64,000 nucleotides of DNA from positions 744,001-808,000 of the forward strand of contig NZ_FNIQ01000001.1 of NCBI RefSeq assembly GCF_900104025.1. Reading direction: 5' to 3'. Source of the DNA: Geodermatophilus sp. DSM 45219 (GTDB taxonomy: Bacteria; Actinomycetota; Actinomycetes; Mycobacteriales; Geodermatophilaceae). Made by a program: the position numbers and the translations under genes. The notes beneath the pieces were generated by a model. That model did not search any database and had not been told where the DNA came from. It saw nothing but the letters and a program-made list of their open reading frames with translations. Shown in pieces: positions 1-64,000 of the stretch. Position 1 is the stretch's first letter; every line of letters begins with the position of its first letter.

Positions 1-402
1 CAGCACGTCGCCCGCCCGCCCGTGCGCCTCGACCTGGCGGGCGAACAGCTCGTCGGCCGGGTAGTCGTTGGCGATCGCGGTCAGCGACGAGGTCTCGGCG
101 GTCAGGCAGATCGCGGAGAACGGCGGCCGGTCGGCCCGGTAGCGGCCCACCAGCTCGGCGGTGAGGTGCTGGGCCTGGGCGGCGCTGCCGCCGTTGCCCG
201 CGGCCAGCAACCGGCCGCGCGACTCGCCGCACAGCACGTCGGCGACCAGCCGGCCCCAGCGGTCGAGCACGTCGAGCTGGCCGTCCAGCGACCCGAGCGC
301 GGCAGTCAGCGACGCGACGTGGTCGGCGCCGGTGAGGTGGGTGCAGGTGTCGGGCGAGACGACCTCGCCGGCGGAGTGCGGAGCCTCGGACAGCGGGTTC
401 AT
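1..402 (-). CDS. gmhA: Phosphoheptose isomerase / SIS-domain protein (3' part cut by window edge)
   Basis: Isomerase of the GmhA type converts sedoheptulose 7-phosphate to D-glycero-D-manno-heptose 7-phosphate in the cytoplasm. The visible 134 residues carry the SIS sugar-phosphate loop AAGNGGSAAQAQHL (about residues 67-80), then a stretch containing TAETSSLTAIANDY, which is typical of GmhA. The ATG at 402 overlaps the stop of the upstream glycosyltransferase (ATGA), so it is translationally coupled and last of the visible operon. The C-terminal part lies beyond base 1. The role is supported by a GmhB-like phosphatase domain and a GT9 enzyme in the same operon. Another SIS-domain isomerase (DiaA-like) is the alternative, made unlikely by context. 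Confidence 0.85.
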   Translation of the reverse strand, partial: MNPLSEAPHSAGEVVSPDTCTHLTGADHVASLTAALGSLDGQLDVLDRWGRLVADVLCGESRGRLLAAGNGGSAAQAQHLTAELVGRYRADRPPFSAICLTAETSSLTAIANDYPADELFARQVEAHGRAGDVL

Positions 403-1601
403 CGGGCGACCTCCACGAGACGGCGGCTGGCCAGGACCTGCCGGTAGACGGTGTCGGTGTCGGCGACCACGCGGGCCCACCGGTAGCGGTTGCGGGCGCG
501 CTGGACGCCAGCGGCGCCGTAGGCGGCGCGGCGGGCGTCGTCGGCCAGCAGCGCGGCGAGCACCTCGCCGAGCCGGGCGGGGTCCCGCGGCGGGACCAGG
601 TCGCCGGTGACGCCGTCGGCGACGGAGTCCTGCAGGCCCCCGACGGCGGTGGCGACCACGGGCCGGCCGCAGGCCATGGCCTCCAGCGGGGTGATGCCGA
701 AGGGCTCGTACCAGGGCACGGCGAGCACGACGTCGGCCGAGCGGATCCAGGCCGGGACGTCGGCCCGCGCCACGGCGCCGGTGAACACCACCCGGTCGGC
801 GACGCCGAGGGAGCCGGCCACCTCCCGCAGCCGGCGCACCTCGGGGTCGCCGTCCAGTTCCGCGGTCGGCGGCCCGCCGACGACGACCAGCTCGGCGTCC
901 GGGACGGCGGCCAGCGCGCGGACGGCGTCCTCCTGGCCCTTCCGCTCGACCAGCCGGCCCAGGACCAGCAGCCGCTGCCGTCCACCGCGGGGCGCCACCG
1001 GGCCGCGCGGGGTGAAGACGCCGGTGTCCACGCCGCAGGGCACGACCGACACCCGGTCGCTGTCCAGGCCCAGCCGGCGCAGCTCGAAGACCTCGTCGGA
1101 GCAGGTGGCCACGACGTGGCTGACCGTGCGGCACAGCGAGCGCTCCAGCTCGACCCGCTGCGGCGGCGAGGTGTCGGCGGCGCCCTGGTGGCGGCGCTTG
1201 ACCGAGCCGAGCGCGTGGAAGGTCTGCAGGACCGGGATCGGCCCGGCGGCGGCGACCGCGGCCAGCCCGCTCATCCAGAAGTGCGCGTGCACCAGGTCCG
1301 GGGGCCGCAGCGCCCACTCCCGGCGCAGCACCGCGGCGAACCCGGGCATGTGGCGGAGCAGGTCGTCCTTGGGCAGCACCCGGGGCGGCCCCGCAGCCAC
1401 GTGCGCGACGTCGTAGCCGTCGACGGTGGCCACCCGGTCGGGCTGGTCGGGGTCCTCCCGGCGCGTGTGCACGGTCACCGTGTGCCCGCGGCGGGCCAGG
1501 CCCGCGGCGAGGGCCGCGACGTGCACGTTCTGCCCGCCGGCGTCCACCCCGCCGATGGCGGCGAGCGGGCTGGCGTGCTCGCTGACCAGGTCGATGATCA
1601 T
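399..1601 (-). CDS. Glycosyltransferase family 4, GT-B fold
   Basis: Cytoplasmic retaining glycosyltransferase of about 400 residues. The N-terminus IGGVDAGGQNVHVAALAAGL is the acceptor-side glycine-rich loop typical of sucrose-synthase/MshA-like GT4 enzymes. The C-terminal half has VLGRLVERKGQ and the nucleotide-sugar EX7E segment YEPFGITPLEAMACGRPVV. I chose the ATG at 1601 because it overlaps the upstream stop by 4 bases; a GTG 30 bases upstream in frame is possible but would overlap more. It is the fourth gene of a five-gene heptose operon, so it probably adds a sugar to a heptose-containing glycoconjugate. The exact donor cannot be read from sequence. Confidence 0.85.
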   Translation of the reverse strand: MIIDLVSEHASPLAAIGGVDAGGQNVHVAALAAGLARRGHTVTVHTRREDPDQPDRVATVDGYDVAHVAAGPPRVLPKDDLLRHMPGFAAVLRREWALRPPDLVHAHFWMSGLAAVAAAGPIPVLQTFHALGSVKRRHQGAADTSPPQRVELERSLCRTVSHVVATCSDEVFELRRLGLDSDRVSVVPCGVDTGVFTPRGPVAPRGGRQRLLVLGRLVERKGQEDAVRALAAVPDAELVVVGGPPTAELDGDPEVRRLREVAGSLGVADRVVFTGAVARADVPAWIRSADVVLAVPWYEPFGITPLEAMACGRPVVATAVGGLQDSVADGVTGDLVPPRDPARLGEVLAALLADDARRAAYGAAGVQRARNRYRWARVVADTDTVYRQVLASRRLVEVAR

Positions 1602-2590
1602 CGCGTCACCTCTCCGAGAAGGACGTCCCAATCACTGAGGAAGCGAGGGAGCCCGTACCGCTCCAGCGCGGCGGCACGTGCCGCCTTGCCGGCCAGCCGG
1701 GCGGCGTCCTCGTCGTGCAGGTAGGTGCGGACGGCGTCCCACAGGACGCCGGGCCGGGTGGAGACGACGCCGGCGTCGGCCGGCACCGCCTCGACCACCT
1801 CGGTGGTGGCCAGGGCGACCACCGGCATCCCCAGGTGCATCGCCTCCAGCAGGGACAACCCGAGGGAGGTCCACCGCACCGGGTGCACGTAGACCCGGCG
1901 GCGGGCCAGCTCGGCGTGCATCGCGGCCTGCGGCGGGTCGTCGTGCAGCGCGACGCGGCCGGCGTCGAGGCCGTAGCGCTCGTGCAGCCCGGCCAGCCCC
2001 ATGCCGAACACGTCGACCGGCGCGACCGCGGCCAGCCCGGGCAGCAGGTCCGCACCGACCGTGCGGCCCCGGCGGACCGGCTCGTTGGTCACGACCGCGG
2101 CCCGCGCCAGCTCGCCGGTGTAGCGCTCACCGGGGTCGACGATGCCGTGCTCGATCACCGTCGTCGGCGCCCGGCCGTTGTCGTAGAACAGCTCGTTGAA
2201 GGGGGTGACGTGGGCGATCGGGATGTCCGCGCGGTCGGCCAGCGGGTGGCGGGTGTGCGGGACCGGCCCGTCCCCGGGCTCCAGCCCCGGCGCGTTGTGC
2301 TCCAGGAACACCGCGGGCAGGTCGCGGCCGGGTTCGCGGCCCAGCCACTCGCGCACCAGCTCCAGGTCGCGGGTCCGCTGCAGGACGACGACGTCGACGT
2401 CCTCGTCGCGCAGCTGCTCCGGGGTCACCTCGCGGGCCGACGCCGGCCAGTCCCAGGTGCGCGCGCGGCCCAGCCCGTCGGGGCCCCGACTCCCGCCGGG
2501 GCCCACCACCACCGGCAGCAGGTACTCGTGCCGGCCCTGGACGAACGCCGTCGTCCACGAGCCGTGCACGTGCCAGAGCAGGACCTTCAC
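1598..2590 (-). CDS. Glycosyltransferase, GT-B type
   Basis: A 330-residue protein starting at the GTG at 2590, which overlaps the preceding stop (GTGA). The N-terminal domain has FLEHNAPGLEPG and PIAHVTPFNELF, and the C-terminal domain has VHPVRWTSLGLSLLEAMHLG, resembling the nucleotide-sugar binding EX7E region of GT4 enzymes, followed by GMPVVALATTEVVEAVP. It is shorter than most GT4 proteins, and the usual glycine-rich N-terminal loop is replaced by WHVHGSWTTAFVQG, similar to actinobacterial glycosyltransferases found beside heptose genes. It is sandwiched between a GT9 enzyme and a GT4 enzyme with 4-base overlaps on both sides. Family assignment is fairly secure; the substrate is unknown. 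Confidence 0.75.
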   Translation of the reverse strand: MKVLLWHVHGSWTTAFVQGRHEYLLPVVVGPGGSRGPDGLGRARTWDWPASAREVTPEQLRDEDVDVVVLQRTRDLELVREWLGREPGRDLPAVFLEHNAPGLEPGDGPVPHTRHPLADRADIPIAHVTPFNELFYDNGRAPTTVIEHGIVDPGERYTGELARAAVVTNEPVRRGRTVGADLLPGLAAVAPVDVFGMGLAGLHERYGLDAGRVALHDDPPQAAMHAELARRRVYVHPVRWTSLGLSLLEAMHLGMPVVALATTEVVEAVPADAGVVSTRPGVLWDAVRTYLHDEDAARLAGKAARAAALERYGLPRFLSDWDVLLGEVTR

Positions 2591-3612
2591 GCACTCACCA
2601 ACTTCTCGACGGCGGCGACGACGTCGGCTGCGGTCACCGACGAGAGGCAGGGGTGGCCGGGCACCGGGCACTCGCGGGCCCGGGTCGACCGGCAGGGGGC
2701 GTCCTGGTCGCCGAGCAGCACCGTCGGGACGCCGTAGGGTGCCCAGCGCGCGGCGGGCACGACCGGGGAGAACAGCGAGACGACCGGCGTCCCGACCGCG
2801 GCGGCCAGGTGCGCCGGGCCGGTGTTGCCGACGACCACCGCGGCGGCGCTGTCCAACACGGCGGCCAGCTCGGCCAGGCCCAGCGCGCCGCCGAGGTCGA
2901 CACCGCGGGTGCCGGCGACGGCCGCGGTGAGCGCGCGCTCCCCCGGCCCGCCGGTGACCAGCACCCGGTGGCCGGCGTCGGCGAGGGCCTCGACCGCCTC
3001 GGCGCAGCGGTGCGCCGGCCACGCGCGCGCGGGGACGCTGGCGCCGGGGTGCACGACGATGTACCCGGGCGACAGGTCAGGGCCGCTGGGTCCGTGCGCG
3101 ACCGGGGGCAGGGGCCGGCGCACGGCGAGCCGGCCGTCGTCGCCGGCCGGCAGGTCGAAGCCCGCGGCGCGGGCGAGGGAGAGGGCGCGCTCGGGCTCGG
3201 GCAGGTCGTCGTCCACCCGGTGGCGGACGTCGAGCAGCGACCCGGGGTAGTCGACGCTGATCGCCGAGATGCGGGGCACGCCGGCGGTGCGCAGCAGCAG
3301 CGCCAGGGGCAGGGGTGACTGGTGGAAGGACGTGGAGACCACGGCCTCGTCGGGGGCGAGGGCGCGGACGCGGTCGGTGAGCACGGTGAGGTCGTCCGCG
3401 TCGACCGGCGGGGGGTCCCCGAGGATCCAGGGGCAGGCCCAGGTCCAGACCTCGTCGACGCCGGGCAGCAGCCGGGCGGCACCGGCGCCCGCCGGCCCGG
3501 CGAGGAAGACGACGCGGTCCGCGCCGGCGGCCACGGCGCGGACCAGCGGCCCCTGGACGAGGACGTCGCCGACGGAGTCCAGCCGGGCCACGAGGACGGT
3601 GCGGCTCACCAC
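2587..3612 (-). CDS. Glycosyltransferase family 9 (heptosyltransferase-like)
   Basis: GT9 enzymes transfer heptose from ADP-heptose in the cytoplasm. Length 341 residues is normal for the family. The N-terminus VLVARLDSVGDVLVQGPLV matches the GT9 start motif. The C-terminal donor site reads VVGNTGPAHLAAAVGTPVV followed by SLFSP, and a late cysteine-containing segment (CPVPGHPCLSSVTAADV) is the usual GT9 tail. Two GTG codons in a row are possible starts; the one at 3609 gives the 4-base GTGA overlap seen throughout this operon. With gmhA and a GmhB-like domain beside it, the donor is likely an activated heptose, which is inference. The acceptor is unknown because actinobacteria lack LPS. Confidence 0.88.
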   Translation of the reverse strand: MVSRTVLVARLDSVGDVLVQGPLVRAVAAGADRVVFLAGPAGAGAARLLPGVDEVWTWACPWILGDPPPVDADDLTVLTDRVRALAPDEAVVSTSFHQSPLPLALLLRTAGVPRISAISVDYPGSLLDVRHRVDDDLPEPERALSLARAAGFDLPAGDDGRLAVRRPLPPVAHGPSGPDLSPGYIVVHPGASVPARAWPAHRCAEAVEALADAGHRVLVTGGPGERALTAAVAGTRGVDLGGALGLAELAAVLDSAAAVVVGNTGPAHLAAAVGTPVVSLFSPVVPAARWAPYGVPTVLLGDQDAPCRSTRARECPVPGHPCLSSVTAADVVAAVEKLVSA

Positions 3613-5105
3613 GTCCCCGCCAGCACCTGCTCGACCGCCTCGGTGATCGTGGCCGCGCGGCGGGACGCCGCCTCGACCTCGGCCCGCCGCGTCACCGGTG
3701 TCGGCACGAGGATGCCCGAGGCACCGGCGGCGGCCGCGGCCTCGACGTCGGCACCGATGTCGCCGATGACCACGCAGCGGGCCGGGTCGACGTCGAGCTC
3801 GGCGCAGGCGGCCTCGACCATCCCCGGCGCGGGCTTCCGGCAGCTGCAGCCGTCGTCCGGCCCGTGCGGGCAGACCTGGACCGTCTCGAACGGGCCCAGC
3901 AGCTCCTCGAGCCGGGCCATGCAGGCGTCGACCTGCTCGCGGGTGACCAGCCCGCGGGCCACGCCGGACTGGTTGCTCACCACGCCGACCCGGACACCTC
4001 GGGCGCGCAGCGCGTCGACGGCTCCGCGGGCGCCGGGCACCGGCTTCACCAGGGCCGGGTCGCCGTTGTAGGGGTGGTCGCGGACGAGGGTGCCGTCGCG
4101 GTCGAAGAGGACCAGGTCGGGCAGCCCGCGCCAGCGCCGCACCCGCCGGTGCCGGACGGCGCCGCGCAGGAAGTGCCAGGTGGCCAGCGGCGGGATCAGC
4201 GCGCTGGTGGCGAGCATGGTGCCGACCTCGGCGCGGTCCCGCGGGCCGGGGGCGATGCGGGCCCAGGCGAACTCACCGGTGCCGGCGGCCCAGACGAGCG
4301 CGGCGGCGAGCGCGGCGCCGGGCCGCCGGGCGGCGGCGAGACCGACGGCGGCCAGCCCGGCCGCGGTCACGGCCAGGTGCTGCGGACGACGGCCCAGCGG
4401 GGCGTCGGCGCGCTCCCGCCAGTCCGCGCCGTGCAGCCGTCTCATGAGGACGTCGTCGGCGTTGCCGGCCTGCACCCGGAGGCTGACCCAGCGGTCGACC
4501 GGGCGCACCGGGTGGGTGATCCGGCGCTGCCCGCGGACCAGCCGGGCGCCGGTGCCCATCACCCGCAGGGCCAGGTCGGAGTCCTCGCGGAAGGCGCGGG
4601 GGAAGCGCTCGTCGAAGCCGCCCACCGCGGCGAGCGCGCCGCGCCGGTAGGCCAGGTCGGCGGTGATCCAGGAGCTGGTGGCCAGGCCCGCGGTGCCGCG
4701 CTCCCAGTCGGTGGGCCGGCGGTCCTCCGGCAGCGGCACCCGCACGCGGCCCTGGCTGCCGGCGACGTCCGCGGGCAGCCCGGAGAGGTCCTCGGCCAGG
4801 CACTGGTACCAGTCGGGGTCGGGCACGACGTCGTCGTCGAGGAAGGCCACCCACTCGGTGCGCACGCTGCGCCAGCCGAGGTTGCGGGCGCGGGCCGGGC
4901 CACCGCCGCCGGTGCGCAGCACGCGCACGGGTGGCAGGCCGGGCCGGGCGGGACGCAGCGGGTCCCCGGTGGGGCGGTCGTCGACCAGGACCAGCTCGGC
5001 CGGACGCGGCCCGGGGGCCTGGGCGAGGGCGTCGAGCAGCACGTCGAGGGACGGCCGGCCGACGGTCGGCACGACCACGGAGCAGTGCTCGATCCCCACC
5101 TGCAT
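3606..5105 (-). CDS. GT2 glycosyltransferase fused to GmhB-type HAD phosphatase
   Basis: A 499-residue two-domain protein and first gene of the heptose operon. Residues 1 to about 250 are a family 2 glycosyltransferase: SVVVPTVGRPSLDVLLDAL, ELVLVDDR, FLDDDVVPD, and RAFREDSDLALRVM near the catalytic base region. A short hydrophobic linker follows. From about residue 328 a HAD phosphatase begins with LVLFDRDGTLV (nucleophile and acid/base Asp), then SNQSGVARG, then the zinc-loop cysteines CPHGPDDGCSCRKPAPG typical of D-glycero-D-manno-heptose 1,7-bisphosphate phosphatase, then VVIGDIGADVEAA. The fusion joins heptose activation to glycosyl transfer. The start is ATG 5105; a TAGTGT element lies upstream at 5139-5144. 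Confidence 0.88.
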   Translation of the reverse strand: MQVGIEHCSVVVPTVGRPSLDVLLDALAQAPGPRPAELVLVDDRPTGDPLRPARPGLPPVRVLRTGGGGPARARNLGWRSVRTEWVAFLDDDVVPDPDWYQCLAEDLSGLPADVAGSQGRVRVPLPEDRRPTDWERGTAGLATSSWITADLAYRRGALAAVGGFDERFPRAFREDSDLALRVMGTGARLVRGQRRITHPVRPVDRWVSLRVQAGNADDVLMRRLHGADWRERADAPLGRRPQHLAVTAAGLAAVGLAAARRPGAALAAALVWAAGTGEFAWARIAPGPRDRAEVGTMLATSALIPPLATWHFLRGAVRHRRVRRWRGLPDLVLFDRDGTLVRDHPYNGDPALVKPVPGARGAVDALRARGVRVGVVSNQSGVARGLVTREQVDACMARLEELLGPFETVQVCPHGPDDGCSCRKPAPGMVEAACAELDVDPARCVVIGDIGADVEAAAAAGASGILVPTPVTRRAEVEAASRRAATITEAVEQVLAGTW

Positions 5106-5138
5106 GATCGAGTCCTGCCCGCGCTGGGTGGAGTGGAA

Positions 5139-5144
5139 ACACTA
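5139..5144 (-). promoter_or_regulatory. Candidate -10 element of the heptose operon
   Basis: On the minus strand TAGTGT lies 34 bases upstream of the ATG at 5105, matching the actinobacterial TANNNT -10 pattern. No convincing -35 hexamer is present at 17 bases, so this rests on one element and position. Confidence 0.35.
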
Positions 5145-5235
5145 CGGGCTTGAAGTGTCCCCTGGAGGAGTCGCGCCCGACCCCCTGCAGCGACCTCGGC
5201 CCCGTCCGGAGGCTCGCCGCGAGCCTGCGAGCGGT

Positions 5236-5256
5236 GAGGAGGACGGGGTCCTCCTC
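5236..5256 (-). terminator. Hairpin after the MarR gene
   Basis: Perfect 9-bp inverted repeat GAGGAGGAC / GTCCTCCTC with a 3-base loop, beginning 7 bases after the MarR-family stop codon on the minus strand. There is no U-tract on the minus strand, which is common for actinobacterial terminators. It separates MarR from the heptose operon. Confidence 0.55.
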
Positions 5257-5262
5257 CCTTCT

Positions 5263-5778
5263 TCAGCGGCGGGTGCGGGCGGCCGCGGAGACCCGGGCCA
5301 GGGCGTCGGTGACGACGGCGGCGTCGTCACCCAGGAGGGTGAGCAGGTGGGCCACCAGCCCGTCGTGGGTGGGCCGGGCCTGCTCGACCTTGGCCTGCCC
5401 GGCCGGCGTGAGCCGGGCGTGCAGCAGCCTCCGGTCGCCGGCCGACCGCTCGCGGACGACGAGCCCCTCGGTCACCAGGCGGCTGACGGTGCTGGTCACC
5501 CCGGCGCGGGAGATGCCGAGTGCCTCGGCGAGCTCGCCCATCGTGGCCCGCTCACCCGGTGCCTCGGCGATCCGGCGCAGCGCCTCGTAGCCGGTGAGCG
5601 AGAGGTCGTGCCGCCGGTGCAACGCGGAGTCGACGCGGCGGGTGATGCGGTCGTGGACCTGGACGATGCGCAGCCACGTCTCGGCGGGGCCGGGGACCGC
5701 GCCGGGGACCTCGGCCACGTCCTCCGGCACGTGCTCGGCAGGGACGTCCGGAGCCAGGGCGTCCTCGGGGCGGGCCAC
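5263..5778 (-). CDS. MarR-family transcriptional regulator
   Basis: A 171-residue winged-helix DNA-binding protein. The central part has [20 protein letters not shown] then [20 protein letters not shown] (recognition helix) and the wing [21 protein letters not shown], all diagnostic of MarR. The start is taken at GTG 5778 because no in-frame ATG is nearby and it gives the usual MarR N-terminal length plus about 30 extra residues. It lies 25 bases downstream of the stop of a secreted protein on the same strand and may be co-transcribed with it. An inverted repeat at 5797-5814 just upstream could be an autoregulatory site. The ligand and targets are unknown. Confidence 0.88.
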
Positions 5779-5796
5779 CGGTCCATCGTCGCCGAC

Positions 5797-5814
5797 GGAG
5801 CGCTCAGGCGCTCC
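5797..5814 (-). repeat. 7-bp inverted repeat upstream of MarR gene
   Basis: GGAGCGC and GCGCTCC are separated by 4 bases and sit 19 bases upstream of the MarR start codon, overlapping the stop codon of the preceding gene. It could be a MarR operator or an RNA hairpin; nothing in the sequence decides between them. Confidence 0.4.
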
Positions 5815-6499
5815 CGGGAGAGCTCGATCCCCGCGGACGGGATCCCGCCCGCCGGGCGCCGGCCACGACGGCGAGGCCCGCGCCGGTGGCGACCAGCGCG
5901 CCGCCGCCGGCCAGCAGCGGCCAGCCGGGGCCCGCGTCGTCGACCGCGGCCACCACCCGGGTGGAGACGTCCACCGGGGGCGAGCCGGGCGTGGTGCCGG
6001 CCGGGACCGAGCCGTCGGGCCCGGGCAGCCCCGGCACGACCTCGCCCATCGGCGGGACGGCCGCGGCGCCGGTCGGCGGGGCGATCGCGGCGCAGTCCTC
6101 CTCGGCGGGCCGGGTGAAGCTGTAGCCGGGGAGCTCGTCCACCCAGGCGGCGCCGGACCCGTCGAGCGCGCGGATCTCCAGGAACGGGTCGATGGTCTCG
6201 CCCCAGTCGACCTCGCCGGTGGCCAGCACCACGACGGCGCCCGGTGCGACCTCGGCGGTGTCCTCCCCGCCGGGCGCGCGCGTGGTGGCCAGCGTGACCG
6301 CGTGGCCGACGGTCCCGCCGGCGACCTCGACGACGACGCCCCCGGGACGGCAGCTGGGGCCGTGCGTGACGCGGACGTCGGGGCGGGCCGCGTGGTCGAC
6401 GGCGGCCGCCGGCCCGGCGAGGGCGACACCGGCGACGACCAGGGCGAGCACGCCGCCGCCCACGATCGACACCGGCCGAGTGGCCACCTGCACGTGCAC
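5804..6499 (-). CDS. Secreted protein with C-terminal membrane anchor, unknown function
   Basis: About 231 residues and not recognised as a known family. It starts with a signal peptide ([20 protein letters not shown] then LAGPAAA), continues with a soluble beta-rich-looking region holding two cysteines ([10 protein letters not shown] and AEEDCAAI) that could form a disulfide, then a Pro/Gly/Thr-rich linker, and ends with a hydrophobic segment ([20 protein letters not shown]) and a basic tail. That is the topology of a wall- or membrane-anchored surface protein, though no LPXTG motif is visible. The start is GTG 6499 or GTG 6493, both behind an AGGGGG ribosome site; spacing favours 6493. Confidence 0.7.
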
Positions 6500-6666
6500 G
6501 TTCCCCCTGGTTCCCGCGCCGGGGCACCCACGGTGCGCCGGTGCGCCCATGATGCCGCCCGGGCAGCCCGGCGGACCGTGCGTCACCGGTGGGTCGCGCG
6601 TGTCGTTGCGGCGTGTCGGCAGAAAACCGGTCCGGGACCGTCCGCGGCCTGTGACCCACGGCTCAC

Positions 6667-6682
6667 TACGGTGACCGGCGTG
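6667..6682 (+). promoter_or_regulatory. -10 element and probable leaderless start
   Basis: TACGGT at 6667-6672 is followed 7 bases later by the GTG at 6680. This spacing places the transcription start on or next to the start codon, the arrangement of leaderless actinobacterial mRNAs. No Shine-Dalgarno sequence precedes the GTG. Confidence 0.5.
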
Positions 6683-7996
6683 GACTCAGCAGCGGGGACC
6701 GGACGCCGCCGGCAGGACGAGGTCTACCGCGCGGGGGTGTACGGCCGCCGGCCGCGGGTGCCCACCGCCGCCCGGGCCCTGCAACGCCGCGCGAGGGAGC
6801 GACTGGGCGCCCGCGCCTACTCGTACGTCGCGGGTGGGGCCGGGGACGAGGCCACCCAGCGCGCCAACCGCGCGGCGTTCGACCGGTGGGCCGTCGTCCC
6901 CCGGGTGCTGCGGGACGTCAGCGTCCGCGACACCTCCGTCGAGCTGTTCGGGCGGCGGCTGCCCGCACCGCTGCTGCTCGGCCCGGTCGGCGCACTGGAG
7001 CTGGTGCACCCGGCGGCGGACCTCGCGGTGGCCCGCGCGGCGGCGTCCCTCGGCGTGCCGATGGTCTTCTCCAACCAGGCCTCGGTACCGATGGAGGAGT
7101 GCGCCGCGGTGATGGGGACGGCGCCGCGCTGGTTCCAGCTGTACTGGTCGACGTCCGACGAGCTCGTGGGGAGCCTGGTCGGGCGGGCGGAGGCCAGCGG
7201 CTGCGACGCCCTGGTGGTCACCCTCGACACCACCATGCTGGGCTGGCGCCCCCGCGACCTGGACCTCGGCCACCTGCCGTTCGCGCTGGGCAAGGGGATC
7301 GCGCAGTACACCTCCGACCCGGTGTTCCGCCGGCTCGCCGAGGAGCGGGCGGCGGCGTCCGCGACCCCCGCACCGGCCGAGCCGGGCGCCTCGGCCGGCC
7401 GGGACCGCCAGCCGAGGCCCACCGTGGCGGCGGTGCGCGCGCTGGTCGGCATGGCCCGTGCCTGGCCCGGGCCGTGGCTTCCCAACCTGCGCTCGCCGCT
7501 GCCCCGGGCGGCGGTCGAGACGTTCCTCGGCATCTACTCCCGGCCCTCGACCACCTGGGACGACCTCGCCTGGCTGCGGGCGCGCACCCGGCTGCCGATC
7601 GTGCTCAAGGGGGTGCTGCACCCCGACGACGCCCGGCGGGCGCTCGACGCGGGCGTGGACGGCGTGGTGGTCAGCACGCACGGCGGCCGGCAGGTGGACC
7701 GCTCCATCGCCGCGCTCGACGCGCTGCCCGACGTGGTCGCTGCGGTGGACGGCCGCGCCCCGGTGCTGTTCGACAGCGGGGTGCGCAGCGGTGCGGACGT
7801 CCTGACCGCGGTCGCGCTCGGCGCCCGGGCGGTGCTGCTCGGCCGGCCGTTCGCCTGGGGCCTGGCCCTGGCCGGTGAGGAGGGCGTGCGCCAGGTGGTC
7901 TCCGACGTGCTGGGCGAGTTCGACCTGACGCTGGGGCTCAGCGGTCACACGGCGGTCGACCAGCTCTCCCCGGACGCCCTGCGCCGGGTGGGCTGA
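6680..7996 (+). CDS. FMN-dependent alpha-hydroxy-acid oxidase (lactate monooxygenase/dehydrogenase-like)
   Basis: A 438-residue TIM-barrel flavoenzyme that oxidises a 2-hydroxy acid such as lactate. Family marks in order: [20 protein letters not shown] near the N-terminus; the [20 protein letters not shown] segment; [16 protein letters not shown]; the lysine strand [14 protein letters not shown]; and the active-site [20 protein letters not shown], containing the catalytic His and the substrate-binding Arg. The residue before the motif is Thr (STHGGRQ) where the family usually has Asn. It is immediately upstream of an amino-acid permease, but 30 bases apart, so co-transcription is likely. An alternative start is GTG 6671. 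Confidence 0.88.
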
Positions 7997-8026
7997 CAGA
8001 CCGCGACGCTCGTCCAGGAGGTCCGC

Positions 8027-9448
8027 GTGAGCTCTCCGTCCCTGCGCGCCCAGCTGCTGCGGCGCAAGCCGGTCTCCGCCATGGTCGAGGAGACCGGCGC
8101 GCAGACCGACGGCGGCGCCCTCGCCCGCCGGATCGGCCCGGTCCAGCTGATGGGCCTGGGCATCGGCGCCACCATCGGCACCGGGATCTTCTTCGTGCTC
8201 GGCACGGCCGTGCCCGAGGCCGGCCCCGCCGTCGTCGTCTCGTTCGTCCTGGCGGCGGTGACCGCGGGCTCCACCGCGCTCTGCTACGCGGAGCTCGCGT
8301 CGACCATCCCGGTGGCCGGCTCCTCGTACTCCTACGCCTACGCGACGCTCGGCGAGGTCGTGGCCTACGTCGTGGGCTGGTGCCTGGTGCTGGAGTACGC
8401 GGTCAGCGCGGCCGCGGTCTCGGTCGGCTGGAGCGAGTACCTCGACGCGCTGCTCGACGACACGGTCGGCCTGCGCATCCCCGACGCGCTGTCGGCGGCC
8501 CCGGGCGCGGGCGGCGTCGTGAACCTGCCGGCGATCGTGCTGGTCGTCCTGTGCGCGTCGTTGCTGGTGCGCGGGGCGAGCGAGTCGGCCCGCGCCAACG
8601 CGGTCATGGTCGGGCTGAAGGTCCTGGTGCTGCTGTTCTTCGCCGCGATCGCGTCCAGCGCCTTCGACGCGGACAACTACACGCCCTTCGCCCCGACCGG
8701 CGTGGGCGGCATCGGCATCGCGGCCGCCTCGATCTTCTTCTCCTTCATCGGCCTGGACGCGGTGTCCACGGCCGGCGAGGAGGTCCGCGACCCGCGCCGC
8801 ACCCTGCCACTGGCGATCATCGGGTCGCTCGTCGTGGTGACGACGGTCTACCTGCTGGTCGCGGTCGCGGCCGTGGGGGCCCAGCCGCCCGCGCGGTTCG
8901 AGGGCCAGGACGCGGGGCTGGCCGCGATCCTCGAGCAGGTGACCGGGTCGCGCTGGCCGGCGATCGTCCTGGCGGCCGGTGCGGTGGTCTCGATCTTCTC
9001 GGTGACACTGGTGGTGCTGTACGGCCAGACGCGGATCCTGTTCGCGATGAGCCGCGACGGGCTGATCCCGTCGCTGTTCAGCCGGGTCGGCCGGCGCACG
9101 CTCACCCCGGTCCGCGGCACCGTGGCCACGGCGCTGTTCGTCGGGGTGCTCGCCGGCCTCGTGCCGCTGGACTTCCTCGTCGACCTGACCAGCATGGGCA
9201 CCCTGGTGGCCTTCACCGTCGTGTCGATCGGCGTCATGGTGCTCCGCCGCACCCAGCCGGACCTGCCCCGCGGCTTCCGGGTGCCCGGCTACCCCGTCGT
9301 CCCGCTGCTGTCGATCGCGTTCTGCCTCTACCTCGTCTCCGGGCTGCCCGGCGTCACGTACGCGCTGTTCGCGGGCTGGCTCGCCATCGCCGCGGTCGTC
9401 TACGTCGGCTACGCCCGCAGCCACTCCCGGCTGCGGACGCCGCGGTGA
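8027..9448 (+). CDS. APC-family amino acid permease
   Basis: A 473-residue integral membrane transporter with about 12 hydrophobic segments. The signature of APC amino-acid carriers is at the first helix, GLGIGATIGTGIFFVLGTAV, followed by AGPAVVVSFVLAAVTAGSTA and YAELASTIPVAGSSYSYAYA. It is closest in pattern to the cationic amino-acid transporter subgroup (YfnA/CAT). The GTG start is preceded by a strong AGGAGGT at 8016-8022. It is followed by a UspA protein with a 4-base overlap, so the two are co-translated. The substrate is not determinable here. Confidence 0.9.
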   Translation: MSSPSLRAQLLRRKPVSAMVEETGAQTDGGALARRIGPVQLMGLGIGATIGTGIFFVLGTAVPEAGPAVVVSFVLAAVTAGSTALCYAELASTIPVAGSSYSYAYATLGEVVAYVVGWCLVLEYAVSAAAVSVGWSEYLDALLDDTVGLRIPDALSAAPGAGGVVNLPAIVLVVLCASLLVRGASESARANAVMVGLKVLVLLFFAAIASSAFDADNYTPFAPTGVGGIGIAAASIFFSFIGLDAVSTAGEEVRDPRRTLPLAIIGSLVVVTTVYLLVAVAAVGAQPPARFEGQDAGLAAILEQVTGSRWPAIVLAAGAVVSIFSVTLVVLYGQTRILFAMSRDGLIPSLFSRVGRRTLTPVRGTVATALFVGVLAGLVPLDFLVDLTSMGTLVAFTVVSIGVMVLRRTQPDLPRGFRVPGYPVVPLLSIAFCLYLVSGLPGVTYALFAGWLAIAAVVYVGYARSHSRLRTPR

Positions 9449-10359
9449 CCCTCGTCGTCGGGTACGCCGTCGACCCGGTCGAGGCGGCCCCGCTGCGGCT
9501 GGCCGCCGCCCTGGCGCCCACCGGCGGGGAGGACGTCGTCCTGGCGACCGTGGTCCCGCGCGGGTTCGACGACCCGCGCACCGACCGGGAGTACCGGCGG
9601 TTCCTCGTCGCGATGGTCCGGGAGGCCCAGCAGGAGGCGGTGCAGGACCTGGCCGGGGACGGCGTCCCGCCGGTGCGCGCCGTCGCGCTGGAGGCGCCGT
9701 CGGTGCCCGCCGGGCTGGTCTCCGCCGTGACCCGGGTCGAGGGGTCGCTGCTGGTGCTCGGCGCGGCGCACGGGTCGCCCGCGGGCCGGTTCTCGACCGG
9801 CAGCGTCGCCGGACACCTGCTGCACTCCTCGCCGGTCCCGCTGGCCCTCGCCCCGCGTCCCTGGCCGACCGCACCGCGGGTCGAGCGGCTGACCTGCGCG
9901 TACGCGGGCACCGGCCGGTCCCGCGAGGCACTGGCCTGGGCCACCCGGACGGCGCGCGCCTGGGACGTCCCGCTGCGGCTGGTCACCTTCGCCCCGGAGC
10001 GCCCGCCGATGCTGCCATCGGAGACGGGGCTGCGGACCGAGGCGCTGGTGTCCGCGCAGTGGGCCGAGCAGGCGCGGGCGCAGCTGGACGAGGTGGCCGC
10101 CGGGTGGCGGGGGCCGGGGCCCCTGCCGGGGACACACGTGGCCGCGGGGTCGGGCTGGGCCGGGGCGCTGGCCGCCGGGGACTGGCTGCCCGGGGACCTG
10201 CTGGTCGTCGGCTCGTCCCGGCACGGCCCGCTGGCCCGGGTGTTCCTGGGCTCGACCGCGACGAAGATCGTGCGGGCCTCGCCGGTGCCGGTGGTCGTCG
10301 TCCCGCGCGGCTCTGCTCGATCCCACCCCGCCCCCGACGACACGCCGGACCGGACTTGA
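9445..10359 (+). CDS. Tandem universal stress protein (UspA) domains
   Basis: A 304-residue cytoplasmic protein with two UspA folds. Domain 1 starts TLVVGYAVDPVEAAPLRLA and ends with the nucleotide-binding-like LLVLGAAHGSPAGRFSTGSV. Domain 2 starts LTCAYAGTGRSREALAWA and ends with the classic G2XG9G(S/T) loop LLVVGSSRHGPLARVFLGST followed by HxxPVPVVVVP-like residues (VRASPVPVVVVP). The GTG start overlaps the permease stop (GTGA). Fusion of UspA function to amino-acid transporters by adjacency is common and suggests a stress-linked role for the pair; the detailed function is unknown. Confidence 0.88.
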   Translation: MTLVVGYAVDPVEAAPLRLAAALAPTGGEDVVLATVVPRGFDDPRTDREYRRFLVAMVREAQQEAVQDLAGDGVPPVRAVALEAPSVPAGLVSAVTRVEGSLLVLGAAHGSPAGRFSTGSVAGHLLHSSPVPLALAPRPWPTAPRVERLTCAYAGTGRSREALAWATRTARAWDVPLRLVTFAPERPPMLPSETGLRTEALVSAQWAEQARAQLDEVAAGWRGPGPLPGTHVAAGSGWAGALAAGDWLPGDLLVVGSSRHGPLARVFLGSTATKIVRASPVPVVVVPRGSARSHPAPDDTPDRT

Positions 10360-10370
10360 CCCCGTCAAGT
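10354..10370 (+). terminator. Hairpin at the end of the UspA gene
   Basis: ACTTGAC / GTCAAGT, 7-bp perfect arms with a CCC loop, spans the stop codon of the UspA gene. A second small repeat GTGAC/GTCAC follows at 10369-10382. There is no U-tract. It is either a weak terminator or a regulatory site. Confidence 0.4.
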
Positions 10371-10510
10371 GACGTGGGTCACAGTAGGGCGGGCGGGGGC
10401 AGCCGGTAACGAATGGCCTCCCACTGCTGGGAGGACCGACCAACGCGGCCAGACCGCCAGGACCGGCCCCCCGCCCCTCGACTCCCCGCACGACCTCTCT
10501 CCCTCGCAGC

Positions 10511-10544
10511 TCGTGCTCTGCCCACCGTGGTGGGCAGAGCACGA
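10511..10544. repeat. Perfect 16-bp inverted repeat in the convergent intergenic region
   Basis: Arms TCGTGCTCTGCCCACC and GGTGGGCAGAGCACGA are separated by only GT, in the 368-base gene-free stretch between the UspA gene (plus) and tRNA-Arg (minus). It would form a very stable hairpin in RNA from either strand and is best read as a bidirectional terminator. The rest of the stretch 10383-10676 shows no coding pattern. Confidence 0.6.
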
Positions 10545-10676
10545 CCTTCCGGAGGAGTGCCCGGTCGGGAGCCAGGCCGCTGGAGGCGAGGTGGGTCCCG
10601 GCGACGCCGCGGGCACGGACGTACCGGTCGGCTCCGGAACCGCTCGCGCCGCAGCCGCCAGAGGAGGGGGAAGAGA

Positions 10677-10710
10677 ACAGCGGCCCCGTCCCGGAGGACG
10701 GAGCCGCTGT
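10677..10710 (-). terminator. Rho-independent-like terminator of tRNA-Arg
   Basis: Outer arms ACAGCGGC / GCCGCTGT plus an inner CCGTCC/GGACGG stem, beginning 17 bases after the tRNA-Arg 3' end on the minus strand, followed by a pyrimidine-rich TCTCTTCCCCC tract. Confidence 0.65.
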
Positions 10711-10727
10711 GCTGTCTCAACCAGACG

Positions 10728-10800
10728 TGCACCCGAAGGGATTCGAACCCCTAACCTTCTGATCCGTAGTCAGATGCTCTATCCGTTGAGCTACGGGTGC
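10728..10800 (-). tRNA. tRNA-Arg (anticodon ACG)
   Basis: A 73-base cloverleaf on the minus strand. Acceptor arm GCACCCG pairs with CGGGTGC, discriminator A; D arm GCTCAACGGATAGAGC; anticodon stem TCTGA/TCAGA enclosing loop CTACGGA, so anticodon ACG; T arm with TTCGAAT loop. CCA is not encoded. Confidence 0.95.
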
Positions 10801-10821
10801 GGGCTGTTCAGTTGTCGTGCG

Positions 10822-10910
10822 CGGAGGCTCCGGGATTTGAACCCGGGATGGGGATTAACCCAAACCGCATTAGCAGTGCGGCGCCATAGACCGGACTAGG
10901 CGAAGCCTCC
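10822..10910 (-). tRNA. tRNA-Ser (anticodon GCT)
   Basis: An 89-base type II cloverleaf on the minus strand with acceptor GGAGGCT/AGCCTCC, anticodon stem CCGCA/TGCGG enclosing CTGCTAA (anticodon GCT), a long variable arm and a TTCAAAT T-loop. It is 21 bases upstream of tRNA-Arg in the same orientation. Confidence 0.95.
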
Positions 10911-10991
10911 CGGGGTCCGAGTCCACTCGGAACCACCGAGGAGAGAGACTACCAGCGCCCCGGGAGGCCATCCGCCGGGGGGCTCACCGCT

Positions 10992-12197
10992 TCACGCGGC
11001 GAGGGGCTCGGGCACCCGCTCCGCGGCCGGACGGCGGCCCGGCACCAGGGTCACCAGCACCGCCAGCGCAGCCCCGGCGACCGCCAGCAGCAGGCTGCCG
11101 CTGACCCCGGCCGGACCCTCGATCAGCGCACCGCCGAGCGCTGCCCCGATGGCGGAGGCACCGGTGGCCATCGTGGACAGCCAGGTGAACGCCTCGGTGG
11201 TGGCGTGCGCCGGGGCGATGGCGCCGACCAGCGAGTTCTGCACGGTGAGCGTCGGCGCGATCGCCGTCCCACCGAGGAACAGCAGCGCACCGAGCACCCA
11301 CGGGTTCGAGGCCGCGGCGAGCGGGGCCAGGCCGATCGTCACGCCCAGCAGCAGCCAGCGGTACTGCCGCGGCAGCGAGGCGCTGACCACCCGGGCACCG
11401 AACCACAGCCCGCCGGCCACCGAGCCCAGTGACCACACCGCCAGCAGGACGCCGGACAGCCCGGGCGACCCGGCGGCCTCGGCGAACGCCGGGACGGCGA
11501 CCTCGAGCGCGCCGAAGCCGAGCATCAGCGCCGACCCGCTGAGCAGCACCCGCGGCATGCCCGGCCTGAGCACCGTGGCGAACGGGCTGGTGCGCTGCGC
11601 GGCCGGCACGGGCGCCCAGCCGCGCATCGCCGCGGAGAGCGCGACGCCGAGGGCGCCGGCGACGGCGAGCGCGCCGGCGACGGCGACGGCCCAGGCCGGG
11701 GACGCCAGCACCGCGAGGGCGGCGACCAGCGTGGGGCCGGCCACGAAGACCAGCTCGGTGGCCGTGGCGTCGAGGGCGAAGGCGGTGCCGCGCACCGACC
11801 GGTCGACCCGGGACCACAGCGCCCGCACCGCGCCGGACACCAGCGGCGTCCCGGCGCCGGCGGCGGCAGAGGCGGCGATGACGGCCCCCGTCGGGGCACC
11901 GCCGAGCACGACCACCACGAGCAGGGTCAGCAGCAGCGGGTACGCGCCGGCCTGCGCCAGCAGCACCGGGCGCGGGGTGCGGCGGTCGGCCAGCCGGCCG
12001 AGCACCGGGGCCATGCCGGCCATCGCGAGGCCGTAGGTGGCGGCCGCGAGCCCGGCGACGGCGTAGGAACCGGTCTGCTGCTGCACCATGAGCAGCAGCG
12101 CGAGCGGGACCATGGCGGAGGGCAGGCGGCCGGCGAAGCCGGCGACGAGCAGCACCGGGGCGGACGGCAGCCGCCAGACGGACAGATAGGCACGCAC
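10992..12197 (-). CDS. MFS transporter, 12 TM
   Basis: A 401-residue integral membrane protein with about 12 hydrophobic helices. The motif A-like loop between helices 2 and 3 reads GRLADRRTPRPVLLAQAGAY, and VRALWSRVDRSVRGTAFALD follows helix 4, as in actinobacterial drug/metabolite exporters of the major facilitator superfamily. The GTG start gives MRAYLSVWRLPSAPVL, the usual short cytoplasmic N-terminus. It is transcribed divergently from a CGNR zinc-finger regulator across a region with three copies of a 13-bp motif, suggesting control by that regulator. The substrate is unknown. Confidence 0.85.
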   Translation of the reverse strand: MRAYLSVWRLPSAPVLLVAGFAGRLPSAMVPLALLLMVQQQTGSYAVAGLAAATYGLAMAGMAPVLGRLADRRTPRPVLLAQAGAYPLLLTLLVVVVLGGAPTGAVIAASAAAGAGTPLVSGAVRALWSRVDRSVRGTAFALDATATELVFVAGPTLVAALAVLASPAWAVAVAGALAVAGALGVALSAAMRGWAPVPAAQRTSPFATVLRPGMPRVLLSGSALMLGFGALEVAVPAFAEAAGSPGLSGVLLAVWSLGSVAGGLWFGARVVSASLPRQYRWLLLGVTIGLAPLAAASNPWVLGALLFLGGTAIAPTLTVQNSLVGAIAPAHATTEAFTWLSTMATGASAIGAALGGALIEGPAGVSGSLLLAVAGAALAVLVTLVPGRRPAAERVPEPLAA

Positions 12198-12237
12198 GAC
12201 GGACTCACACTTCGGGTAGCACGCGGAACGGGAAGAA

Positions 12238-12297
12238 GTAGGGGGTCAACCACCGTTGACTCCCTACACGCTACGGATGAGAGCGTAGGTGGTCAAG
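12238..12297. promoter_or_regulatory. Operator array and promoter between MFS transporter and CGNR regulator
   Basis: Three copies of a motif close to GTAGGNNGTCAAC: GTAGGGGGTCAAC (12238-12250), the reverse copy GTTGACTCCCTAC (12255-12267), and GTAGGTGGTCAAG (12285-12297). The first two form a near-perfect inverted repeat with a CACC spacer. On the minus strand TTGACC (12296-12291) and TAGCGT (12273-12268) are 17 bases apart, a good promoter for the MFS gene, and it overlaps the third copy. Confidence 0.6.
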
Positions 12298-12349
12298 TGA
12301 GCTATGACGCCTACGGCGTGTCGACGGCACACCTGCGGTAGGGGATTCC

Positions 12350-12883
12350 ATGGACTACGACACCTACGGGTCCAGCGCGGTCGAGCTGGCCATCGACCTG
12401 GCCAACGCCGACCGGGACGCCGGTCCGGAGTGGGCATCGGCGTTCCTGCGCGCCCACGACGAGTGGTTCGAACCGGGCACCGACCTCGACCTCTCCCCCG
12501 ACGAGGTCGGGCAGGCAGGGGCGACGGCCGACCGGGTGCGGGCCGTGGCCGTCGCGCAGTCCGAGGCCGAGGTGATGGAGCGGCTGAACGCGCTGCTGGC
12601 GCTGGCCCACCCGCAGCCGTACGCCACCGACCACGACGGAGAGCTGCACCTGCACTACGCGCGTCCCGACGCGCCGCTGCTCGAGCAGCTGACGACGACG
12701 GTCGCGATGGGCCTGTCGCAGGTCGTGGTCCAGCACGGCTGGCAGCGGATCGGCGTCTGCTCCGCCGAGGGCTGCGACGACGTCTACGTCGACACCTCGC
12801 GCAACGCCAGCCGCCGCTACTGCTCCAACACCTGCGCCAGCCGCTCGACGGTGGCCGCCTACCGGGCCCGCCGCAGGACGTAG
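12350..12883 (+). CDS. CGNR zinc-finger regulator (ABATE-domain protein)
   Basis: A 177-residue putative DNA-binding protein. The first 120 residues are the variable stress-sensing-like (ABATE) region with DYDTYGSSAVELAIDLANAD. The C-terminus has the CGNR zinc finger: CSAEGCDDVYVDTSRNASRR followed by YCSNTCASR, giving four cysteines for one zinc and a basic stretch. The family is described as stress-responsive transcription regulators in actinobacteria; targets are mostly unknown. It is divergent from an MFS exporter with shared operator-like repeats at 12238-12297, so it is likely the local regulator. The start ATG 12350 is preceded by GGGGATT. Confidence 0.85.
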   Translation: MDYDTYGSSAVELAIDLANADRDAGPEWASAFLRAHDEWFEPGTDLDLSPDEVGQAGATADRVRAVAVAQSEAEVMERLNALLALAHPQPYATDHDGELHLHYARPDAPLLEQLTTTVAMGLSQVVVQHGWQRIGVCSAEGCDDVYVDTSRNASRRYCSNTCASRSTVAAYRARRRT

Positions 12884-12893
12884 CGCTCCCCGC

Positions 12894-12908
12894 TAGCGTC
12901 GACGCGTG
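12894..12908 (+). promoter_or_regulatory. -10 element and probable leaderless start of the PAP2 gene
   Basis: TAGCGT at 12894-12899 is followed after 6 bases by GTG 12906 with no ribosome site, the layout expected for a leaderless transcript. Confidence 0.45.
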
Positions 12909-13523
12909 GTGGGTGTCCGGCATTGGGACGCGCGCCTGCACCGCGTCGTCGGCGGGCTGCCCGACACCCCGGCCGACCGCTGGCTGCGGCGGCTCACCAC
13001 GGCCGCCGACCACGGCCGGGTGTGGATGGCCGTCGGCGCACTGCTCGCCCTGCGCCGCGGCACGCCGCGCCGGGGAGCGATCCGCGGGCTCACCGCCATG
13101 GCGGTGTCCAGCGGCCTGGTCAACGCCGCGATCAAGCCGGTGGTGGGCCGCCGGCGTCCCGACCTCGCCGCCCACCCGGTGCACCGGCTGCTGCACCACC
13201 CGGTGACCACGCACTCCTTCCCCAGCGGGCACTCCTCCTCGGCCGGGGCCTTCGTCACCGGCCTCGCGCTGGAGTGCCCGCCGGCCGGGGCGGCGCTCGC
13301 GCCGCTGGCGCTGGCCGTCGGCTACTCGCGGGTGCACGTGGGCGTGCACTACCCGGGGGACGTCGTCGCCGGCCTGGCCGTCGGTGCGGCCGTGGCCGCG
13401 AGCGGCCGGTACTGGTGGCCGGTGCGGCCGGCGACCCCGGTGACGAGGGCGTTGAGCCAGCGGAGTGGCGGCGATCTCACTACGGTCCGATCACGGGTGT
13501 CCCGGCGCCGACCGGGGCACTGA
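12906..13523 (+). CDS. PAP2-family phosphatase
   Basis: A 205-residue membrane phosphatase of the type-2 phosphatidic acid phosphatase family, which dephosphorylates lipid or polyprenyl pyrophosphates at the membrane. The three family motifs are present: KPVVGRRRP (KX6RP), PSGHSSSAGAF (PSGH) and SRVHVGVHYPGDV (SRX5HX3D). The C-terminal 40 residues are basic and non-hydrophobic. GTG 12906 is taken as start because of the promoter spacing; the codon after it is another GTG. In this glycan-rich setting undecaprenyl-pyrophosphate recycling is a possible role, but that is inference. Confidence 0.88.
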   Translation: MVGVRHWDARLHRVVGGLPDTPADRWLRRLTTAADHGRVWMAVGALLALRRGTPRRGAIRGLTAMAVSSGLVNAAIKPVVGRRRPDLAAHPVHRLLHHPVTTHSFPSGHSSSAGAFVTGLALECPPAGAALAPLALAVGYSRVHVGVHYPGDVVAGLAVGAAVAASGRYWWPVRPATPVTRALSQRSGGDLTTVRSRVSRRRPGH

Positions 13524-13557
13524 GCCGACCAGAGTCCCCAACGGAGAGAGGTCCCCC

Positions 13558-14106
13558 ATGTTGGTCCGCCGGATCGCCCGGCCGCTGCTGGCGTCGTCGT
13601 TCGTCTACGGCGGCATCGACACGCTGCGCAACCCGCAGAGCCGGGTGCCGGGCGCGAAGCCCGTCGTCGAGCAGATCGCCAAGACCGCCGACCAGCAGCT
13701 GCCGGTCCAGGTGCCGCGGGACGTCGAGCAGTGGGTGCGCGTCAACGCCGGCGCGCAGGTCGCGGCCGGCTCCCTGCTGGCCCTCGGTCGGCTCCCTCGG
13801 CTGTCGGCGCTGGTCCTCTCGGCGAGCCTCGTGCCGACGACCCTCGCCGGGCACCGCTTCTGGGAGCACGAGGACCCGAAGGAGCGCTTCGGCCAGACCG
13901 CCCACTTCGCCAAGAACCTGAGCATGCTCGGCGGACTGCTGATCGCCGCCGTCGACACCGAGGGCCGGCCCTCGGTCGGCTACCGCGCCCGCCGTGCCGC
14001 GACCAGGGCCGCCGACAGCACGGAGAAGAGCCTGGAGAGGGCGCAGAAGCGGGCCGCCAAGGCGCAGCGGAAGTCCGAGAAGAAGTACCGGAAGGCCTCG
14101 CGCTGA
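13558..14106 (+). CDS. DoxX-like membrane protein
   Basis: A 182-residue protein with the DoxX family pattern: RRIARPLLASSFVYGGIDTL at the first helix, GAQVAAGSLLALGRLPRLSA and LVPTTLAGHRFWEHEDPKER, then a helix FAKNLSMLGGLLIAAVD. The C-terminal 45 residues are strongly basic with Lys/Arg/Ala repeats (EKSLERAQKRAAKAQRKSEK) and may form a coiled coil. DoxX-type proteins are small membrane proteins linked to redox or sulfur metabolism in some bacteria; function here is unknown. ATG 13558 follows GGAGAGAGG. Its stop overlaps the probable start of the PHP gene. Confidence 0.8.
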   Translation: MLVRRIARPLLASSFVYGGIDTLRNPQSRVPGAKPVVEQIAKTADQQLPVQVPRDVEQWVRVNAGAQVAAGSLLALGRLPRLSALVLSASLVPTTLAGHRFWEHEDPKERFGQTAHFAKNLSMLGGLLIAAVDTEGRPSVGYRARRAATRAADSTEKSLERAQKRAAKAQRKSEKKYRKASR

Positions 14107-15155
14107 GCGAGCCCCTCCCGCCCGCGGCCGCGCTCCGGAGGATCGCCTTCCTCCTGGAGCGCGCCCGCGAGCCCTCGCACCGCGTCTCGGCGTTCCGCAC
14201 GGCCGCGGCCGTCGTCGACACCCTGGGCCCCGACGAGCTCGACCGGCGGATCCGCACGCGCACCCTCACCGACCTGCGCGGCATCGGCCCCAAGACCGGC
14301 GCGGCCATCGTGCAGGCGCACGCCGGCGAGGTCCCGGAGTACCTGGCGCGCCTCGAGGAGACCCACGGCGACCTGCTGCCGCTGGCCGAGGACGCCGCCG
14401 CGCTCCGCGCCCTGCTGCGCGGGGACCTGCACGCGCACTCGGACTGGTCCGACGGCGGCAGCCCGATCCGCGAGATGGCCGAGGCCGCCATCGGGCTGGG
14501 CCACGAGTACCTGGCGCTGACCGACCACTCCCCCCGGCTGACCGTCGCCAACGGCCTGTCCCCCGAGCGGCTGGAGCGGCAGCTGGACGTCGTCGCCGAG
14601 CTCAACGAGGAGCTCAGCCCCTTCCGCATCCTCACCGGCATCGAGTGCGACATCAACGTCGACGGCAGCCTCGACCAGACCGACGAGCTGCTCGGCCGGC
14701 TGGACGTCGTCGTCGCGAGCGTGCACTCCGACCTGCGCGCGGACTCGGCGGCGATGACCGAGCGGATGCTCGCCGCGGTGGCCGACCCGCACACCGACGT
14801 CCTCGGGCACTGCACCGGCCGGCTGCTGATCCCCCGCGAGCAGCGGGAGGGACGCCGCCAGCGGCCCCGCCCGGAGAGCACCTTCGACGCCGAGGCGGTG
14901 TTCTCCGCCTGCGTCGAGCACGGGACGGCGGTGGAGATCAACTCGCGGCCGGAGCGGCTGGACCCGCCGCTGCGGCTGCTGACCCTGGCCGTCGACCTGG
15001 GCTGCGAGTTCGCCATCGACACCGACGCGCACGCCCCCGGTCAGCTGGACTGGCAGGGCAACGGCTGCGAGCGCGCCGTGGAGTGCGGCGTCCCGGCCGA
15101 CCGGGTGGTCAACACGCGCTCCGCCGAGGACCTGCTGGCCTGGAGCCTGCGGTGA
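14103..15155 (+). CDS. HhH and PHP-domain phosphoesterase (PolX C-terminal-like)
   Basis: About 350 residues. The N-terminal 90 residues resemble the helix-hairpin-helix DNA-binding region of PolX (FLLERAREPSHRVSAFRTAA, GIGPKTGAAI). From residue 108 a PHP metallophosphoesterase starts with DLHAHSDWSDGGSPIREMAE, then TDHSPRLTVANGL, GIECDINVDG, SVHSDLR, EINSRPERLD and IDTDAHAPGQL, giving the metal-binding His/Asp/Glu set. There is no ATG, GTG or TTG in a fitting position; the CTG at 14103 overlaps the preceding stop (CTGA) and is 7 bases after GGAAGG, so it is the likely start. It lacks the polymerase domain. Confidence 0.82.
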   Translation: MSEPLPPAAALRRIAFLLERAREPSHRVSAFRTAAAVVDTLGPDELDRRIRTRTLTDLRGIGPKTGAAIVQAHAGEVPEYLARLEETHGDLLPLAEDAAALRALLRGDLHAHSDWSDGGSPIREMAEAAIGLGHEYLALTDHSPRLTVANGLSPERLERQLDVVAELNEELSPFRILTGIECDINVDGSLDQTDELLGRLDVVVASVHSDLRADSAAMTERMLAAVADPHTDVLGHCTGRLLIPREQREGRRQRPRPESTFDAEAVFSACVEHGTAVEINSRPERLDPPLRLLTLAVDLGCEFAIDTDAHAPGQLDWQGNGCERAVECGVPADRVVNTRSAEDLLAWSLR

Positions 15156-15554
15156 GGACGCACACGGCGGGCGGCTGACTCCACCGGCGGTCGGCGGCTC
15201 CCGGCCCCGCCACCGCCCGAGGGGGCGGCGCGGTCATCGCCGTCCTGCCCGGCCGCGACCCGTCGTCGCCCTGCTGGGCGGGACGCCGGATGCCGGCAGC
15301 CCGGCCGGTCGTCACCGGCCCGCTGGCCGCACCGCGTCCCGCGGGCGGCGACCTCGGCAGTACGACCGCTGGACGGCCGACACGTGTCCGGCGCCTTCCC
15401 CGGCCCGTGACGGGCGGGCAACCGGTCCCCGTCGGCACGTGTCACGACGATCGCTGTGCGTGACGGTCTCACGTGGTCGTATGCGCTGGATCACACCAGT
15501 TCGTCACGCTGAGCGACGCTGAGCCTCCATCGTCTCGCTGGGCGCCGAATGGTC
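15156..15554. other. Gene-free intergenic stretch
   Basis: No credible gene on either strand. It holds a weak hairpin CCGCCC/GGGCGG at 15213-15228 after the PHP gene and three CACGTG hexamers at 15381, 15436 and 15470, the first within the palindrome GACACGTGTC. The right end leads into the promoter of the secreted Pro/Thr-rich gene. Confidence 0.5.
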
Positions 15555-15583
15555 TTGACCGGCGTGGCCGTCCGGGAGAGCGT
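15555..15583 (+). promoter_or_regulatory. Promoter candidate of the secreted Pro/Thr-rich gene
   Basis: TTGACC (15555-15560) and GAGCGT (15578-15583) are 17 bases apart; the leader to GTG 15658 would be about 70 bases and includes AGGAG at 15641. Confidence 0.5.
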
Positions 15584-15657
15584 CCTCCCCCGACGACCCG
15601 GAGGCGTCCAGGTGCAGCACATCGGCGGCCTCCCGAATCGAGGAGAACGGGGACACG

Positions 15658-17166
15658 GTGTCGCTGGCGGCCGGTGCGGCGTGCGCGCAACGCATGCCTC
15701 GGCAGCCCACTGCACCCGTCGAGCCGGGCGCCACGGTGCAGTCGTCCTCCTCCGGGGCGACCTCGGGACGCCGGCCGTGGGGACGCCGCCTCCTGCTGTC
15801 CGCGGTGCTGACCGCGGGCGGGTGGGCGGCGCTCACCGCCGGGGGAGCCCCGGCCTCCGCGAACGAGGCCGCCTCCGGATCGGTGGGCGTCTCCGTGGCC
15901 GCGGAGGCGGCACCGGTCAGCCCGCAGACCGTCGTGGTCCCCGCCGAGGTCGGCGCCCCGGCCCCGCAGAGCCTCCCGCCGTCTCCGTCGGGATCGCCCC
16001 GGCCGGCCCTCGCACCACCGGCCTCGGTCCCGCAGGCCATGGAGGGCATCACCCGGCCTCTCGCAGCGCCACCCGGGCAGGGCACTCCTGCGGATGCCCC
16101 GCGGGACGCCGACGGGCCGCCCGGAGGGGACGCCCCGCCGGTCGATCCCGGCCCGAACGGCCCCACGCACGACCGCGACGGGTCGACGGACGGTGACGCG
16201 ACCACGGACCAGGACGCGCCCACGGACCAGGAGACGCCCCCGGGGAGCCAGGCGCCGACGGACGGCCACGCGCCGGCGGGCGGTTCCACACCCGCGGACC
16301 GCGAGGAGCCCGAGCCCCGCCCACAGGGCCCGCCGGGTGGCGGTCACGCCACGGGGCAGTCGCCCGCTGCTGCACCCAGCGGCACCCCGCTCCCGGCCAC
16401 CTCCATCTGCTCTGCCGCGGTCGGCACCGCGTCCGCCGCCACCACGGCCACTGACGCCACGGCCGCCGGCACCACGGCCACTGACGCCACACGCGCGCAC
16501 AGCCCGACGACGGGCACCACGCCGACGCCCGGTCCCTCGTGCGCGGCACCGGGGACGGCCACCACCGGCACGGCCACCACCGGCAGCGCGGCCGCGACTG
16601 TCCAGGCCGCCACACCGACGGCGTCCCTCCCCCGCCCCGCGACCACGACGGCGGTCACCACGTCCGCGGTCGTGGATCCCTCTCCCGAGAGCACCGCGCC
16701 ACCGGGCACCGCACCCGCCACGGACTCCCCCGAGCGAGACCGGGCCGCCCCGTTGCCCACCGCGGCGTCCCCGTGCCTCGCCGCGGCGGCCTCGGCTGCC
16801 GAGGGCAGCGCCGGGACGGGGCGCGCCGCCGCGTCCCGGGTCGGGTCCACGACCTCCACACCACCGTCGCACCCGGCGCCGGCGGCGGTCACCAGCACCT
16901 CGGCGCCCGTGAGTCCCTCGGCGCCGTTGCAGCAGCCGATCAGCCCACCGCTGCCGCCACCGCCGGCCCCGGCCGCACCCTGCGCCGGGTCGTCGTCCGG
17001 CGCGTCGGCATCGGGTCCCGGGCACGGTCACGACACCGACGGCCCGTCGGCCGTCCTCGGCGCGGGCCGCGCCGCCACGCAGGCCATGGCCGCGGTCCTC
17101 GCCGCCTCCGGCCGGAGCGGGGCCGTCGTCGACGCGGCCGACGACTCCAGCGCCCGACCCGACTGA
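15658..17166 (+). CDS. Secreted Pro/Thr/Ala-rich low-complexity protein
   Basis: 502 residues, no recognised family. A signal peptide (RRPWGRRLLLSAVLTAGGWA ending near APASA) lies at about residues 37-69, behind an unusually long N-terminal leader; a GTG at 15736 may be the true start. The mature part is almost entirely Pro, Thr, Ala, Ser and Gly with Asp-rich runs (TDQDAPTDQETP) and short ATTATDA or GTATTGT repeats, so disordered and a good candidate for O-glycosylation or wall spanning. Only five cysteines occur. The last residues, SGAVVDAADDSSARPD, resemble the end of the Pro-rich protein at 37444-38616. It precedes the large glycan operon by 157 bases on the same strand. Confidence 0.65.
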   Translation: MSLAAGAACAQRMPRQPTAPVEPGATVQSSSSGATSGRRPWGRRLLLSAVLTAGGWAALTAGGAPASANEAASGSVGVSVAAEAAPVSPQTVVVPAEVGAPAPQSLPPSPSGSPRPALAPPASVPQAMEGITRPLAAPPGQGTPADAPRDADGPPGGDAPPVDPGPNGPTHDRDGSTDGDATTDQDAPTDQETPPGSQAPTDGHAPAGGSTPADREEPEPRPQGPPGGGHATGQSPAAAPSGTPLPATSICSAAVGTASAATTATDATAAGTTATDATRAHSPTTGTTPTPGPSCAAPGTATTGTATTGSAAATVQAATPTASLPRPATTTAVTTSAVVDPSPESTAPPGTAPATDSPERDRAAPLPTAASPCLAAAASAAEGSAGTGRAAASRVGSTTSTPPSHPAPAAVTSTSAPVSPSAPLQQPISPPLPPPPAPAAPCAGSSSGASASGPGHGHDTDGPSAVLGAGRAATQAMAAVLAASGRSGAVVDAADDSSARPD

Positions 17167-17323
17167 CCCGGGATCCGCGCCTGCGGCGTGCTGCACGGCC
17201 GCCGCACCCCTCCGCGTGACGCGGGCACGGCTCCGGCCGGCTGCCCTCCCTGGACCCGTGTCCCATCCCCTGATCCCCGTCGTGCCCGCCTGGCCGCAGG
17301 CACGCGTGAGAAGGACGCTGCTC

Positions 17324-18187
17324 ATGAGTCACCCCCTGACACCAGCCTCCGTCGCACCCCCCGTCCGGACCGCTCCGGACCGCCCCGTCCTCGTCCACTC
17401 ACCGGGTGCCCGGGTGGTCCGCGCGCCTCTCCCCCGTGCTTCCGCGACCCCCGTGGCACGGCCCGCCGCGGACCTCGAGATCGCGATCCCCGCGTACAAC
17501 GAGGCAGCCCGCCTCCCGCTCACGCTGCGGCACACGGTCGAGTACCTGCGCGAACAGCCCTGGCGCTCGCGGGTCGTCGTCGTGGACAACGGGAGCTCGG
17601 ACGGGACCGCCGAGGTCGTCCGGGCCCACGCCCGCGCGTCCGACGACCACGTCCCCGTCGACCTCGTGGGCTGCGCACGGCCCGGCAAGGGTGCGGCCGT
17701 CCGGCGGGCCCTGCTGAGCAGCCGGTCACGGTTCGTGGGCTTCTTCGACGCCGACCTCGCCACCCCGGTGGAGACCCTGGCCACCGCGATGCGGCACCTG
17801 GAGGCAGGCGCCGCTGCGGTCATCGGATCGCGGCACGCCCCCGGCGCCCGGTTCGTGCAGGCGCAACCCGCGGGACGACGGCTGGGCGGTGCGGCCTTCC
17901 GCCTGATGGCGCGCAGCCTGGTCAGAGGCGTGCACGACACCCAGTGCGGGTTCAAGTTCTTCGAGCGGCACGCGGTCACGCAGGCCCTCGTCACCTGCCG
18001 GACCACCGGCTTCGCATTCGACGTCGAGCTCCTGCGCCAGCTGCAGCGGGCCGGCCTGGACATCGTGGAGGTCCCCGTGGCGTGGAGCCATGCCGACGAG
18101 TCGTCGTTCTCACCGTTGCGGGACGGGCTCGCCAGCTTCGGCGCCGTCCTGCGGATGCAGCGCTCCGCCACCGGGAGGGCGTCGTGA
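17324..18187 (+). CDS. GT2 glycosyltransferase, polyprenyl-phosphate sugar synthase-like
   Basis: A 287-residue family 2 glycosyltransferase resembling dolichyl-phosphate glucosyl/mannosyltransferases, which load a sugar onto a polyprenyl phosphate on the cytoplasmic face. Motifs: LEIAIPAYNEAARLPLTL, VVVVDNGSSDGTAEVV, FVGFFDADLATPVETL (DXD), VIGSRHAPGAR and HDTQCGFKFF, the last typical of the ALG5/DPM1 group. No membrane helices are evident. ATG 17324 follows GAGAAGGA. Its stop overlaps the next start (GTGA). The product would be a natural donor for the ArnT/PMT-like membrane transferase two genes downstream. Confidence 0.87.
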   Translation: MSHPLTPASVAPPVRTAPDRPVLVHSPGARVVRAPLPRASATPVARPAADLEIAIPAYNEAARLPLTLRHTVEYLREQPWRSRVVVVDNGSSDGTAEVVRAHARASDDHVPVDLVGCARPGKGAAVRRALLSSRSRFVGFFDADLATPVETLATAMRHLEAGAAAVIGSRHAPGARFVQAQPAGRRLGGAAFRLMARSLVRGVHDTQCGFKFFERHAVTQALVTCRTTGFAFDVELLRQLQRAGLDIVEVPVAWSHADESSFSPLRDGLASFGAVLRMQRSATGRAS

Positions 18188-19638
18188 CCGGCACGGCCGC
18201 CGGCCTGCGGGGCTCGCGCATCCTGGTGCTGAACTGGCGCGACATCCGGCACCCGCACGCAGGCGGGGCGGAGCAGTACATGCACGAGATCGGCGCCCGC
18301 TGGGTGGAGGCGGGCGCCCACGTGACGTGGCTGACCGCGCGGGGGCCGGGCCAGGCGGCCCGGGACCGCATCGACGGCATGCACGTGCTGCGTGCCGGCG
18401 GCTCGCTGTCGGTGTACCCCCGGACGGCGGCCCGCCTGGTGCGGGCCCACGGGCACTTCGACGCCGTGGTCGACTGCCAGAACGGGATCCCGTTCTTCGC
18501 GCCGCTGTTCGCGGGGGGGACGACGCCGGTGGTGCAGGTGGTCCACCACGTGCACCAGGACCAGTTCGCGACACGGTTCCCCGCCCCGGCTGCCGCCGTC
18601 GGCCGCTGGCTGGAGGGACCGGTGGCCCGCCGCGTCTACGGGGACCGGGCGATCGCGGCCGTCTCGACGTCGACGCGCAACGAGATGCGGCGGCGGCTGG
18701 GCTTCCGGGGCCCGATCTTCGTCGTCCCCAACGGGACCACCCCGGTGCGGCAGCCCAGGGGCCAGCGGGCCGCCGAGCCGACCATCGCCGTGGTCAGCCG
18801 GCTGGTGCCGCACAAGCGGATCGACCTGCTCCTGGGTCACCTGGCGACCATCACCGGGGATGTCCCCGGACTGCGGGTGGACATCGCCGGTGACGGTCCC
18901 GAGCGCCCCCGGCTCCAGGGGCTGGTCTCCGACCTGGGTCTGCAGTCGACCGTCCGTCTCCACGGGCGGGTGTCCGACGAGGTCCGCGACGACCTGCTCG
19001 CCCAGGCCTGGCTCACCACGTCCACCTCGGCTGCCGAGGGGTGGGGCTGCTCGGTGATCGAGGCCGCCGCATGGGGGGTCCCGTGCCTGGCGCTGCAGGC
19101 GCCCGGCATCCGGGACTCGGTCCTGGACGGCGAGACCGGCTGGCTGATCGAGGAGCCGCAGAAGCTGGGCGCGGCCCTCGTCAGTGCGCTCGAGTACCTC
19201 CGCGACCGCAAGCGTGCGGACAAGATGGCGGCCGCCTGCCGCGACTGGGCCGGGTGCTTCTCCTGGGACCGCAGCGCCGACCTGCTCGCCGGGGTCGTCC
19301 TCGAGGAGATGCGGCACATGGCGGCGATCGAGGAGGGCCAGGCGTTCGAGCGACGGTCGGCCCGGTCGGACATGGCCGTGCTGGCCGGCTTCCCCACCCC
19401 GGAGGTCGACGTGCGCGGTGGACTGCGCTCGACCGACGAGGTCGTCCGCCGCGGCGACCGCACGGCGGTCGTGCTCAGCGGCTGCGACGAGTTCGACGCC
19501 GCCGGAGTGCTCGCCCGCATGGGCGTGCGCGAGAGCCACCTCCAGCTCGTGGACCGCCGGCTCCTGCTGGCCGGTCCCGCTGCACCGCCGGCGCCCGACT
19601 GGGGCGCCGGTCACCTCGACATGGGGAGGAGCGCATGA
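18184..19638 (+). CDS. Glycosyltransferase family 4 with C-terminal extension
   Basis: 484 residues. The GT4 core shows HPHAGGAEQYMHEIGARWVE, VPNGTTPV, VVSRLVPHKRIDLLLGHLAT and the donor-site SAAEGWGCSVIEAAAWGVPC. After about residue 380 there are some 100 extra residues (including EEGQAFERRSARSDMAVLAG and DRTAVVLSGCDEFDAAGVLA) that I do not recognise and that are not part of the GT-B fold. GTG 18184 overlaps the preceding stop, and its own stop overlaps the next start, so it is translationally coupled on both sides. Substrate unknown. Confidence 0.85.
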   Translation: MTGTAAGLRGSRILVLNWRDIRHPHAGGAEQYMHEIGARWVEAGAHVTWLTARGPGQAARDRIDGMHVLRAGGSLSVYPRTAARLVRAHGHFDAVVDCQNGIPFFAPLFAGGTTPVVQVVHHVHQDQFATRFPAPAAAVGRWLEGPVARRVYGDRAIAAVSTSTRNEMRRRLGFRGPIFVVPNGTTPVRQPRGQRAAEPTIAVVSRLVPHKRIDLLLGHLATITGDVPGLRVDIAGDGPERPRLQGLVSDLGLQSTVRLHGRVSDEVRDDLLAQAWLTTSTSAAEGWGCSVIEAAAWGVPCLALQAPGIRDSVLDGETGWLIEEPQKLGAALVSALEYLRDRKRADKMAAACRDWAGCFSWDRSADLLAGVVLEEMRHMAAIEEGQAFERRSARSDMAVLAGFPTPEVDVRGGLRSTDEVVRRGDRTAVVLSGCDEFDAAGVLARMGVRESHLQLVDRRLLLAGPAAPPAPDWGAGHLDMGRSA

Positions 19639-21275
19639 CGCTCGTCGACCAGCCGCACGCCCCCGTGGAGGCGGCGTCCGGATCGAGGCCCGGACGGGCC
19701 GGCGCCTGGCGGCGCGTCACCTCGATGCCCCTGCTCGTCGCGGCCACCCTGGCCGCACTGGCGTTCGCCGTGCGCTCGGTCGGGCTGACGCGGGGCTTCG
19801 AGCTGTGGATCGACGAGATGCACTACGCCGATCTGGGCGCCTCGATCAGCCGCGGGGAGATGCCGGCGCTCGCCGACGGGCCCTTCTTCCTCCACCCGCC
19901 GGGCTTCTTCCTGCTCGAGGGGGCCGTGATCCGGCTCCTCGACCTGCAGACCGCCGACAGCATGGACCTCGTCTACGACCTGCGGTGGCTGACCGCGGCC
20001 CTGGGTGCGCTCGCCGTGGGGCTGGCCTTCCTGCTCGTCCGGCGGGTCGCGGGGACCTGGCCGGCGGTGTGGGCCGCGGCGGTGCTGGTGTTCGAGCCGT
20101 TCGTGCTCCGGAACAACAGCCGGGTCTTCCTGGAGACGCCGGCCACCGTCGCCGTCCTCGCCGGGCTGCTCCTCCTCGCGCGCCACCTCGGGGACCGGGA
20201 CCAGGGGCGTCCGCGGCTCCGCCTGTTCCTCGCCGGGCTGCTGCTCGGTCTGGCCGTCCTGACCAAGGACGTGTTCGCGTTCTACGCCGTGGCCCCCGTG
20301 CTGCTGGCCGTCGTCTGGAGGCGGACCATCCCGTTCCGGGACGCCACGACCGTCCTGCTGGGCGTGGTGGTCCCGTACACGGCCTACCTGGCCCTGCTCT
20401 GGGGCACCGGCTACCTCGGGCTGTGGACCACGGCCAAGGTCGGCGGCTTCCTGCGGCTGGTCGGGGCCGAGCAGACGACCGGCTTCAACGCCCCCGGTGC
20501 GCCGAGCCTGGTCGAGCGGCTCCTCGACCAGGCGCAGGCCTACGGCACCAGCTACCTGTTGCTGCTGCTGTGCCCGCTGGCCGGGCTGGTCGCCGCGGCC
20601 AGCAGCCGGCCCGGCCGCCGCCTCGTCGGTCTGACCGCCGTGGTCATGGGCTCGCTCGGCGCCTTCCTCGCGCTGTTCGGCACCCTCGAGGAGCACTTCG
20701 GCTACCCGGTCGTGGTGGCCGGCGCGACCGCTCTGGCCGTCGCCGGTGCCGAGGTGGTCGACCGCCGGCCGTCGCTGCGGAAGGCGGCCGCCGTCGTGTC
20801 GTCGGTCCTGCTGGCCGCCGTGGCCTCCCTGGGCCTGTCACTGGCGACGGGCGACGACGACGGCTTCCTCCGCTTCCGTGCGTGGGCGGCCACCGAGCTC
20901 CCGGCCGACGCACGGGTGGGCGTCACCAACGACACCTCCGTTCGGGCGTTCCGCGACGACGACCGCTTCGGCCCGTGGTCCACCGCCGAGCAGCTGGAGG
21001 AGAACGGTGCCCGGTACGTGCTCACCGTGAGCCTGCCCACGGAGCAGGGGTACGCCCGGGCCCGGCCGGACCTGCTGGAGTGGCTGGAGGACAACGGGAC
21101 CCCGCTGTTCCGGGACGTGGGACCGACCAACGGGGAGACGGTGCTGTGGTCCGTGGACCAGGACGACCTGACCAGCGCGGCCGACCGCGGGGTCGGTGGC
21201 CCTCCGCCGCCACCCCTGGACGCCGGGACCGCGGGTGAGCCGGTCCCCGAGGGAGGTGACGGTGGGACTCCATGA
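19635..21275 (+). CDS. Membrane glycosyltransferase, GT-C (ArnT/PMT-like)
   Basis: A 546-residue polytopic protein with about 11 hydrophobic segments. The first extracytoplasmic loop carries the acidic motif WIDEMHYADLGASISRGE and then FFLHPPGFFLLEGAVIR, the arrangement found in ArnT and protein-mannosyltransferase enzymes that use polyprenyl-phosphate sugars outside the membrane. The C-terminal 130 residues form a soluble domain (ELPADARVGVTNDTSVRAF). ATG 19635 overlaps the previous stop. Together with the GT2 at 17324 it would form a donor synthase and transferase pair. A role in glycosylating a lipid, polysaccharide or secreted protein is inferred. Confidence 0.85.
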   Translation: MTLVDQPHAPVEAASGSRPGRAGAWRRVTSMPLLVAATLAALAFAVRSVGLTRGFELWIDEMHYADLGASISRGEMPALADGPFFLHPPGFFLLEGAVIRLLDLQTADSMDLVYDLRWLTAALGALAVGLAFLLVRRVAGTWPAVWAAAVLVFEPFVLRNNSRVFLETPATVAVLAGLLLLARHLGDRDQGRPRLRLFLAGLLLGLAVLTKDVFAFYAVAPVLLAVVWRRTIPFRDATTVLLGVVVPYTAYLALLWGTGYLGLWTTAKVGGFLRLVGAEQTTGFNAPGAPSLVERLLDQAQAYGTSYLLLLLCPLAGLVAAASSRPGRRLVGLTAVVMGSLGAFLALFGTLEEHFGYPVVVAGATALAVAGAEVVDRRPSLRKAAAVVSSVLLAAVASLGLSLATGDDDGFLRFRAWAATELPADARVGVTNDTSVRAFRDDDRFGPWSTAEQLEENGARYVLTVSLPTEQGYARARPDLLEWLEDNGTPLFRDVGPTNGETVLWSVDQDDLTSAADRGVGGPPPPPLDAGTAGEPVPEGGDGGTP

Positions 21276-22734
21276 CGCCACGGGCCGATCGCGGGCCGAC
21301 CGACGTCACCGACGGGGCCTCGCCCTGCTGGTGGTCCTCGCCCTCGTCGTCGTCGCCGTCGGAGGGGCACTGCTCGTGTCGCGCCAGACGGTGGACGACG
21401 GGACGGGGGACGACGTGACGGCGGAGGACGGCGCCGGCCTGGCGTTCGGGGTCCTGGGCTCCCGGTGCGAGGCCGACCGGGTGACCGCCCTCAGCGAGGC
21501 CGGCGTGCGCTACGCCGAGGTGGGCCTCAGCTGGGAGGCGTTCGAGCCGGTCCCGGGGGAGTTCGACGAGGGCTACGCGGCCTTCCTGCGCGAGCACCTC
21601 GACCTGTGCGACCGGGCCGGCATCGGGGTGGTCTTCACCCTGGGGCTGCACTCGGCCCCCGGCTGGGTGGCCGAGCTGCCCGGCGGCTCCTACGTCAGCC
21701 AGCACGGCGACACCGGGCCCCAGGAGGTGCCCAACCTGGTGTTCAGCGCGGCGGTCCGGGACGCGGTCGCCGACTACCTCACCGAGCTGGACCGGGCCGT
21801 GGGCCTCGGCCGTGCCGCGGCGATCCGCGTGGGCACCGGCGTCAACGGCGAGCTCGGCTACCCGGGCACCGAGTCCTCCGGCAGCAACCCCTTCTGGGCG
21901 TTCGACGCGGCCGCCCAGTCGGGCGAGGGCCTGGCCGAGGGGGCGACGGTCACCCCGATGCCGGGATGGGTGCCGGGCTCGGCCACGTGGGACGGCGCCG
22001 ACGTCGGTACCGAGCAGGTGCAGGAGTGGTTCCGGTGGTACTCCCGGTCGGTCGCCGACGCCGTCGTGTGGGTGGTGCGGGCGCTGCGCGAGCGGGGCTA
22101 CGCGGGGGACGTCCACTTCCCGCTGGCCGGCCGGGGGGCGCTGCCCGGCGACCTGGAGGAGGCCCTGGCCGCGCGCCTGGACGGCACCGCCGATCGTGAC
22201 GGCAGCCTCGAGGGGGGCCTGTTCTACCCGGAGCAGCTGCCCTACGTCGCCGAGAGCCTGGCGCGCACCGAACGCGACGGGTGGGGGGAGCTGATCGCCG
22301 ACTCGAGCAGCGTGGACGACGCGACGGCGGTGACCGCCCGGGAACTGGACCCGCCCCAGGACAGCTGCCGCCCCGGGGACGCCGACCGGGACCTGCTCAC
22401 CGAACCCGGGGTGGAGCGGTGGTCCTCGGTCCGCTGGACGGTCGCCAACGCCCGCAGGGCCGGGCTGGGCGTGATGGGCGAGAACCCGGGCTCGCCGGAC
22501 ACCCCGCGGACCGGCGGGAACGAGCTGACCGACAGCTCGGCGGAGCAGATGGTGCGTGCGCCGCAGTACGCCCGGGAGTGCGGGATGTCGCTGTTCATGT
22601 GGGCGTTCGAGGACGACCTGTTCGGCGGACGTCCCGGGGCCGGTGTGGCCGACTACGCCCAGCAGATCCGCGCGATCGGCACCGGGGGACGGCAGCCCCG
22701 GCGCCGGAGCACACGCAGGGAGGGGGGACGGTGA
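21262..22734 (+). CDS. Membrane-anchored glycoside hydrolase, GH42-like TIM barrel
   Basis: 490 residues with one N-terminal helix (RGLALLVVLALVVVAVGGAL), so it is exported and tethered. The rest resembles GH42 beta-galactosidase-like barrels: RYAEVGLSWEAFEPVPGEFD, FTLGLHSAPGWVAELP, and the clan GH-A acid/base signature with Asn-Glu as TGVNGELGYPG. Near the end WAFEDDLFGG follows the last strands. GTG 21262 sits 5 bases after GGGAGG and overlaps the preceding gene by 14 bases; GTG 21256 is possible. Inside a synthesis operon such an enzyme may trim or release the product. Activity is inferred from fold only. Confidence 0.72.
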   Translation: MGLHDATGRSRADRRHRRGLALLVVLALVVVAVGGALLVSRQTVDDGTGDDVTAEDGAGLAFGVLGSRCEADRVTALSEAGVRYAEVGLSWEAFEPVPGEFDEGYAAFLREHLDLCDRAGIGVVFTLGLHSAPGWVAELPGGSYVSQHGDTGPQEVPNLVFSAAVRDAVADYLTELDRAVGLGRAAAIRVGTGVNGELGYPGTESSGSNPFWAFDAAAQSGEGLAEGATVTPMPGWVPGSATWDGADVGTEQVQEWFRWYSRSVADAVVWVVRALRERGYAGDVHFPLAGRGALPGDLEEALAARLDGTADRDGSLEGGLFYPEQLPYVAESLARTERDGWGELIADSSSVDDATAVTARELDPPQDSCRPGDADRDLLTEPGVERWSSVRWTVANARRAGLGVMGENPGSPDTPRTGGNELTDSSAEQMVRAPQYARECGMSLFMWAFEDDLFGGRPGAGVADYAQQIRAIGTGGRQPRRRSTRREGGR

Positions 22735-23942
22735 CCGGCACGGCCGTCGCCCCGGCCCCCACGGAGCTCCCCGGCGACCGGCCGGCGCCCCTGCGGGTGC
22801 TGCACCTGGGCTTCGAGGACCCGCTGATGCCCGGTTCCGGAGGCGGATCGCTGCGTACGCACGAGATCGACCGGCGGCTGGCCGCGGACGGCATGGCGAT
22901 CACCGTGCTCACCACCCGGTACCCGGGCTGCGCGGACGGCGACCACGAGGGCGTGCGCTACGAGCACGTCGGTGTCGGGCGCGGCCGCAACCGCCTGACC
23001 CGGCTGCTCGGCTACGTGGTCGCGCTGCCGTTCGCCGTCCGGAGGCACCGCGACGCCGACCTCGTCGTGGAGGACTTCCTGCCGCCGTTCTCGAGCATGG
23101 CCGTCCCGCTGTGGACCCGGCGGCCGGTCGTCGGGATGGTCCAGTGGCTGCACGCCCGCGAGAAGGCGCGCCAGTACAAGCTGCCCTTCCACCTGGTCGA
23201 GCGGGCAGCCGTGCGCACCCACCGCCGGCTCATCGCGGTGTCGGACGGCGTCGCCGAGCGGCTGACGGCGATGAACCCGCGTGCCTCGGTCGACGTGGTC
23301 AGCAACGGTGTCGACCCCGGCCTGTTCGACGAACCGGCACAGCTGGGCCGCGACGTGCTCTGCATCGGCCGCCTCGAACTGGGCGGGAAGGGCCTGGACC
23401 TGCTCCTCGCGGCGTGGGCACAGGTGCACCGGCAGGTCGACGGCGACCTCGTGGTCGCCGGGACCGGCCCGGACGAGGTCCGTGTCCGGCAGCTCGCCGC
23501 ACGGCTGGGCATCGCCGACCGCGTGCGCTTCCCCGGCTGGGTCGGTGGCGCGGACAAGGCCCGGCTGCTCAACGCCAGCCGCGTCGTGGTGGTGCCGTCG
23601 CGCGCCGAGACCTTCGGCATCGTGGCGGTCGAGGCACTGGCCGCCGCGACGCCGGTCCTGGCCTTCGACATCCCCTGCCTGCGCGAGGTCGTCCCGCCCG
23701 ACTGCGGGAGGCTCGTCCCGCCGTTCGACGTCCCGGCACTCGCGGCCGCACTGCTCGACCTGTACGCCGACGAGGACCTGCTCGTGGCCATGGGCGTCGC
23801 CGGCCGCGCGTTCGCGGGCGGTCACGACTGGGACGTCCTCGCCCGCCGGCAGGCCGACGTCTACCGCTCCACCGTGGCGTCGCCACGGTCGGACCACCCG
23901 CCGCGACGGCGGCGCGACCTGATTGAGAGGGCACGCCCGTGA
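22731..23942 (+). CDS. Glycosyltransferase family 4
   Basis: 403 residues, cytoplasmic. N-terminal acceptor loop MPGSGGGSLRTHEIDRRLAA; middle VSNGVDPGLF; donor site CIGRLELGGKGLDLLLAAWA and VPSRAETFGIVAVEALAAAT, giving the EX7E pair. GTG 22731 overlaps the preceding stop, and the stop overlaps the next GTG. The most similar enzymes are mannosyl- or glucosyltransferases of polysaccharide loci, but the donor is not determinable here. Confidence 0.87.
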   Translation: MTGTAVAPAPTELPGDRPAPLRVLHLGFEDPLMPGSGGGSLRTHEIDRRLAADGMAITVLTTRYPGCADGDHEGVRYEHVGVGRGRNRLTRLLGYVVALPFAVRRHRDADLVVEDFLPPFSSMAVPLWTRRPVVGMVQWLHAREKARQYKLPFHLVERAAVRTHRRLIAVSDGVAERLTAMNPRASVDVVSNGVDPGLFDEPAQLGRDVLCIGRLELGGKGLDLLLAAWAQVHRQVDGDLVVAGTGPDEVRVRQLAARLGIADRVRFPGWVGGADKARLLNASRVVVVPSRAETFGIVAVEALAAATPVLAFDIPCLREVVPPDCGRLVPPFDVPALAAALLDLYADEDLLVAMGVAGRAFAGGHDWDVLARRQADVYRSTVASPRSDHPPRRRRDLIERARP

Positions 23943-25075
23943 CCGTGACCGCCCGTACCCCCGGGCAGCCGGCGCAGCACGGACACCGGGGCCCCCGCGT
24001 CGTCTCCCCGGCGCCTCGGGACGTGTGGCGCGACCTGTCGTCCACCGACCCCGGCGCCCTGCCGACCCAGACCCCCGAGTGGACCGACTGGCTGAGCCGG
24101 ACCCGCGGGTTCTCCGATGCCAGCCGGCTGTACGAGTTCCCGGACGGCCGCCGGCTGCTGCTGCCCCTGCTGGCCCGGACGGCGGCAGGCGTGACGGTGA
24201 CCGAGGAGTCGATGCCCTACGGCTTCGGCTACGGCGGGCCACTGGTCGCCGGCGGCCGGGTCACCCTCGCGGAGGCCCGGGCGGTGCTGGCCGACCTGGC
24301 GCGACGGCCCGTGCTGCGGGCCGGGCTGGTGCCCGACCCGCTCACCGCGGGGATCCTCGAGGCGGCTGCGCCGCCGGGCACGGTGCGGGTGCCCTACCTG
24401 GCCCACGTCCTCGACCTCGACGGCGGCTTCGACCGGGTCTGGCGGGACCGGTTCCGCAGTGACATCCGCAAGAACATCCGCCGCGCGAGCCGTCAGCCGC
24501 TCGAGATCGGCGAGTCCAGGGACGGCGACGTCGTCGACACCTTCGCCGAGCTCAACCGGCGCTCCGTGGACCGCTGGGCTCATGACAGGGGCCAGCCGCT
24601 GTGGCTGGCCCACCTGGTCGAGCGCCGGCGGGACCGGGTCGAGCAGCTCTCCTCCGCGATCCCTGCGCTGGGCTCGATGCTGACCTCGTGGACGGCGCAC
24701 CTGCACGGTGAGCCCGTGGCCGCCTACGTGCTGCTGCGCTCGGGTGAACGGGCGTACGCCTGGATGTCGGCGATGGACACGACACTCGCGCGACGGACGG
24801 ACGCCGGCGCCCTGCTGCAGTCCCTGGCCATCGAGGACGCCTGCGCCACGGGGGCCCGGCAGTTCCTGATGGGGGAAGCGGCCGCCGGCTCGGGCGTCGC
24901 GGTCTTCAAGGAGCGTTTCGGAGCCGAGGCCGTGCCCTTCGCCGGGCTGCGGTTCGAGCGACTCCCGATGACCGCCGCCGAGCGCGGTCTCCGGTCAGTC
25001 CTCGACCGGGTCGTCTCAGCACCCCGGCACCCGTTCCGCCGGGAGCCCGGCCCCACCCGGGAGGTGCAGGCGTGA
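23939..25075 (+). CDS. Acetyltransf_6 / FemAB-related acyltransferase, paralog 1 of 3
   Basis: 378 residues of the GNAT Acetyltransf_6 (BioF2-like, CelD/FemAB-related) fold. Such proteins acylate sugars or add amino acids from aminoacyl-tRNA. Recognisable parts: TQTPEWTDWLSRTRGFSDAS (N-terminal domain), DIRKNIRRASRQPLEIGES, ELNRRSVDRWA, and the second GNAT domain ending GSGVAVFKERFGAEAVPF with the KXXFG signature. GTG 23939 overlaps the previous stop. Bases 24096-24330 are identical to 26404-26638 in paralog 3, although the flanks have diverged. Whether the donor is acyl-CoA or aminoacyl-tRNA is not clear from sequence. Confidence 0.82.
   Translation: MTVTARTPGQPAQHGHRGPRVVSPAPRDVWRDLSSTDPGALPTQTPEWTDWLSRTRGFSDASRLYEFPDGRRLLLPLLARTAAGVTVTEESMPYGFGYGGPLVAGGRVTLAEARAVLADLARRPVLRAGLVPDPLTAGILEAAAPPGTVRVPYLAHVLDLDGGFDRVWRDRFRSDIRKNIRRASRQPLEIGESRDGDVVDTFAELNRRSVDRWAHDRGQPLWLAHLVERRRDRVEQLSSAIPALGSMLTSWTAHLHGEPVAAYVLLRSGERAYAWMSAMDTTLARRTDAGALLQSLAIEDACATGARQFLMGEAAAGSGVAVFKERFGAEAVPFAGLRFERLPMTAAERGLRSVLDRVVSAPRHPFRREPGPTREVQA
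24096..24330 (+). repeat. 235-bp exact repeat, copy 1 (in paralog 1)
   Basis: Identical base for base to 26404-26638; with one mismatch the match extends left to 24068. The ends are abrupt and flanking homologous sequence is clearly diverged, as expected for gene conversion. Confidence 0.95.
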
Positions 25076-26184
25076 CCCCGGTCGCCCGGTGGTCGACGGC
25101 CTCGTCGCAGGATCCCCAGGCCGGCGTCCGCGTCGTCTCCCCCGCCCCGCGTGCTGCCTGGCGGGAGGTGCTGCACGCCGACCCCACCGCACTGCCGAGC
25201 CAGACCCCCCAGTGGACCGACTGGCTCTGCCGCACGCGCGGGTACCGCGACGCCAGCCGGCTCTACGAGTTCTCCGGTGGTCGCCGACTCCTCCTGCCGC
25301 TGCTGGCCCGGGGGACCGCAGGGGCGTTGAGCGAGGAGTCCATGCCGCACGGCGCCGGCTACGGGGGCCCTCTCGTGGCGGGCGGTCGGCCCACGCCGGA
25401 GGAGGCGCGGGCGATCCTGGACGACCTCGGACGGCGTCCCGTCGTCCGCGCCTCCCTCGCGCCCGCTCCCCTGTCGGCCGCCACCTGGACCCGGGCCGCG
25501 CCGCCGGGGGCGGTCGCCGTCCCCTATCTCGCGCACGTCCTCGACCTCGAGGGCGGATGGGACTCCGTCTGGGCGGACCGGTTCCGCCCCCGCATCCGCC
25601 GGGACGTCCGCAAGGCGGAGAAGCAGGGGCTGGACGTCCGGACGGGATCCGACAGCGGGGTCCTCGAGGCGTATGCCGAGTTGAGCCGCCGCTCGGTGGA
25701 GCGCTGGGCGCGCCAACGGCGCCAGCCGCTGTGGCTGGTCCGCCGGGTGGAGCAGCGGCGCGACCGGGTCGGACGGCTGGCCTCCGCGATCGCCGACCTC
25801 GGACCGATGGTGCGCCCCTGGACGGCGTGGCTGGACGGCGAGCCCGTGGCGGTGAACGTGGTGCTGCGCTTCGGCAACCAGGCCTACGGCTGGCTGTCCG
25901 TCATGGACAAGCAGATGGCACAGCGCACCCAGGCCGGCGCGCTGCTGCTGTCGCTGGCCATCGAGGACTCCTGCGGGGCCGGTGCCAGGTGGTTCCAGCT
26001 GGGCGAGTCCGATCCCGGCTCCGGAGTGGCCGCGTTCAAGGAACGCTTCGGTGGGGTCCCCGTCCCCTGGTCGGCCGTGCACCTCGAGCGGCTCCCCGTG
26101 ACGGCTGCCGGCCGGCGGCTCCGGACGCTCGCCAACCGGGTCGCCGCCACCGTGCCCGCCCGGATGGACGGGGGCGAGCGGTGA
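25072..26184 (+). CDS. Acetyltransf_6 / FemAB-related acyltransferase, paralog 2 of 3
   Basis: 370 residues, same architecture as its neighbours: SQTPQWTDWLCRTRGYRDAS, RIRRDVRKAEKQGLDVRTGS, ELSRRSVERWARQRRQPLWL, then WFQLGESDPGSGVAAFKERF with the KXXFG signature. It is clearly homologous along its whole length to paralogs 1 and 3 but does not share their 235-base identical tract. GTG 25072 overlaps the stop of paralog 1. Differences in the central region among the three suggest they act on different acceptors or donors of the same product, which is inference. Confidence 0.82.
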   Translation: MTPVARWSTASSQDPQAGVRVVSPAPRAAWREVLHADPTALPSQTPQWTDWLCRTRGYRDASRLYEFSGGRRLLLPLLARGTAGALSEESMPHGAGYGGPLVAGGRPTPEEARAILDDLGRRPVVRASLAPAPLSAATWTRAAPPGAVAVPYLAHVLDLEGGWDSVWADRFRPRIRRDVRKAEKQGLDVRTGSDSGVLEAYAELSRRSVERWARQRRQPLWLVRRVEQRRDRVGRLASAIADLGPMVRPWTAWLDGEPVAVNVVLRFGNQAYGWLSVMDKQMAQRTQAGALLLSLAIEDSCGAGARWFQLGESDPGSGVAAFKERFGGVPVPWSAVHLERLPVTAAGRRLRTLANRVAATVPARMDGGER

Positions 26185-27359
26185 GCGTCGTCCCGCCGTC
26201 CGCCGGCTCCGTCGTCCCCGGGGCACCGCGAGAGCAGCGGCGGCCCGGGCAGGCCGCCCGCCGGCTCCTCCCGGGACGCGGGGACGACCTGCTGCGGTGC
26301 GTCCGGGTGGTCAGCCCGGCACCGCGGGACATCTGGGTGGCCGTGGCCCACGACGATCCGCACGCCGTGCCCAGCCAGACCCCCGAGTGGACCGACTGGC
26401 TGCGCCGGACCCGCGGGTTCTCCGATGCCAGCCGGCTGTACGAGTTCCCGGACGGCCGCCGGCTGCTGCTGCCCCTGCTGGCCCGGACGGCGGCAGGCGT
26501 GACGGTGACCGAGGAGTCGATGCCCTACGGCTTCGGCTACGGCGGGCCACTGGTCGCCGGCGGCCGGGTCACCCTCGCGGAGGCCCGGGCGGTGCTGGCC
26601 GACCTGGCGCGACGGCCCGTGCTGCGGGCCGGGCTGGTCCCCAACCCGCTGGTCGCCGGCACCTGGAGCGCGGCCGCGCCGGGCGGTGCTCTGCGCGTGC
26701 CCTCCCTGTGCCACGTCCTCGACCTCGAGGGCGGCTTCGACCACGTGTGGTCGAAGAGGTACCGCCAGGACGCGCGGCGGAAGGTGCGCCGGGCCGAGAA
26801 GCAGTCGCTCGAGGTCCACCAGGTCCGCGACAGCTCCCTGGTCGACACCTTCGCCGAACTGAACCGCCGGTGCGTGGACCGCTGGGCCCAGCAGCGGCAC
26901 CAACCCCTCTGGCTCGCGCACCTGGTGGAACGACGGCGGGACCGCGTCGGTCAGCTGGCGTCCGCACTGGCGGCCCTGGGCTCGGCCGTGACCGGCTGGA
27001 CGGCGCACCTGGAAGGGGAGGCGGTCGCGGCGTACGTGGCCGTGCAGCACCGCGAACAGGCGTGGTTCTGGATGTCGGCGATGGACCAGGGGCTGGCGGG
27101 GCGGACGAACGCCGGTGCACTGCTGCAGTCCCTGGCGATCGAGGCCGCCTGCCGGGCGGGTGCCCGGTGGTTCCAGCTGGGCGAGTCCGATCCCGGATCC
27201 GGGGTGGCGCGCTTCAAGGCCGGCTTCGGGGCCACGCCGACCAGCTATGACACGCTCCGCTTCGAGCGGCTCCCGCTGACCACCGCCACCGACCGGCTGC
27301 GGGCGGTCGTCGGCCACGTCACGGCCGGCCGGCCGGCCGGCGGGACGGTGGAGCGGTGA
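26181..27359 (+). CDS. Acetyltransf_6 / FemAB-related acyltransferase, paralog 3 of 3
   Basis: 392 residues with an N-terminal extension of about 40 residues relative to the other two. Conserved parts: SQTPEWTDWLRRTRGFSDAS, DARRKVRRAEKQSLEVHQV, ELNRRCVDRWAQQRHQPLWL and WFQLGESDPGSGVARFKAGF. The latter segment matches paralog 2, while residues around 75-153 match paralog 1 exactly at the DNA level, so this gene is a mosaic. GTG 26181 overlaps the stop of paralog 2, and its stop overlaps the flippase start. Donor and acceptor are unknown. Confidence 0.82.
   Translation: MSVVPPSAGSVVPGAPREQRRPGQAARRLLPGRGDDLLRCVRVVSPAPRDIWVAVAHDDPHAVPSQTPEWTDWLRRTRGFSDASRLYEFPDGRRLLLPLLARTAAGVTVTEESMPYGFGYGGPLVAGGRVTLAEARAVLADLARRPVLRAGLVPNPLVAGTWSAAAPGGALRVPSLCHVLDLEGGFDHVWSKRYRQDARRKVRRAEKQSLEVHQVRDSSLVDTFAELNRRCVDRWAQQRHQPLWLAHLVERRRDRVGQLASALAALGSAVTGWTAHLEGEAVAAYVAVQHREQAWFWMSAMDQGLAGRTNAGALLQSLAIEAACRAGARWFQLGESDPGSGVARFKAGFGATPTSYDTLRFERLPLTTATDRLRAVVGHVTAGRPAGGTVER
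26404..26638 (+). repeat. 235-bp exact repeat, copy 2 (in paralog 3)
   Basis: Partner of 24096-24330, 2308 bases downstream in the same orientation. The paralog lying between them does not carry it. Confidence 0.95.
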
Positions 27360-28795
27360 ACGCCGTCCCGCCCGCCGGCACGGTGGTGCCCGACGGCGTC
27401 CCGGCGGAGGTGGACGGCAGCCTGGTCACCTCGCGCGGCCCCCTGGTGTCGGTGGCCATGGCCCTGGTCGCCGTCATCAGCTACAGCGGTGCCCTGGTGC
27501 TGGCCCACCTGCTCGACCCGCCGGCCTACAGCGTCTACGCCGCGGCCGCGACGCTGCTCGGCACCGTGGGGGTGTTCGCCGCGGCACTCATCCCGATGCC
27601 GCTCACCCACGTCATCCGCAGCCACCCGCGGCGGTCGGAGGAGCGGCGCCGCGGGATGGCCTTCGCCGGGTGGCTGTCGATCGCCGGGGGACTGCTCGCC
27701 GCCCTGGCGACCGGCCTGGTGACGGCGGCCTTCGCGCCACCGCGCGTGGCGATGGTGGTCGCCGTGTCGGCACTGGTGCTGTTCGTGTGCAGCCCGGTGT
27801 GGGGCTGGCTGCACGGCGAGCTGCTGTTCGTCCGCGACGCGGTGGTGATCCTCGCCGAGGTCGGCGTCCGGATCCTCGTCAGCGTCGGCGTCGTCGTCCT
27901 CGGATGGGGGGCCGACGGCGCGCTGCTGGGGTTCGTCGCCGGGTCGGCGCTCGTGCTGCTCACCGTGCCCCGGGCCCTGCGCCGCGACCTGGCGTGGCGC
28001 CCGGGCGTCCTGCGGGAACGCGCGCGGTGGGCCGAGACGGGGGACATCGCGATCACCCAGCTGGTCGTCTACACGCTGGTCGGGGCCGACGTCGTGCTGG
28101 TCGCGGTGCTCGCGGCCCACGACACGGAGAGCGCGGGCTACCAGGCGCTGTCCACGCTGGCGAAGGCGCCGGTCTACGTGGCGGCCGGCGCGGTCGCCGT
28201 CGCCTTCCCGCTCCTGCGCAGCCGCCAGGCGCGGACCGAGCACATCCTGTCCACGACGATGCACTCGTTCACCGTCCTCGCGCTGGCCTCCGCAGCCGTG
28301 GTGGCCACCGTGCCCCGGGAGCTGATGCTGCTCGTCTTCCCCGAGCGGTACGCCGGCTCCCTGGCGCTGTTGCCGGTGCTCGCCGCGGCGGGGGTCGGGT
28401 ACGCCGCGCTCACCCTGTTCACCTCCGTGCTCCTCGGGATGCGCGCCTACCGGCGGTGCCAGGTGGGGCTGCTCGCCGCCGTCGTGCTCATGCCCGCGGG
28501 CCTGCTGCTGGGCTGGCGGATCGACGGCGTCCCGGGCCTGGCCCTCGGGGTGGCGCTGGCGGCGCTGCTGTCGACGGGTGCGCTGTGGCTCACCGCCGCG
28601 CCGCTGCTGCCCCGGGAGACGCTGCGTCGTGGGGTGCGGGCCCTCCTCGCCACCGCCGCGCTGGTGGCCCTCCTCGTCGCCGTCCGCCCCGTGCCCGCCG
28701 TGTGGGTGGGAGCCGTCCTGATCCTGGGCGTCGTGGTGCTCCGGCTGCTTCGCCGGACCGACGACGACCCGGCCGACGAACTGGAGATCCGATGA
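27356..28795 (+). CDS. Polysaccharide flippase-like protein (Wzx/MOP superfamily)
   Basis: 479 residues with about 12-14 hydrophobic helices and a short N-terminus. The first helices read SVAMALVAVISYSGALVLAH and AYSVYAAAATLLGTVGVFAA, the pattern of oligosaccharide flippases that move lipid-linked units across the membrane. The gene lies immediately after the three acyltransferases and before the PIG-L/ATP-grasp fusion with 4-base overlaps on both sides (GTG 27356, ATG 28792). This placement suggests the decorated lipid-linked intermediate is exported here. No polymerase gene is seen in this operon. Confidence 0.83.
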   Translation: MNAVPPAGTVVPDGVPAEVDGSLVTSRGPLVSVAMALVAVISYSGALVLAHLLDPPAYSVYAAAATLLGTVGVFAAALIPMPLTHVIRSHPRRSEERRRGMAFAGWLSIAGGLLAALATGLVTAAFAPPRVAMVVAVSALVLFVCSPVWGWLHGELLFVRDAVVILAEVGVRILVSVGVVVLGWGADGALLGFVAGSALVLLTVPRALRRDLAWRPGVLRERARWAETGDIAITQLVVYTLVGADVVLVAVLAAHDTESAGYQALSTLAKAPVYVAAGAVAVAFPLLRSRQARTEHILSTTMHSFTVLALASAAVVATVPRELMLLVFPERYAGSLALLPVLAAAGVGYAALTLFTSVLLGMRAYRRCQVGLLAAVVLMPAGLLLGWRIDGVPGLALGVALAALLSTGALWLTAAPLLPRETLRRGVRALLATAALVALLVAVRPVPAVWVGAVLILGVVVLRLLRRTDDDPADELEIR

Positions 28796-30822
28796 CCGAC
28801 CTGCTGCCCGGGCCCCTGGAGGAGGCGATGGCCGACGGCCGGCCGGTCCTCGTCCTGTCCGCCCACCTCGACGACGCCGTCCTCTCGTGCGGTGCACTGC
28901 TGAGCACGCTGGCCCGGCGGACCCCGGTCACGGTGGCCACCGTGTTCTCGGAGGCCGGGCCGCCGCCGCACACCCGGGCCGCCCGCGCCTTCCTGGGGCA
29001 GTGCACGATCGGCGACGCTGCGGAGCTGTACGCGGCCCGGCAGCAGGAGGACGTCGAGGTGCTGGCCGGGCTCGGTGTCGAGCACGTCCACCTCGGGGCC
29101 CCCGACGCCCTCTTCCGGCGGCGGGAGGTCCCGCCGCCGGTCGCCCGGCTCGGCCGTGCGGTCCCCGAGGTGGCGCACCGCTACCCCACGTTCCGGTTCG
29201 ACATCGCTCGGGGACGCGTCTCCCGGGGGGACCGGGCGCTGGTCGACCGGCTCGGCGCGCAGCTGCGCGCACTGGCCGGGCGCATCGACGCGGCGGTGGT
29301 CCTGGGCCCGGTCGGCGTCGGCCGGCACGTCGACCACCTGCTCACCCGCACCCTGGCCGAGCGGCAGCCACTGCCCACGGTGCTGTACTCCGACTTCCCC
29401 TACGACTGGAGGGGCGCTGCCGACGTCACCGACCTGGGGGTGGGCCGGCTGACGGCCGTCACGTGGGACCGGGACCTCGACGCGAAGCAGGTGCTCATCA
29501 AGGGCTACCGCACGCAGGTGGCGGCGCTGTTCCCGGACGGGGTGGTCCCCGCCGTCCCGGAGACCTACTTCACGGCGCCCGGGCACGAGGGAGGGACGCC
29601 GGTACCTGCTCCCCACCGGCCGGTCGCAGCCCGGTCTCCCCGGCCGTGGGCACGGGCGGGCCGGACGGTGCCCGCCGGCGCGGAGGCGCTCGTGCTGGGC
29701 GACCTGGACCTCGCCGTCCCGCTGCACGCGGTCGGCGCCTCGGTCACGATGGTCGGCCGGCCCACCCGGGCCGACCGGTTCTCCCGGTACGTCTCCCGGT
29801 GGCTGGACGACCCCCGCCCCGACGAGGACACGCTGGTCACCGCGCTGGTGGCCCACGCCGGCGGCCGCCAGGAGCCGACGACGCTGTTCTACCAGTCCGA
29901 CGACGACCTGCTGTTCGTCTCGCGCCACCGCGACGAGCTCTCCCCCGCCCTGCGGTTCGTCGTCCCCGACGCCGACCTGGTGGAGAAGCTGGTCGACAAG
30001 GCGGCCTTCCAGGAGCTGGCCGAGCAGGCCGGGCTGCCCGTGCCGCGGGGCCAGGTCCTGGACCTCGCCCGGCCGGTGCTCGACGACCGCCTGACCTTCC
30101 CGTTGGTGGTCAAGCCGCTCCGTCGCGAGCCGTGCTGGGACGTCCGCACCGCGGCCAAGGCGGCCGTCGTCGGCGACCGCGGGGAGCTCGACGCGCTGGT
30201 CGACGAGCTGGCCGCCCACCACGCGCAGCTGATCCTCCAGCAGCCGGTGCCGGGCCCGGAGACCCGGATGGAGAGCCACCACGTGTACGTCGACTCGTCC
30301 GGTCAGGTGGCCGCCGAGTTCACCGGGCGGAAGGTCCGCACCCATCCCATGGCCATGGGCCACTCCACCGCCGTCGTCACCTCCGATGCACCCGACGTGG
30401 CGCGGCTGGGCCGGGAGATCGTCGCGGCGCTGGACCTGCGCGGAGTGGCGAAGCTGGACTTCAAGCGGGACGCCGACGGTCGGCTCTGGCTGCTGGAGGT
30501 CAACCCGCGCTTCAGCCTGTGGCACCACGTCGGTGCGGCAGCCGGCGTCAACATCCCGGCGGTGGTCCGGGCCGATCTCCTCGGGCTCCCCCGGCCGCCC
30601 AGGTCCACGGCCCGTCCCGAGGTGGCGTGGTGCCGGGTGGACCGGGACTACCTCGCCGCACGCGAGGAGGGGATGCACCCGGTGACCTGGCTCCGCTGGG
30701 TGGCCGCGGCCGGGACCACGCCGCCGCTCGACCTCACCGACCCGCTCCCCGCGCTCGCCGGTGCGCTGGCACCGGCCTACCGCAGGCTCCGCAGGAGCGC
30801 CCCGGCCGACCGCCGCCGCTGA
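28792..30822 (+). CDS. PIG-L deacetylase fused to ATP-grasp ligase
   Basis: 676 residues. Residues 1 to about 260 are a PIG-L/LmbE-type zinc deacetylase: VLSAHLDDAVLSCGALL (metal His25, Asp27, Asp28) and VGVGRHVDHLLTRTLAE supplying the last metal His. From about residue 290 there is an ATP-grasp enzyme: a pre-ATP domain (LGDLDLAVPLHAVGASVTMV), FPLVVKPLRRE (ATP-binding Lys), and the C-terminal metal site VAKLDFKRDADGRLWLLEVN then PRFSLWHHVGAAAG. PIG-L enzymes deacetylate N-acetyl sugars; ATP-grasp enzymes ligate a carboxylate to an amine. A single chain could expose an amine and then acylate it, which is an attractive inference only. ATG 28792 overlaps the flippase stop. Confidence 0.85.
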   Translation: MTDLLPGPLEEAMADGRPVLVLSAHLDDAVLSCGALLSTLARRTPVTVATVFSEAGPPPHTRAARAFLGQCTIGDAAELYAARQQEDVEVLAGLGVEHVHLGAPDALFRRREVPPPVARLGRAVPEVAHRYPTFRFDIARGRVSRGDRALVDRLGAQLRALAGRIDAAVVLGPVGVGRHVDHLLTRTLAERQPLPTVLYSDFPYDWRGAADVTDLGVGRLTAVTWDRDLDAKQVLIKGYRTQVAALFPDGVVPAVPETYFTAPGHEGGTPVPAPHRPVAARSPRPWARAGRTVPAGAEALVLGDLDLAVPLHAVGASVTMVGRPTRADRFSRYVSRWLDDPRPDEDTLVTALVAHAGGRQEPTTLFYQSDDDLLFVSRHRDELSPALRFVVPDADLVEKLVDKAAFQELAEQAGLPVPRGQVLDLARPVLDDRLTFPLVVKPLRREPCWDVRTAAKAAVVGDRGELDALVDELAAHHAQLILQQPVPGPETRMESHHVYVDSSGQVAAEFTGRKVRTHPMAMGHSTAVVTSDAPDVARLGREIVAALDLRGVAKLDFKRDADGRLWLLEVNPRFSLWHHVGAAAGVNIPAVVRADLLGLPRPPRSTARPEVAWCRVDRDYLAAREEGMHPVTWLRWVAAAGTTPPLDLTDPLPALAGALAPAYRRLRRSAPADRRR

Positions 30823-31643
30823 TGCGCACCGGGGTCCTCTCCGACGTCCACGCCAACCTCCCCGCGCTCCAGGCGGTGCTCGGCGTGCTGGCGCGCCGTG
30901 GCGTCGACCAGCTCCTGGTCGCCGGGGACCTCATCGGTTACGGCGGGCAGCCCGACGAGTGCGTGGCGACGCTGGCCGAGGCAGGCGCGCACTGCGTGCT
31001 CGGCAACCACGACCTGCTCGTCCTCGACCGCCTGCCACCCACCCGGTTCCCTGCCGTCGCCCGGATGGCCGCCAAGCTGCACCGCTCGCTGCTCTCCGCC
31101 GGCACGCGGAGCCACCTGGAGTCGCTGCCCACGGTGCTGCGCACCGGCCGGGTGCTCATGGCCCACGGGTCGCTCGACAGCCCGGAGGAGTACGTGACGC
31201 GCGAGCCCCGAGCCCTCGAGCTGCTCGCCCGGCTGCCCCGGGAGGCCCCCGGCGCGGACACCCTCGTGCTGGGTCACACGCACCAGCCGTGGCTGGTGGG
31301 CGCCGGGACCGGCACGGTCCGGGTGCGGAGCACGGTGCCGACGCCGACCGCACCGTGGTTGCTCAACCCGGGCAGCGTGGGGCAGTCCCGGCAACGCGAG
31401 CGCCGTCCCCGGGCCCGTTGCGCGGTCATCGACGACGTGGCGGGGACGGTGGAGTTCCTCCGGGTGGACTTCGACGTCGCGGCGAGCCGGGAGGAGCTGC
31501 GACGGCACGGACTGCCCGACCGGTGCCTGCACGCCCCGCCGCCGGTGTGGTGGCCGGCGGCCCGCCGGGCACGGCTGGTCCTCGACCGGGCCGCCGCCCG
31601 GCTGCCGGGCCAGCGGCGGCGCCGCTCCGCGCGCACCAGGTGA
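30822..31643 (+). CDS. Calcineurin-like metallophosphoesterase
   Basis: 273 residues. All metal-binding blocks of the family are seen: TGVLSDVHANLPALQAVL, LLVAGDLIGYGGQPDECV, CVLGNHDLLVLD, LMAHGSL, LVLGHTHQPWLV and LLNPGSVGQSR, as in small YfcE-like phosphodiesterases. The ATG overlaps the previous stop by one base (TGATG), making it the last gene of the operon. It ends 15 bases from the convergent galE stop. Its substrate and its link to the glycan product are unknown. Confidence 0.85.
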   Translation: MRTGVLSDVHANLPALQAVLGVLARRGVDQLLVAGDLIGYGGQPDECVATLAEAGAHCVLGNHDLLVLDRLPPTRFPAVARMAAKLHRSLLSAGTRSHLESLPTVLRTGRVLMAHGSLDSPEEYVTREPRALELLARLPREAPGADTLVLGHTHQPWLVGAGTGTVRVRSTVPTPTAPWLLNPGSVGQSRQRERRPRARCAVIDDVAGTVEFLRVDFDVAASREELRRHGLPDRCLHAPPPVWWPAARRARLVLDRAAARLPGQRRRRSARTR

Positions 31644-31658
31644 GCCCCGGGGGCGGGG

Positions 31659-32642
31659 TCACCGGGCGGCGAGCGGGCCCGCCCTCCACCCGGCCCATGC
31701 GGAGGCGACCATGTCGTGCACGTCGTGCTCCGCCGTCCAGCCGAGGACGGCCCGGATGGTGTCGGCGCTGGCGACGACCCGAGGCGGGTCACCGGGACGC
31801 GGCGGTGCGAGGACGGGCTCTGCCCACGCCTCCCCCGCGGTCCCGGTGACCTCCCGGATGACGTCGAGCACCTCCCGGACGGAGACGCCCTCCCCCCGGC
31901 CGATGTTGGCGGTCAACGCCGTCACGCGACCGTCGACGAGCGCCCGGGAGGCCGCGACGTGGGCCGAGGCGACGTCGGCGACGTGGACGAAGTCCCGGAT
32001 GCACGTGCCGTCGGGTGTCGGGTGCCCGCCCCCGAAGACCACGGGCGGCAGCCCCTGCTCGAGGCGCTGGAAGACCATCGGGACGAGGTTCCAGACGCCG
32101 CGGTCGGTGAGCTCCGGAGCCGCCGCGCCGGCCACGTTGAAGTAGCGCAGGTTGGCGTACCGCAGGCCCGTCGCGGCCGCGACCTCCTCGATCATCCGCT
32201 CCCCGACCAGCTTCGTGGTCCCGTACGGGTTGACCGGCCGGCACTCGGTGTCCTCGCGGACGACGTCGACGTCCGGCATGCCGTAGACCGCCGCGCTCGA
32301 CGAGAAGACGAGCGCGCCGACGCCCACGCCGACCGCCTGCTCGAGGAGGACGCGCAGGCCCTCGACGTTCGTGCGGTAGTAGCGCAGCGGGTGACGCACC
32401 GACTCCTCGACCCGCTTCTCCGCCGCGACGTGCACGACGCCGGTGACGTCGTGGTCCCGCAGCGTGCGGCCCACGAGGTCGCCGTCGAGGACGCTGCCGA
32501 CGACGAGCGGGACGCCGGGGATGCGCGCCGGGTCGCCGGACGAGAGGTCGTCGAGCACCACCACCGACTCACCGGCCCCGCACATGGCGGTCACCACGTG
32601 CGCACCGATGTAGCCGGCTCCACCCGTCACCAGCCACGTCAC
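31659..32642 (-). CDS. galE: UDP-glucose 4-epimerase
   Basis: 327-residue extended short-chain dehydrogenase that interconverts UDP-glucose and UDP-galactose with bound NAD. It shows the Rossmann loop TGGAGYIGAHVVTAM, VVVLDDLSSGDPARIPG, VVHVAAEKRVEESVRHPLRY, catalytic Ser in FSSSAAVYG, the YXXXK pair NPYGTTKLVGE, and the C-terminal GTCIRDFVHVADVASAHV. GTG 32642 is the start. It stands alone, 46 bases from the end of an acyltransferase gene on the same strand, and may supply precursors to the surrounding polysaccharide loci. Other UDP-hexose epimerases are possible. Confidence 0.88.
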   Translation of the reverse strand: MTWLVTGGAGYIGAHVVTAMCGAGESVVVLDDLSSGDPARIPGVPLVVGSVLDGDLVGRTLRDHDVTGVVHVAAEKRVEESVRHPLRYYRTNVEGLRVLLEQAVGVGVGALVFSSSAAVYGMPDVDVVREDTECRPVNPYGTTKLVGERMIEEVAAATGLRYANLRYFNVAGAAAPELTDRGVWNLVPMVFQRLEQGLPPVVFGGGHPTPDGTCIRDFVHVADVASAHVAASRALVDGRVTALTANIGRGEGVSVREVLDVIREVTGTAGEAWAEPVLAPPRPGDPPRVVASADTIRAVLGWTAEHDVHDMVASAWAGWRAGPLAAR

Positions 32643-32688
32643 CGGCGGAGGGTAGCGACACGGCAGTGCACACGGGCACCACCGTCGG

Positions 32689-33924
32689 CTACCGGCCGGC
32701 CCCGGACCGCGGCACCGCCTCCGCTCTGCCGTCCGGCCGCGCCGGGTGGGGCACGGGCGCGGACGCCTCCTCCCGGGACGGCGCCTCGGCGGCGACGTTG
32801 TCCGCGAAGGACACCTGGCGCACCGGCTGCGGCGCGGGCACCGCGACCGGCGTCGTCCGGCTCCAGGGCAGCAGCCGCGGCCGCCTCCCGGCGGCGACGT
32901 CCTCGACCCAGCCGACCAGCAGCACGACCGCCCAGAGCAGCGTCCAGGCGGCCGCGTAACCCAGCGCCGTCCCCGACGCGTCGTCGGTGTGGTACTGCGC
33001 CAGCGGCGTGGCCGCGAGCACCGGGGGCACCAGCCAGATGGCCAGGTTGCCCCACAGGTAGATCGTCATCGCCCGGTTGCTGAAGACCGAGACGGCGGCG
33101 TCCAGGCCCGGTACCCGGCCCAGCCGGTCCAGCCGGCCCGGCCGTGGGTAGAGCCGCAGCAGGATCAGCACCGCGCCGAGGCAGTACAGCATGTTGGCCA
33201 GCGGGATGTCGTCGATGTCGTAGGTGCCGAGCGCCTCCCGCTGGGACAGCGCGTACCAGAGACCGGCCCCCAGCAGTGCGACGCCGGCCAGCAGGGTCCG
33301 CCCCAGCGGCAGCCGGCGCAGCGTGCGGTCGTGGTGGGCGAAGCCGAGCAGCCAGCAGCAGGCGTAGGTCGCCAGGAACACGACGGTGTCGTAGATGCGC
33401 CCGTCCAGCGTGACCAGGCCCAGCGTCACGACGACCAGCACGACCGGCGGCAGCGCCATCAGCCGCGCCGGCCACCGGCGGAACAGCCACAGCAGCACCG
33501 GGCTGAGCAGCACCAGCCACAGGTAGGTCTGGACGTACCAGAGCGGGGAGACCCAGTTGACGGCCTCGGCCGACGACGGCGGGGTGGACAGCGGCAGCAC
33601 CCACGTCCAGGCGTTGCCCCAGCTGAGCGGCTGGCCCGCCTCCTCGGTCACCGACCAGCCCAGGGCCCACATGCCCGTCAGGACGACGGCGGCGAAGACC
33701 CAGAACGGGATGAGCAGCCGCTTGGCGCGCTTGCACCAGAAGGCGCGGACGGAGTCCGCCCGGTCCAGCGAGGCGGCGACCAGCCCGCCGGCCAGGGCGA
33801 ACATGATGCCCATCGACGGGAAGACCAGCGGCAGCCAGGCCCAGCCCAGCACGTGGTAGGTCGTGACCCGGATGAGGGCGACGGCCCGCAGGACGTCGAT
33901 GTAGCGGTCGCGCTGCCGTGCCAT
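32689..33924 (-). CDS. Acyltransferase family 3 membrane protein
   Basis: 411 residues with about 10 hydrophobic helices, OafA/acyltransferase-3 type, expected to O-acylate polysaccharide at the membrane. RDRYIDVLRAVALIRVTTYH carries the conserved early Arg and His; further motifs are FPSMGIMFALAGGLVAASLD and SPLWYVQTYLWLVLLSPVLL. The C-terminal 60 residues are a hydrophilic Pro/Arg-rich cytoplasmic tail. ATG 33924 is one base from the stop of the GH18 gene, so it is the last gene of that operon. Confidence 0.85.
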   Translation of the reverse strand: MARQRDRYIDVLRAVALIRVTTYHVLGWAWLPLVFPSMGIMFALAGGLVAASLDRADSVRAFWCKRAKRLLIPFWVFAAVVLTGMWALGWSVTEEAGQPLSWGNAWTWVLPLSTPPSSAEAVNWVSPLWYVQTYLWLVLLSPVLLWLFRRWPARLMALPPVVLVVVTLGLVTLDGRIYDTVVFLATYACCWLLGFAHHDRTLRRLPLGRTLLAGVALLGAGLWYALSQREALGTYDIDDIPLANMLYCLGAVLILLRLYPRPGRLDRLGRVPGLDAAVSVFSNRAMTIYLWGNLAIWLVPPVLAATPLAQYHTDDASGTALGYAAAWTLLWAVVLLVGWVEDVAAGRRPRLLPWSRTTPVAVPAPQPVRQVSFADNVAAEAPSREEASAPVPHPARPDGRAEAVPRSGAGR

Positions 33925-33925
33925 C

Positions 33926-34987
33926 TCACTCCACCCCCGTGCTCGTGGCGGCCGCCACGGACGTCCAGGTCTGCGGGTCCTCGCCACCGAGGCTCCAGAT
34001 CGCGATGCCGCGCAGGCCCTCCTCGACGGCGATCTGCTGCTTGCGCTCCAGCGAGCGGGCGTCCTCGTACCAGACCGTGTGCTCCTCGCCGTCCCGCTGG
34101 TACCGGAAGGTCCAGGCCGCGGCACCGTCGTCCCACCGCGGCTCGGCGCCGACCTCGTCGGCGAGGGATACGGCCTCGGTGGCCGACACGTTCACCCCTC
34201 GCGCACCCACCCAGTCGTAGCCGTAGGTGGGGAGGCCCAGCATCAGCTTCTCCGGGGGCACCCGCTCGACCGCGTAGTCGACGACGTCCCGCACCCAGCC
34301 GGCCGGCGCCACCGGTCCGGCCTCGCTGGTGCTCCAGGAGTGGTCGTAGGCCATGACCCGCACCTGGTCGGCGACCTGTCCGATCACCTGGTAGCTGTAC
34401 GCCAGGGTGCCGGGGTCCTCGTCGCTCTCCCGGGCGGGAACGGCGACGGTGAGCTCGAGGCCCTCGGCGTGCAGGTCGTCGCGCAGCGCCGTGAGGAACG
34501 CGGTGAACTGCGGCCCGGCCGTCGGCGGCAGCGCCTCGTAGTCGATGTCGATGCCGTCCCAGCCCTCCGCCAGGGCGCGGTCGACGAGGGCGGCACGGTG
34601 CGCGTCGGCGCGGGCCGGGTCGGCGAGCAGGTCGGCGACCAGCCGGCCCTGCCACTCCCCCTCGGCGAAGTTCTGCACGGTCGGCAGCAGCCGCACGCCG
34701 TCGGTGACCTGGTCGAGCACCTCCGGCGGCGGGGGCGTGGTGACCAGCGAGCCGTCGAGGGCCACGGTCGCCCACGTGGGGCTCACCTCGGTGACCCCGC
34801 CGTCGGCGAGGGCGGTCCCGAGGGACGCGGCGGCGCGCTCGTCCCACACCGGCAGCCAGGCGGCGGCCACCAGCGGCTGGGCCGGCGGGAACAGCCGGGG
34901 CCGGAGGACGACGGCGCCGACGACGAGCAGGACGACGGCGACGGCGACCCCGGCCCACAGCAGCGGATCGCGACGGTGCCGCCTCAC
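33926..34987 (-). CDS. GH18-family hydrolase with N-terminal anchor
   Basis: 353 residues. One N-terminal helix (LLWAGVAVAVVLLVVGAVVL) anchors it outside. The remainder is a glycoside hydrolase family 18 barrel (chitinase/YaaH-like): VAAAWLPVWDERA at strand 1, GWDGIDIDYEALPPTAGPQF with the catalytic DXXDXDXE Glu, VRVMAYDHSWS, LMLGLPTYGYDWVG and IAIWSLGGEDPQTW. GTG 34987 overlaps the upstream stop (GTGA). In a locus with a deacetylase-GT2 fusion it could cleave the N-acetylglucosamine-type product, comparable to the hydrolase domain of PgaB by analogy only. Confidence 0.85.
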   Translation of the reverse strand: MRRHRRDPLLWAGVAVAVVLLVVGAVVLRPRLFPPAQPLVAAAWLPVWDERAAASLGTALADGGVTEVSPTWATVALDGSLVTTPPPPEVLDQVTDGVRLLPTVQNFAEGEWQGRLVADLLADPARADAHRAALVDRALAEGWDGIDIDYEALPPTAGPQFTAFLTALRDDLHAEGLELTVAVPARESDEDPGTLAYSYQVIGQVADQVRVMAYDHSWSTSEAGPVAPAGWVRDVVDYAVERVPPEKLMLGLPTYGYDWVGARGVNVSATEAVSLADEVGAEPRWDDGAAAWTFRYQRDGEEHTVWYEDARSLERKQQIAVEEGLRGIAIWSLGGEDPQTWTSVAAATSTGVE

Positions 34988-37311
34988 GGGCCCACCACCA
35001 CGGGGCGGACCGCGGCCGACGGCGCCGTCCCGGTGGCGACGTCGTCCATGTTCGCGGTGCGGGTCAGCTTGTTCCAGCCCAGCCGCACGCCGCGCAGCGC
35101 CGTCCCCAGGGAGGCGTAGAGCAGGTAGACCCGCAGCGGCTCGTAGATCAGCCGGTACACCGGGACCATCAGCAGGTGCTCGGCCCGCTCTTTCAGCAGC
35201 CGGACGGCGATCGCCGCCAGGACGCCGTAGACGAGGGCGAAGGCGGCGAAGTAGGCCGCCAGCGCCAGCGGCCCCTGCGACGACAGCGTCTGCACGACGC
35301 CCAGGACGATGAGCGGGGTGAACAGCAGCGGCACGGTGATGGTGACCACCGTCATCGGCATGATCAGCATGCCGAGCCAGCCGTAGCGCGGGCGCAGCAG
35401 CATGTCGCGGTGCCGCCAGACGGCCTGGATGGTGCCGTACATCCAGCGGACCCGCTGCCGGAGCAGGGCGTCGACGGTCTCCGGCGCCTCGGTCCAGGCG
35501 ACCGCCTCGTCGGCCTGCTCGACCCGCCAGCCGTGGCGGTGCAGGGCGAGGGTGAGCTCGCAGTCCTCGGCCATGGTGGCGTCGGTGTAGCCACCGGCCT
35601 GCAGGACGGCGTCCCGGCGCCAGGCGGCGCACGCGCCGGGCACGACCATGACCGCGTCGAGCAGCGCGGCCGCCGACCGCTCCAGGCCGATCTGGGTGAC
35701 GTACTCCAGGGCCTGCCAGCGGGTGATGACGTTGGTCGACCAGTTGCCGACCTTGATGACACCGGCGACCGCGCCGACCCGCGGCGAGGAGAACTGCTCC
35801 ACGAGCTTGCCGACCGTCTGCGGCGTGAACAGGGTGTCGGCGTCGAGGGTCACCACGATCTCGTGCTGCGCCGCGGCGAATCCCCGGTTGAGCGCCGCCC
35901 ACTTGCCGGTGTTGGCCTGCCGGAGCAGGCGGATCCGCGGGTCGCGGTCGGCCACCGAGCGCACCGCGGCGGCGGTGTGGTCGGTGCTGCCGTCGTCCAC
36001 CACGACGATCTCGCCGACCGGGTGCTCCGAGCGCAGCAGGTACTCCAGCGTCCGGGCGATGACCGCTTCCTCGTTGTAGGCGGCGATCAGCACGGTGACC
36101 GGGTCCCGTGAGGTGCCGACCGGCCGGGTGCGCCGGCGGGAGCGGGCGACGGCCAGCACCGCGTTGAACAGCCCGAAGCCCAGCATGGTCACCAGGGCGA
36201 GCACGAAGAGCACGTACAGCAGGTCCGGCGGCAGCACGAACAGCGCCTGCGCCGTCCACAGCGCGACGTGGTCCCACAGGGCCGGCTGCACGGTGCCGGT
36301 CGCGCCGGCGATCTCCGGCTGCGACTGCGGCATCGTGGTGAAGGTGTAGCCCTGGTCACGGGCCTCGCGGACCAGCTCCTCGACGTAGGCCAGCGTCTGC
36401 GACCGGTCCCCGCCGGCGTCGTGCAGCAGCATGGTGAGGTTCTCCTGGTCGCCGAGCGGCGGCATGGGGATGCCGCCCTCGCGCAGGCCCGACCCGTGCG
36501 CCCAGTCCAGGGTGTCGAAGTCGTGCGAGGCCACCACGTAGCCCATCTGCTGGGCGCGCAGGATGCCGGTGGTGTCCTCGCGGGTGGTCTCCTCGTCGGC
36601 GCCCTCGTAGGGCAGCCGGAAGAACGCCGCGCTCTGCCCGGTCTGCGCCCGCGTGATGCGGTCGGCCAGCGACATCTCCAGCCGCTGGCGGAAGGGCGTG
36701 GTCTCGCTGACGTCGATGTGGGTCAGCGAGTGGTTCCCGAGCGCGTGACCCTCCCGCACGATGCGCTGCATGATCTCCGGGTACCGGGCGGTCTGGGTGC
36801 CGGTCACGAAGAAGGTCGCCGGGACGCCGTACTCGCTGAGCAGGTCCAGCAGCCGCGGCGTCCACACCGGGTCGGGGCCGTCGTCGAAGGTCAGCGAGAT
36901 CGTCCGGTCGACGCCGGGGCCGTAGCCGTAGCGCTCCAGGGCGTAGGGGGCGTCGCCGGCGGTGGCGGCGTCGTCCTCGGTCAGCTGCGACACGACCTGT
37001 CCGGTGAACGGCTCCTGCGCGTAGGTGGCGCCGCCCTCCTGGAGCAGGCGGACGACGCGCACGAGCGGGCCGGCACCGACCACCGGGGCGTCGTCGCCCA
37101 CCTCCTCCGGCGTCGGTCCGTCGGGGGCGGCCGCGCCGGCCAGCGTCGGCGGGGCCAGCACGCGCGGGACGGCGACCACCGCCGAGGCCGCGGCCACGAC
37201 GAGCAGGGTCAGCAGGACGGCGCGCAGCCACCTCCAGCGACGGCCGGAGGGGTTGGCGAAGACGGGCACGGTGCGGGCGGTGGGACGGCCGGGGCGCTGC
37301 GATCGCCTCAT
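34984..37311 (-). CDS. Polysaccharide deacetylase fused to processive GT2 synthase
   Basis: 775 residues. After an N-terminal helix (AVLLTLLVVAAASAVVAVP) an exported NodB-type deacetylase starts near residue 138: ISLTFDDGPDPVWTP (metal and catalytic Asp), GNHSLTHIDV (metal His) and RLPYEGADEE. Two or more helices around residue 350-380 lead to a cytoplasmic GT2 domain: VTVLIAAYNEEAVIARTLEY, VVVDDGSTDHTAAAV, ATLDADT-like VVTLDADTLF, MAEDCELTLALH and the processive QRVRWMYG motif, then C-terminal helices. This is the pattern of poly-N-acetylglucosamine or hyaluronan-type synthases coupled to a deacetylase. ATG 37311. It lies 132 bases downstream of the Pro-rich protein. Confidence 0.9.
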   Translation of the reverse strand: MRRSQRPGRPTARTVPVFANPSGRRWRWLRAVLLTLLVVAAASAVVAVPRVLAPPTLAGAAAPDGPTPEEVGDDAPVVGAGPLVRVVRLLQEGGATYAQEPFTGQVVSQLTEDDAATAGDAPYALERYGYGPGVDRTISLTFDDGPDPVWTPRLLDLLSEYGVPATFFVTGTQTARYPEIMQRIVREGHALGNHSLTHIDVSETTPFRQRLEMSLADRITRAQTGQSAAFFRLPYEGADEETTREDTTGILRAQQMGYVVASHDFDTLDWAHGSGLREGGIPMPPLGDQENLTMLLHDAGGDRSQTLAYVEELVREARDQGYTFTTMPQSQPEIAGATGTVQPALWDHVALWTAQALFVLPPDLLYVLFVLALVTMLGFGLFNAVLAVARSRRRTRPVGTSRDPVTVLIAAYNEEAVIARTLEYLLRSEHPVGEIVVVDDGSTDHTAAAVRSVADRDPRIRLLRQANTGKWAALNRGFAAAQHEIVVTLDADTLFTPQTVGKLVEQFSSPRVGAVAGVIKVGNWSTNVITRWQALEYVTQIGLERSAAALLDAVMVVPGACAAWRRDAVLQAGGYTDATMAEDCELTLALHRHGWRVEQADEAVAWTEAPETVDALLRQRVRWMYGTIQAVWRHRDMLLRPRYGWLGMLIMPMTVVTITVPLLFTPLIVLGVVQTLSSQGPLALAAYFAAFALVYGVLAAIAVRLLKERAEHLLMVPVYRLIYEPLRVYLLYASLGTALRGVRLGWNKLTRTANMDDVATGTAPSAAVRPVVVGP

Positions 37312-37443
37312 GGGGTGTCTGGTCCTCGGGTGGGTCTCGTGCGGGCGTGCCGCAGGACGACGCTGCGGCTGACGGCTGGAGGGCGCGCGGACGCGCCGCG
37401 GGACGCTCCGGAGAGCGCGGCGGGACGGCCGGCGCCGCGGGGG

Positions 37444-38616
37444 TCAGTCGGGTCGTGCGACGGGCTCGCCGGCGTCGCCGACGACCACCCCGGCACTGCC
37501 GGGGGCGAGCAGGACCGCCGTCCCGGTGGGCAGCGTCGCGGTGACCGCCGCCAGGTGCGCCGCGGCGGGGCCGACGTCGGCGCCGGCGCCGGATCCGGCC
37601 GAGGGCGCGTGCCCGCCGCCGGACGGGCCGGCCGGACCGGCGGGAGCCGGCGGAGGTGCCGGGGTGGACACCGGTGCGTGCGGCGCCGGCGCAGCCGGGA
37701 CCTCGGTCGTGCCGGCGTCGATCGTGTGCCCGGCGGCCGGTGGGGCCTCGCGCGCGGGTGCGGGACGGTCGTCCGCAGCGGCCGGAGCGGCGGCGGGCCG
37801 CTCCTGTGCCGGGGAGTCGGCCCCGGCCCCGGCCGCCTCGGCGGGTGGGGCCCGCTGCGGCAGCTGTTGGCCGGGCGTGGCGGCGGGGACCTGCGGCGCA
37901 GCCGCGGGGTCGGTCGCCGGCGTCGCACCCGGGTCCGCCGCGACCGGGGTGTCGGGAGCCGTCACCGGGTCGGACCCCGCGGACGTCGCGGGGTCGGCCG
38001 GCGGGGTCGTCGCGGGGTCGGCCGGCGGGGTCGTCGCGGGGTCGGCCGGCGGGGTCGTCGTGGGGTCGGCCGGGGGCGCGGGAGCCGGGTCGGGATCCGT
38101 CGAGGAACCGGGAGCGTCCTGCCCGCCGGGCCGGGTCGGCGCCGGGGCGTCCTCGTCCCGGTCGTCGTCGCGCGGCGGTCCACCGTCGGTGTCGTGGCGC
38201 GCCGGTCCGTCGCTGCTGTCGCGCGGCGGTTCACGGTCGTCGTCCCCGGCGGGTGGCGGCTCGACGTCGTCCGCCGTGCGGGGCTCGCCGTCCGTGTCGT
38301 CGGCGGGGAGGTCCGCCACGCGGGCGGGGTGGGTGACCGGCACCGGCGCGTCGCCGGTCGGGGCCGGCGTCTCCGCGTCGACCTCGGGGACGGCGGTCGC
38401 CCGGCTTCCCGTGTCCGACGGCGGGGGCGCAGTCGGTGCTGCGGCGGCGGGACCGGCCGCGGCGACAGCCAGGAGCCAGGCACCGAGGACGAACACGGCG
38501 ACCAGGAACAGCCGGCCGGCCCAGCCGGCCAGCAGCCCGGGCGACGGGAGGACGACGACGGAGGGTGACGCGGCACGGCCGCGCACTCCCCCGCCGATCC
38601 CGGCGTCCACCAGCAC
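37444..38616 (-). CDS. Secreted Pro/Ala/Asp-rich low-complexity protein
   Basis: 390 residues, no recognised family. A leader with AGRLFLVAVFVLGAWLLAVA ending AAAGPAAAA (signal peptide) is preceded by about 35 residues, so GTG 38610 or a later start is possible. The mature part is rich in Pro, Ala, Asp and Thr and holds tandem PADPATTP units (bases 37985-38074). The C-terminal 60 residues are less repetitive, with AAAHLAAVTATLPTGTAVLL and the final GVVVGDAGEPVARPD, resembling the end of the secreted protein at 15658-17166. It is upstream of the deacetylase-GT2 gene on the same strand, likely as first gene of that operon. Confidence 0.65.
   Translation of the reverse strand: MLVDAGIGGGVRGRAASPSVVVLPSPGLLAGWAGRLFLVAVFVLGAWLLAVAAAGPAAAAPTAPPPSDTGSRATAVPEVDAETPAPTGDAPVPVTHPARVADLPADDTDGEPRTADDVEPPPAGDDDREPPRDSSDGPARHDTDGGPPRDDDRDEDAPAPTRPGGQDAPGSSTDPDPAPAPPADPTTTPPADPATTPPADPATTPPADPATSAGSDPVTAPDTPVAADPGATPATDPAAAPQVPAATPGQQLPQRAPPAEAAGAGADSPAQERPAAAPAAADDRPAPAREAPPAAGHTIDAGTTEVPAAPAPHAPVSTPAPPPAPAGPAGPSGGGHAPSAGSGAGADVGPAAAHLAAVTATLPTGTAVLLAPGSAGVVVGDAGEPVARPD
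37985..38074 (-). repeat. 24-bp tandem repeat encoding PADPATTP
   Basis: Three exact 24-base units (37985-38008, 38009-38032, 38033-38056) followed by a degenerate fourth. Each unit keeps the frame and adds eight residues to the Pro-rich protein. Confidence 0.9.
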
Positions 38617-38631
38617 GTATCAGCCCCCGAG

Positions 38632-38657
38632 CCACATCCACGCGGGTGGCGATGTGG
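38632..38657 (-). repeat. Inverted repeat in leader of Pro-rich gene
   Basis: CCACATC and GATGTGG flank a 12-base GC-rich loop just upstream of the GTG at 38616. If the promoter at 38698-38726 is used, this lies in the 5' untranslated region. Confidence 0.4.
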
Positions 38658-38697
38658 CGTGTGACCGGGGCCTCTTTCGCCCCGTCACTCTGCAGCG

Positions 38698-38726
38698 ACT
38701 CTTCGACGCGGCGAGGCGTACGTCAA
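38698..38726 (-). promoter_or_regulatory. Promoter candidate of the Pro-rich/PNAG-like operon
   Basis: On the minus strand TTGACG (38726-38721) and AAGAGT (38703-38698) are separated by 17 bases, giving a leader of about 75 bases before GTG 38616. Confidence 0.5.
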
Positions 38727-38823
38727 CCAGATGGGCGGATCTCACCCCAACGCGCGCATGGATCTGACGCACCGTCACGAGGGGGTACGGCTACGCACCG
38801 GAACACGCGCGTTCCGATCAGGA

Positions 38824-38857
38824 GTGGAGCCGCCTCCACCAGGGTCCGAGGACCCTG
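38824..38857 (-). terminator. Two tandem hairpins after the 7-TM gene
   Basis: GTGGAG/CTCCAC (38824-38839) and CAGGGTCC/GGACCCTG (38840-38857) follow the stop of the 7-TM gene by 29 bases on the minus strand. No U-tract follows. Confidence 0.5.
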
Positions 38858-38886
38858 TGTGCCCGGCGGCGGCCCAGTCTTCCAGG

Positions 38887-39729
38887 TCAGCCGCGGAGGG
38901 CGCCGGGCAGCCGTTCGGCGAGCGGCATCGGTGCGGCGTCGTCCTCACGGCGGAGCACCCACGACGCCGGCAGCACGAGGCGCGGCGCGACGCCGACCAG
39001 GACGGCGACCAGGACCGCCACACCTGCCAGCGCCTCGCCGGACTCCTCCAGGTAGATGGCGGTGACCGCCCACTGCCCCACGGCGAGGGCGGAGAGGCCG
39101 GAGAGGCCGACCGAGGCCGCACCGTAGGCGGCGAGCGTGCCGAGCACCCGGCGGCGGTCACGGCGCTCGCTGCGGCTGACGAAGCCGAGCACGCCGAGCA
39201 CGGATGCGACCAGGGCGGTGCTCACGAGGACCGCACCGGCCTCGCCGACGGCGGCGGACAGGGCGGCGACCGCGTCGACGTGGACGGTGCCGCCGACCTT
39301 GACCACGGCGATGCCCGCGCTGACGAGACCGACGGCCAGCCACCAGGCGCGGCGCCCCGGCACGCGGACGGCGCCCACGACGGCGGTGACGGCCGCCGCG
39401 GCGAACAGGGCCGCGACGAAGGCACGGGGCACGGAGTACGGGGCGTCCATGGAGAGGGCGCGGGCGACCGGGCCGGTGGCGCCGGCCAATCGGCTGACGT
39501 AGCCGGTGGTCTCGAGCAGCACCGCGGTGGCGGCCAGGGCGACGCCGACGGGCGGCAGGGGGACGCGACGGCGGGCGGTGCGCAGCCGCACCTCGCTCAG
39601 CGGCTCAGCGGGGGCGTGCAGGTCGGCGGAGCGGACGTCGGCGATCCGGATGCCGCGGCCGACGACGACGGCCACGGTGAAGGCGAGCAGCACCCACAGC
39701 AGGAGTCCCCCGGCGACCCATGTCCACAC
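38887..39729 (-). CDS. Predicted 7-TM membrane protein with small-protein module at N-terminus
   Basis: 280 residues, function not recognised. About seven hydrophobic helices are visible. The first 32 residues, WTWVAGGLLLWVLLAFTVAV then VVGRGIRIAD, match the two 54-residue proteins at 39796-39960 and 48336-48500 in the pattern W...LW....VA.V.GR.IR.AD, so this gene looks like that module fused to a six-helix body. The body is Ala/Val/Gly-rich with a His-Val-Asp in GGTVHVDAVAALS between helices 4 and 5. GTG 39729 lies 66 bases after the stop of the small gene, with a perfect palindrome in between. Confidence 0.7.
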   Translation of the reverse strand: MWTWVAGGLLLWVLLAFTVAVVVGRGIRIADVRSADLHAPAEPLSEVRLRTARRRVPLPPVGVALAATAVLLETTGYVSRLAGATGPVARALSMDAPYSVPRAFVAALFAAAAVTAVVGAVRVPGRRAWWLAVGLVSAGIAVVKVGGTVHVDAVAALSAAVGEAGAVLVSTALVASVLGVLGFVSRSERRDRRRVLGTLAAYGAASVGLSGLSALAVGQWAVTAIYLEESGEALAGVAVLVAVLVGVAPRLVLPASWVLRREDDAAPMPLAERLPGALRG

Positions 39730-39780
39730 GTAGCCGTCATCGGCACGCGCGCGGGACTCCTGAACTCAGTGCGCCCCGGT

Positions 39781-39794
39781 CACCCGATCGGGTG
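39781..39794. promoter_or_regulatory. Perfect palindrome CACCCGATCGGGTG
   Basis: A 14-bp palindrome without a spacer, one base after the stop codon of the 54-residue gene and 52 bases upstream of the 7-TM gene. It differs only in the central two bases from the palindrome at 48507-48520, which sits at the same place behind the other 54-residue gene. Confidence 0.65.
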
Positions 39795-39795
39795 G

Positions 39796-39960
39796 TCAGG
39801 AGTGCGAGCTGCGGAAGCCGGCCGGCAGGTCCGCCGTGCTGAACGGCGGCTCCGCGCCGCCGGGGGCGTCGGCGAGGCGGATGCCCCGGCCCAGGACGAG
39901 CGCGACGCCCAGGCCCACGATGACCCACAGGACCAGTACGCCGATCATCCACGCCTCCAT
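39796..39960 (-). CDS. 54-residue single-TM protein, copy A
   Basis: A small protein of unknown function: one hydrophobic helix (MIGVLVLWVIVGLGVALVLG), then GRGIRLAD and a short polar tail ending FRSSHS. It has exactly the same length as the protein at 48336-48500, and the helix plus GRXIRXAD motif is shared with it and with the N-terminus of the adjacent 7-TM protein. The start is ATG 39960; no strong ribosome site precedes it. Conservation of length and motif in two separate loci is the main evidence that it is real. Confidence 0.7.
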   Translation of the reverse strand: MEAWMIGVLVLWVIVGLGVALVLGRGIRLADAPGGAEPPFSTADLPAGFRSSHS

Positions 39961-40037
39961 GCGTCAGACATCGGCAGGCTGGATGCCCAGCACGACCCCT
40001 GCGCAAACACGGGACCCCGGTCGTCCGCACCGGCCGC

Positions 40038-40829
40038 TCAGGTACGCAGCCGGTACCAGGCGTCCCAGTCCGACAGCTGGCGGAACCGGCGCTCGTAGCC
40101 GTGTGCGCCGAGCAGGGTGTCCAGCTCGGCCTCCTGGTCGCGCCGGCCGTTGTGCTCCACGGCGATGAGCCGTGGCCGCCACCGCTCGACGTCGAACGCG
40201 CGCAGGATCCGCAGCTCGGTGCCCTCGGTGTCGACGCTCAGGAAATCGAAGCCGGCCGGGACGTCGTGCTCGGCGAGCAGGTCGTCGAGGGAGACCGTCG
40301 GGACGGCGACGCGTTCCACGGTGGTCGCGATCCGCGCGCTGGTGTGCAGGTCGTGGGCGGCGTGCTCGGCCACGGTGGAGAGCTCGGCGTCACCGGTGAC
40401 GACCAGCTCGACCTCCTCGCCGGTGGTGTCCCAGACGCACCGCTGGTCGACCGTGGCGGTGCGTCCTGCCCGGAGCACCTCGGCCATGGCCGGGTTCGGC
40501 TCGGCGAGCAGCCCCCGCCAGCCGAAGCGCTCCTCCAGCGCCCGGGTGTTGCTGTGCACGGTGCCGTCGTAGGCGCCGAACTCGACGAAGTAGCCGCCGG
40601 TCCTCAGGTCGAGCTCGTAGAGGACCCACAGGTCCTGCAGGATCTGCGCGTGGGACAGGTGGCGCAGGCTGCCGCAGAACGCGAGGAAGCGCAGTTCCTC
40701 CGAGGCGTGGTCCCGCCAGTGGTCGTGGAGACCGATCATGGCGAAGACCGCGTAGGCCAGCCGCGGGGTGGCCGCCAGCCGGTTCAGGGTCGCCACCGAG
40801 GTGCGGTGGAACAGGGCGCGAGCGTCCAC
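40038..40829 (-). CDS. FkbM-family methyltransferase
   Basis: 263 residues. The FkbM SAM-dependent O-methyltransferase core is clear: YFVEFGAYDGTVHSNTRALE (SAM site), GWRGLLAEPNPAMAEVLRAG, VAVPTVSLDDLLAEH and FDFLSVDTEGTELRILRAFD, then LIAVEHNG. An N-terminal region of about 75 residues precedes it. Such enzymes methylate sugars or other hydroxyls in glycan and natural-product loci. The start is GTG 40829; a TAGTCT -10-like element lies about 110 bases upstream at 40938-40943 on the minus strand. It is monocistronic and divergent from another methyltransferase gene. Confidence 0.88.
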   Translation of the reverse strand: MDARALFHRTSVATLNRLAATPRLAYAVFAMIGLHDHWRDHASEELRFLAFCGSLRHLSHAQILQDLWVLYELDLRTGGYFVEFGAYDGTVHSNTRALEERFGWRGLLAEPNPAMAEVLRAGRTATVDQRCVWDTTGEEVELVVTGDAELSTVAEHAAHDLHTSARIATTVERVAVPTVSLDDLLAEHDVPAGFDFLSVDTEGTELRILRAFDVERWRPRLIAVEHNGRRDQEAELDTLLGAHGYERRFRQLSDWDAWYRLRT

Positions 40830-41066
40830 GCTGTGGCCTCCTGCGGCGTACGGCTCTGCGGTGTCCGGACGTCCCCTCGGCGGGCGGCCGGGACGGGTGC
40901 TGTCGCTGCCCGTGCCGTACCCTGCCGGGTCGCGCGGAGACTACGACACCTCCCGGCCGTGCAGGCGGCCCGCGGGCCCGGCCCGCAGCGACACGCCGTG
41001 TCGCAGCCCACTGCGTCCGTGCGTGTCGGCGTGCGCCGAGGGGACGCCGGGACGGTGTGGTCCCGG

Positions 41067-41072
41067 TAGGTT
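41067..41072 (+). promoter_or_regulatory. Candidate -10 element of the methyltransferase gene
   Basis: TAGGTT lies 36 bases upstream of GTG 41108. No clear -35. Another inverted repeat, GCGACAC/GTGTCGC at 40988-41004, lies upstream in the divergent region. Confidence 0.35.
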
Positions 41073-41107
41073 CGCGCTCCTCACCGACCCCGTGGGATGG
41101 AGCAGCC

Positions 41108-41800
41108 GTGGAGGACTTCTACCGGGACGGCGGGTACGCGGCGGCGAACCCGTCCTGGCACGAGGCGGACGCGCCGTGGAAGGCCAGGCAGATCCGCTCG
41201 ATCCTCGAGGACAACGACGTGTCCTTCGAAACCGTCTGCGAGGTCGGCTGCGGCACCGGGGAGATCCTGGTCCAGCTCTCCGAGGCGTTCCCCCGGGCCA
41301 CCTTCACCGGGTACGACATCTCCCCCCAGGCCCTGGAGCTGGCCCGGCGCCGGCAGCGCCCGCGGGTCAGCTTCCACGCGAAGGACGTCCTGACCGAGCC
41401 CGAGGGCCCCTTCGACCTGGTCCTCGTCGCCGACGTCATCGAGCACGTCGAGGACTACGTCGGTTTCACCCGTGGGGTCCGGGACCTCGGCGCGCTCAAG
41501 GTCTTCCACATCCCGCTCGACCTCTCGGTCCAGTCGGTGGCCCGGATGCGGCCGATCATGGGGCTGCGCGAGGGCGTCGGCCACATCCACTACTTCACCA
41601 AGGACACCGCGCTGGCCCTCCTGCAGGACTGCGGGTACCACGTCCTGGACTGGCGCTACACCGCGAGCCGCCTGGAGCTGCCCGACCAGGCGCGCAGCAG
41701 CCGGGTGGTCGCTCCGCTCCGGCGGGCGGCCTTCCGGTGGGACCCGGACCTGACGGTGCGGGTCCTCGGCGGCTACTCGCTGCTCGTGCTGGCGAAGTAG
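41108..41800 (+). CDS. Class I SAM-dependent methyltransferase
   Basis: 230 residues from GTG 41108. The Rossmann methyltransferase motifs are CEVGCGTGEILVQLSEAFP (motif I), FTGYDISPQALELARRR (motif II region) and FDLVLVADVIEHVEDYVGF, with HIHYFTKDTALALLQDCGYH late in the chain, a layout seen in sugar or lipid methyltransferases of glycan loci. GTG 41057 in the same frame would add 17 residues but lies upstream of the promoter-like element. The last 28 bases overlap the convergent GT2 gene. Confidence 0.85.
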   Translation: MEDFYRDGGYAAANPSWHEADAPWKARQIRSILEDNDVSFETVCEVGCGTGEILVQLSEAFPRATFTGYDISPQALELARRRQRPRVSFHAKDVLTEPEGPFDLVLVADVIEHVEDYVGFTRGVRDLGALKVFHIPLDLSVQSVARMRPIMGLREGVGHIHYFTKDTALALLQDCGYHVLDWRYTASRLELPDQARSSRVVAPLRRAAFRWDPDLTVRVLGGYSLLVLAK

Positions 41801-42858
41801 CCCTCCCGGGTGGCCCGGCCGCGGAGGACGGAGACCACGACGTCCTCGACGAGGCGTTCGGCGCCGAGACCACCGCGGCCCGTCGAGCGGTAGACCCCGT
41901 GCCACACGTTGCCGGCGAGCAACCCCGCCCGCCGCGCGACCGGTCCGGCGCCCTGCAGCTCGGCCCGCCGGCGGCAGTGGGACTCGATGGCCCGCCACCG
42001 TCGCGCGCCGGCCCGCCAGGCGCCGTCGTCCCCGGCCGGCGCCCAGTCCTCGAGGAGCGCAGCACGGTGCGCCGCGACACCGGCCAGGTACAGCGCCTGG
42101 TCGCGGCCGGCCTCGACCTTCGTGCGGATGCGGGCCCGGATCCCCCTGTGCGGCAGGCGACCGTAGGCCTGGGAGCGGTGCTGCCGGTAGTCGGCGAGCG
42201 GCTCGGCCAGCAGCACCGTGCGACCGAACGTGGAGGCCAGGAAGTGCACCCACCGGTCGTGGGCCAGCGGAGCGCCGGGGGTGAAGTCGTCGAGCCCCCG
42301 CTCGCTGCTGGGGATCCGCTCGAGCAGCGAGCGCTCCAGCAGCATGGTGAAGCCGAAGTGGTTGCCCCACGGGTCGGCGTGGCCCGGGGGGACGACGCGG
42401 GTCCCGCGGGGTCGACGCCGGCGCCCGGCCGGCAGCGGCGCCCCCTGCTCGTCGACCAGTCGCACGGGGTGAGTGGCCAGCACGGCGCCGTGGGTGCCGA
42501 GGGCGTCGAGGGACCGCTCGAGCTTCTCCGGCGCCCAGCGGTCGTCCTGGTCGCTGAAGGCGATCCACCGGCCGCGCGCCCGCGTGCTCGCCTGCAGGAA
42601 GTTGTCCGCGAACCCGAGCGTGGTCCGGTTGCGGGAGACGTGGACGGGCGTCGCCGTCCCGGCCGCGACGGACCGCACCACGTCGAGGGTGTCGTCGGTC
42701 GACCCGTCGTCGCTCACCACGACCTCCAGCGGCGGGTGGGTCTGCCCCAGGACGGTCTCCAGCTGCTCCCGCACGAACCGGGCCCCGTCGTACGTGCACA
42801 GGACGACGGAGACGCCGTCCACGGGCACCGGCCAGGCTCCTCGCGCGTCGTGTGTCAC
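41773..42858 (-). CDS. Glycosyltransferase family 2
   Basis: 361 residues. GT2 core: GVSVVLCTYDGARFVREQLE, VVVSDDGSTDDTLDVV, WIAFSDQDDRWAPEKLERSL (QDD acceptor/metal region), and HDRWVHFLASTFGRT in the catalytic base region. It is similar in layout to rhamnosyltransferase-type GT2 enzymes of polysaccharide loci and to the GT2 at 55081-56163 in this window. GTG 42858 overlaps the stop of the GMC oxidoreductase (GTGA), so the pair is coupled. Donor not determinable. Confidence 0.87.
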   Translation of the reverse strand: MTHDARGAWPVPVDGVSVVLCTYDGARFVREQLETVLGQTHPPLEVVVSDDGSTDDTLDVVRSVAAGTATPVHVSRNRTTLGFADNFLQASTRARGRWIAFSDQDDRWAPEKLERSLDALGTHGAVLATHPVRLVDEQGAPLPAGRRRRPRGTRVVPPGHADPWGNHFGFTMLLERSLLERIPSSERGLDDFTPGAPLAHDRWVHFLASTFGRTVLLAEPLADYRQHRSQAYGRLPHRGIRARIRTKVEAGRDQALYLAGVAAHRAALLEDWAPAGDDGAWRAGARRWRAIESHCRRRAELQGAGPVARRAGLLAGNVWHGVYRSTGRGGLGAERLVEDVVVSVLRGRATREGYFASTSSE

Positions 42859-44597
42859 GGCTGTCGATCCTCGTCCTGATGGCCCGCCGCAGTCCCCGGG
42901 AGGTCGCCCGGGGACGGTGCCACCCGGTCGGCCGGTACCGGGCGCGACTCGGGACCCGCCAGACGCCCGGCGAGGTGGTGGGCCAGCCGGACCGCCAGGG
43001 TGACGGCCATGAACGTCGGGTTGGCCTCGCCGCCGGCCGGGAAGACGCTGGTGGACGCGACGTAGAGGTCGGCCACCCCGTGCACCCGGCAGTCGGCGTC
43101 CACCACGCCGTCCCGCGGGTCGCTGCTCATCCGGGTCGTGCCGAGCTGGTGGTACCCGTCCATGGTCTGGTCGCGCACCGCCGCCGCGAGCTCGCCGGCC
43201 GGGTGCCGGTAGACGAGACGACCCAGCCCGTTGGCCCGCAGCTGCCCGTCGAGGAGGGCGTGGGCCCGCAGCACCGAGTCGACGTCCTGGGAGGAGTACC
43301 GCAGGTCGACGTCGATGCCGGGCCGCCCGTCGCTCCCGGTGCGGTGGTTGAGGGTGATCCGGCTGTCCGGGTCGGGCACCTGCTCGGCGTGGTAGCGCAG
43401 CGCGTACGTGCCCGTGTCGGTGCGCAGGACGAACTGCTCGCGGCGTCGCGGGTCCCGCAGCCGCAGCCGCACCACCGCGCCGACGTCCCGGACGACCCGG
43501 TGCGGCCGCCGGGTCAGGTTGCGCCGGTGGGCCCGCCAGTCGAGGGCCTGCCAGCGCGCGTTGCGGCGCCGGGTCTCCGCCCTCGCCACGAGCCGCCAGA
43601 GACCGCCCGGGGCAGCCAGCACGAGGGAGAACAGCGAGAGGGCGCCGTTGCCGTGGCGGGCGTCGGAGAACGGGAGGTTGGCCAGGTAGAAGGCGGTGTC
43701 CAGCAGGCGGTGGTCGCGCTGGGCCCGCTCGGAGAGCGTGAACCGCCGCCGGACCGCGACGCCGTCCTCGGCACGGACCAGGCCCCAGTCGGCGAAGTCC
43801 TCCGGGCGGTCGAGGACGATGTCGGCGATGCTCCCGGTCAGGTGGCCCATGTAGAAGCGGCCGAGCGCGCCGGCGGGCTCGCCGAACGCCGCCGGGCAGG
43901 TCCGCCGGGCGTTGAGCAGCAGCCGGGTGGTGGCCACGCCGCCGCACGCGAGGACGTAGGCGCGGGCGGCCACGGTGGTCTCCCCGCCGTCCCGCCGCAC
44001 CCGGACGTGCCGCACGGCGGCACCGTGGGGGTCGAGGACCACGTCGGTGACCGTGGCGTCCGGGAGCACGGAGACACCCGGGTGCGCACGGACCCGGGCG
44101 CCCAGCCGTCGCGCCACGGCCGGACGCCGCGACCAGCGTTCCCGCTGGGTCGTGTGGACGAGGCTCTCGTCCCACCCGTCGACCGGATCGGTGTGGAACT
44201 CGGCCGACCCACAGTCCAGGTGGTCGGCCGCACGCTGCTCGAACGGGGCGACGTCCGCGCGGGTGAGCGGCCACCCCGAGAACGGGACGTGGTCACGGCG
44301 GGCCAGGCCGGTCGCCTCGAACGGCACGCAGCGGCCACCCCACACCCACGACGTCCCGCCCAGGCCGAGCCGGGTCGTGACGCTGAACGGCGCGTGCACG
44401 GCCGGGTCGACCACCGTGGCGGCCGAGGCGTCCAGCGGGGTGCCAGAGGCTCGGCGCGCACCGTGACCGGCCTCGAGGAGCAGGACCCGGAGTCCCCCGC
44501 GGGCCGCCTCCAGGGCCAGCGACAACCCGACCGGCCCGGCGCCCACGACGCAGACGTCGGGGACGGGGCCGTCGGGGGTCGTCGAGGTGGGCTGCAC
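42855..44597 (-). CDS. GMC-family FAD-dependent oxidoreductase
   Basis: 580 residues. The N-terminal FAD-binding loop is VCVVGAGPVGLSLALEAARG, then LGLGGTSWVWGGRCVPFEA, YVLACGGVATTRLLLNARR and the C-terminal GMC signature GYHQLGTTRMSSDP followed by LYVASTSVFPAGGEANPTFM. GMC enzymes oxidise alcohols or sugars. Linked through a 4-base overlap to a GT2, it may oxidise a sugar residue of a glycan or a nucleotide sugar; this is inference. GTG 44597 is the start. On the minus strand TACACT at 44745-44750 could be the -10, with a long leader. Confidence 0.87.
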   Translation of the reverse strand: MQPTSTTPDGPVPDVCVVGAGPVGLSLALEAARGGLRVLLLEAGHGARRASGTPLDASAATVVDPAVHAPFSVTTRLGLGGTSWVWGGRCVPFEATGLARRDHVPFSGWPLTRADVAPFEQRAADHLDCGSAEFHTDPVDGWDESLVHTTQRERWSRRPAVARRLGARVRAHPGVSVLPDATVTDVVLDPHGAAVRHVRVRRDGGETTVAARAYVLACGGVATTRLLLNARRTCPAAFGEPAGALGRFYMGHLTGSIADIVLDRPEDFADWGLVRAEDGVAVRRRFTLSERAQRDHRLLDTAFYLANLPFSDARHGNGALSLFSLVLAAPGGLWRLVARAETRRRNARWQALDWRAHRRNLTRRPHRVVRDVGAVVRLRLRDPRRREQFVLRTDTGTYALRYHAEQVPDPDSRITLNHRTGSDGRPGIDVDLRYSSQDVDSVLRAHALLDGQLRANGLGRLVYRHPAGELAAAVRDQTMDGYHQLGTTRMSSDPRDGVVDADCRVHGVADLYVASTSVFPAGGEANPTFMAVTLAVRLAHHLAGRLAGPESRPVPADRVAPSPGDLPGTAAGHQDEDRQP

Positions 44598-44790
44598 AGT
44601 GGGCCTTCCCGCGACCCGTGCCGGCCAGGGTCCGCGGCGCCGGCCCGGCGGACGGCGACACGGCGACCGGCTCCACGGCCGGAGTCGCGATGTCGTCCGG
44701 TTGGAGGCCGGTGCCCACCACGCTGAGAGCTCCGGTGCACACTCAGTGTAGTGCCGATCGGACCGCCGGGCTCCCCCGCGGCACCCTGCC

Positions 44791-46263
44791 TCAGCGACCG
44801 CGGGCGAGGAAAGGCTCGGCGAAGGTCCGGAGGAGGATCTTGACGTCGAGCCAGAGCGACCAGTTCTCGATGTAGTAGTTGTCGTGCCGCGCGCGGTCGC
44901 CGATCGGGGTGTCCCCGCGCAGGCCGCTCACCTGGGCGAACCCGGTGAGCCCGGCCTGCACCCGGTGCCGGTGGGCGTAGCGGTCGTAGGTGGCCGAGAA
45001 CTCCTCGACGAAGTGCGGCCGCTCGGGTCGTGGCCCGACCAGCGTCATCTCACCCCGGACGATGTTCCACAGCTGCGGCAGCTCGTCCAGGGACGTCCGG
45101 CGGAGGAACCGACCCACCCGGCCCACCCGGTCGTCCTGGGCGATCGACCAGGTGGTGGCCGACTCCCGCTCGTCGACCGGGCGCATGGAGCGCAGCTTGA
45201 GGCAGTCGAACAGCTGCCCGTTCCGGCCGACCCGCGGCTGCCGGAAGATCACCCCCGGGCCGCCCTCGATGCGCGAGGCGAGCGCGCACACGGCGATGAC
45301 AGGCGCGAGCAGCACCAGCAACGCGGTGGCGCCGAGGGCGTCGAAGGACCGCTTGATGGCCCAGGCCGGGCCGGCCAGGTTGGGCGTGCGGATGCGCATG
45401 ACCGGGATGGAGCCGATGTGGTCGGCCTGCCCGGTCTGGGTGTGGAAGTAGTGCAGCCGCGGGACGACGAGCAGGTCGCACGGCGCACAGGTCGGCGTCC
45501 GGACGACGTCGAGCAGTTCCCGCTCGGAGAAGTCGCCGTCGGTGACGAGCAGGACGTCGGCGCCCGTCTCCCGCACCGCGACGTCGAGGTCGGCGAGCCC
45601 GCCGACCCGCGGCACCACCGACTCGGCCTCGCGGCTGCCACCGTCGTCCACGAACCCCACGACGGCCAACCCGTACCGGGGGTGCCGCTGCAGGATCTGC
45701 GCCAGTTCGGCCGCGAGCGGGCCGCCCCCGATGAGCACGGTGCGGTGCACCGTCAGCCGGTGCCGCCGGCTGGCGATGATCAGCTGGGTGACCAGCACCC
45801 GCCCGGCGACGACCAGGCCGATGGAGACCGCGGTGTTCTGCAGGAACGTCACCACGGAGTCCTGCTCGTGGCGCAGCGCGATCACCACGGCGACCGCGGC
45901 GGCCGCGGTGAGCAACCGGCTGAGCAGGGTGGGCAGCTCGTCGAGCACGCTCAGGTGCAGCCGGGCGCGGTACCGGCCGAAGCCGGAGAGCATCAGCACC
46001 GACAGGGCGGTCATGACCAGCACCGCCTTGTGCTGCTCGCCCCAGAGCAGGGGGCTGAGCAGCAGCACGGCGTCGACGGGCGGGACGAGCATCCACGCCC
46101 GGACGCGCGCCACGGCGCGGTGCGGAGAGGTGAGCGCCGGCGGCGGCAGCGGACGGACCGACGCGCCGCTCGCCCCGCGGGGCCGGGGCACGGACCGGAG
46201 GACGGCGTCCGACCGCCCCCGCGCCGGTCCGGACGCAGCGGTCACCCGGTTGATGACGCTCAT
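44791..46263 (-). CDS. Polyprenyl-phosphate sugar-1-phosphate transferase (initiating enzyme 1)
   Basis: 490 residues. Four or five N-terminal helices, a CoA-binding-like central Rossmann domain (TVLIGGGPLAAELAQILQRH), one more helix and the C-terminal bacterial sugar-transferase domain: AIKRSFDALGATALLVLLAP, FRQPRVGRNGQLFDCLKLRS, RTSLDELPQLWNIVRGEMTL, VGPRPERPHFVEEF and GLTGFAQVSGLRG. It transfers a sugar phosphate to undecaprenyl phosphate to start a repeating unit. ATG 46263 follows GGGGGTT. It stands alone on this strand, and a second enzyme of the family lies at 49637. Confidence 0.92.
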   Translation of the reverse strand: MSVINRVTAASGPARGRSDAVLRSVPRPRGASGASVRPLPPPALTSPHRAVARVRAWMLVPPVDAVLLLSPLLWGEQHKAVLVMTALSVLMLSGFGRYRARLHLSVLDELPTLLSRLLTAAAAVAVVIALRHEQDSVVTFLQNTAVSIGLVVAGRVLVTQLIIASRRHRLTVHRTVLIGGGPLAAELAQILQRHPRYGLAVVGFVDDGGSREAESVVPRVGGLADLDVAVRETGADVLLVTDGDFSERELLDVVRTPTCAPCDLLVVPRLHYFHTQTGQADHIGSIPVMRIRTPNLAGPAWAIKRSFDALGATALLVLLAPVIAVCALASRIEGGPGVIFRQPRVGRNGQLFDCLKLRSMRPVDERESATTWSIAQDDRVGRVGRFLRRTSLDELPQLWNIVRGEMTLVGPRPERPHFVEEFSATYDRYAHRHRVQAGLTGFAQVSGLRGDTPIGDRARHDNYYIENWSLWLDVKILLRTFAEPFLARGR

Positions 46264-46566
46264 GCTGGAAACCCCCGCTGGTCGAGACCGGCTTGCACCC
46301 CACTCGCCGAGGACGTCCTCGACGATGAGGAGCGCAACAGGCAGCCGTTCCGGGAGATGCGGTATCGAAAACTGCTCTGCACGACCGCGCCAACGTGGCA
46401 CGGCACCCCGTGCAAGGCAACGCCCCTCTGGCGACACGGCGCGGTTGCTACACAGCGCGGTGCAGTACTCACGCGGCGGCCGGGCTGCTGGCCACGAGGT
46501 CACACGTCAGTACCCGGGCGGCAACACTGAGGACACGTCGGACCCGTGGGGACGAGAAGGGGCTCC
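46264..46566. other. Gene-free stretch upstream of the sugar transferase
   Basis: About 300 bases with lower GC than the surroundings (for example TATCGAAAACTGCTC). No credible gene on either strand and no clear paired -35/-10; it probably holds the promoter of the minus-strand sugar transferase. Confidence 0.4.
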
Positions 46567-47886
46567 TCAGCCGGCGCGACGGCCGAGGGCCCGGTAGGTC
46601 CAGCCGGCGGCCGTCCAGGCCTCGCGGTCCAGGGCGTTGCGCCCGTCGAGCACCCGCTTGCTCGCGACGACCTCGCCGAAGGCGACCGGGTCCAGCTCGC
46701 GGTACTGCCGCCACTCGGTGAGCACCAGCACGGCATCGGCCCGCTCGGCCGCCTCCTCCGGGGTGGTGGCGTAGTCCAGCTGGGGCCAGAGCCGGCGGGA
46801 GTTCTCGATCGCGGCGGGGTCGGTCACGGTCACGACCGCGCCCTGCAGCTGCAGCTGGGCGGCGACGTTCAGCGCCGGGCTGTCGCGGATGTCGTCGCTG
46901 TCGGGCTTGAACGCGGCCCCCAGCACGGCGATGTGCTTGCCGAGCAGCGACCCGTCGCACACCTCGCGGGCCAGCTCCACCATCCGGATCCGCCGGCGCA
47001 TGTTGATGTTGTCCACCTCGCGCAGGAAGGTGAGCGCCTGGTCTGCCCCCAGCTCCCCGGCCCGGGCCATGAAGGCCCGGATGTCCTTGGGCAGGCAGCC
47101 GCCGCCGAAGCCCAGGCCGGCGTTGAGGAACTTGCGCCCGATCCGGTCGTCGTAGCCGATCGCGTCGGCGAGCTGCTTGACGTCGGCGCCGGTGGCCTCG
47201 CACAGCTCCGCCATGGCGTTGATGAAGCTGATCTTCGTGGCCAGGAAGCTGTTGGCCGCGGTCTTCACCATCTCCGCGGTCGCGTAGTCGGTCACGACCT
47301 TGGGCGTCTGCCGCGCGACGATCGGCGCATACACCTCGTCCAGCACCCGTTCGGCCGTCGCCCGGTCCGGACCGTCCGGCAGTCCGTAGACCAGCCGGTC
47401 GGGGTGCAGGGTGTCCTGGACGGCGAACCCCTCCCTCAGGAACTCCGGGTTCCAGACCAGCATCGCCCCGGGGACCTTCTCCCCCACCAGGTCGGCGAGC
47501 CGGGCCGCGGTACCCACCGGCACGGTGGACTTGCCGACCACCAGCTCACCGGACTCGATGACCCCGAGCAGCGATTCGGCCGCTGCCTCGACGTACCGCA
47601 GGTCGGCGGCGTACTCCCCCCGCTTCTGCGGCGTCCCCACGCACACGAAGTGCACCTGCGAGCCTGCAGCGGCCGCGATCTCCGTGCTGAAGCGCAGGCG
47701 TCCGGTGGCCAGCGTGCGGGCCAGCAGGTCCTCGAACCCCGGCTCGTAGAACGGCGCCCGCGCTTCGCCGAGCGCAGCGACCTTGCGCTCGTCGACGTCG
47801 ACGCCGACGACCTCGTGACCGAGTTCCGCCATCGATGCGGCGTGCACCGCGCCCAGATAGCCACAGCCGACGACCGAGATGCGCAT
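46567..47886 (-). CDS. ugd: UDP-glucose 6-dehydrogenase
   Basis: 439 residues. It oxidises UDP-glucose to UDP-glucuronate with NAD. N-terminal Rossmann MRISVVGCGYLGAVHAASMA; STVPVGTAARLADLV; NPEFLREGFAVQDTLHPDRL; EMVKTAANSFLATKISFINA with the catalytic Lys region; GLGFGGGCLPKDIRAFM with the nucleophile Cys; and VLGAAFKPDSDDIRDSPALN. Length and motifs are standard. ATG 47886 is chosen because the protein then begins exactly at the Rossmann strand. UDP-glucuronate would feed the acidic polysaccharide made by the neighbouring genes. A related UDP-sugar dehydrogenase is less likely. Confidence 0.9.
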   Translation of the reverse strand: MRISVVGCGYLGAVHAASMAELGHEVVGVDVDERKVAALGEARAPFYEPGFEDLLARTLATGRLRFSTEIAAAAGSQVHFVCVGTPQKRGEYAADLRYVEAAAESLLGVIESGELVVGKSTVPVGTAARLADLVGEKVPGAMLVWNPEFLREGFAVQDTLHPDRLVYGLPDGPDRATAERVLDEVYAPIVARQTPKVVTDYATAEMVKTAANSFLATKISFINAMAELCEATGADVKQLADAIGYDDRIGRKFLNAGLGFGGGCLPKDIRAFMARAGELGADQALTFLREVDNINMRRRIRMVELAREVCDGSLLGKHIAVLGAAFKPDSDDIRDSPALNVAAQLQLQGAVVTVTDPAAIENSRRLWPQLDYATTPEEAAERADAVLVLTEWRQYRELDPVAFGEVVASKRVLDGRNALDREAWTAAGWTYRALGRRAG

Positions 47887-48335
47887 GACCTGCTGCCCTC
47901 CCACTGTGTGTGCCGCGGTCCCCCAGGGTCGGAGTCCACCACGGGACGGGCATCGACACCGGATGAGTGCGCTCCGACGTCACCACCGTCGCTCAGAGGG
48001 AGAGGCGGACCACTCCACAACGGCAGGCGTAGTGGCTGGCGCCACTGAACGCGTCGTCACCGGCGTACCGGAAGCAGTGCCGGTGCCACCAGCGGCGGAC
48101 CGGACGTGGACCGCTCGTCCCGGGACGGTCGTCCGGCGGTACCACGCCGCGGAGTCTGCCTGGTCCGACACCCGTCGCGCCAGCGCCGTCCCTCATGGCA
48201 CGACGGACGACACCGGACGGTGGACCCCGGATCTGGGGATGGCGTCGGACCGCCGGTTCGCCTGGACTGGGCTCGGGAGGCGTGACGTCCGCACCGGAGC
48301 GGACGGGGGGTGCGCCGGGACCGGAGGAGGCGTCG
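47887..48335. other. Gene-free divergent region
   Basis: Between ugd (minus) and the 54-residue gene (plus). No credible gene. One small inverted repeat AGTGGC/GCCACT lies near 48031-48046. No strong promoter pair is recognised on either strand. Confidence 0.4.
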
Positions 48336-48500
48336 GTGACCTGGGTCTGGGCCCTCCTGGCGGTCTGGCTCGTGGGGGTCCCGGTGGCCGTCGTGATCGG
48401 CCGCTCGATCCGGCTGGCCGACCGAGCCGACCGGGATGTCGACCGAGCCGCCGCGCCGGTCGACGTCCCGAGCCCGCGGGACGACGCCGGCACCGCCTGA
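48336..48500 (+). CDS. 54-residue single-TM protein, copy C
   Basis: Small protein of unknown function. One helix (WVWALLAVWLVGVPVAVVIG), then GRSIRLAD, then an Asp/Arg/Pro-rich polar tail ending DDAGTA. GTG 48336 is preceded by GGAGGAGG with 5-base spacing, strong evidence for this start. Length and the LW/VA.V.GR.IR.AD pattern match copy A at 39796-39960. It ends 86 bases before the LCP gene and is followed directly by a perfect palindrome. A membrane regulator or accessory protein of envelope biogenesis is a guess. Confidence 0.78.
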   Translation: MTWVWALLAVWLVGVPVAVVIGRSIRLADRADRDVDRAAAPVDVPSPRDDAGTA

Positions 48501-48504
48501 GGAG

Positions 48505-48522
48505 CTCACCCGTACGGGTGAG
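48505..48522. promoter_or_regulatory. Perfect 18-bp palindrome CTCACCCGTACGGGTGAG
   Basis: It starts 5 bases after the stop of the 54-residue gene and ends 6 bases before the -35 of the LCP promoter. Its 14-bp core CACCCGTACGGGTG differs from the palindrome at 39781-39794 only at the two central bases. With no spacer it suits a dimeric DNA-binding protein better than a hairpin. Confidence 0.65.
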
Positions 48523-48528
48523 GACCGG

Positions 48529-48557
48529 GTGACCCCGGCCGTCGCCGTTCCTACCGT
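48529..48557 (+). promoter_or_regulatory. Promoter candidate of the LCP gene
   Basis: GTGACC (48529-48534) and TACCGT (48552-48557) are 17 bases apart; the ATG follows 29 bases after the -10. Confidence 0.55.
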
Positions 48558-48586
48558 CGGGACCCGACCGGGTGGACGGGGGCCGC

Positions 48587-49627
48587 ATGACCAGCACGAT
48601 CGACGGGCCGGAGCCGCCGCGCCGGCGAGCGCTGCGGCGCGCGCTGGTCGCCCTCGCGGCTCTCGGCGCGGTCCTCGCCCTGCTCGCCGCAGGCGGCGTG
48701 TGGTTCCTCGCCGACCGATACGGCGGCAACGTCGACCGTGTCCCCGGTGTCTTCACCGAACTGGACGCCGAGGCCCGGCCGGCGCCGGCGACCCCGGCAC
48801 CGGAGTCCGCCTCGCAGCCGGTGACCTTCCTGCTGGTCGGCTCGGACACCCGCGCGGTGGCCGCCGAGGGCGTGGCCGGCGGCGGCCGGTCCGACGCGAT
48901 CATGATCGCCCGCTTCTCCGCCGACCGGGAGCACGCCCAGCTCATCTCCATCCCCCGGGACTCCTGGGTCCAGGTCCCCGGGCACGGCATGGACAAGGTG
49001 AACGCGGCCTACGCCTACGGCGGGCCGGCGCTGCTCGTCCGGACCGTCGAGCAGCTGACCGACGTCCGCATCGACCACTACGTGGCGATCGACTTCGACG
49101 GCATCATCCAGGTCACCGACGACCTGGGCGGCGTGGACGTGGTCGTGGCCGAGACCACGTCGTGGGGCCCGTACACGTTCCGGGCCGGGGTCAACCACCT
49201 CGACGGCGACCGGGCCCGCTGGTACCTGGGGCAGCGCTACGACCTGCCCGGCGGCGACTTCGACCGGGTCCGCCGCCAGCAGCAGTACCTGCAGGCCCTG
49301 TTCGGCACGCTGTTCAGCTCCGACACCTTCACCGACCCCGCCCGGCTGGACGCCGCGCTGCTGGCCGTCACCAGCGCCGTCGCGGTCGACGAGCAGCTGG
49401 ACCAGGCCGCGATGCTGTCGCTGGCGTACTCGCTGCGCGGCCTGAGGCCGGAGGACGTCGACTCCTTCACCGCGCCCACGCTGGGCACGGGCACCGAGGG
49501 CACCGCGAGCGTCGTGTACCTCGACGACGTGGCCGGCGAGCGGATGTGGGCCCTGCTGCGCAGCGACTCGCTGTCGCAGAACGCCGAGCAGTTCGCCGCC
49601 CAGGCGCTGCCCGACGTCCCCCGCTGA
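48587..49627 (+). CDS. LytR-CpsA-Psr (LCP) family glycopolymer ligase
   Basis: 346 residues. An N-terminal helix (ALVALAALGAVLALLAAGGV) anchors it outside. The LCP domain shows VTFLLVGSDTRA, GRSDAIMIARFSADREHAQL, ISIPRDSWVQVPGHGMDKVN, YAYGGPALLVRTVEQLTDVR, DDLGGVDVVV, and LDGDRARWYLGQRYDLPGGDFDRVRRQQQ split over its C-terminal part, including the Arg and Asp residues that hold the polyprenyl pyrophosphate. LCP enzymes attach capsule, teichoic acid or arabinogalactan-type polymers to the cell wall. It probably anchors the polysaccharide made here. ATG 48587 follows GGGGG. It is convergent with the next gene. Confidence 0.92.
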   Translation: MTSTIDGPEPPRRRALRRALVALAALGAVLALLAAGGVWFLADRYGGNVDRVPGVFTELDAEARPAPATPAPESASQPVTFLLVGSDTRAVAAEGVAGGGRSDAIMIARFSADREHAQLISIPRDSWVQVPGHGMDKVNAAYAYGGPALLVRTVEQLTDVRIDHYVAIDFDGIIQVTDDLGGVDVVVAETTSWGPYTFRAGVNHLDGDRARWYLGQRYDLPGGDFDRVRRQQQYLQALFGTLFSSDTFTDPARLDAALLAVTSAVAVDEQLDQAAMLSLAYSLRGLRPEDVDSFTAPTLGTGTEGTASVVYLDDVAGERMWALLRSDSLSQNAEQFAAQALPDVPR

Positions 49628-49640
49628 CCCGGGGCGTCAG
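49624..49640. terminator. Short shared hairpin between convergent genes
   Basis: CTGAC/GTCAG with a 7-base loop spans the stop codons of the LCP gene and the convergent sugar transferase, which are only 9 bases apart. Weak stem, so low confidence. Confidence 0.3.
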
Positions 49641-51148
49641 TAGGCCCCCGAGCCCCGCAGCACCGCGCCGACCGTCTTCCACAGGATCATCAGGTCGAAG
49701 CTCAGCGTCCAGTTCTCGACGTAGCGCACGTCGATGCGCACCGAGTCGTCCCAGGACAGGTCCGAGCGGCCGCTGACCTGCCACAGCCCGGTCAGCCCCG
49801 GCTTCACCAGCAGCCGCCGTCGCATGTCGAACCCGTACTGCTCCACCTCGCGGGTCACGTGGGGACGCGGGCCGACCAGCGACATGCTGCCGCTGAGCAC
49901 GTTGAACAGCTGGGGCAGCTCGTCGATCGAGTAGCGCCGCATGACCGCGCCGACCCGGGTCACGCGCGGGTCGCGCCGCATCTTGAACTGGACGGCGTTG
50001 CCCTCGTTGTGGTCGAACAGCGTCGTCTCGACCTTGTCGGCGTCGAGGACCATGCTGCGGAACTTCAGCATGTGGAACGGCCGGCCATCGCGGCCGATGC
50101 GCTCGTGCCGGAAGAACACCGGCCCGCGACTGGTGCACTTCACGGCCAGGGCGAGCCCGAGCAGCACCGGCAGCAGCACCAGGACGCCGAGGGCCGCCGC
50201 GCCGCGGTCGAAGACCTCCTTGGCGACCCGGCGGACGCCGGTGAACTCGGGGCGCTCGACGTGCACGAGCGGCAGCCCGGCGATCGGCCGGATGTTGACC
50301 CGCGGACCGGCGACCTCGGTGACCGCGGGGGCGAGGAGCAGCTCGGCCTGGGTGGTCTCGAGGTCCCAGCCCAACCGGCGCAGGGCGGCTCCGTCCAGTT
50401 CGGGTGAGGGCAGGACGGCCACGGTGTCGACCTCGTAGCGCCGCACGACGTCGGCGACCTCGGTCAGGGTGCCCAGCACCGGCAGCCCGTCGAAGGTGTC
50501 CCGCCCCGCGGTCGAGCCGGCGGGCAGGCAGCAGCCGATGACCCGGTAGCCGTGGAACCGCGCGCGCTCCAGCTGTTCGCTCAGCGCGGTGACGCCGGAC
50601 TGGTGCCCGACCAGCACGGCGGTCTGCTGGAAGCGGCCCTGCGCGCGCTGGTGGTGCAGCCGGTACCGCAGCAGGAGCCGGTGGCCCACGGTGAGGACGG
50701 CGACCAGGGGCAGGGCGGTGATCACCAGACCGCGGGCGACCTCGAGCTTGAAGGCCCACGAGACGGTGCCGACCGCCGCGAGCAGCAGCACCGCCGCCGC
50801 GGAGACCCGGCGGAACTCCTCGACCCCGGTCCACAGGAAGCGCTCCTCGTAGGTGCGCGAGACGAGCATCGCGCCGACCCACACCAGCGGGAACAGCAGC
50901 GAGAGCGTCGTGGCGCTCACCGGGACGGCCGTGCCCGCGACCTCGGCGCCGAACCGGGACAGGTGGGCCGTGAGCGCGCTCAGTGCGGCGACCACCGCGT
51001 CGAGCAGGACGAGACGGCGGACGTAGGAGTGCCGCCAGGCCCGCCGCGCCTGCGTCCCCTCACCCCGCAGCCAGGGTGCCGCCCAGGACCACCGGCGGCC
51101 CATCGCCTGGACACGGCCCGCGGAATCCTCGCGCACGCTGGACGACAC
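49637..51148 (-). CDS. Polyprenyl-phosphate sugar-1-phosphate transferase (initiating enzyme 2)
   Basis: 503 residues with the same plan as the protein at 44791-46263: N-terminal helices, a central domain (TAVLVGHQSGVTALSEQLER) and the C-terminal sugar-transferase domain VAKEVFDRGAAALGVLVLLP, FFRHERIGRDGRPFHMLKFR, RYSIDELPQLFNVLSGSMSL, VGPRPHVTREVEQY and GLTGLWQVSGRSDLSWDDSV. The WQVSGRS ending resembles WbaP/CpsE-type enzymes. Two initiating enzymes in one window imply two different repeat units or alternative first sugars. GTG 51148 is the start. A half-site CACCCGATCG at 51197-51206 lies about 50 bases upstream. Confidence 0.92.
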   Translation of the reverse strand: MSSSVREDSAGRVQAMGRRWSWAAPWLRGEGTQARRAWRHSYVRRLVLLDAVVAALSALTAHLSRFGAEVAGTAVPVSATTLSLLFPLVWVGAMLVSRTYEERFLWTGVEEFRRVSAAAVLLLAAVGTVSWAFKLEVARGLVITALPLVAVLTVGHRLLLRYRLHHQRAQGRFQQTAVLVGHQSGVTALSEQLERARFHGYRVIGCCLPAGSTAGRDTFDGLPVLGTLTEVADVVRRYEVDTVAVLPSPELDGAALRRLGWDLETTQAELLLAPAVTEVAGPRVNIRPIAGLPLVHVERPEFTGVRRVAKEVFDRGAAALGVLVLLPVLLGLALAVKCTSRGPVFFRHERIGRDGRPFHMLKFRSMVLDADKVETTLFDHNEGNAVQFKMRRDPRVTRVGAVMRRYSIDELPQLFNVLSGSMSLVGPRPHVTREVEQYGFDMRRRLLVKPGLTGLWQVSGRSDLSWDDSVRIDVRYVENWTLSFDLMILWKTVGAVLRGSGAY

Positions 51149-51552
51149 CGAGCTCTGACCCCCGTGAGAGCTGTGACCGAGACCGGAGGACTCCCACGAT
51201 CGGGTGAAACTCGGGTCTGCCGGGAACTCAAACGTTCAATCGGCAGGGCGACCATAGTGTGGCCCGACCGGGCGCGGAACCCCTCGGCAGGTCCCTCCTC
51301 GCCGGCATGATGGAGTCGCTCACTTGCCGTGTGACTCCTCTCACTCCGTGCAACCGTCCTCGTGTCGGGCCGCACGCCGGCGGCACACCGTGATGCATCC
51401 GTGACGCAACTCACGACTGGCCGGTTGCTGTCGAGACCCTCGGGGAGGTCCGAGGACGCCCAGGAGGACGCGAGCGTGTTGCTACGGTGGCGGCGCCGAC
51501 GTGCGCCTGAGTGGGCGTCCGCATCCCTCTCCCCGTCTGGAGGAAGCCGCCG
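51149..51552. other. Gene-free divergent region
   Basis: Between the second sugar transferase (minus) and the Wzz-like gene (plus). It contains the half-site CACCCGATCG (minus strand, 51197-51206), a hairpin CCTCGG/CCGAGG at 51438-51455 and TACGGT at 51483-51488 that could be a -10 for the Wzz-like gene. No credible small gene. Confidence 0.45.
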
Positions 51553-52902
51553 GTGATCCTGCACGACTACGTGCGGCTGCTCCTGCACCGCTGGTGGGTC
51601 GTCGCCGGGTGCGTGTTCCTGGGAGCCGGCAGCGCCGTCGCGCTGACCCTCACTGCCACTCCCACCTACTACACCCAGGCCACCGTCTACGCCGCCATCG
51701 GGGGCAGCGTGTCGCCCGGCGACCTCCAGCAGGGCAATGCTTTCACCACCCAGCGGGTCACCACCTACGCCGGGCTGGCCACCACGCAGACCGTGCTCAG
51801 CCGAGCGGCGGCCTCGCTGGGGGACGGGACCGAGGTGGAGGACCTGCGCGCCACCATCAGCGCCGCGGCGCGCGACCAGACCGCGCTCATCGACATCACG
51901 GCGACCGGCAGCGATCCCGTCCTCCTCGCCGAGCAGGCGAATGCGGTGGCGACCGCCCTCGCCGCCGAGGCCCCGCTCCTCGACGCGCCGGGCAGCGCGT
52001 CGCCCGTGCAGCTCACGGTCGTCCAGCCGGCAGAGGTCCCGGAGAACGCGCTCACCCCGCGTCCGGGGAACAACGTCCTGGTCGGGACCCTCGTGGGGCT
52101 GCTCGCGGGCGTCGGCATCCTGGTCGTGGCCGACGCACTCAACACCCGGGTCCGCAGTGCCCGCGACCTGCCCCGGTCCCCGGCCGTCGCCACGGTGACC
52201 TCCATCCCCGGCGCCCTCCAGCGCTTCCGCCGCGGCCCGCGGTCGGACCAGAGGCTGGAGTCCTTCCGCAACCTGCGAGCCAACCTGCAGTTCGGCGGGC
52301 AGACCCACGGCACGCTCGCGCTGGCCCCGGTCAGCGCGACGTCCGACGTGTCGACGGTGGCCCACGAGCTCGGCGTGGTGTTCGCGGAGATCGGCTCACG
52401 GATCGTCCTGGTACACGTCGACTTCCGGCAGCCCGGTCAGCGCAGCGGCCAGGCACGGACAGCCGAGACACCGGCCGCACCGGGCGTGGCCGACGTGCTG
52501 GACGGCGCAGGTTCGCTCGATGCCGTCCTCCGTCCGGTGGAGGGCGGGCCACCGGAGCTGTGGGAGGTCCCGGCGGGGACCACGAGGCCGTCCTCCGCCC
52601 AACTGCTCGGCACCCCGGCCATGACGCAGTTCCTGGCCGACCTGACATCCCGGTTCGACCTCGTGTTGGTGCTCAGCCCCCCAGTGGTGGAACGCTCGGA
52701 GTCGGCGGTCGTGGCGGCTCTGGCGGACAGCACTCTCGTGGTCGTCGAAGCGGGGAAGACGAGACGCAGCGAGTTCCTCCACGCGCTGGAGCGACTGGAG
52801 GGTGTCCGGGTGACCTCGGTGAGCGTGGCGATCGACGGGGTGCACGTCGCCGACCTGGGGGGGCGGAGCACGCCGCCGGGCGACGCCGCGGCCTCCGCCT
52901 GA
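51553..52902 (+). CDS. Wzz-type chain-length protein with degenerate BY-kinase domain
   Basis: 449 residues. N-terminal Wzz domain: ILHDYVRLLLHRWWVVAGCV (helix 1), a periplasmic coil region with TPTYYTQATVYAAIGGS and TPRPGNNVLVGTLVGLLAGV (Pro-rich motif and helix 2). The C-terminal half has a BY-kinase fold remnant: LESFRNLRANLQF and RIVLVHVDFRQPGQ (Walker A' Asp), but the Walker A Gly-Lys-Ser/Thr is replaced by SATSDVSTVAHELG, and there is no tyrosine-rich tail. It therefore probably sets chain length without kinase activity. GTG 51553 follows GGAGGA with 8-base spacing. It is followed 43 bases later by a GH16 gene. Confidence 0.85.
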   Translation: MILHDYVRLLLHRWWVVAGCVFLGAGSAVALTLTATPTYYTQATVYAAIGGSVSPGDLQQGNAFTTQRVTTYAGLATTQTVLSRAAASLGDGTEVEDLRATISAAARDQTALIDITATGSDPVLLAEQANAVATALAAEAPLLDAPGSASPVQLTVVQPAEVPENALTPRPGNNVLVGTLVGLLAGVGILVVADALNTRVRSARDLPRSPAVATVTSIPGALQRFRRGPRSDQRLESFRNLRANLQFGGQTHGTLALAPVSATSDVSTVAHELGVVFAEIGSRIVLVHVDFRQPGQRSGQARTAETPAAPGVADVLDGAGSLDAVLRPVEGGPPELWEVPAGTTRPSSAQLLGTPAMTQFLADLTSRFDLVLVLSPPVVERSESAVVAALADSTLVVVEAGKTRRSEFLHALERLEGVRVTSVSVAIDGVHVADLGGRSTPPGDAAASA

Positions 52903-52945
52903 GCGGGGACCACCGCCGGGTCCCGACACCGATCGGGGGGATCGG

Positions 52946-55090
52946 ATGCGACTGAGGCTGAGTCCGGCCGCGCTGGGGGCACTGCTCGCCGGCGTGCTGG
53001 TCGTGGCGTTGGGATGCGTGGCCGTGGTGCTCCACCGCGACGGGTCGACCCCGGTGCGGGTGACCGCGTCCTCCACCGCCGCCGGGTCTGACGCGACAGC
53101 CCTCGTCGCCGCCGGGGACGGCGACCGCACGCGTGGGGCGGCGCTCGCGGACGGCACGGCGACCTGGCGCAGCGATGGGGAGACGGTCGGCGCATGGGTG
53201 CAGCTGACCTGGGCGGAGTCGCGCACCGTCGACCGCGTCCGCCTCGGCGGCGTCGCCGAGGCGGAGTGGCGTCCCACCTCCGCCGTGCTGACCTTCGACG
53301 ACGGCAGCGCGCTGCTGCTGACCCCCGACCCCGAGGGAGACGCCGTCGTCTCCTTCCCGCCGCGCTCGGTCTCCTGGGCCCGCCTCACCGTGGCCGAGGC
53401 GGGCGGGCAGTCCGACGCAGTGGCGCTCGCCGCGCTGACCGTGGAGGAGTCGGGCACCAGCCCGCACGGGCGGGGGGCGCCCCTCGATGCGCCGGCGCCC
53501 ACCGCGTCCAGCACGCAGCAGACGCCGCCCTCCTCCCTCGTGGACGGGGACCTCGCGGTGGCGTCGACCGGTCGTGAGTGGCGTGCCGCCGCGGACGACG
53601 CCGACCCCTGGGTCCAGCTGACCTGGCCCGCCCCGCGGGAGCTGGCCAGCGTCCAGGTCGTCGGCCCCTCGGCGCCGCAGGAGGACCCGGGGACCGCACC
53701 GCTGCACGGCACCCTGCGGTTCTCCGACGGGAGCAGCGTGGTCGTCTCCGGGGTGGCCGGCGGGGACGTCGGACCGTCCACGGTCGCGTTCGCGCCACGG
53801 ATGGCCAGCTGGGTCCGGCTGGAACTGCAGGCCGCCACACCCGGCACGTCGCCGGCGCTCCGGGAGATCACGGCCCACGCCGCGGGGACCACGCCACCCG
53901 CATGGGCCGGCCCGGACGTCGGCGGGCAACGCTATGCGACCCCCCTGACCCCAGCCACCGGGTGCGACACAGCCACGCCTCCCGTCGGCACCCCCGGCGA
54001 GGGCCGGCTGTCCCTGGTGTGCCCGCGGCCCGGTGGAGCGGTCGAGGGACGGGCCCGCGTCGTCGTCGCAGCACCGGCCGGCGCGGACCTGCAGGCACGG
54101 GCGTGGCGCACGCAGGGGCCAGGGTCGGGACTGGTCCTCGCCCCCCTCGCCCTCGCCACCGCCGACGCCACGGGTCGCGGCGTGTTGGACCTCGACGTGA
54201 GCGTGCTGCCCCATGGGCCGGTGACCGTCGAGGTGGGGGCGCTCGGCTCGGCGCGCGACAGCACGGCTCCCGTTTCGGTACAGCTGTTCCACCTGGGCGG
54301 GACGCGACTGGAGTCTCCAGGCCACGCACCCCCCGGGATGACCCTGCAGTGGTCCGACGAGTTCACCGACCCGCTGTCGGTGAGCGTCGACGGGGCCGGG
54401 GCGCGCTACGCCGCCGTGAAGCCCGAGCCCGGTGGCGCCTCGTTGTTCGGCGACGCCGTCTTCGCCGACCCGGCCGACGGCGCCGGCACCCTGACCACCG
54501 TGGGTGGCGACTACCTCCGCATCCGTGCGGAGCCGATCGGTGACCGGGCAGTCAACGCCCCCTGGGGCCAGCAGCACCTGTCGGGCCTGTTGTCCTCGCT
54601 GCGCGTGGGTGCCTCCGGCTTCGCCGCACAGTACGGCTACTTCGAGATCCGGATGACCGGCGCTCCCGGACCGGGGACCTGGCCGGCCTTCTGGATGCTC
54701 AACACCGAGGCCGCCGCCCGGGACACGGGAACGGCCGCCGAGGTCGACGCCGTCGAGCTGTACGGCCACAATCCGCACGGCAGCTGCCACCGGGTGCACA
54801 GCTGGGGCGTCGCGGACGCCGGGGGGGACGACCTCACCGACTGCGAGAAGGTCAACGGCTTCAGCGACTGGACGATGACCTGGCACACCTACGGCGTACG
54901 GGTCGTCCCGGGGGGAGCCGTCTTCTCCATCGACGGCGTGGAGGTGGCGACCGAGGTGGGACTGACCCACACCGAGCAGCCGTTCTTCTTCCTCGTCAAC
55001 CTGGCGCTGGGCAGCGGGTGGCCGGTGGACCTGTCCGCCACCGGGGGCATCTCCGACCTCTACGTCGACTGGGTGCGGGTCTACACCTGA
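52946..55090 (+). CDS. Secreted GH16 glycoside hydrolase with two N-terminal discoidin-like domains
   Basis: 714 residues. Signal anchor SPAALGALLAGVLVVALGCV; two repeats resembling F5/8 type C sugar-binding domains (VGAWVQLTWAESRTVDRVRL and DPWVQLTWPAPRELASVQVV, each followed by TFDDGS/RFSDGS); a linker; then the GH16 beta-jelly roll from about residue 465: TLQWSDEFTDPLSV, YGYFEIRMTGAPGPGTWPAF, the catalytic EVDAVELYG (EXDXXE) and FFLVNLALGSGWPVDL. GH16 enzymes hydrolyse or transglycosylate beta-glucans and galactans. Downstream of the Wzz-like gene it may process the exported polymer. ATG 52946 follows GGGGGG. Ends overlap the convergent GT2 by 10 bases. Confidence 0.88.
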   Translation: MRLRLSPAALGALLAGVLVVALGCVAVVLHRDGSTPVRVTASSTAAGSDATALVAAGDGDRTRGAALADGTATWRSDGETVGAWVQLTWAESRTVDRVRLGGVAEAEWRPTSAVLTFDDGSALLLTPDPEGDAVVSFPPRSVSWARLTVAEAGGQSDAVALAALTVEESGTSPHGRGAPLDAPAPTASSTQQTPPSSLVDGDLAVASTGREWRAAADDADPWVQLTWPAPRELASVQVVGPSAPQEDPGTAPLHGTLRFSDGSSVVVSGVAGGDVGPSTVAFAPRMASWVRLELQAATPGTSPALREITAHAAGTTPPAWAGPDVGGQRYATPLTPATGCDTATPPVGTPGEGRLSLVCPRPGGAVEGRARVVVAAPAGADLQARAWRTQGPGSGLVLAPLALATADATGRGVLDLDVSVLPHGPVTVEVGALGSARDSTAPVSVQLFHLGGTRLESPGHAPPGMTLQWSDEFTDPLSVSVDGAGARYAAVKPEPGGASLFGDAVFADPADGAGTLTTVGGDYLRIRAEPIGDRAVNAPWGQQHLSGLLSSLRVGASGFAAQYGYFEIRMTGAPGPGTWPAFWMLNTEAAARDTGTAAEVDAVELYGHNPHGSCHRVHSWGVADAGGDDLTDCEKVNGFSDWTMTWHTYGVRVVPGGAVFSIDGVEVATEVGLTHTEQPFFFLVNLALGSGWPVDLSATGGISDLYVDWVRVYT

Positions 55091-56163
55091 CGCGCGGACG
55101 CCCGCCCGTCGCCGTCCCCGCCCGGCCTGCCCCGGAGGCCGATGACACCGAGCAGCAGGTCCTTGCCCGCGAGGGCGGAGCCCAACCCGGCATGCCGGTA
55201 CGAGCGGTACCCGCCGCGGGCGACCAGTCCGGCCCAGCACAGGGCGGCCGCACCGCGGCCCCGCTCCGCGTACAGCGCGAGCCGGGCCCGCTCGCAGGCG
55301 GCGATGCGGTCCCAGTGGCGCGCTGCCCGGCCGGCCGCCCGGCACAGCACGTCGTCCTCCGCGCGGGCGCTGAGCCGGTCCAGGAGCCGCGCCCGGTGCG
55401 CGGCGATCTCGTCGCGCCGCAGCGCGGGGTGGGCCGCGGGACCGATGGTGCGGATCCACGACCGGAGGCCCGAGAGGCCCGACGGGGTCACGTTCGCTCC
55501 GTGCCGCCGGTAGGCGACCAGCGGCCGGTCGTCGACCGCGGTGCGGCCGAGGCTCGTGGCGAGGAAGTAGACCCACAGGTCGTGGGAGAGCTGCCCGTGG
55601 TGCTCGAAGACGTGCCTGCCCCGCTCGGTGGCGTCCACGACGTGCACGAGGGCGCGGGGGAACACCATCGAGAAGCCGTAGTAGACCCCCCATGGAGGCA
55701 GGTGCAGCGGCGGATGGACGCCGCGGCGCCGGATCCGCTGCCGGAAGCGGCCGACCCGGCGGCCCTCGCCGTCGATGACGACCGCCTGGTGGACGTAGAG
55801 GCAGGCACCGGTGCGGGTGAGCGTCTCGAGCGCCGCCTCCAGCTTGGTCGGGTGCCACACGTCGTCCTGGTCGCAGAACGCGACGAACTCCCCCGTGGCC
55901 AGCTCCAGGGCGCCGAGGAAGTTGTCGCCGTACCCCCGTGGCCGGTCGTTGCGCCGGACGACGACCGGGAAGGGGGCGTCCCGGGCGAACCGTGCCACCA
56001 CGTCCGGCGTCCCGTCGTCCGACCCGTCGTCGGAGACGATCAGCTCCGCGGGCAGCACCGTCTGCGCCGCGAGGCTGAGCAGCTGCTCGGGGAGCCAGCG
56101 AGCACCGTTGTAGGTCGCCATGACCACCGACACGGTGCCCGGCGGTCGGTCCCGGTCCGTCAC
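55081..56163 (-). CDS. Glycosyltransferase family 2
   Basis: 360 residues. TVSVVMATYNGARWLPEQLL, LIVSDDGSDDGTPDVVARFA, FVAFCDQDDVWHPTKLEAAL and SHDLWVYFLATSLGRTAVDD are standard GT2 motifs of rhamnosyl-type transferases, and the protein is a clear paralog of that at 41773-42858. GTG 56163 overlaps the stop of the polymerase-like gene (GTGA). It is the last gene of the leftward operon that begins near 59772 or further upstream. Confidence 0.87.
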   Translation of the reverse strand: MTDRDRPPGTVSVVMATYNGARWLPEQLLSLAAQTVLPAELIVSDDGSDDGTPDVVARFARDAPFPVVVRRNDRPRGYGDNFLGALELATGEFVAFCDQDDVWHPTKLEAALETLTRTGACLYVHQAVVIDGEGRRVGRFRQRIRRRGVHPPLHLPPWGVYYGFSMVFPRALVHVVDATERGRHVFEHHGQLSHDLWVYFLATSLGRTAVDDRPLVAYRRHGANVTPSGLSGLRSWIRTIGPAAHPALRRDEIAAHRARLLDRLSARAEDDVLCRAAGRAARHWDRIAACERARLALYAERGRGAAALCWAGLVARGGYRSYRHAGLGSALAGKDLLLGVIGLRGRPGGDGDGRASARQV

Positions 56164-57521
56164 CCGCGGACACCGGCCCGCGCCCTGGTGCTCACCGGCC
56201 GAACGGCGGTTGCTCCTGATGTCGACGCCCGGGCCCTGCGGGCGGACAGCGCCGCGTGCGCCAGCACGCCGAGGGACATCCAGGTCAGCCCGTTCGTGTC
56301 GTTGAGGTCGGGCCCGGCGATGACCTTCGTGATGAGCACCCCCACCAGTGCCCAGACGACGGGACGGGCGCGGCCGAGGGCGTAGCCCTCGCGCAGGAGG
56401 ACCCAGACGACCGCGACGAACAGCGCCGCGCCGACCACGCCCACGGTGCTGAGCAGGGTGGCCACGAAGGACGACGGCCGGTTGCTGCCCAGTCCCATCC
56501 CCAGCCCGAAGGTGTCCCAGACGAGCCCGAAGGAGTAGCTGTCGGCACCCGACCGCTGCGTGTAGGAGTCGGAGGCGACCTTGTCGTCGACGACCTGCTC
56601 GAACAGGTTGACCAGGAGGGGCAGGAACCACAGCGCGGCGATGGCCGCGACCCAGGCCAGCGAGAAGGAGGCGAGGCTGAGCGGGCCCCGTCGCAGCACG
56701 AGCCGGGCCACCGACACCAGGCCCGCGATCACGACGAGCACGACGCCGGCGACGACGAACGTGGCCGACGTGGAGATGAACCCGAGGTAGGCCGCCACCG
56801 CGACGACCGCGAGGACACCGACCCGCCGGGCTCCCTGGACCTGCCGGGCCCGGGCGGACATGTACGCGATGGCGACCAGGCACGTGCCGCCCAGGCCGGA
56901 GGGCTCGGACAGGATGCCCCGGAACCGCTCCACCCCTCCCGGCGCGGTCTGGATGAAGGCGAAGTTCGGCGAGTTGTCGAAGAACCCGGCGGGGAACGGG
57001 ACGCCGAAGGTCCCGAGGTAGGCCCACAGCGACAGGACGACCGGCACCCCGACAGCCGTGCCGATGACCTCCGGCCCCGCCCAGCGCGACCGCGACAGGA
57101 ACACGACGACGCAGACGCCGAGCACCAGGTACACCGACTGGGCGATGTTCGACTGCGACAGCAGGCCGGGGTCGAGGCGTCGCCCCCCGTTCGGGGTCAG
57201 CCCCTCCAGACCGGGGAACAGGTAGGGCGCCAGGAGGGTGACCAGCACGGCCCAGGCGGCGAAGGCGACGAGCAGCCGCACGCCCGGGGCCGGCGGGTCC
57301 GGCAGCCGCTCCTGACTGCGGGTGCGCAGCAGCAGCCGGACGACGAGGCCCACCGCCGCACCGATCGCGACCGCGTAGAAGGTGGGGACGGCGATGCCGC
57401 CGACGACGACGGCGGCACCGACCGGGGTGGCCCCGCCCAGGGCGAGGGCTCGGCCGTACCCCCGGGGGTTCACCACGCCGAAGACGACGACCGCGACGGT
57501 GATCAGGGTGAGGGAGGTCAT
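56160..57521 (-). CDS. O-antigen ligase/polymerase-like membrane protein (Wzy type)
   Basis: 453 residues with 10-12 helices. Short N-terminus MTSLTLITVAVVVFGVVNPR, a large outer loop near residues 300-330 with VDDKVASDSYTQRSGADSYS, and GLGMGLGSNRPSSFVATLLS after it, the arrangement of the Wzy_C/O-antigen ligase superfamily. Such proteins polymerise lipid-linked repeat units outside the membrane. ATG 57521 overlaps the stop of the upstream GT4 (ATGA). Together with the Wzz-like protein it makes the locus a Wzy-dependent system; the flippase for it is not in this part of the window. Confidence 0.82.
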   Translation of the reverse strand: MTSLTLITVAVVVFGVVNPRGYGRALALGGATPVGAAVVVGGIAVPTFYAVAIGAAVGLVVRLLLRTRSQERLPDPPAPGVRLLVAFAAWAVLVTLLAPYLFPGLEGLTPNGGRRLDPGLLSQSNIAQSVYLVLGVCVVVFLSRSRWAGPEVIGTAVGVPVVLSLWAYLGTFGVPFPAGFFDNSPNFAFIQTAPGGVERFRGILSEPSGLGGTCLVAIAYMSARARQVQGARRVGVLAVVAVAAYLGFISTSATFVVAGVVLVVIAGLVSVARLVLRRGPLSLASFSLAWVAAIAALWFLPLLVNLFEQVVDDKVASDSYTQRSGADSYSFGLVWDTFGLGMGLGSNRPSSFVATLLSTVGVVGAALFVAVVWVLLREGYALGRARPVVWALVGVLITKVIAGPDLNDTNGLTWMSLGVLAHAALSARRARASTSGATAVRPVSTRARAGVRG

Positions 57522-58702
57522 CCGGCGGGTCCTCCGGCCGCCGTCAGCCCCGCCAGCCGGCCGTCCCCGGGGCGGCGCGCGGCGACCGTGCGGAGGGCGG
57601 CGAAGTGCTCCTCGGTCGCCGCTGCGCGGGTGTACGCCTGTGCGACCCGGCGGCGGTGCGCCTCGTCAGCCGGGTCCCGGGGACGACGCGCGGCCCGGCG
57701 CAACCCCTCGGCCAGCGCCCCGACGTCGTCGGCGCGGACCAGATCGCCGATCCGTGGGTCGGTGACCACGTCGGCCGGACCGAACTCGCAGTCGGCGGCC
57801 AGCAGGGGCAGCCCGAAGGCCAGCGCCTCGACGAGCACGACACCGAAGCCCTCCCACCGTGAGGGCAGCACGAAGCAGTCGGCCGCGCGGAAGTGGACCG
57901 AGGGGTCGGTGGCGTAGCCGGCGAACTCCACCTGGTCCGCCACGCCCAACTCGCCGGCCAGCCGGCGCAGGTCGGCCTCGTCCGGACCCGAGCCGACCAG
58001 GGTGAGCCGGACGGGCGGGAGCTCCGCCCTGGCCTCCGCGAGTGCGCGCAGCAGGAGGTCCTGACCCTTCTGCCGCGAGAGGCGACCCACGGTGAGGAAG
58101 CGGAACACCTCCCCCGGCTCATCCCGCTCGACCGTCTCGGGCAGGTCCCGTACCGGGTTGCGCACGAACAGGACCGGGGCCCGGCGGGCCACCGTGCGCG
58201 CGGCGTGGTCGCGCAGGGACGGGGAGACGGCCAGGACCCCGGCGACGTCGCGGGAGACCACGTGCCGGAAGAGCGCGAACGCCAGCCGGGTGCGACGGGT
58301 GCCGTCGGCCTCCTCGATCCGCGGGTTGCCGTGCAGGTGCGAGACGAGGACGGGGAGACCCAGCCCGCGGGTTGCCAGCCACGCGACGACCGAGGCCTCG
58401 ACCTGCGGCACGACCAGGACGTCGACGTCGAGCGCCGCGACGCACCGGCGCAGGGTCGCGGCGAGGCGACGCAGCCGGTCGACCCCGAGGACGTGGCGGG
58501 TGTACCGGGTGTCGGCGAGCAGCGGCTCGTCGTACCGCGTGGAGTACAGGACGTGGACGTCCAGCACGTCGCCGTGCGCCTCGGCCAGGCCGGTGGCGAT
58601 CTCGTGCACCACCCGCTCGATGCCGGCGAAGTGCGCCGACGGGGACACGAAGTAGGCGACGCGGACCCGCCGCGTGCCGGCGTCCCCGGCACCGCGGCTC
58701 AC
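57518..58702 (-). CDS. Glycosyltransferase family 4
   Basis: 394 residues. VRVAYFVSPSAHFAGIERVV with the N-terminal loop, VRNPVRDLP, TVGRLSRQKGQDLLLRALAE, and the donor site LPSRWEGFGVVLVEALAFGL, with the EX7E pair. GTG 58702 overlaps the stop of the next GT4 (GTGA). The substrate cannot be read from sequence. It belongs to the same tightly coupled leftward operon as the polymerase. Confidence 0.87.
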   Translation of the reverse strand: MSRGAGDAGTRRVRVAYFVSPSAHFAGIERVVHEIATGLAEAHGDVLDVHVLYSTRYDEPLLADTRYTRHVLGVDRLRRLAATLRRCVAALDVDVLVVPQVEASVVAWLATRGLGLPVLVSHLHGNPRIEEADGTRRTRLAFALFRHVVSRDVAGVLAVSPSLRDHAARTVARRAPVLFVRNPVRDLPETVERDEPGEVFRFLTVGRLSRQKGQDLLLRALAEARAELPPVRLTLVGSGPDEADLRRLAGELGVADQVEFAGYATDPSVHFRAADCFVLPSRWEGFGVVLVEALAFGLPLLAADCEFGPADVVTDPRIGDLVRADDVGALAEGLRRAARRPRDPADEAHRRRVAQAYTRAAATEEHFAALRTVAARRPGDGRLAGLTAAGGPAG

Positions 58703-59772
58703 CGCGGGGTGCCCGTCCGCTTCGGCAGCACCGAGGCGTACACGCGCTCGTGGTCGGCGGCCATGCGCTCGACCCGGAAGTGCTCGACACCCTCCCGCGC
58801 CCGTGCCCGCCAGGTCGCCAGCTCGTCGGGGTCGGCCATGAGCCCACGGAGCGCGGCGGCCATCGCCGGTGGGTCGGCGGACGGCACCAGCTGGCCGGCC
58901 CGGCCGTGCTCGAGCAGCTCGGGGATCCCGCCCACCGACGTCCCGACGACCGCGCAGCCGGCGGCGCGGGCCTCGGCGACCGTGAGCGGGCACGGGTCGG
59001 CCAGGGACGCGGTCGCGAACACGTCGGCCCGCTCCAGGAGCGGGCGGGGACGTGGCGTGGACCCCAGGAAGTGCACCGACCGCTCCAGGCCGAGGTCGGC
59101 CACGACCGACTCGAGCCGCTCGCGCTCGGGACCCCAGCCGACCACGTTGAGGTGCCACTCGGGGAACTCCGGCGCCAGCTCGGCGAAGGCGGCGATCACG
59201 TCGCCGACGGCCTTGCGCGGGTGCAGCCCGGACAGCGTCATCACGCAGGGGCGGGCCGGCGGGGGGAGGGGGTCGGCCTCGACCTCCTCCCGCGGGGAGC
59301 CGTCGGCGCCGTTGAGCACGGTGACGACCTTGGCCGCGGGGTACCCGCGGGACAGCAGCAGCCGGCGCTCGGCCTCGCTGACCGCGATGACCACCGTGCC
59401 CAGGCGCATCAGGTCGGAGTGCCGGTCGAAGGAGTTGTGCACCGTCGTCACCAGGGGGACCCGCAGCAGCTTGGCGACGCCGTAGCCGAGGACCGCCGAG
59501 CTCATCATGTGCGCGTGGATGACGTCGGGGCGGGTGCGCCGGGCCGCGGCCAGCAGCCCCAGCCCGGTCCGGGCCGCACCCCGCACCCCCTCGGCTGGTG
59601 GCAGGGTGACGACCTCGACCCCGTGCCGGGCCAGCAGCTCGTCGTAGGACCCGCCCGAGCTGGCGAAGACCACGCCGTGCCCGGCGTCCGCCTGGGCGCA
59701 GGCCAGGTCTACCGCGACGTGCACGTGGCCGTTGCCCCGGACCCCGTGCTTGAGCACGTGCATGATCTCCAC
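58699..59772 (-). CDS. Glycosyltransferase family 4
   Basis: 357 residues from GTG 59772. Motifs: IMHVLKHGVRGNGHVHVAVD, VIHAHMMSSAVLGYGVAKLL, VVTVLNGADG, TLSGLHPRKAVGDVIAAFAE and the late ATASLADPCPLTVAEARAAG, where the EX7E region is altered (the first Glu is replaced). GAGGG lies 7 bases before the chosen GTG; ATG 59763 is also possible. A gap of 127 bases separates it from the next upstream gene, so an internal promoter may lie there. Confidence 0.83.
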   Translation of the reverse strand: MEIMHVLKHGVRGNGHVHVAVDLACAQADAGHGVVFASSGGSYDELLARHGVEVVTLPPAEGVRGAARTGLGLLAAARRTRPDVIHAHMMSSAVLGYGVAKLLRVPLVTTVHNSFDRHSDLMRLGTVVIAVSEAERRLLLSRGYPAAKVVTVLNGADGSPREEVEADPLPPPARPCVMTLSGLHPRKAVGDVIAAFAELAPEFPEWHLNVVGWGPERERLESVVADLGLERSVHFLGSTPRPRPLLERADVFATASLADPCPLTVAEARAAGCAVVGTSVGGIPELLEHGRAGQLVPSADPPAMAAALRGLMADPDELATWRARAREGVEHFRVERMAADHERVYASVLPKRTGTPR

Positions 59773-59899
59773 GGACCCGCCCTCGGTCTCCCCGCCGTCC
59801 AGCACGTCGGCCCGGAGGGCGCGACCCGGGGCATCCTGCCACGGATCGGCCCGCCCTCGGCGTCCCGCGGAGCGCTCGGTGCCCGTCCGCGCAGGACGT

Positions 59900-61132
59900 T
59901 CACGCCCCCCGGCGCCGCCGTCGCGCCAGGCCCCGCGTGACGTGCCGGGCGCTGTAGGCGCCCTGCAGCGCGGCGAGCAGGGGCAGGCGCAGCGGCGACC
60001 CGGTGCGCGCGAGCTGGCCCTCGCGCCACATCGGGTCGCCGTTCAGCGCCGCCACCACCGAGGTCCCGGCAGGCTGCTCCCAGGTCACGTCGCGGCCGAA
60101 GTCGTGCGACCGCGTGCCGACGCTCAGCACCTCGGCGTCCTCCCGGCGCGGCCACACGACGGCCCGGTGGTACCGCCGCCAGGCCTGGGCGGCTTCGGTG
60201 ACGATGCGCTCGGCCGGGCCGCGGGGCAGGGCGTCGAGGTGGTCGACGACACCGGCGAAGACGGTCCCCGGCGTGGGCGGTACCCGGTCGGCCCACCCGT
60301 CCACCTCGAGGTCCGAGCGCACCCGGCCACCGTCGAGGGTGAAGGTGCGGACGCTCGGCAGGTCGGGCTCGAAGAGCCACTCGACGTAGTGCCAGTACCG
60401 GAGGAGCGCCGTGCGGGGGCGCAGTGGCGAGTAGTCGACGGCCTCGACGGACAACCCGACGGTGCGCGCCTGCGGGGCGGTTCCCCCCGGGCGGAACGAG
60501 CGGGCGATCAGCACGGAGCCGACGTCGAGCTCGGGCAGGGCGGCGGCGAGGAGGTCCTGCGTCGTGCCGAACAGCCCGGTGTCGACCAGCACCGCGGTGC
60601 GGCGCGCACCGAGCACCTCGTGCAGGTGGCGGGTGAACAGCCGCGCCTGGCCGGCGAGGGTGGCCGCGCCGGTGACCTCGTCCGGGTGGCGGAGCAGCGC
60701 GGTCAGCTCCTCCGGTGTGAAGCGGCGCTGCCACCGGGGGTCCGGGGACACCGGCCGGACGCCGGTCACGGCCGCGAAGACGTCGGCCACCGAGGCCTGA
60801 CCGAACTCGTACGACAGCGCCGAGGCGGCGGCGGGGACGAGCGTGTCCAGACCGTCGTCGAGGCCGCGCTGGATCGCCGGACGGATCGCCGCGACCCGGG
60901 AGACCATGAGCGGGGTCAGGTGGACGCTGGACGGCAGGCCGGTGGCGGCCAGGAACCGCTCGTACGCCAGCTGCATGCGCAGGCCGCCCCGGGCGCAGAA
61001 GAGCAGCGCTGCGTCGTCGGGTCGCTCCAGCAGGGACGTCAGGGCCCACAGCCGGAGGCAGAACTCGGCGACGATCGGACCGAGCACCTCGCGCCCGAAC
61101 CCCTCGGGGGTCTCCTCCGGGGCCCGTCTCAC
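59900..61132 (-). CDS. Predicted protein matching the C-terminal part of HAD-type (COG5610-like) glycan-locus proteins
   Basis: 410 residues, no named family recognised with certainty. The start region VRRAPEETPEGFGREVLGPI then LLFCARGGLRMQLAYERFLA resembles the segment with FLARDG-like sequence that follows the HAD domain in large COG5610-type hydrolases of polysaccharide loci; the usual Asp is Gly here. Later parts include VLVDTGLFGTTQDLLAAALP and YWHYVEWLFEPDLPSVRTFT. GTG 61132 overlaps the stop of the HAD gene by 4 bases, so the two may be a split version of one protein. Catalysis is unknown. Confidence 0.6.
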   Translation of the reverse strand: MRRAPEETPEGFGREVLGPIVAEFCLRLWALTSLLERPDDAALLFCARGGLRMQLAYERFLAATGLPSSVHLTPLMVSRVAAIRPAIQRGLDDGLDTLVPAAASALSYEFGQASVADVFAAVTGVRPVSPDPRWQRRFTPEELTALLRHPDEVTGAATLAGQARLFTRHLHEVLGARRTAVLVDTGLFGTTQDLLAAALPELDVGSVLIARSFRPGGTAPQARTVGLSVEAVDYSPLRPRTALLRYWHYVEWLFEPDLPSVRTFTLDGGRVRSDLEVDGWADRVPPTPGTVFAGVVDHLDALPRGPAERIVTEAAQAWRRYHRAVVWPRREDAEVLSVGTRSHDFGRDVTWEQPAGTSVVAALNGDPMWREGQLARTGSPLRLPLLAALQGAYSARHVTRGLARRRRRGA

Positions 61133-61863
61133 CGGTCCCTCCGCAGGCGTGCGGGCACCGACACCAGCCGGCCGACCAGAGCTGTCGCCCGGTACGCCGT
61201 GCCACGCGGGAGGTGGGTCGGTGTCCACAAGGCGGCACGCGCCCGCGTGACGTCGGCGAGCAGGTCGTCCCCGATGTGCACGATCGCCGACGGGTCGACG
61301 CCCTCGGCAGCAGCGACCAGGTCGAAGATCCCACCGGCGTGCTTGGTGGACCCGAGGTCGGCGCTGGAGTAGACCGCGTCCACGGGCAGGTGGCCGACGA
61401 CCGCGTCGAGGATCCGGGTGAGGTCGTCGGTCGAGTAGTAGGTGTCCGACACCGCGATCACCCGCACTCCCCTGGCCCGCGCCCCGTCCAGCAGGTCGAC
61501 GAGGCGGCGGTTGGGGCGGAGGTGTTCGACGTCGACCTCGACCTCGGCATCGGCGAGCACCCCGGCGGCGGCCCCGTCGAGGCCGAGCGCTGTCGCCATG
61601 GTCGAGCAGATGCCCCGGAGGCTGGCGTCGCCGTGCGGGCGCTCGATCCCGACGGCGCGATAGGCGCTGTCGTGGCAGGTCCAGCGCAGCTCGACCACGA
61701 CGGCCGGGTCCAGGCCGAGTCGCCGTGCGGCCCGCCGTCCGGCAGCGGCCAGCCGCCGGGTCTCGGTCGTGTGGTCACGCAGCAGCACCGTGTTGAACAG
61801 GTCGGTCGAGATCACGGTCCCGGGCGCCGAGGCGATCAGCACCGAGAGCGCAGCGAGGGACAT
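61129..61863 (-). CDS. HAD-superfamily hydrolase
   Basis: 244 residues. The HAD core starts with TVISTDLFNTVLLRD, where DLFNT stands for the usual DXFDT nucleophile motif (second Asp replaced by Asn), followed by a helical cap, then GVRVIAVSDTYYSTDDLTRI (motif II), STKHAGGIFDLVAAAEGVDP (Lys of motif III) and IVHIGDDLLADVTRARAALW (motif IV). The Asp-to-Asn change at the general acid position could lower or alter phosphatase activity. ATG 61863 follows AGGGGGA. The stop overlaps the next start by 4 bases. Confidence 0.8.
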   Translation of the reverse strand: MSLAALSVLIASAPGTVISTDLFNTVLLRDHTTETRRLAAAGRRAARRLGLDPAVVVELRWTCHDSAYRAVGIERPHGDASLRGICSTMATALGLDGAAAGVLADAEVEVDVEHLRPNRRLVDLLDGARARGVRVIAVSDTYYSTDDLTRILDAVVGHLPVDAVYSSADLGSTKHAGGIFDLVAAAEGVDPSAIVHIGDDLLADVTRARAALWTPTHLPRGTAYRATALVGRLVSVPARLRRDR

Positions 61864-61922
61864 GCACTCCCCCTGGGCTCGCCGGCGACCGTCGGCCAGA
61901 TCCTGGCACACGGACCCGGCGC

Positions 61923-62993
61923 TCAGCGGTGCTGCAGCACTCCGCGGAGCGAGCGCGTGGCCAGGGCCACGACCGTCGGAGGCCGGTCTCTTCGATACCT
62001 GGCCCGCACCAGCCGGCGCGCGAGACGTCGCGGTGCGGTCAGCACCCCGAGGCACCAGACGAGGATCGCCAGCCGCGTCCCTGCGGGCTCTGGGCCCGGG
62101 TGCACCGGGGACAGCACGGTGTCGCGGAGCAGGCGGGCGCGGGACTCGCCAGGGAGGGCGGGGACCCCGGGGACCAATCGCTGGGAGGCCACCCGCAACT
62201 GGAGGAGGGGTCGGCTGCGGGACAGGGTTCGCTCGTCGGCCGGGGTCCCGAGGACGCGGTGGGTGTAGAGCAGCCGCTGGCGGGCCCGCTCGACGGTCCG
62301 AGGGAAGCGGGCGTCGTCGGTCACCAGGTCACTCACGTTCGCCTCGTGGACGCGGTAGCCGACCAGTGGCTCGACGATGGTGACGACGTCACCGAGGAAC
62401 GGTGCCACAGCGAGACAGGCCGAGTCGGTCGCCGGACCGCAACTGTCGTCGAGCGGGAAGATCCGCTCGAGGAACCAACGGGCGTAGACGTTGCCCGACC
62501 CGGGCGGCGTCGGGTAGGCGCTCGTGCGGGCCGCCCACCGGCGGACCTGCTCGGGGGTGGGCTCGAACGGGTACTCCGGGAAGACGGTGCCGAGCGAATG
62601 CCCGTCCGCGTCGATGCGGAGCATCTGGACCTGGACCTTGCTGATGCCCGGGCGCCAGACCTTCGCCACCTCCCGCCCCAGGGACGGGAAGAGGACGTCG
62701 TCGGAGTCCAGGTGGATCACGACGTCACCGGTGGTCAGCTCGAAGCCCCGATTGCGCGCGACCCGCTGCGTGGCGTTCTCCTGGTAGAGCGCCCTGACCC
62801 GGTCGGCGTACCGGTCGATGACCTCCCGCGAGTCGTCGGTCGACCCGTCGTCGACGACGACGACCTCCACGTCGTCCCAGTCCAGGGCCAGGGCGCTCTC
62901 GATGGCCTGCCCGACGTAGCGCCCGTAGTCGTGGTTGGCGATGACCACGCTGATCCGCCCCAGACGGGGAGCGTCGGCAGGCAACGGTGTCAC
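61923..62993 (-). CDS. Glycosyltransferase family 2
   Basis: 356 residues. RISVVIANHDYGRYVGQAIE, VVVVDDGSTDDSREVIDRYA, NRGFELTTGDVVIHLDSDDV (DXD) and the later SCGPATDSACLAVAPFLGD are GT2 features; the C-terminal 60 residues contain one hydrophobic stretch and a basic tail. GTG 62993 is the start, with about 85 bases to the upstream FAD enzyme gene and 59 bases to the HAD gene. Donor and acceptor unknown. Confidence 0.86.
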   Translation of the reverse strand: MTPLPADAPRLGRISVVIANHDYGRYVGQAIESALALDWDDVEVVVVDDGSTDDSREVIDRYADRVRALYQENATQRVARNRGFELTTGDVVIHLDSDDVLFPSLGREVAKVWRPGISKVQVQMLRIDADGHSLGTVFPEYPFEPTPEQVRRWAARTSAYPTPPGSGNVYARWFLERIFPLDDSCGPATDSACLAVAPFLGDVVTIVEPLVGYRVHEANVSDLVTDDARFPRTVERARQRLLYTHRVLGTPADERTLSRSRPLLQLRVASQRLVPGVPALPGESRARLLRDTVLSPVHPGPEPAGTRLAILVWCLGVLTAPRRLARRLVRARYRRDRPPTVVALATRSLRGVLQHR

Positions 62994-63077
62994 AGCGACT
63001 CCCTCCGCACGTGTACGGCGACGCCCGTCCCCCGGCGAGGTGCCGCCCGGTCCGGGCAGGGACAGACGGGCCCCCGG

Positions 63078-64000
63078 TTACGAGGACACGCCCAGCGTCC
63101 GCTCCGCCTCGACCGTAGAGACCCGAGCCGTCGGCTGGTACTGGAAGCCGCCCTGCCGGCCGAAGGACTCCAGGCCGAAGTCACGCAGCGTGGCGATCAA
63201 GCGACGTGACCGGGCGCCGGACCCGGCCGTGTAGATCGGATAGGCGTGCTCGAGGACGTGCCCGCCCTCCAGGCGCAGGTCCCCGGTGAAGAGACCGTTG
63301 GCGGCCGTGTGCGCGCGGAAGTCCGCGGCCGCCCGGTCCACGGATGCGCCGACCATGTCCCCCAGCACCTCGACGGCGAGGTACTCGCGGCCCCCGACCG
63401 GTCCGTAGAAGTCCGAGTGCACCGTCAGCCGCTTCCAGGCCCCGTCGTGCGAGAAGTTGTAGAGGATCGGGTCGTCGAAGCCCCGGCGTCCCGCGAAGCT
63501 GAGGAAGAGGGTGACGAGGGTCACCGAGGGCAACGGCTGGTCGCCGGGCGCACCGATGAGGTCCAGCGCCTGGTCGACCGGGATGGTCGAGATGACGCGG
63601 GGAGCCACGAAGGTCTGCCCCGCCACGTCGAGGCGGAAGGCGCCGTCCTCCCTGTGGAGCCGGTCGGCCCGCATCCCGAGCTGGAACGTGGTCCCCCGTG
63701 ACTCCAGACGGTCCCTCGCCGGGGCGTAGAGGTGCGTGAAGCCCTCGCGGGGCCGGACCAGCTGCCGGTTGGTCTGCACGACGGGTTGCGCGGGTGCCGG
63801 CCGCCGCCCGGGCCGGCGGTCCCGCAGGGCCCGCAGGACCCGTCGCGAGAGGTTGCCGACCGACGCGTGCTCGGCGATCCACATCATCCGCTGCTCGGCG
63901 AACTCCAGTTCGACGTGTTCCGGCGCGACCCCGCAGAAACGCGCCATGTAGGTGCCCAGACCCGAGCGGTCCAGCAGCCGGGGCCCGATCCAGCGGCGGG
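63078..64000 (-). CDS. FAD-dependent amine-oxidase-like oxidoreductase (5' part beyond window edge)
   Basis: The visible 307 residues are the C-terminal part of a flavoprotein resembling UDP-galactopyranose mutase or protoporphyrinogen-oxidase-like enzymes of glycan loci. Evidence: YAPARDRLESRGTTFQLGMR, FVAPRVISTIPVDQALDLIG, LEHAYPIYTAGSGARSRRLI and the C-terminal FAD-contact-like FGRQGGFQYQPTARVSTVEA. The N-terminal dinucleotide-binding loop lies beyond base 64000. It is the first visible gene of the leftward polysaccharide operon at the right edge. Whether it is a mutase or an oxidase cannot be decided from this part. Confidence 0.7.
   Translation of the reverse strand, partial: RRWIGPRLLDRSGLGTYMARFCGVAPEHVELEFAEQRMMWIAEHASVGNLSRRVLRALRDRRPGRRPAPAQPVVQTNRQLVRPREGFTHLYAPARDRLESRGTTFQLGMRADRLHREDGAFRLDVAGQTFVAPRVISTIPVDQALDLIGAPGDQPLPSVTLVTLFLSFAGRRGFDDPILYNFSHDGAWKRLTVHSDFYGPVGGREYLAVEVLGDMVGASVDRAAADFRAHTAANGLFTGDLRLEGGHVLEHAYPIYTAGSGARSRRLIATLRDFGLESFGRQGGFQYQPTARVSTVEAERTLGVSS

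Follow-up and report, generated by a model that had tools for sequence, protein, structure and literature searches.

A modular, probable envelope-glycan operon of Geodermatophilus that probably frees and decorates an amine on a surface sugar chain

Together, the genes described here probably assemble a sugar chain of the cell surface, on which an amine is exposed and then decorated. The operon occupies positions 17324-31643 of the window, by which we mean the whole stretch of 64,000 nucleotides from the soil bacterium Geodermatophilus sp. DSM 45219 that was analysed (contig NZ_FNIQ01000001.1, positions 744,001 to 808,000). The operon is a modular variant of an envelope-glycan cluster and not a new kind of system; in relatives, the tailoring genes sit on a common core and represent several stages of assembly. 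We put the probability that it makes a lipid-linked, envelope-destined glycan and modifies one amino sugar of this glycan at slightly below one half.

The operon comprises eleven genes, all on the + strand. From g1 to g11, consecutive genes share 4, 4, 14, 4, 4, 4, 4, 4, 4 and 1 bases at the ten junctions; recomputing all of these overlaps gave the same range, 1 to 14 bases, that the initial annotation had claimed for eleven same-strand genes. The features are:

17324..18187, + strand: g1, GT2, polyprenyl-phosphate sugar synthase-like, no transmembrane segment by hydropathy (Pfam PF00535, 4.1e-21)
18184..19638, + strand: g2, GT4 (Pfam; C-terminal extension aligned)
19635..21275, + strand: g3, GT-C of the PMT/ArnT type (PF02366, 1.4e-12; 9 hydrophobic segments)
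21262..22734, + strand: g4, membrane-anchored GH42-like hydrolase (PF02449 below cut-off; Glu pair; PDB profile; one hydrophobic segment)
22731..23942, + strand: g5, GT4 (Pfam)
23939..25075, + strand: g6, Fem1, Acetyltransf_6 (PF13480, 8.4e-16; Lys324)
25072..26184, + strand: g7, Fem2, Acetyltransf_6 (PF13480, 2.4e-17; Lys323)
26181..27359, + strand: g8, Fem3, Acetyltransf_6 (PF13480, 2.3e-14; fold search; Lys346)
27356..28795, + strand: g9, probable MOP-superfamily flippase (13 hydrophobic segments; weak MATE/WzxE/MurJ fold matches)
28792..30822, + strand: g10, PIG-L de-N-acetylase fused to an ATP-grasp domain (PF02585, PF15632; motifs)
30822..31643, + strand: g11, calcineurin-like phosphoesterase, ATP-grasp partner (PF12850, Metallophos_2, 3.5e-20; pairing)
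24067..24330, + strand: Fem1 half of a gene-conversion tract (264 nt, one mismatch; 235 identical from 24096)
26375..26638, + strand: Fem3 half of the same tract, paired with 24067..24330

Most of the family names given earlier were upheld by Pfam; the GH42 label is weaker, its match being sub-threshold, and so is the flippase label, for which Pfam gave no match. Orthologues of g1-g5, g9 and the PIG-L domain occur with 59-84% identity and in the same order in five other genomes, and those of the ATP-grasp domain and g11 with 71-78% identity in three of these five; the frames are thus not artefacts of GC-rich DNA. A Pro/Thr-rich protein that looks secreted is encoded directly upstream of the operon.

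The gene order is shared by six Geodermatophilaceae genomes, counting the one that holds the window. The search for it had been proposed earlier, and the lack of co-occurrence that was to count against the proposal did not appear. A core of five genes (GT2, two GT4, flippase and GT-C) is present in 11/11 intact loci, including the Streptomyces-like ones (G644, G685 and G817, a label we infer). On this core the tailoring genes are nested: PIG-L and GH are found in 9/11, Acetyltransf_6 in 7/11 and the ATP-grasp/phosphoesterase pair in 4/11, and within these loci the Fem-type genes never occur without PIG-L, nor ATP-grasp without both PIG-L and Fem. Such nesting would follow from a pathway in which deacetylation comes before acylation. 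Some of the co-occurrence arises by construction, since five of the 11 loci were retrieved via g10 and five via the flippase. Per genome, the homology searches score few candidates. In two of the three Streptomyces-like loci PIG-L and GH are present and no Fem gene was seen in the stretches read; in these two the pathway may stop at the free amine. Different genomes have different tailoring sets on the same actinobacterial glycan core, and the distribution of the cluster is patchy. Searches of the six genomes gave no ATP-grasp or phosphoesterase gene in two, and in one of these (G094, 70% complete) the contig stops 2.3 kb past PIG-L. A locus with only broken flippase and PIG-L pieces (L050 in G022) was left out of the 11, and neither the second GT2-GT4 pair of the organism itself (L110) nor those in L113 and L114 were taken to be this cluster.

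The link between deacetylase and ligase is most direct in g10, where PIG-L (5e-10) and ATPgrasp_Ter (6.4e-8; 32.9 bits vs a cut-off of 29.1) are matched by Pfam within one frame of 676 amino acids. The motifs HLDD and [RG]H[VA]DH are kept in 9/9 aligned PIG-L sequences, with Pfam above its cut-off; they correspond to HxDD and HxxH, which we take to be the PIG-L/LmbE de-N-acetylase motifs. For the ATP-grasp half, partial matches were obtained with D-Ala-D-Ala ligases and with carbamoyl-phosphate-synthase-like proteins. Three genomes have the two domains in one fused gene and a fourth, G058, has them as adjacent separate genes, which is why the fusion was rejected as a defining feature. The ATP-grasp/phosphoesterase pair also stands free elsewhere, without PIG-L; it lies near Acetyltransf_6 genes in 3/3 assessable loci, a count outside which G067 (L049, a 6.4 kb contig) falls. 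A motif scan of the larger frames found no deacetylase motif near the free-standing pair of G027 and none upheld by Pfam near that of G044. Together the genomes offer a small natural series, from no ATP-grasp found through the free-standing pair and adjacent genes to the fusion, in which a sugar de-N-acetylase is linked with a ligase, and this series makes "expose amine, then aminoacylate" on an envelope glycan testable with single enzymes.

The number of Fem genes in the six Geodermatophilaceae genomes is 3, 2, 2, 1, 1 and 1, so the idea that three are essential to the system was rejected. The triplet is lineage-specific, with a recent gene-conversion tract between Fem1 and Fem3. What stands of the earlier proposal is a co-inherited operon for a glycan, comprising a deacetylase and a FemAB-like/ATP-grasp layer; the triple Fem set and the fusion do not define it, with one to three Fem genes, an unfused pair in G058 and a core that is more widespread. 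In a fold search Fem3 came out closest to the tRNA-dependent Sbb17/Sba18, whose structures were determined with streptothrisamine, and to FemX. TM-scores were low (≤0.34 by query length) with a query model of mean pLDDT 59, in which the C-terminal GNAT domain only is confidently predicted. A lysine equivalent to the catalytic Lys305 of FemX is kept in 11/11 aligned Fem sequences (Lys324 in Fem1, Lys323 in Fem2, Lys346 in Fem3). We infer that the Fem enzymes may use amino acids, not acetyl groups.

The same search also returned acetyl-CoA-type tandem GNATs (clavulanate GNAT, 9e-6; VipF, 3e-5), and the families are annotated as acetyltransferases. The Fem proteins could then be ordinary acyl-CoA-dependent N- or O-acetyltransferases of an exopolysaccharide, with the ATP-grasp enzyme acting apart, for example in amidating a uronic acid, and the fusion merely securing co-expression. 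Free-standing ATP-grasp/phosphoesterase pairs without PIG-L, and G027 without a detected deacetylase, agree with such a division of labour, which we nevertheless regard as somewhat unlikely: the top fold matches are tRNA-dependent enzymes, Fem and ATP-grasp genes nest within PIG-L loci, and wherever this was assessed, Fem-type genes lie close to the pair.

Lipid-linked assembly is suggested by the remaining genes, among which candidates for the C55-P-sugar synthase, the flippase and the GT-C are all present, by family or fold only. The best partial NCBIfam match of g1 is a dolichyl-phosphate hexose transferase, far under its cut-off. The two GT4 are clear (1.3e-27 for g2 and 2.4e-32 for g5, best Pfam model each); g2 has a conserved C-terminal extension of ~90 amino acids in the alignment, and its relatives occur in GT2-GT4 pairs, one of them beside AftD. 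g9 has no Pfam or NCBIfam match; a simple scan gives 13 hydrophobic segments, and its low-confidence model (pLDDT 51) resembles mostly MATE, WzxE and MurJ folds (best E 0.018), which makes it probably a flippase of the MOP superfamily. Among the eleven genes there was no Bac_transf or similar match for an initiating phosphoglycosyl transferase, none for GtrA and none for a Wzy polymerase or O-antigen ligase, Wzy proteins being diverse enough for one to be missed. Two Bac_transf genes lie elsewhere in the window (44791-46503 and 49637-51103).

The hydrolase g4 scores 19.2 bits against GH42 (PF02449, cut-off 21). When nine relatives were combined into a profile, its matches in the PDB were GH42 beta-galactosidases and endoglycoceramidases, chiefly across the first ~100 positions of the profile, and Glu197 and Glu407, invariant in 9/9 aligned relatives, were assigned as the putative catalytic pair. 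A GH marker search matched 15/396 of a phylum sample, all except the window itself short and weak (3.2e-8 or worse); it underestimates the spread, because GH homologues at 33-37% surfaced only via the flippase search. A plasmid collection gave no match to g4.

According to our preferred reading, in which each reaction, its place in the order, its donor and its acceptor are conditional, g2 and g5 would extend a lipid-linked sugar inside the cell, started by an enzyme from elsewhere, as the operon contains no initiating enzyme that we could recognise. The PIG-L half of g10 would take off an N-acetyl group, and one to three Fem-type transferases would acylate the freed amine, most likely with an aminoacyl group from tRNA. 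In this lineage the amine may be acylated in addition by the ATP-grasp half of g10, for which g11 is the regular partner, through ligation of a carboxylic or amino acid. g9 would flip the modified product, g1 would load a sugar onto polyprenyl phosphate for addition outside by g3, and the anchored g4 may trim or release chains. It is tempting to speculate that a short peptide, made without the ribosome, sits on the de-N-acetylated sugar of an envelope glycan other than peptidoglycan, PIG-L freeing the amine, the fused ATP-grasp adding the first residue and three diverged Fem enzymes adding further ones from tRNA, in a set assembled stepwise within Geodermatophilus; we consider this elaboration unlikely.

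Among solved structures, the PIG-L half of g10 is closest to Dbv21 and Orf2, which are glycopeptide pseudoaglycone (sugar) deacetylases. This, the streptothricin-type folds closest to Fem, the MATE proteins among the matches of g9 and the patchy distribution would fit a secreted small molecule or glycolipid, for example an aminosugar antibiotic that leaves the cell through a MATE-type g9. We find that quite improbable, as an extracytoplasmic glycan agrees with a GT2 with a GT-C and an anchored hydrolase, relatives of g2 are found in GT2-GT4 pairs (one next to AftD), and the eleven genes include no recognisable small-molecule scaffold gene. That the cluster glycosylates proteins, with g3 acting like a PMT protein O-mannosyltransferase, is very improbable. 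It would fit the PMT family match of g3 and the Pro/Thr-rich protein upstream, yet PMT-type Pfam models also take in lipid- and glycan-modifying GT-C enzymes, and the deacetylase, flippase and hydrolase would be left unexplained.

The initial annotation had remarked that no named pathway with this gene set was known, and none was found in the open-access literature searched, among the matches listed. Unlike Dbv21 and Orf2, whose substrates are, by their names, antibiotics, g10 has an ATP-grasp domain following PIG-L. In the amidoligase neighbourhoods of Iyer et al. 2009, ATP-grasp and GNAT-fold genes are reportedly paired for peptide-like modifications. The lipocone paper brings up ATP-grasp together with GNAT domains, though in a different setting (PMC12419801). 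Multi-component transmembrane glycosylation systems, whose described members include soluble GT-A partners and flippases of the Wzx type (PMC8035078), combine a GT-A, a flippase and a GT-C, for which the operon has candidates in its GT2, its probable Wzx-type flippase and its PMT-type GT-C; the operon differs in its two GT4, GH, deacetylase, Fem-type transferases and ATP-grasp, and in having no GtrA match. The pairing of deacetylase and Fem-type transferase recalls the Caulobacter holdfast, where the polysaccharide deacetylase HfsH and the FemX-like tandem GNAT HfsK were suggested to form one pathway, HfsK perhaps acting on HfsH-exposed amines (PMC5362036). The hfsK gene is not part of the hfs locus, and deleting it in H. 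baltica left the biofilm unaffected (PMC8449245), whereas in the loci described here one to three Fem genes adjoin the deacetylase, plus ATP-grasp; moreover, this deacetylase matches PIG-L and not PF01522 in Pfam. With its best fold match, Sbb17/Sba18, Fem3 resembles the enzymes of streptothricin-type tRNA-dependent amino-sugar acylation (Orf11, Sbb17, Sba18). The streptothricin-type system is a small-molecule antibiotic pathway and is not known to include lipid-linked glycan machinery. Orf11 glycylates streptothrisamine from Gly-tRNA, according to a review (PMC12945691).

The operon is best seen as a modular, newly recognised version of an envelope-glycan cluster, a verdict that is drawn from few loci, some of them found via the very genes that are counted, and from weak structure models. 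Its eleven genes are present on a single strand, from 17324 to 31643, as claimed in the initial annotation, and each of the ten junctions is an overlap (4, 4, 14, 4, 4, 4, 4, 4, 4 and 1 bases). Pfam agrees with the GT2, the two GT4 (g2, g5), the PMT-type GT-C and the three Acetyltransf_6 proteins (Fem1 to Fem3), and also supports PIG-L and ATP-grasp within one frame and a calcineurin-like phosphoesterase. The GH42 label of g4 is weaker: the Pfam match is under the cut-off, but a profile built from nine relatives matches GH42 beta-galactosidases and endoglycoceramidases of the PDB; two Glu residues are retained in 9/9 aligned relatives. The flippase has no family match, but 13 hydrophobic segments and weak fold matches, mostly to MATE, WzxE and MurJ and obtained with a low-confidence structure model, point to a MOP exporter as the likeliest candidate. 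At its C-terminus the GT4 g2 has an extra conserved stretch of roughly 90 aa with no assigned function (19300-19638 in the window, and relatives), which is common to the Streptomyces-like loci as well.

Matches to the GH marker were found in 12 of 112 genomes of the Geodermatophilaceae, and in six of them most of g4 is present: the window, G040, G044, G058 and G059 from the same genus and G094 from another. All six share the order GT2, GT4, GT-C, GH, GT4, Fem, flippase, PIG-L (the GT2 of G094 being truncated by the contig start), with core proteins 59-84% identical to those of the window. The flippase search matched 7 of 108 drawn family genomes, a draw that did not include G094; these are the other five operon genomes, G087 and G022, whose flippase gene is in pieces. 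From these counts the operon is therefore an accessory, patchily distributed trait. In G022 the broken flippase adjoins PIG-L pieces (L050, 10331-12407), apparently the remnant of a decayed operon.

Class-wide, the flippase matched 5 of 394 genomes, including the genome of the window, and a g2 profile run over 394 genomes gave the same five 748-839 bits, the next best being 506 bits. GT2, g2, flippase, g5 and GT-C are grouped in the four other loci from the flippase search (L074-L077) and likewise in G087 (L115), in an order that differs from that of the window. Every one of the 11 intact loci in the comparison has this five-gene core (the window, five loci reached via g10 and five via the flippase), a co-occurrence that is partly by construction since g10 and the flippase were used to find the loci. 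The tailoring genes vary. PIG-L and GH occur jointly in 9/11 loci and were not found in L076 and L115; L076 has a PhyH-type dioxygenase and a polysaccharide pyruvyl transferase in their place. Fem is present in seven loci (the six operon genomes and L074), always with PIG-L, and ATP-grasp plus phosphoesterase in four, always with PIG-L and Fem. Some lower-scoring g2 relatives form GT2-GT4 pairs, one of which adjoins a Pfam-confirmed AftD (L113) and hints at an envelope-glycan origin. L114 resembles L113, with a candidate AftD. Where the loci are Streptomyces-like (L074, 6551-11343), the flippase frame continues into an extra stretch without Pfam match; in addition, a single frame holds the GT4 with an AAA-type P-loop domain ahead of it. 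The genome of the window has a second GT2-GT4 pair (L110, 3441-10719; contig C5 near 990 kb), which has a GtrA protein alongside and a PMT_2 protein nearby.

Fem genes number three in the window, two each in G058 and G059 and one each in G044, G040 and G094; one of those in G059 sits after the phosphoesterase. The tree of C-terminal halves groups Fem1 with G058a (94/99), Fem2 with G059a (88/86) and Fem3 with G058b and G059b (96/96), and that of N-terminal halves has no resolved orthologue sets. Fem1 and Fem3 share 264 nt with one mismatch, 235 nt of these identical, amid 33-78% identity elsewhere (windows of 25 codons), the mark of a recent gene conversion confined to the N-terminal half. The pattern fits three transferases that differ and have each been retained, not plain copies. 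For Fem3, the structure model is confident in the C-terminal GNAT domain only; its best matches are Sbb17/Sba18 and Weissella FemX (E 1e-10 to 2.5e-9), followed by FemX and FemA of staphylococci. From about 1e-5 come lysyl-PG synthases and tandem GNATs like those of clavulanate and VipF. When PDB sequences were searched with a profile, the one match was borderline and again to lysyl-PG synthases (0.012). The Lys aligned to Lys305 of FemX, whose role is described in PMC12945691, is retained in 11/11 Fem sequences.

A tree of ATP-grasp proteins places the fused ones (window, L039, L040) in one clade (95/98). Just outside it are that of G058 (L044), separate from PIG-L but adjacent, and that of G060 (L045), which is free-standing; all five group at 100/99. 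The PIG-L end point is similar in G058, G040 and G094, and the linker varies among the fused proteins. A fission in G058 is possible because its grouping with the window is weak (75/78, core tree). The core tree also splits the four ATP-grasp-bearing genomes from G040 and G094 (100/100), in which ATP-grasp may never have been present or may have been lost; its absence is less certain in G094 than in G040, since the G094 contig stops 2.3 kb past PIG-L and genome completeness is 70%. The phosphoesterase adjoins ATP-grasp in 8/8 loci, the window included, where ATP-grasp shares 41% identity or more with that of the window, and in 0/10 loci with a more distant one; L079, one of these ten, has a very long branch within the same supported group of nine. 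One or two Acetyltransf_6 genes are found close to the free-standing ATP-grasp/phosphoesterase pair in G060, in G027 and in a second G044 locus. This nearness is unlikely to be chance, since the 4.97 Mb genome of the window has 10 Acetyltransf_6 matches, of which three belong to the operon. Such genes do tend to gather in polysaccharide loci, however, and the pair of G027 is closely related to that of the second G044 locus. A PF01522 deacetylase lies a few kb from the G060 pair. A motif scan of the larger frames found no deacetylase motif in the G027 stretches; its sole match in the second G044 locus sits in a frame that Pfam calls GT4.

The functional interpretation in the initial annotation, a lipid-linked glycan modified before export, is supported in part; donor, acceptor and product remain putative. 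On the best reading, de-N-acetylation of the lipid-linked glycan would come first and (amino)acylation next, both ahead of flipping. The GT2/GT-C pair would add a sugar outside (PMC8035078), and the anchored hydrolase g4 would trim the chain. A precedent for a deacetylase and a FemX-like GNAT in one glycan pathway is HfsH/HfsK of the Caulobacter holdfast (PMC5362036), although the donor of HfsK is not established and loss of HfsK in H. baltica had no biofilm effect (PMC8449245). For BD-12, an amino sugar is reported to be acylated in a tRNA-dependent reaction (PMC12945691). Among the open-access papers listed in literature searches, none described this gene set.

Further features lie elsewhere in the window:

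15658-17166 (+), immediately upstream: Pro/Thr/Ser/Ala-rich candidate protein with a signal-peptide-like stretch and no TM segment by a simple hydropathy scan
15469-17325 (-): open frame overlapping this candidate; either may be the real gene, and neither strand has a Pfam match
31659-37311 (-): convergent glycan genes (epimerase, acyltransferase 3, GH18, two-domain polysaccharide deacetylase + GT2 protein)
42855-55090: further polysaccharide region (two Bac_transf genes, UDP-sugar dehydrogenase, LytR-CpsA-Psr, Wzz-like protein, GH16/F5-8 protein)
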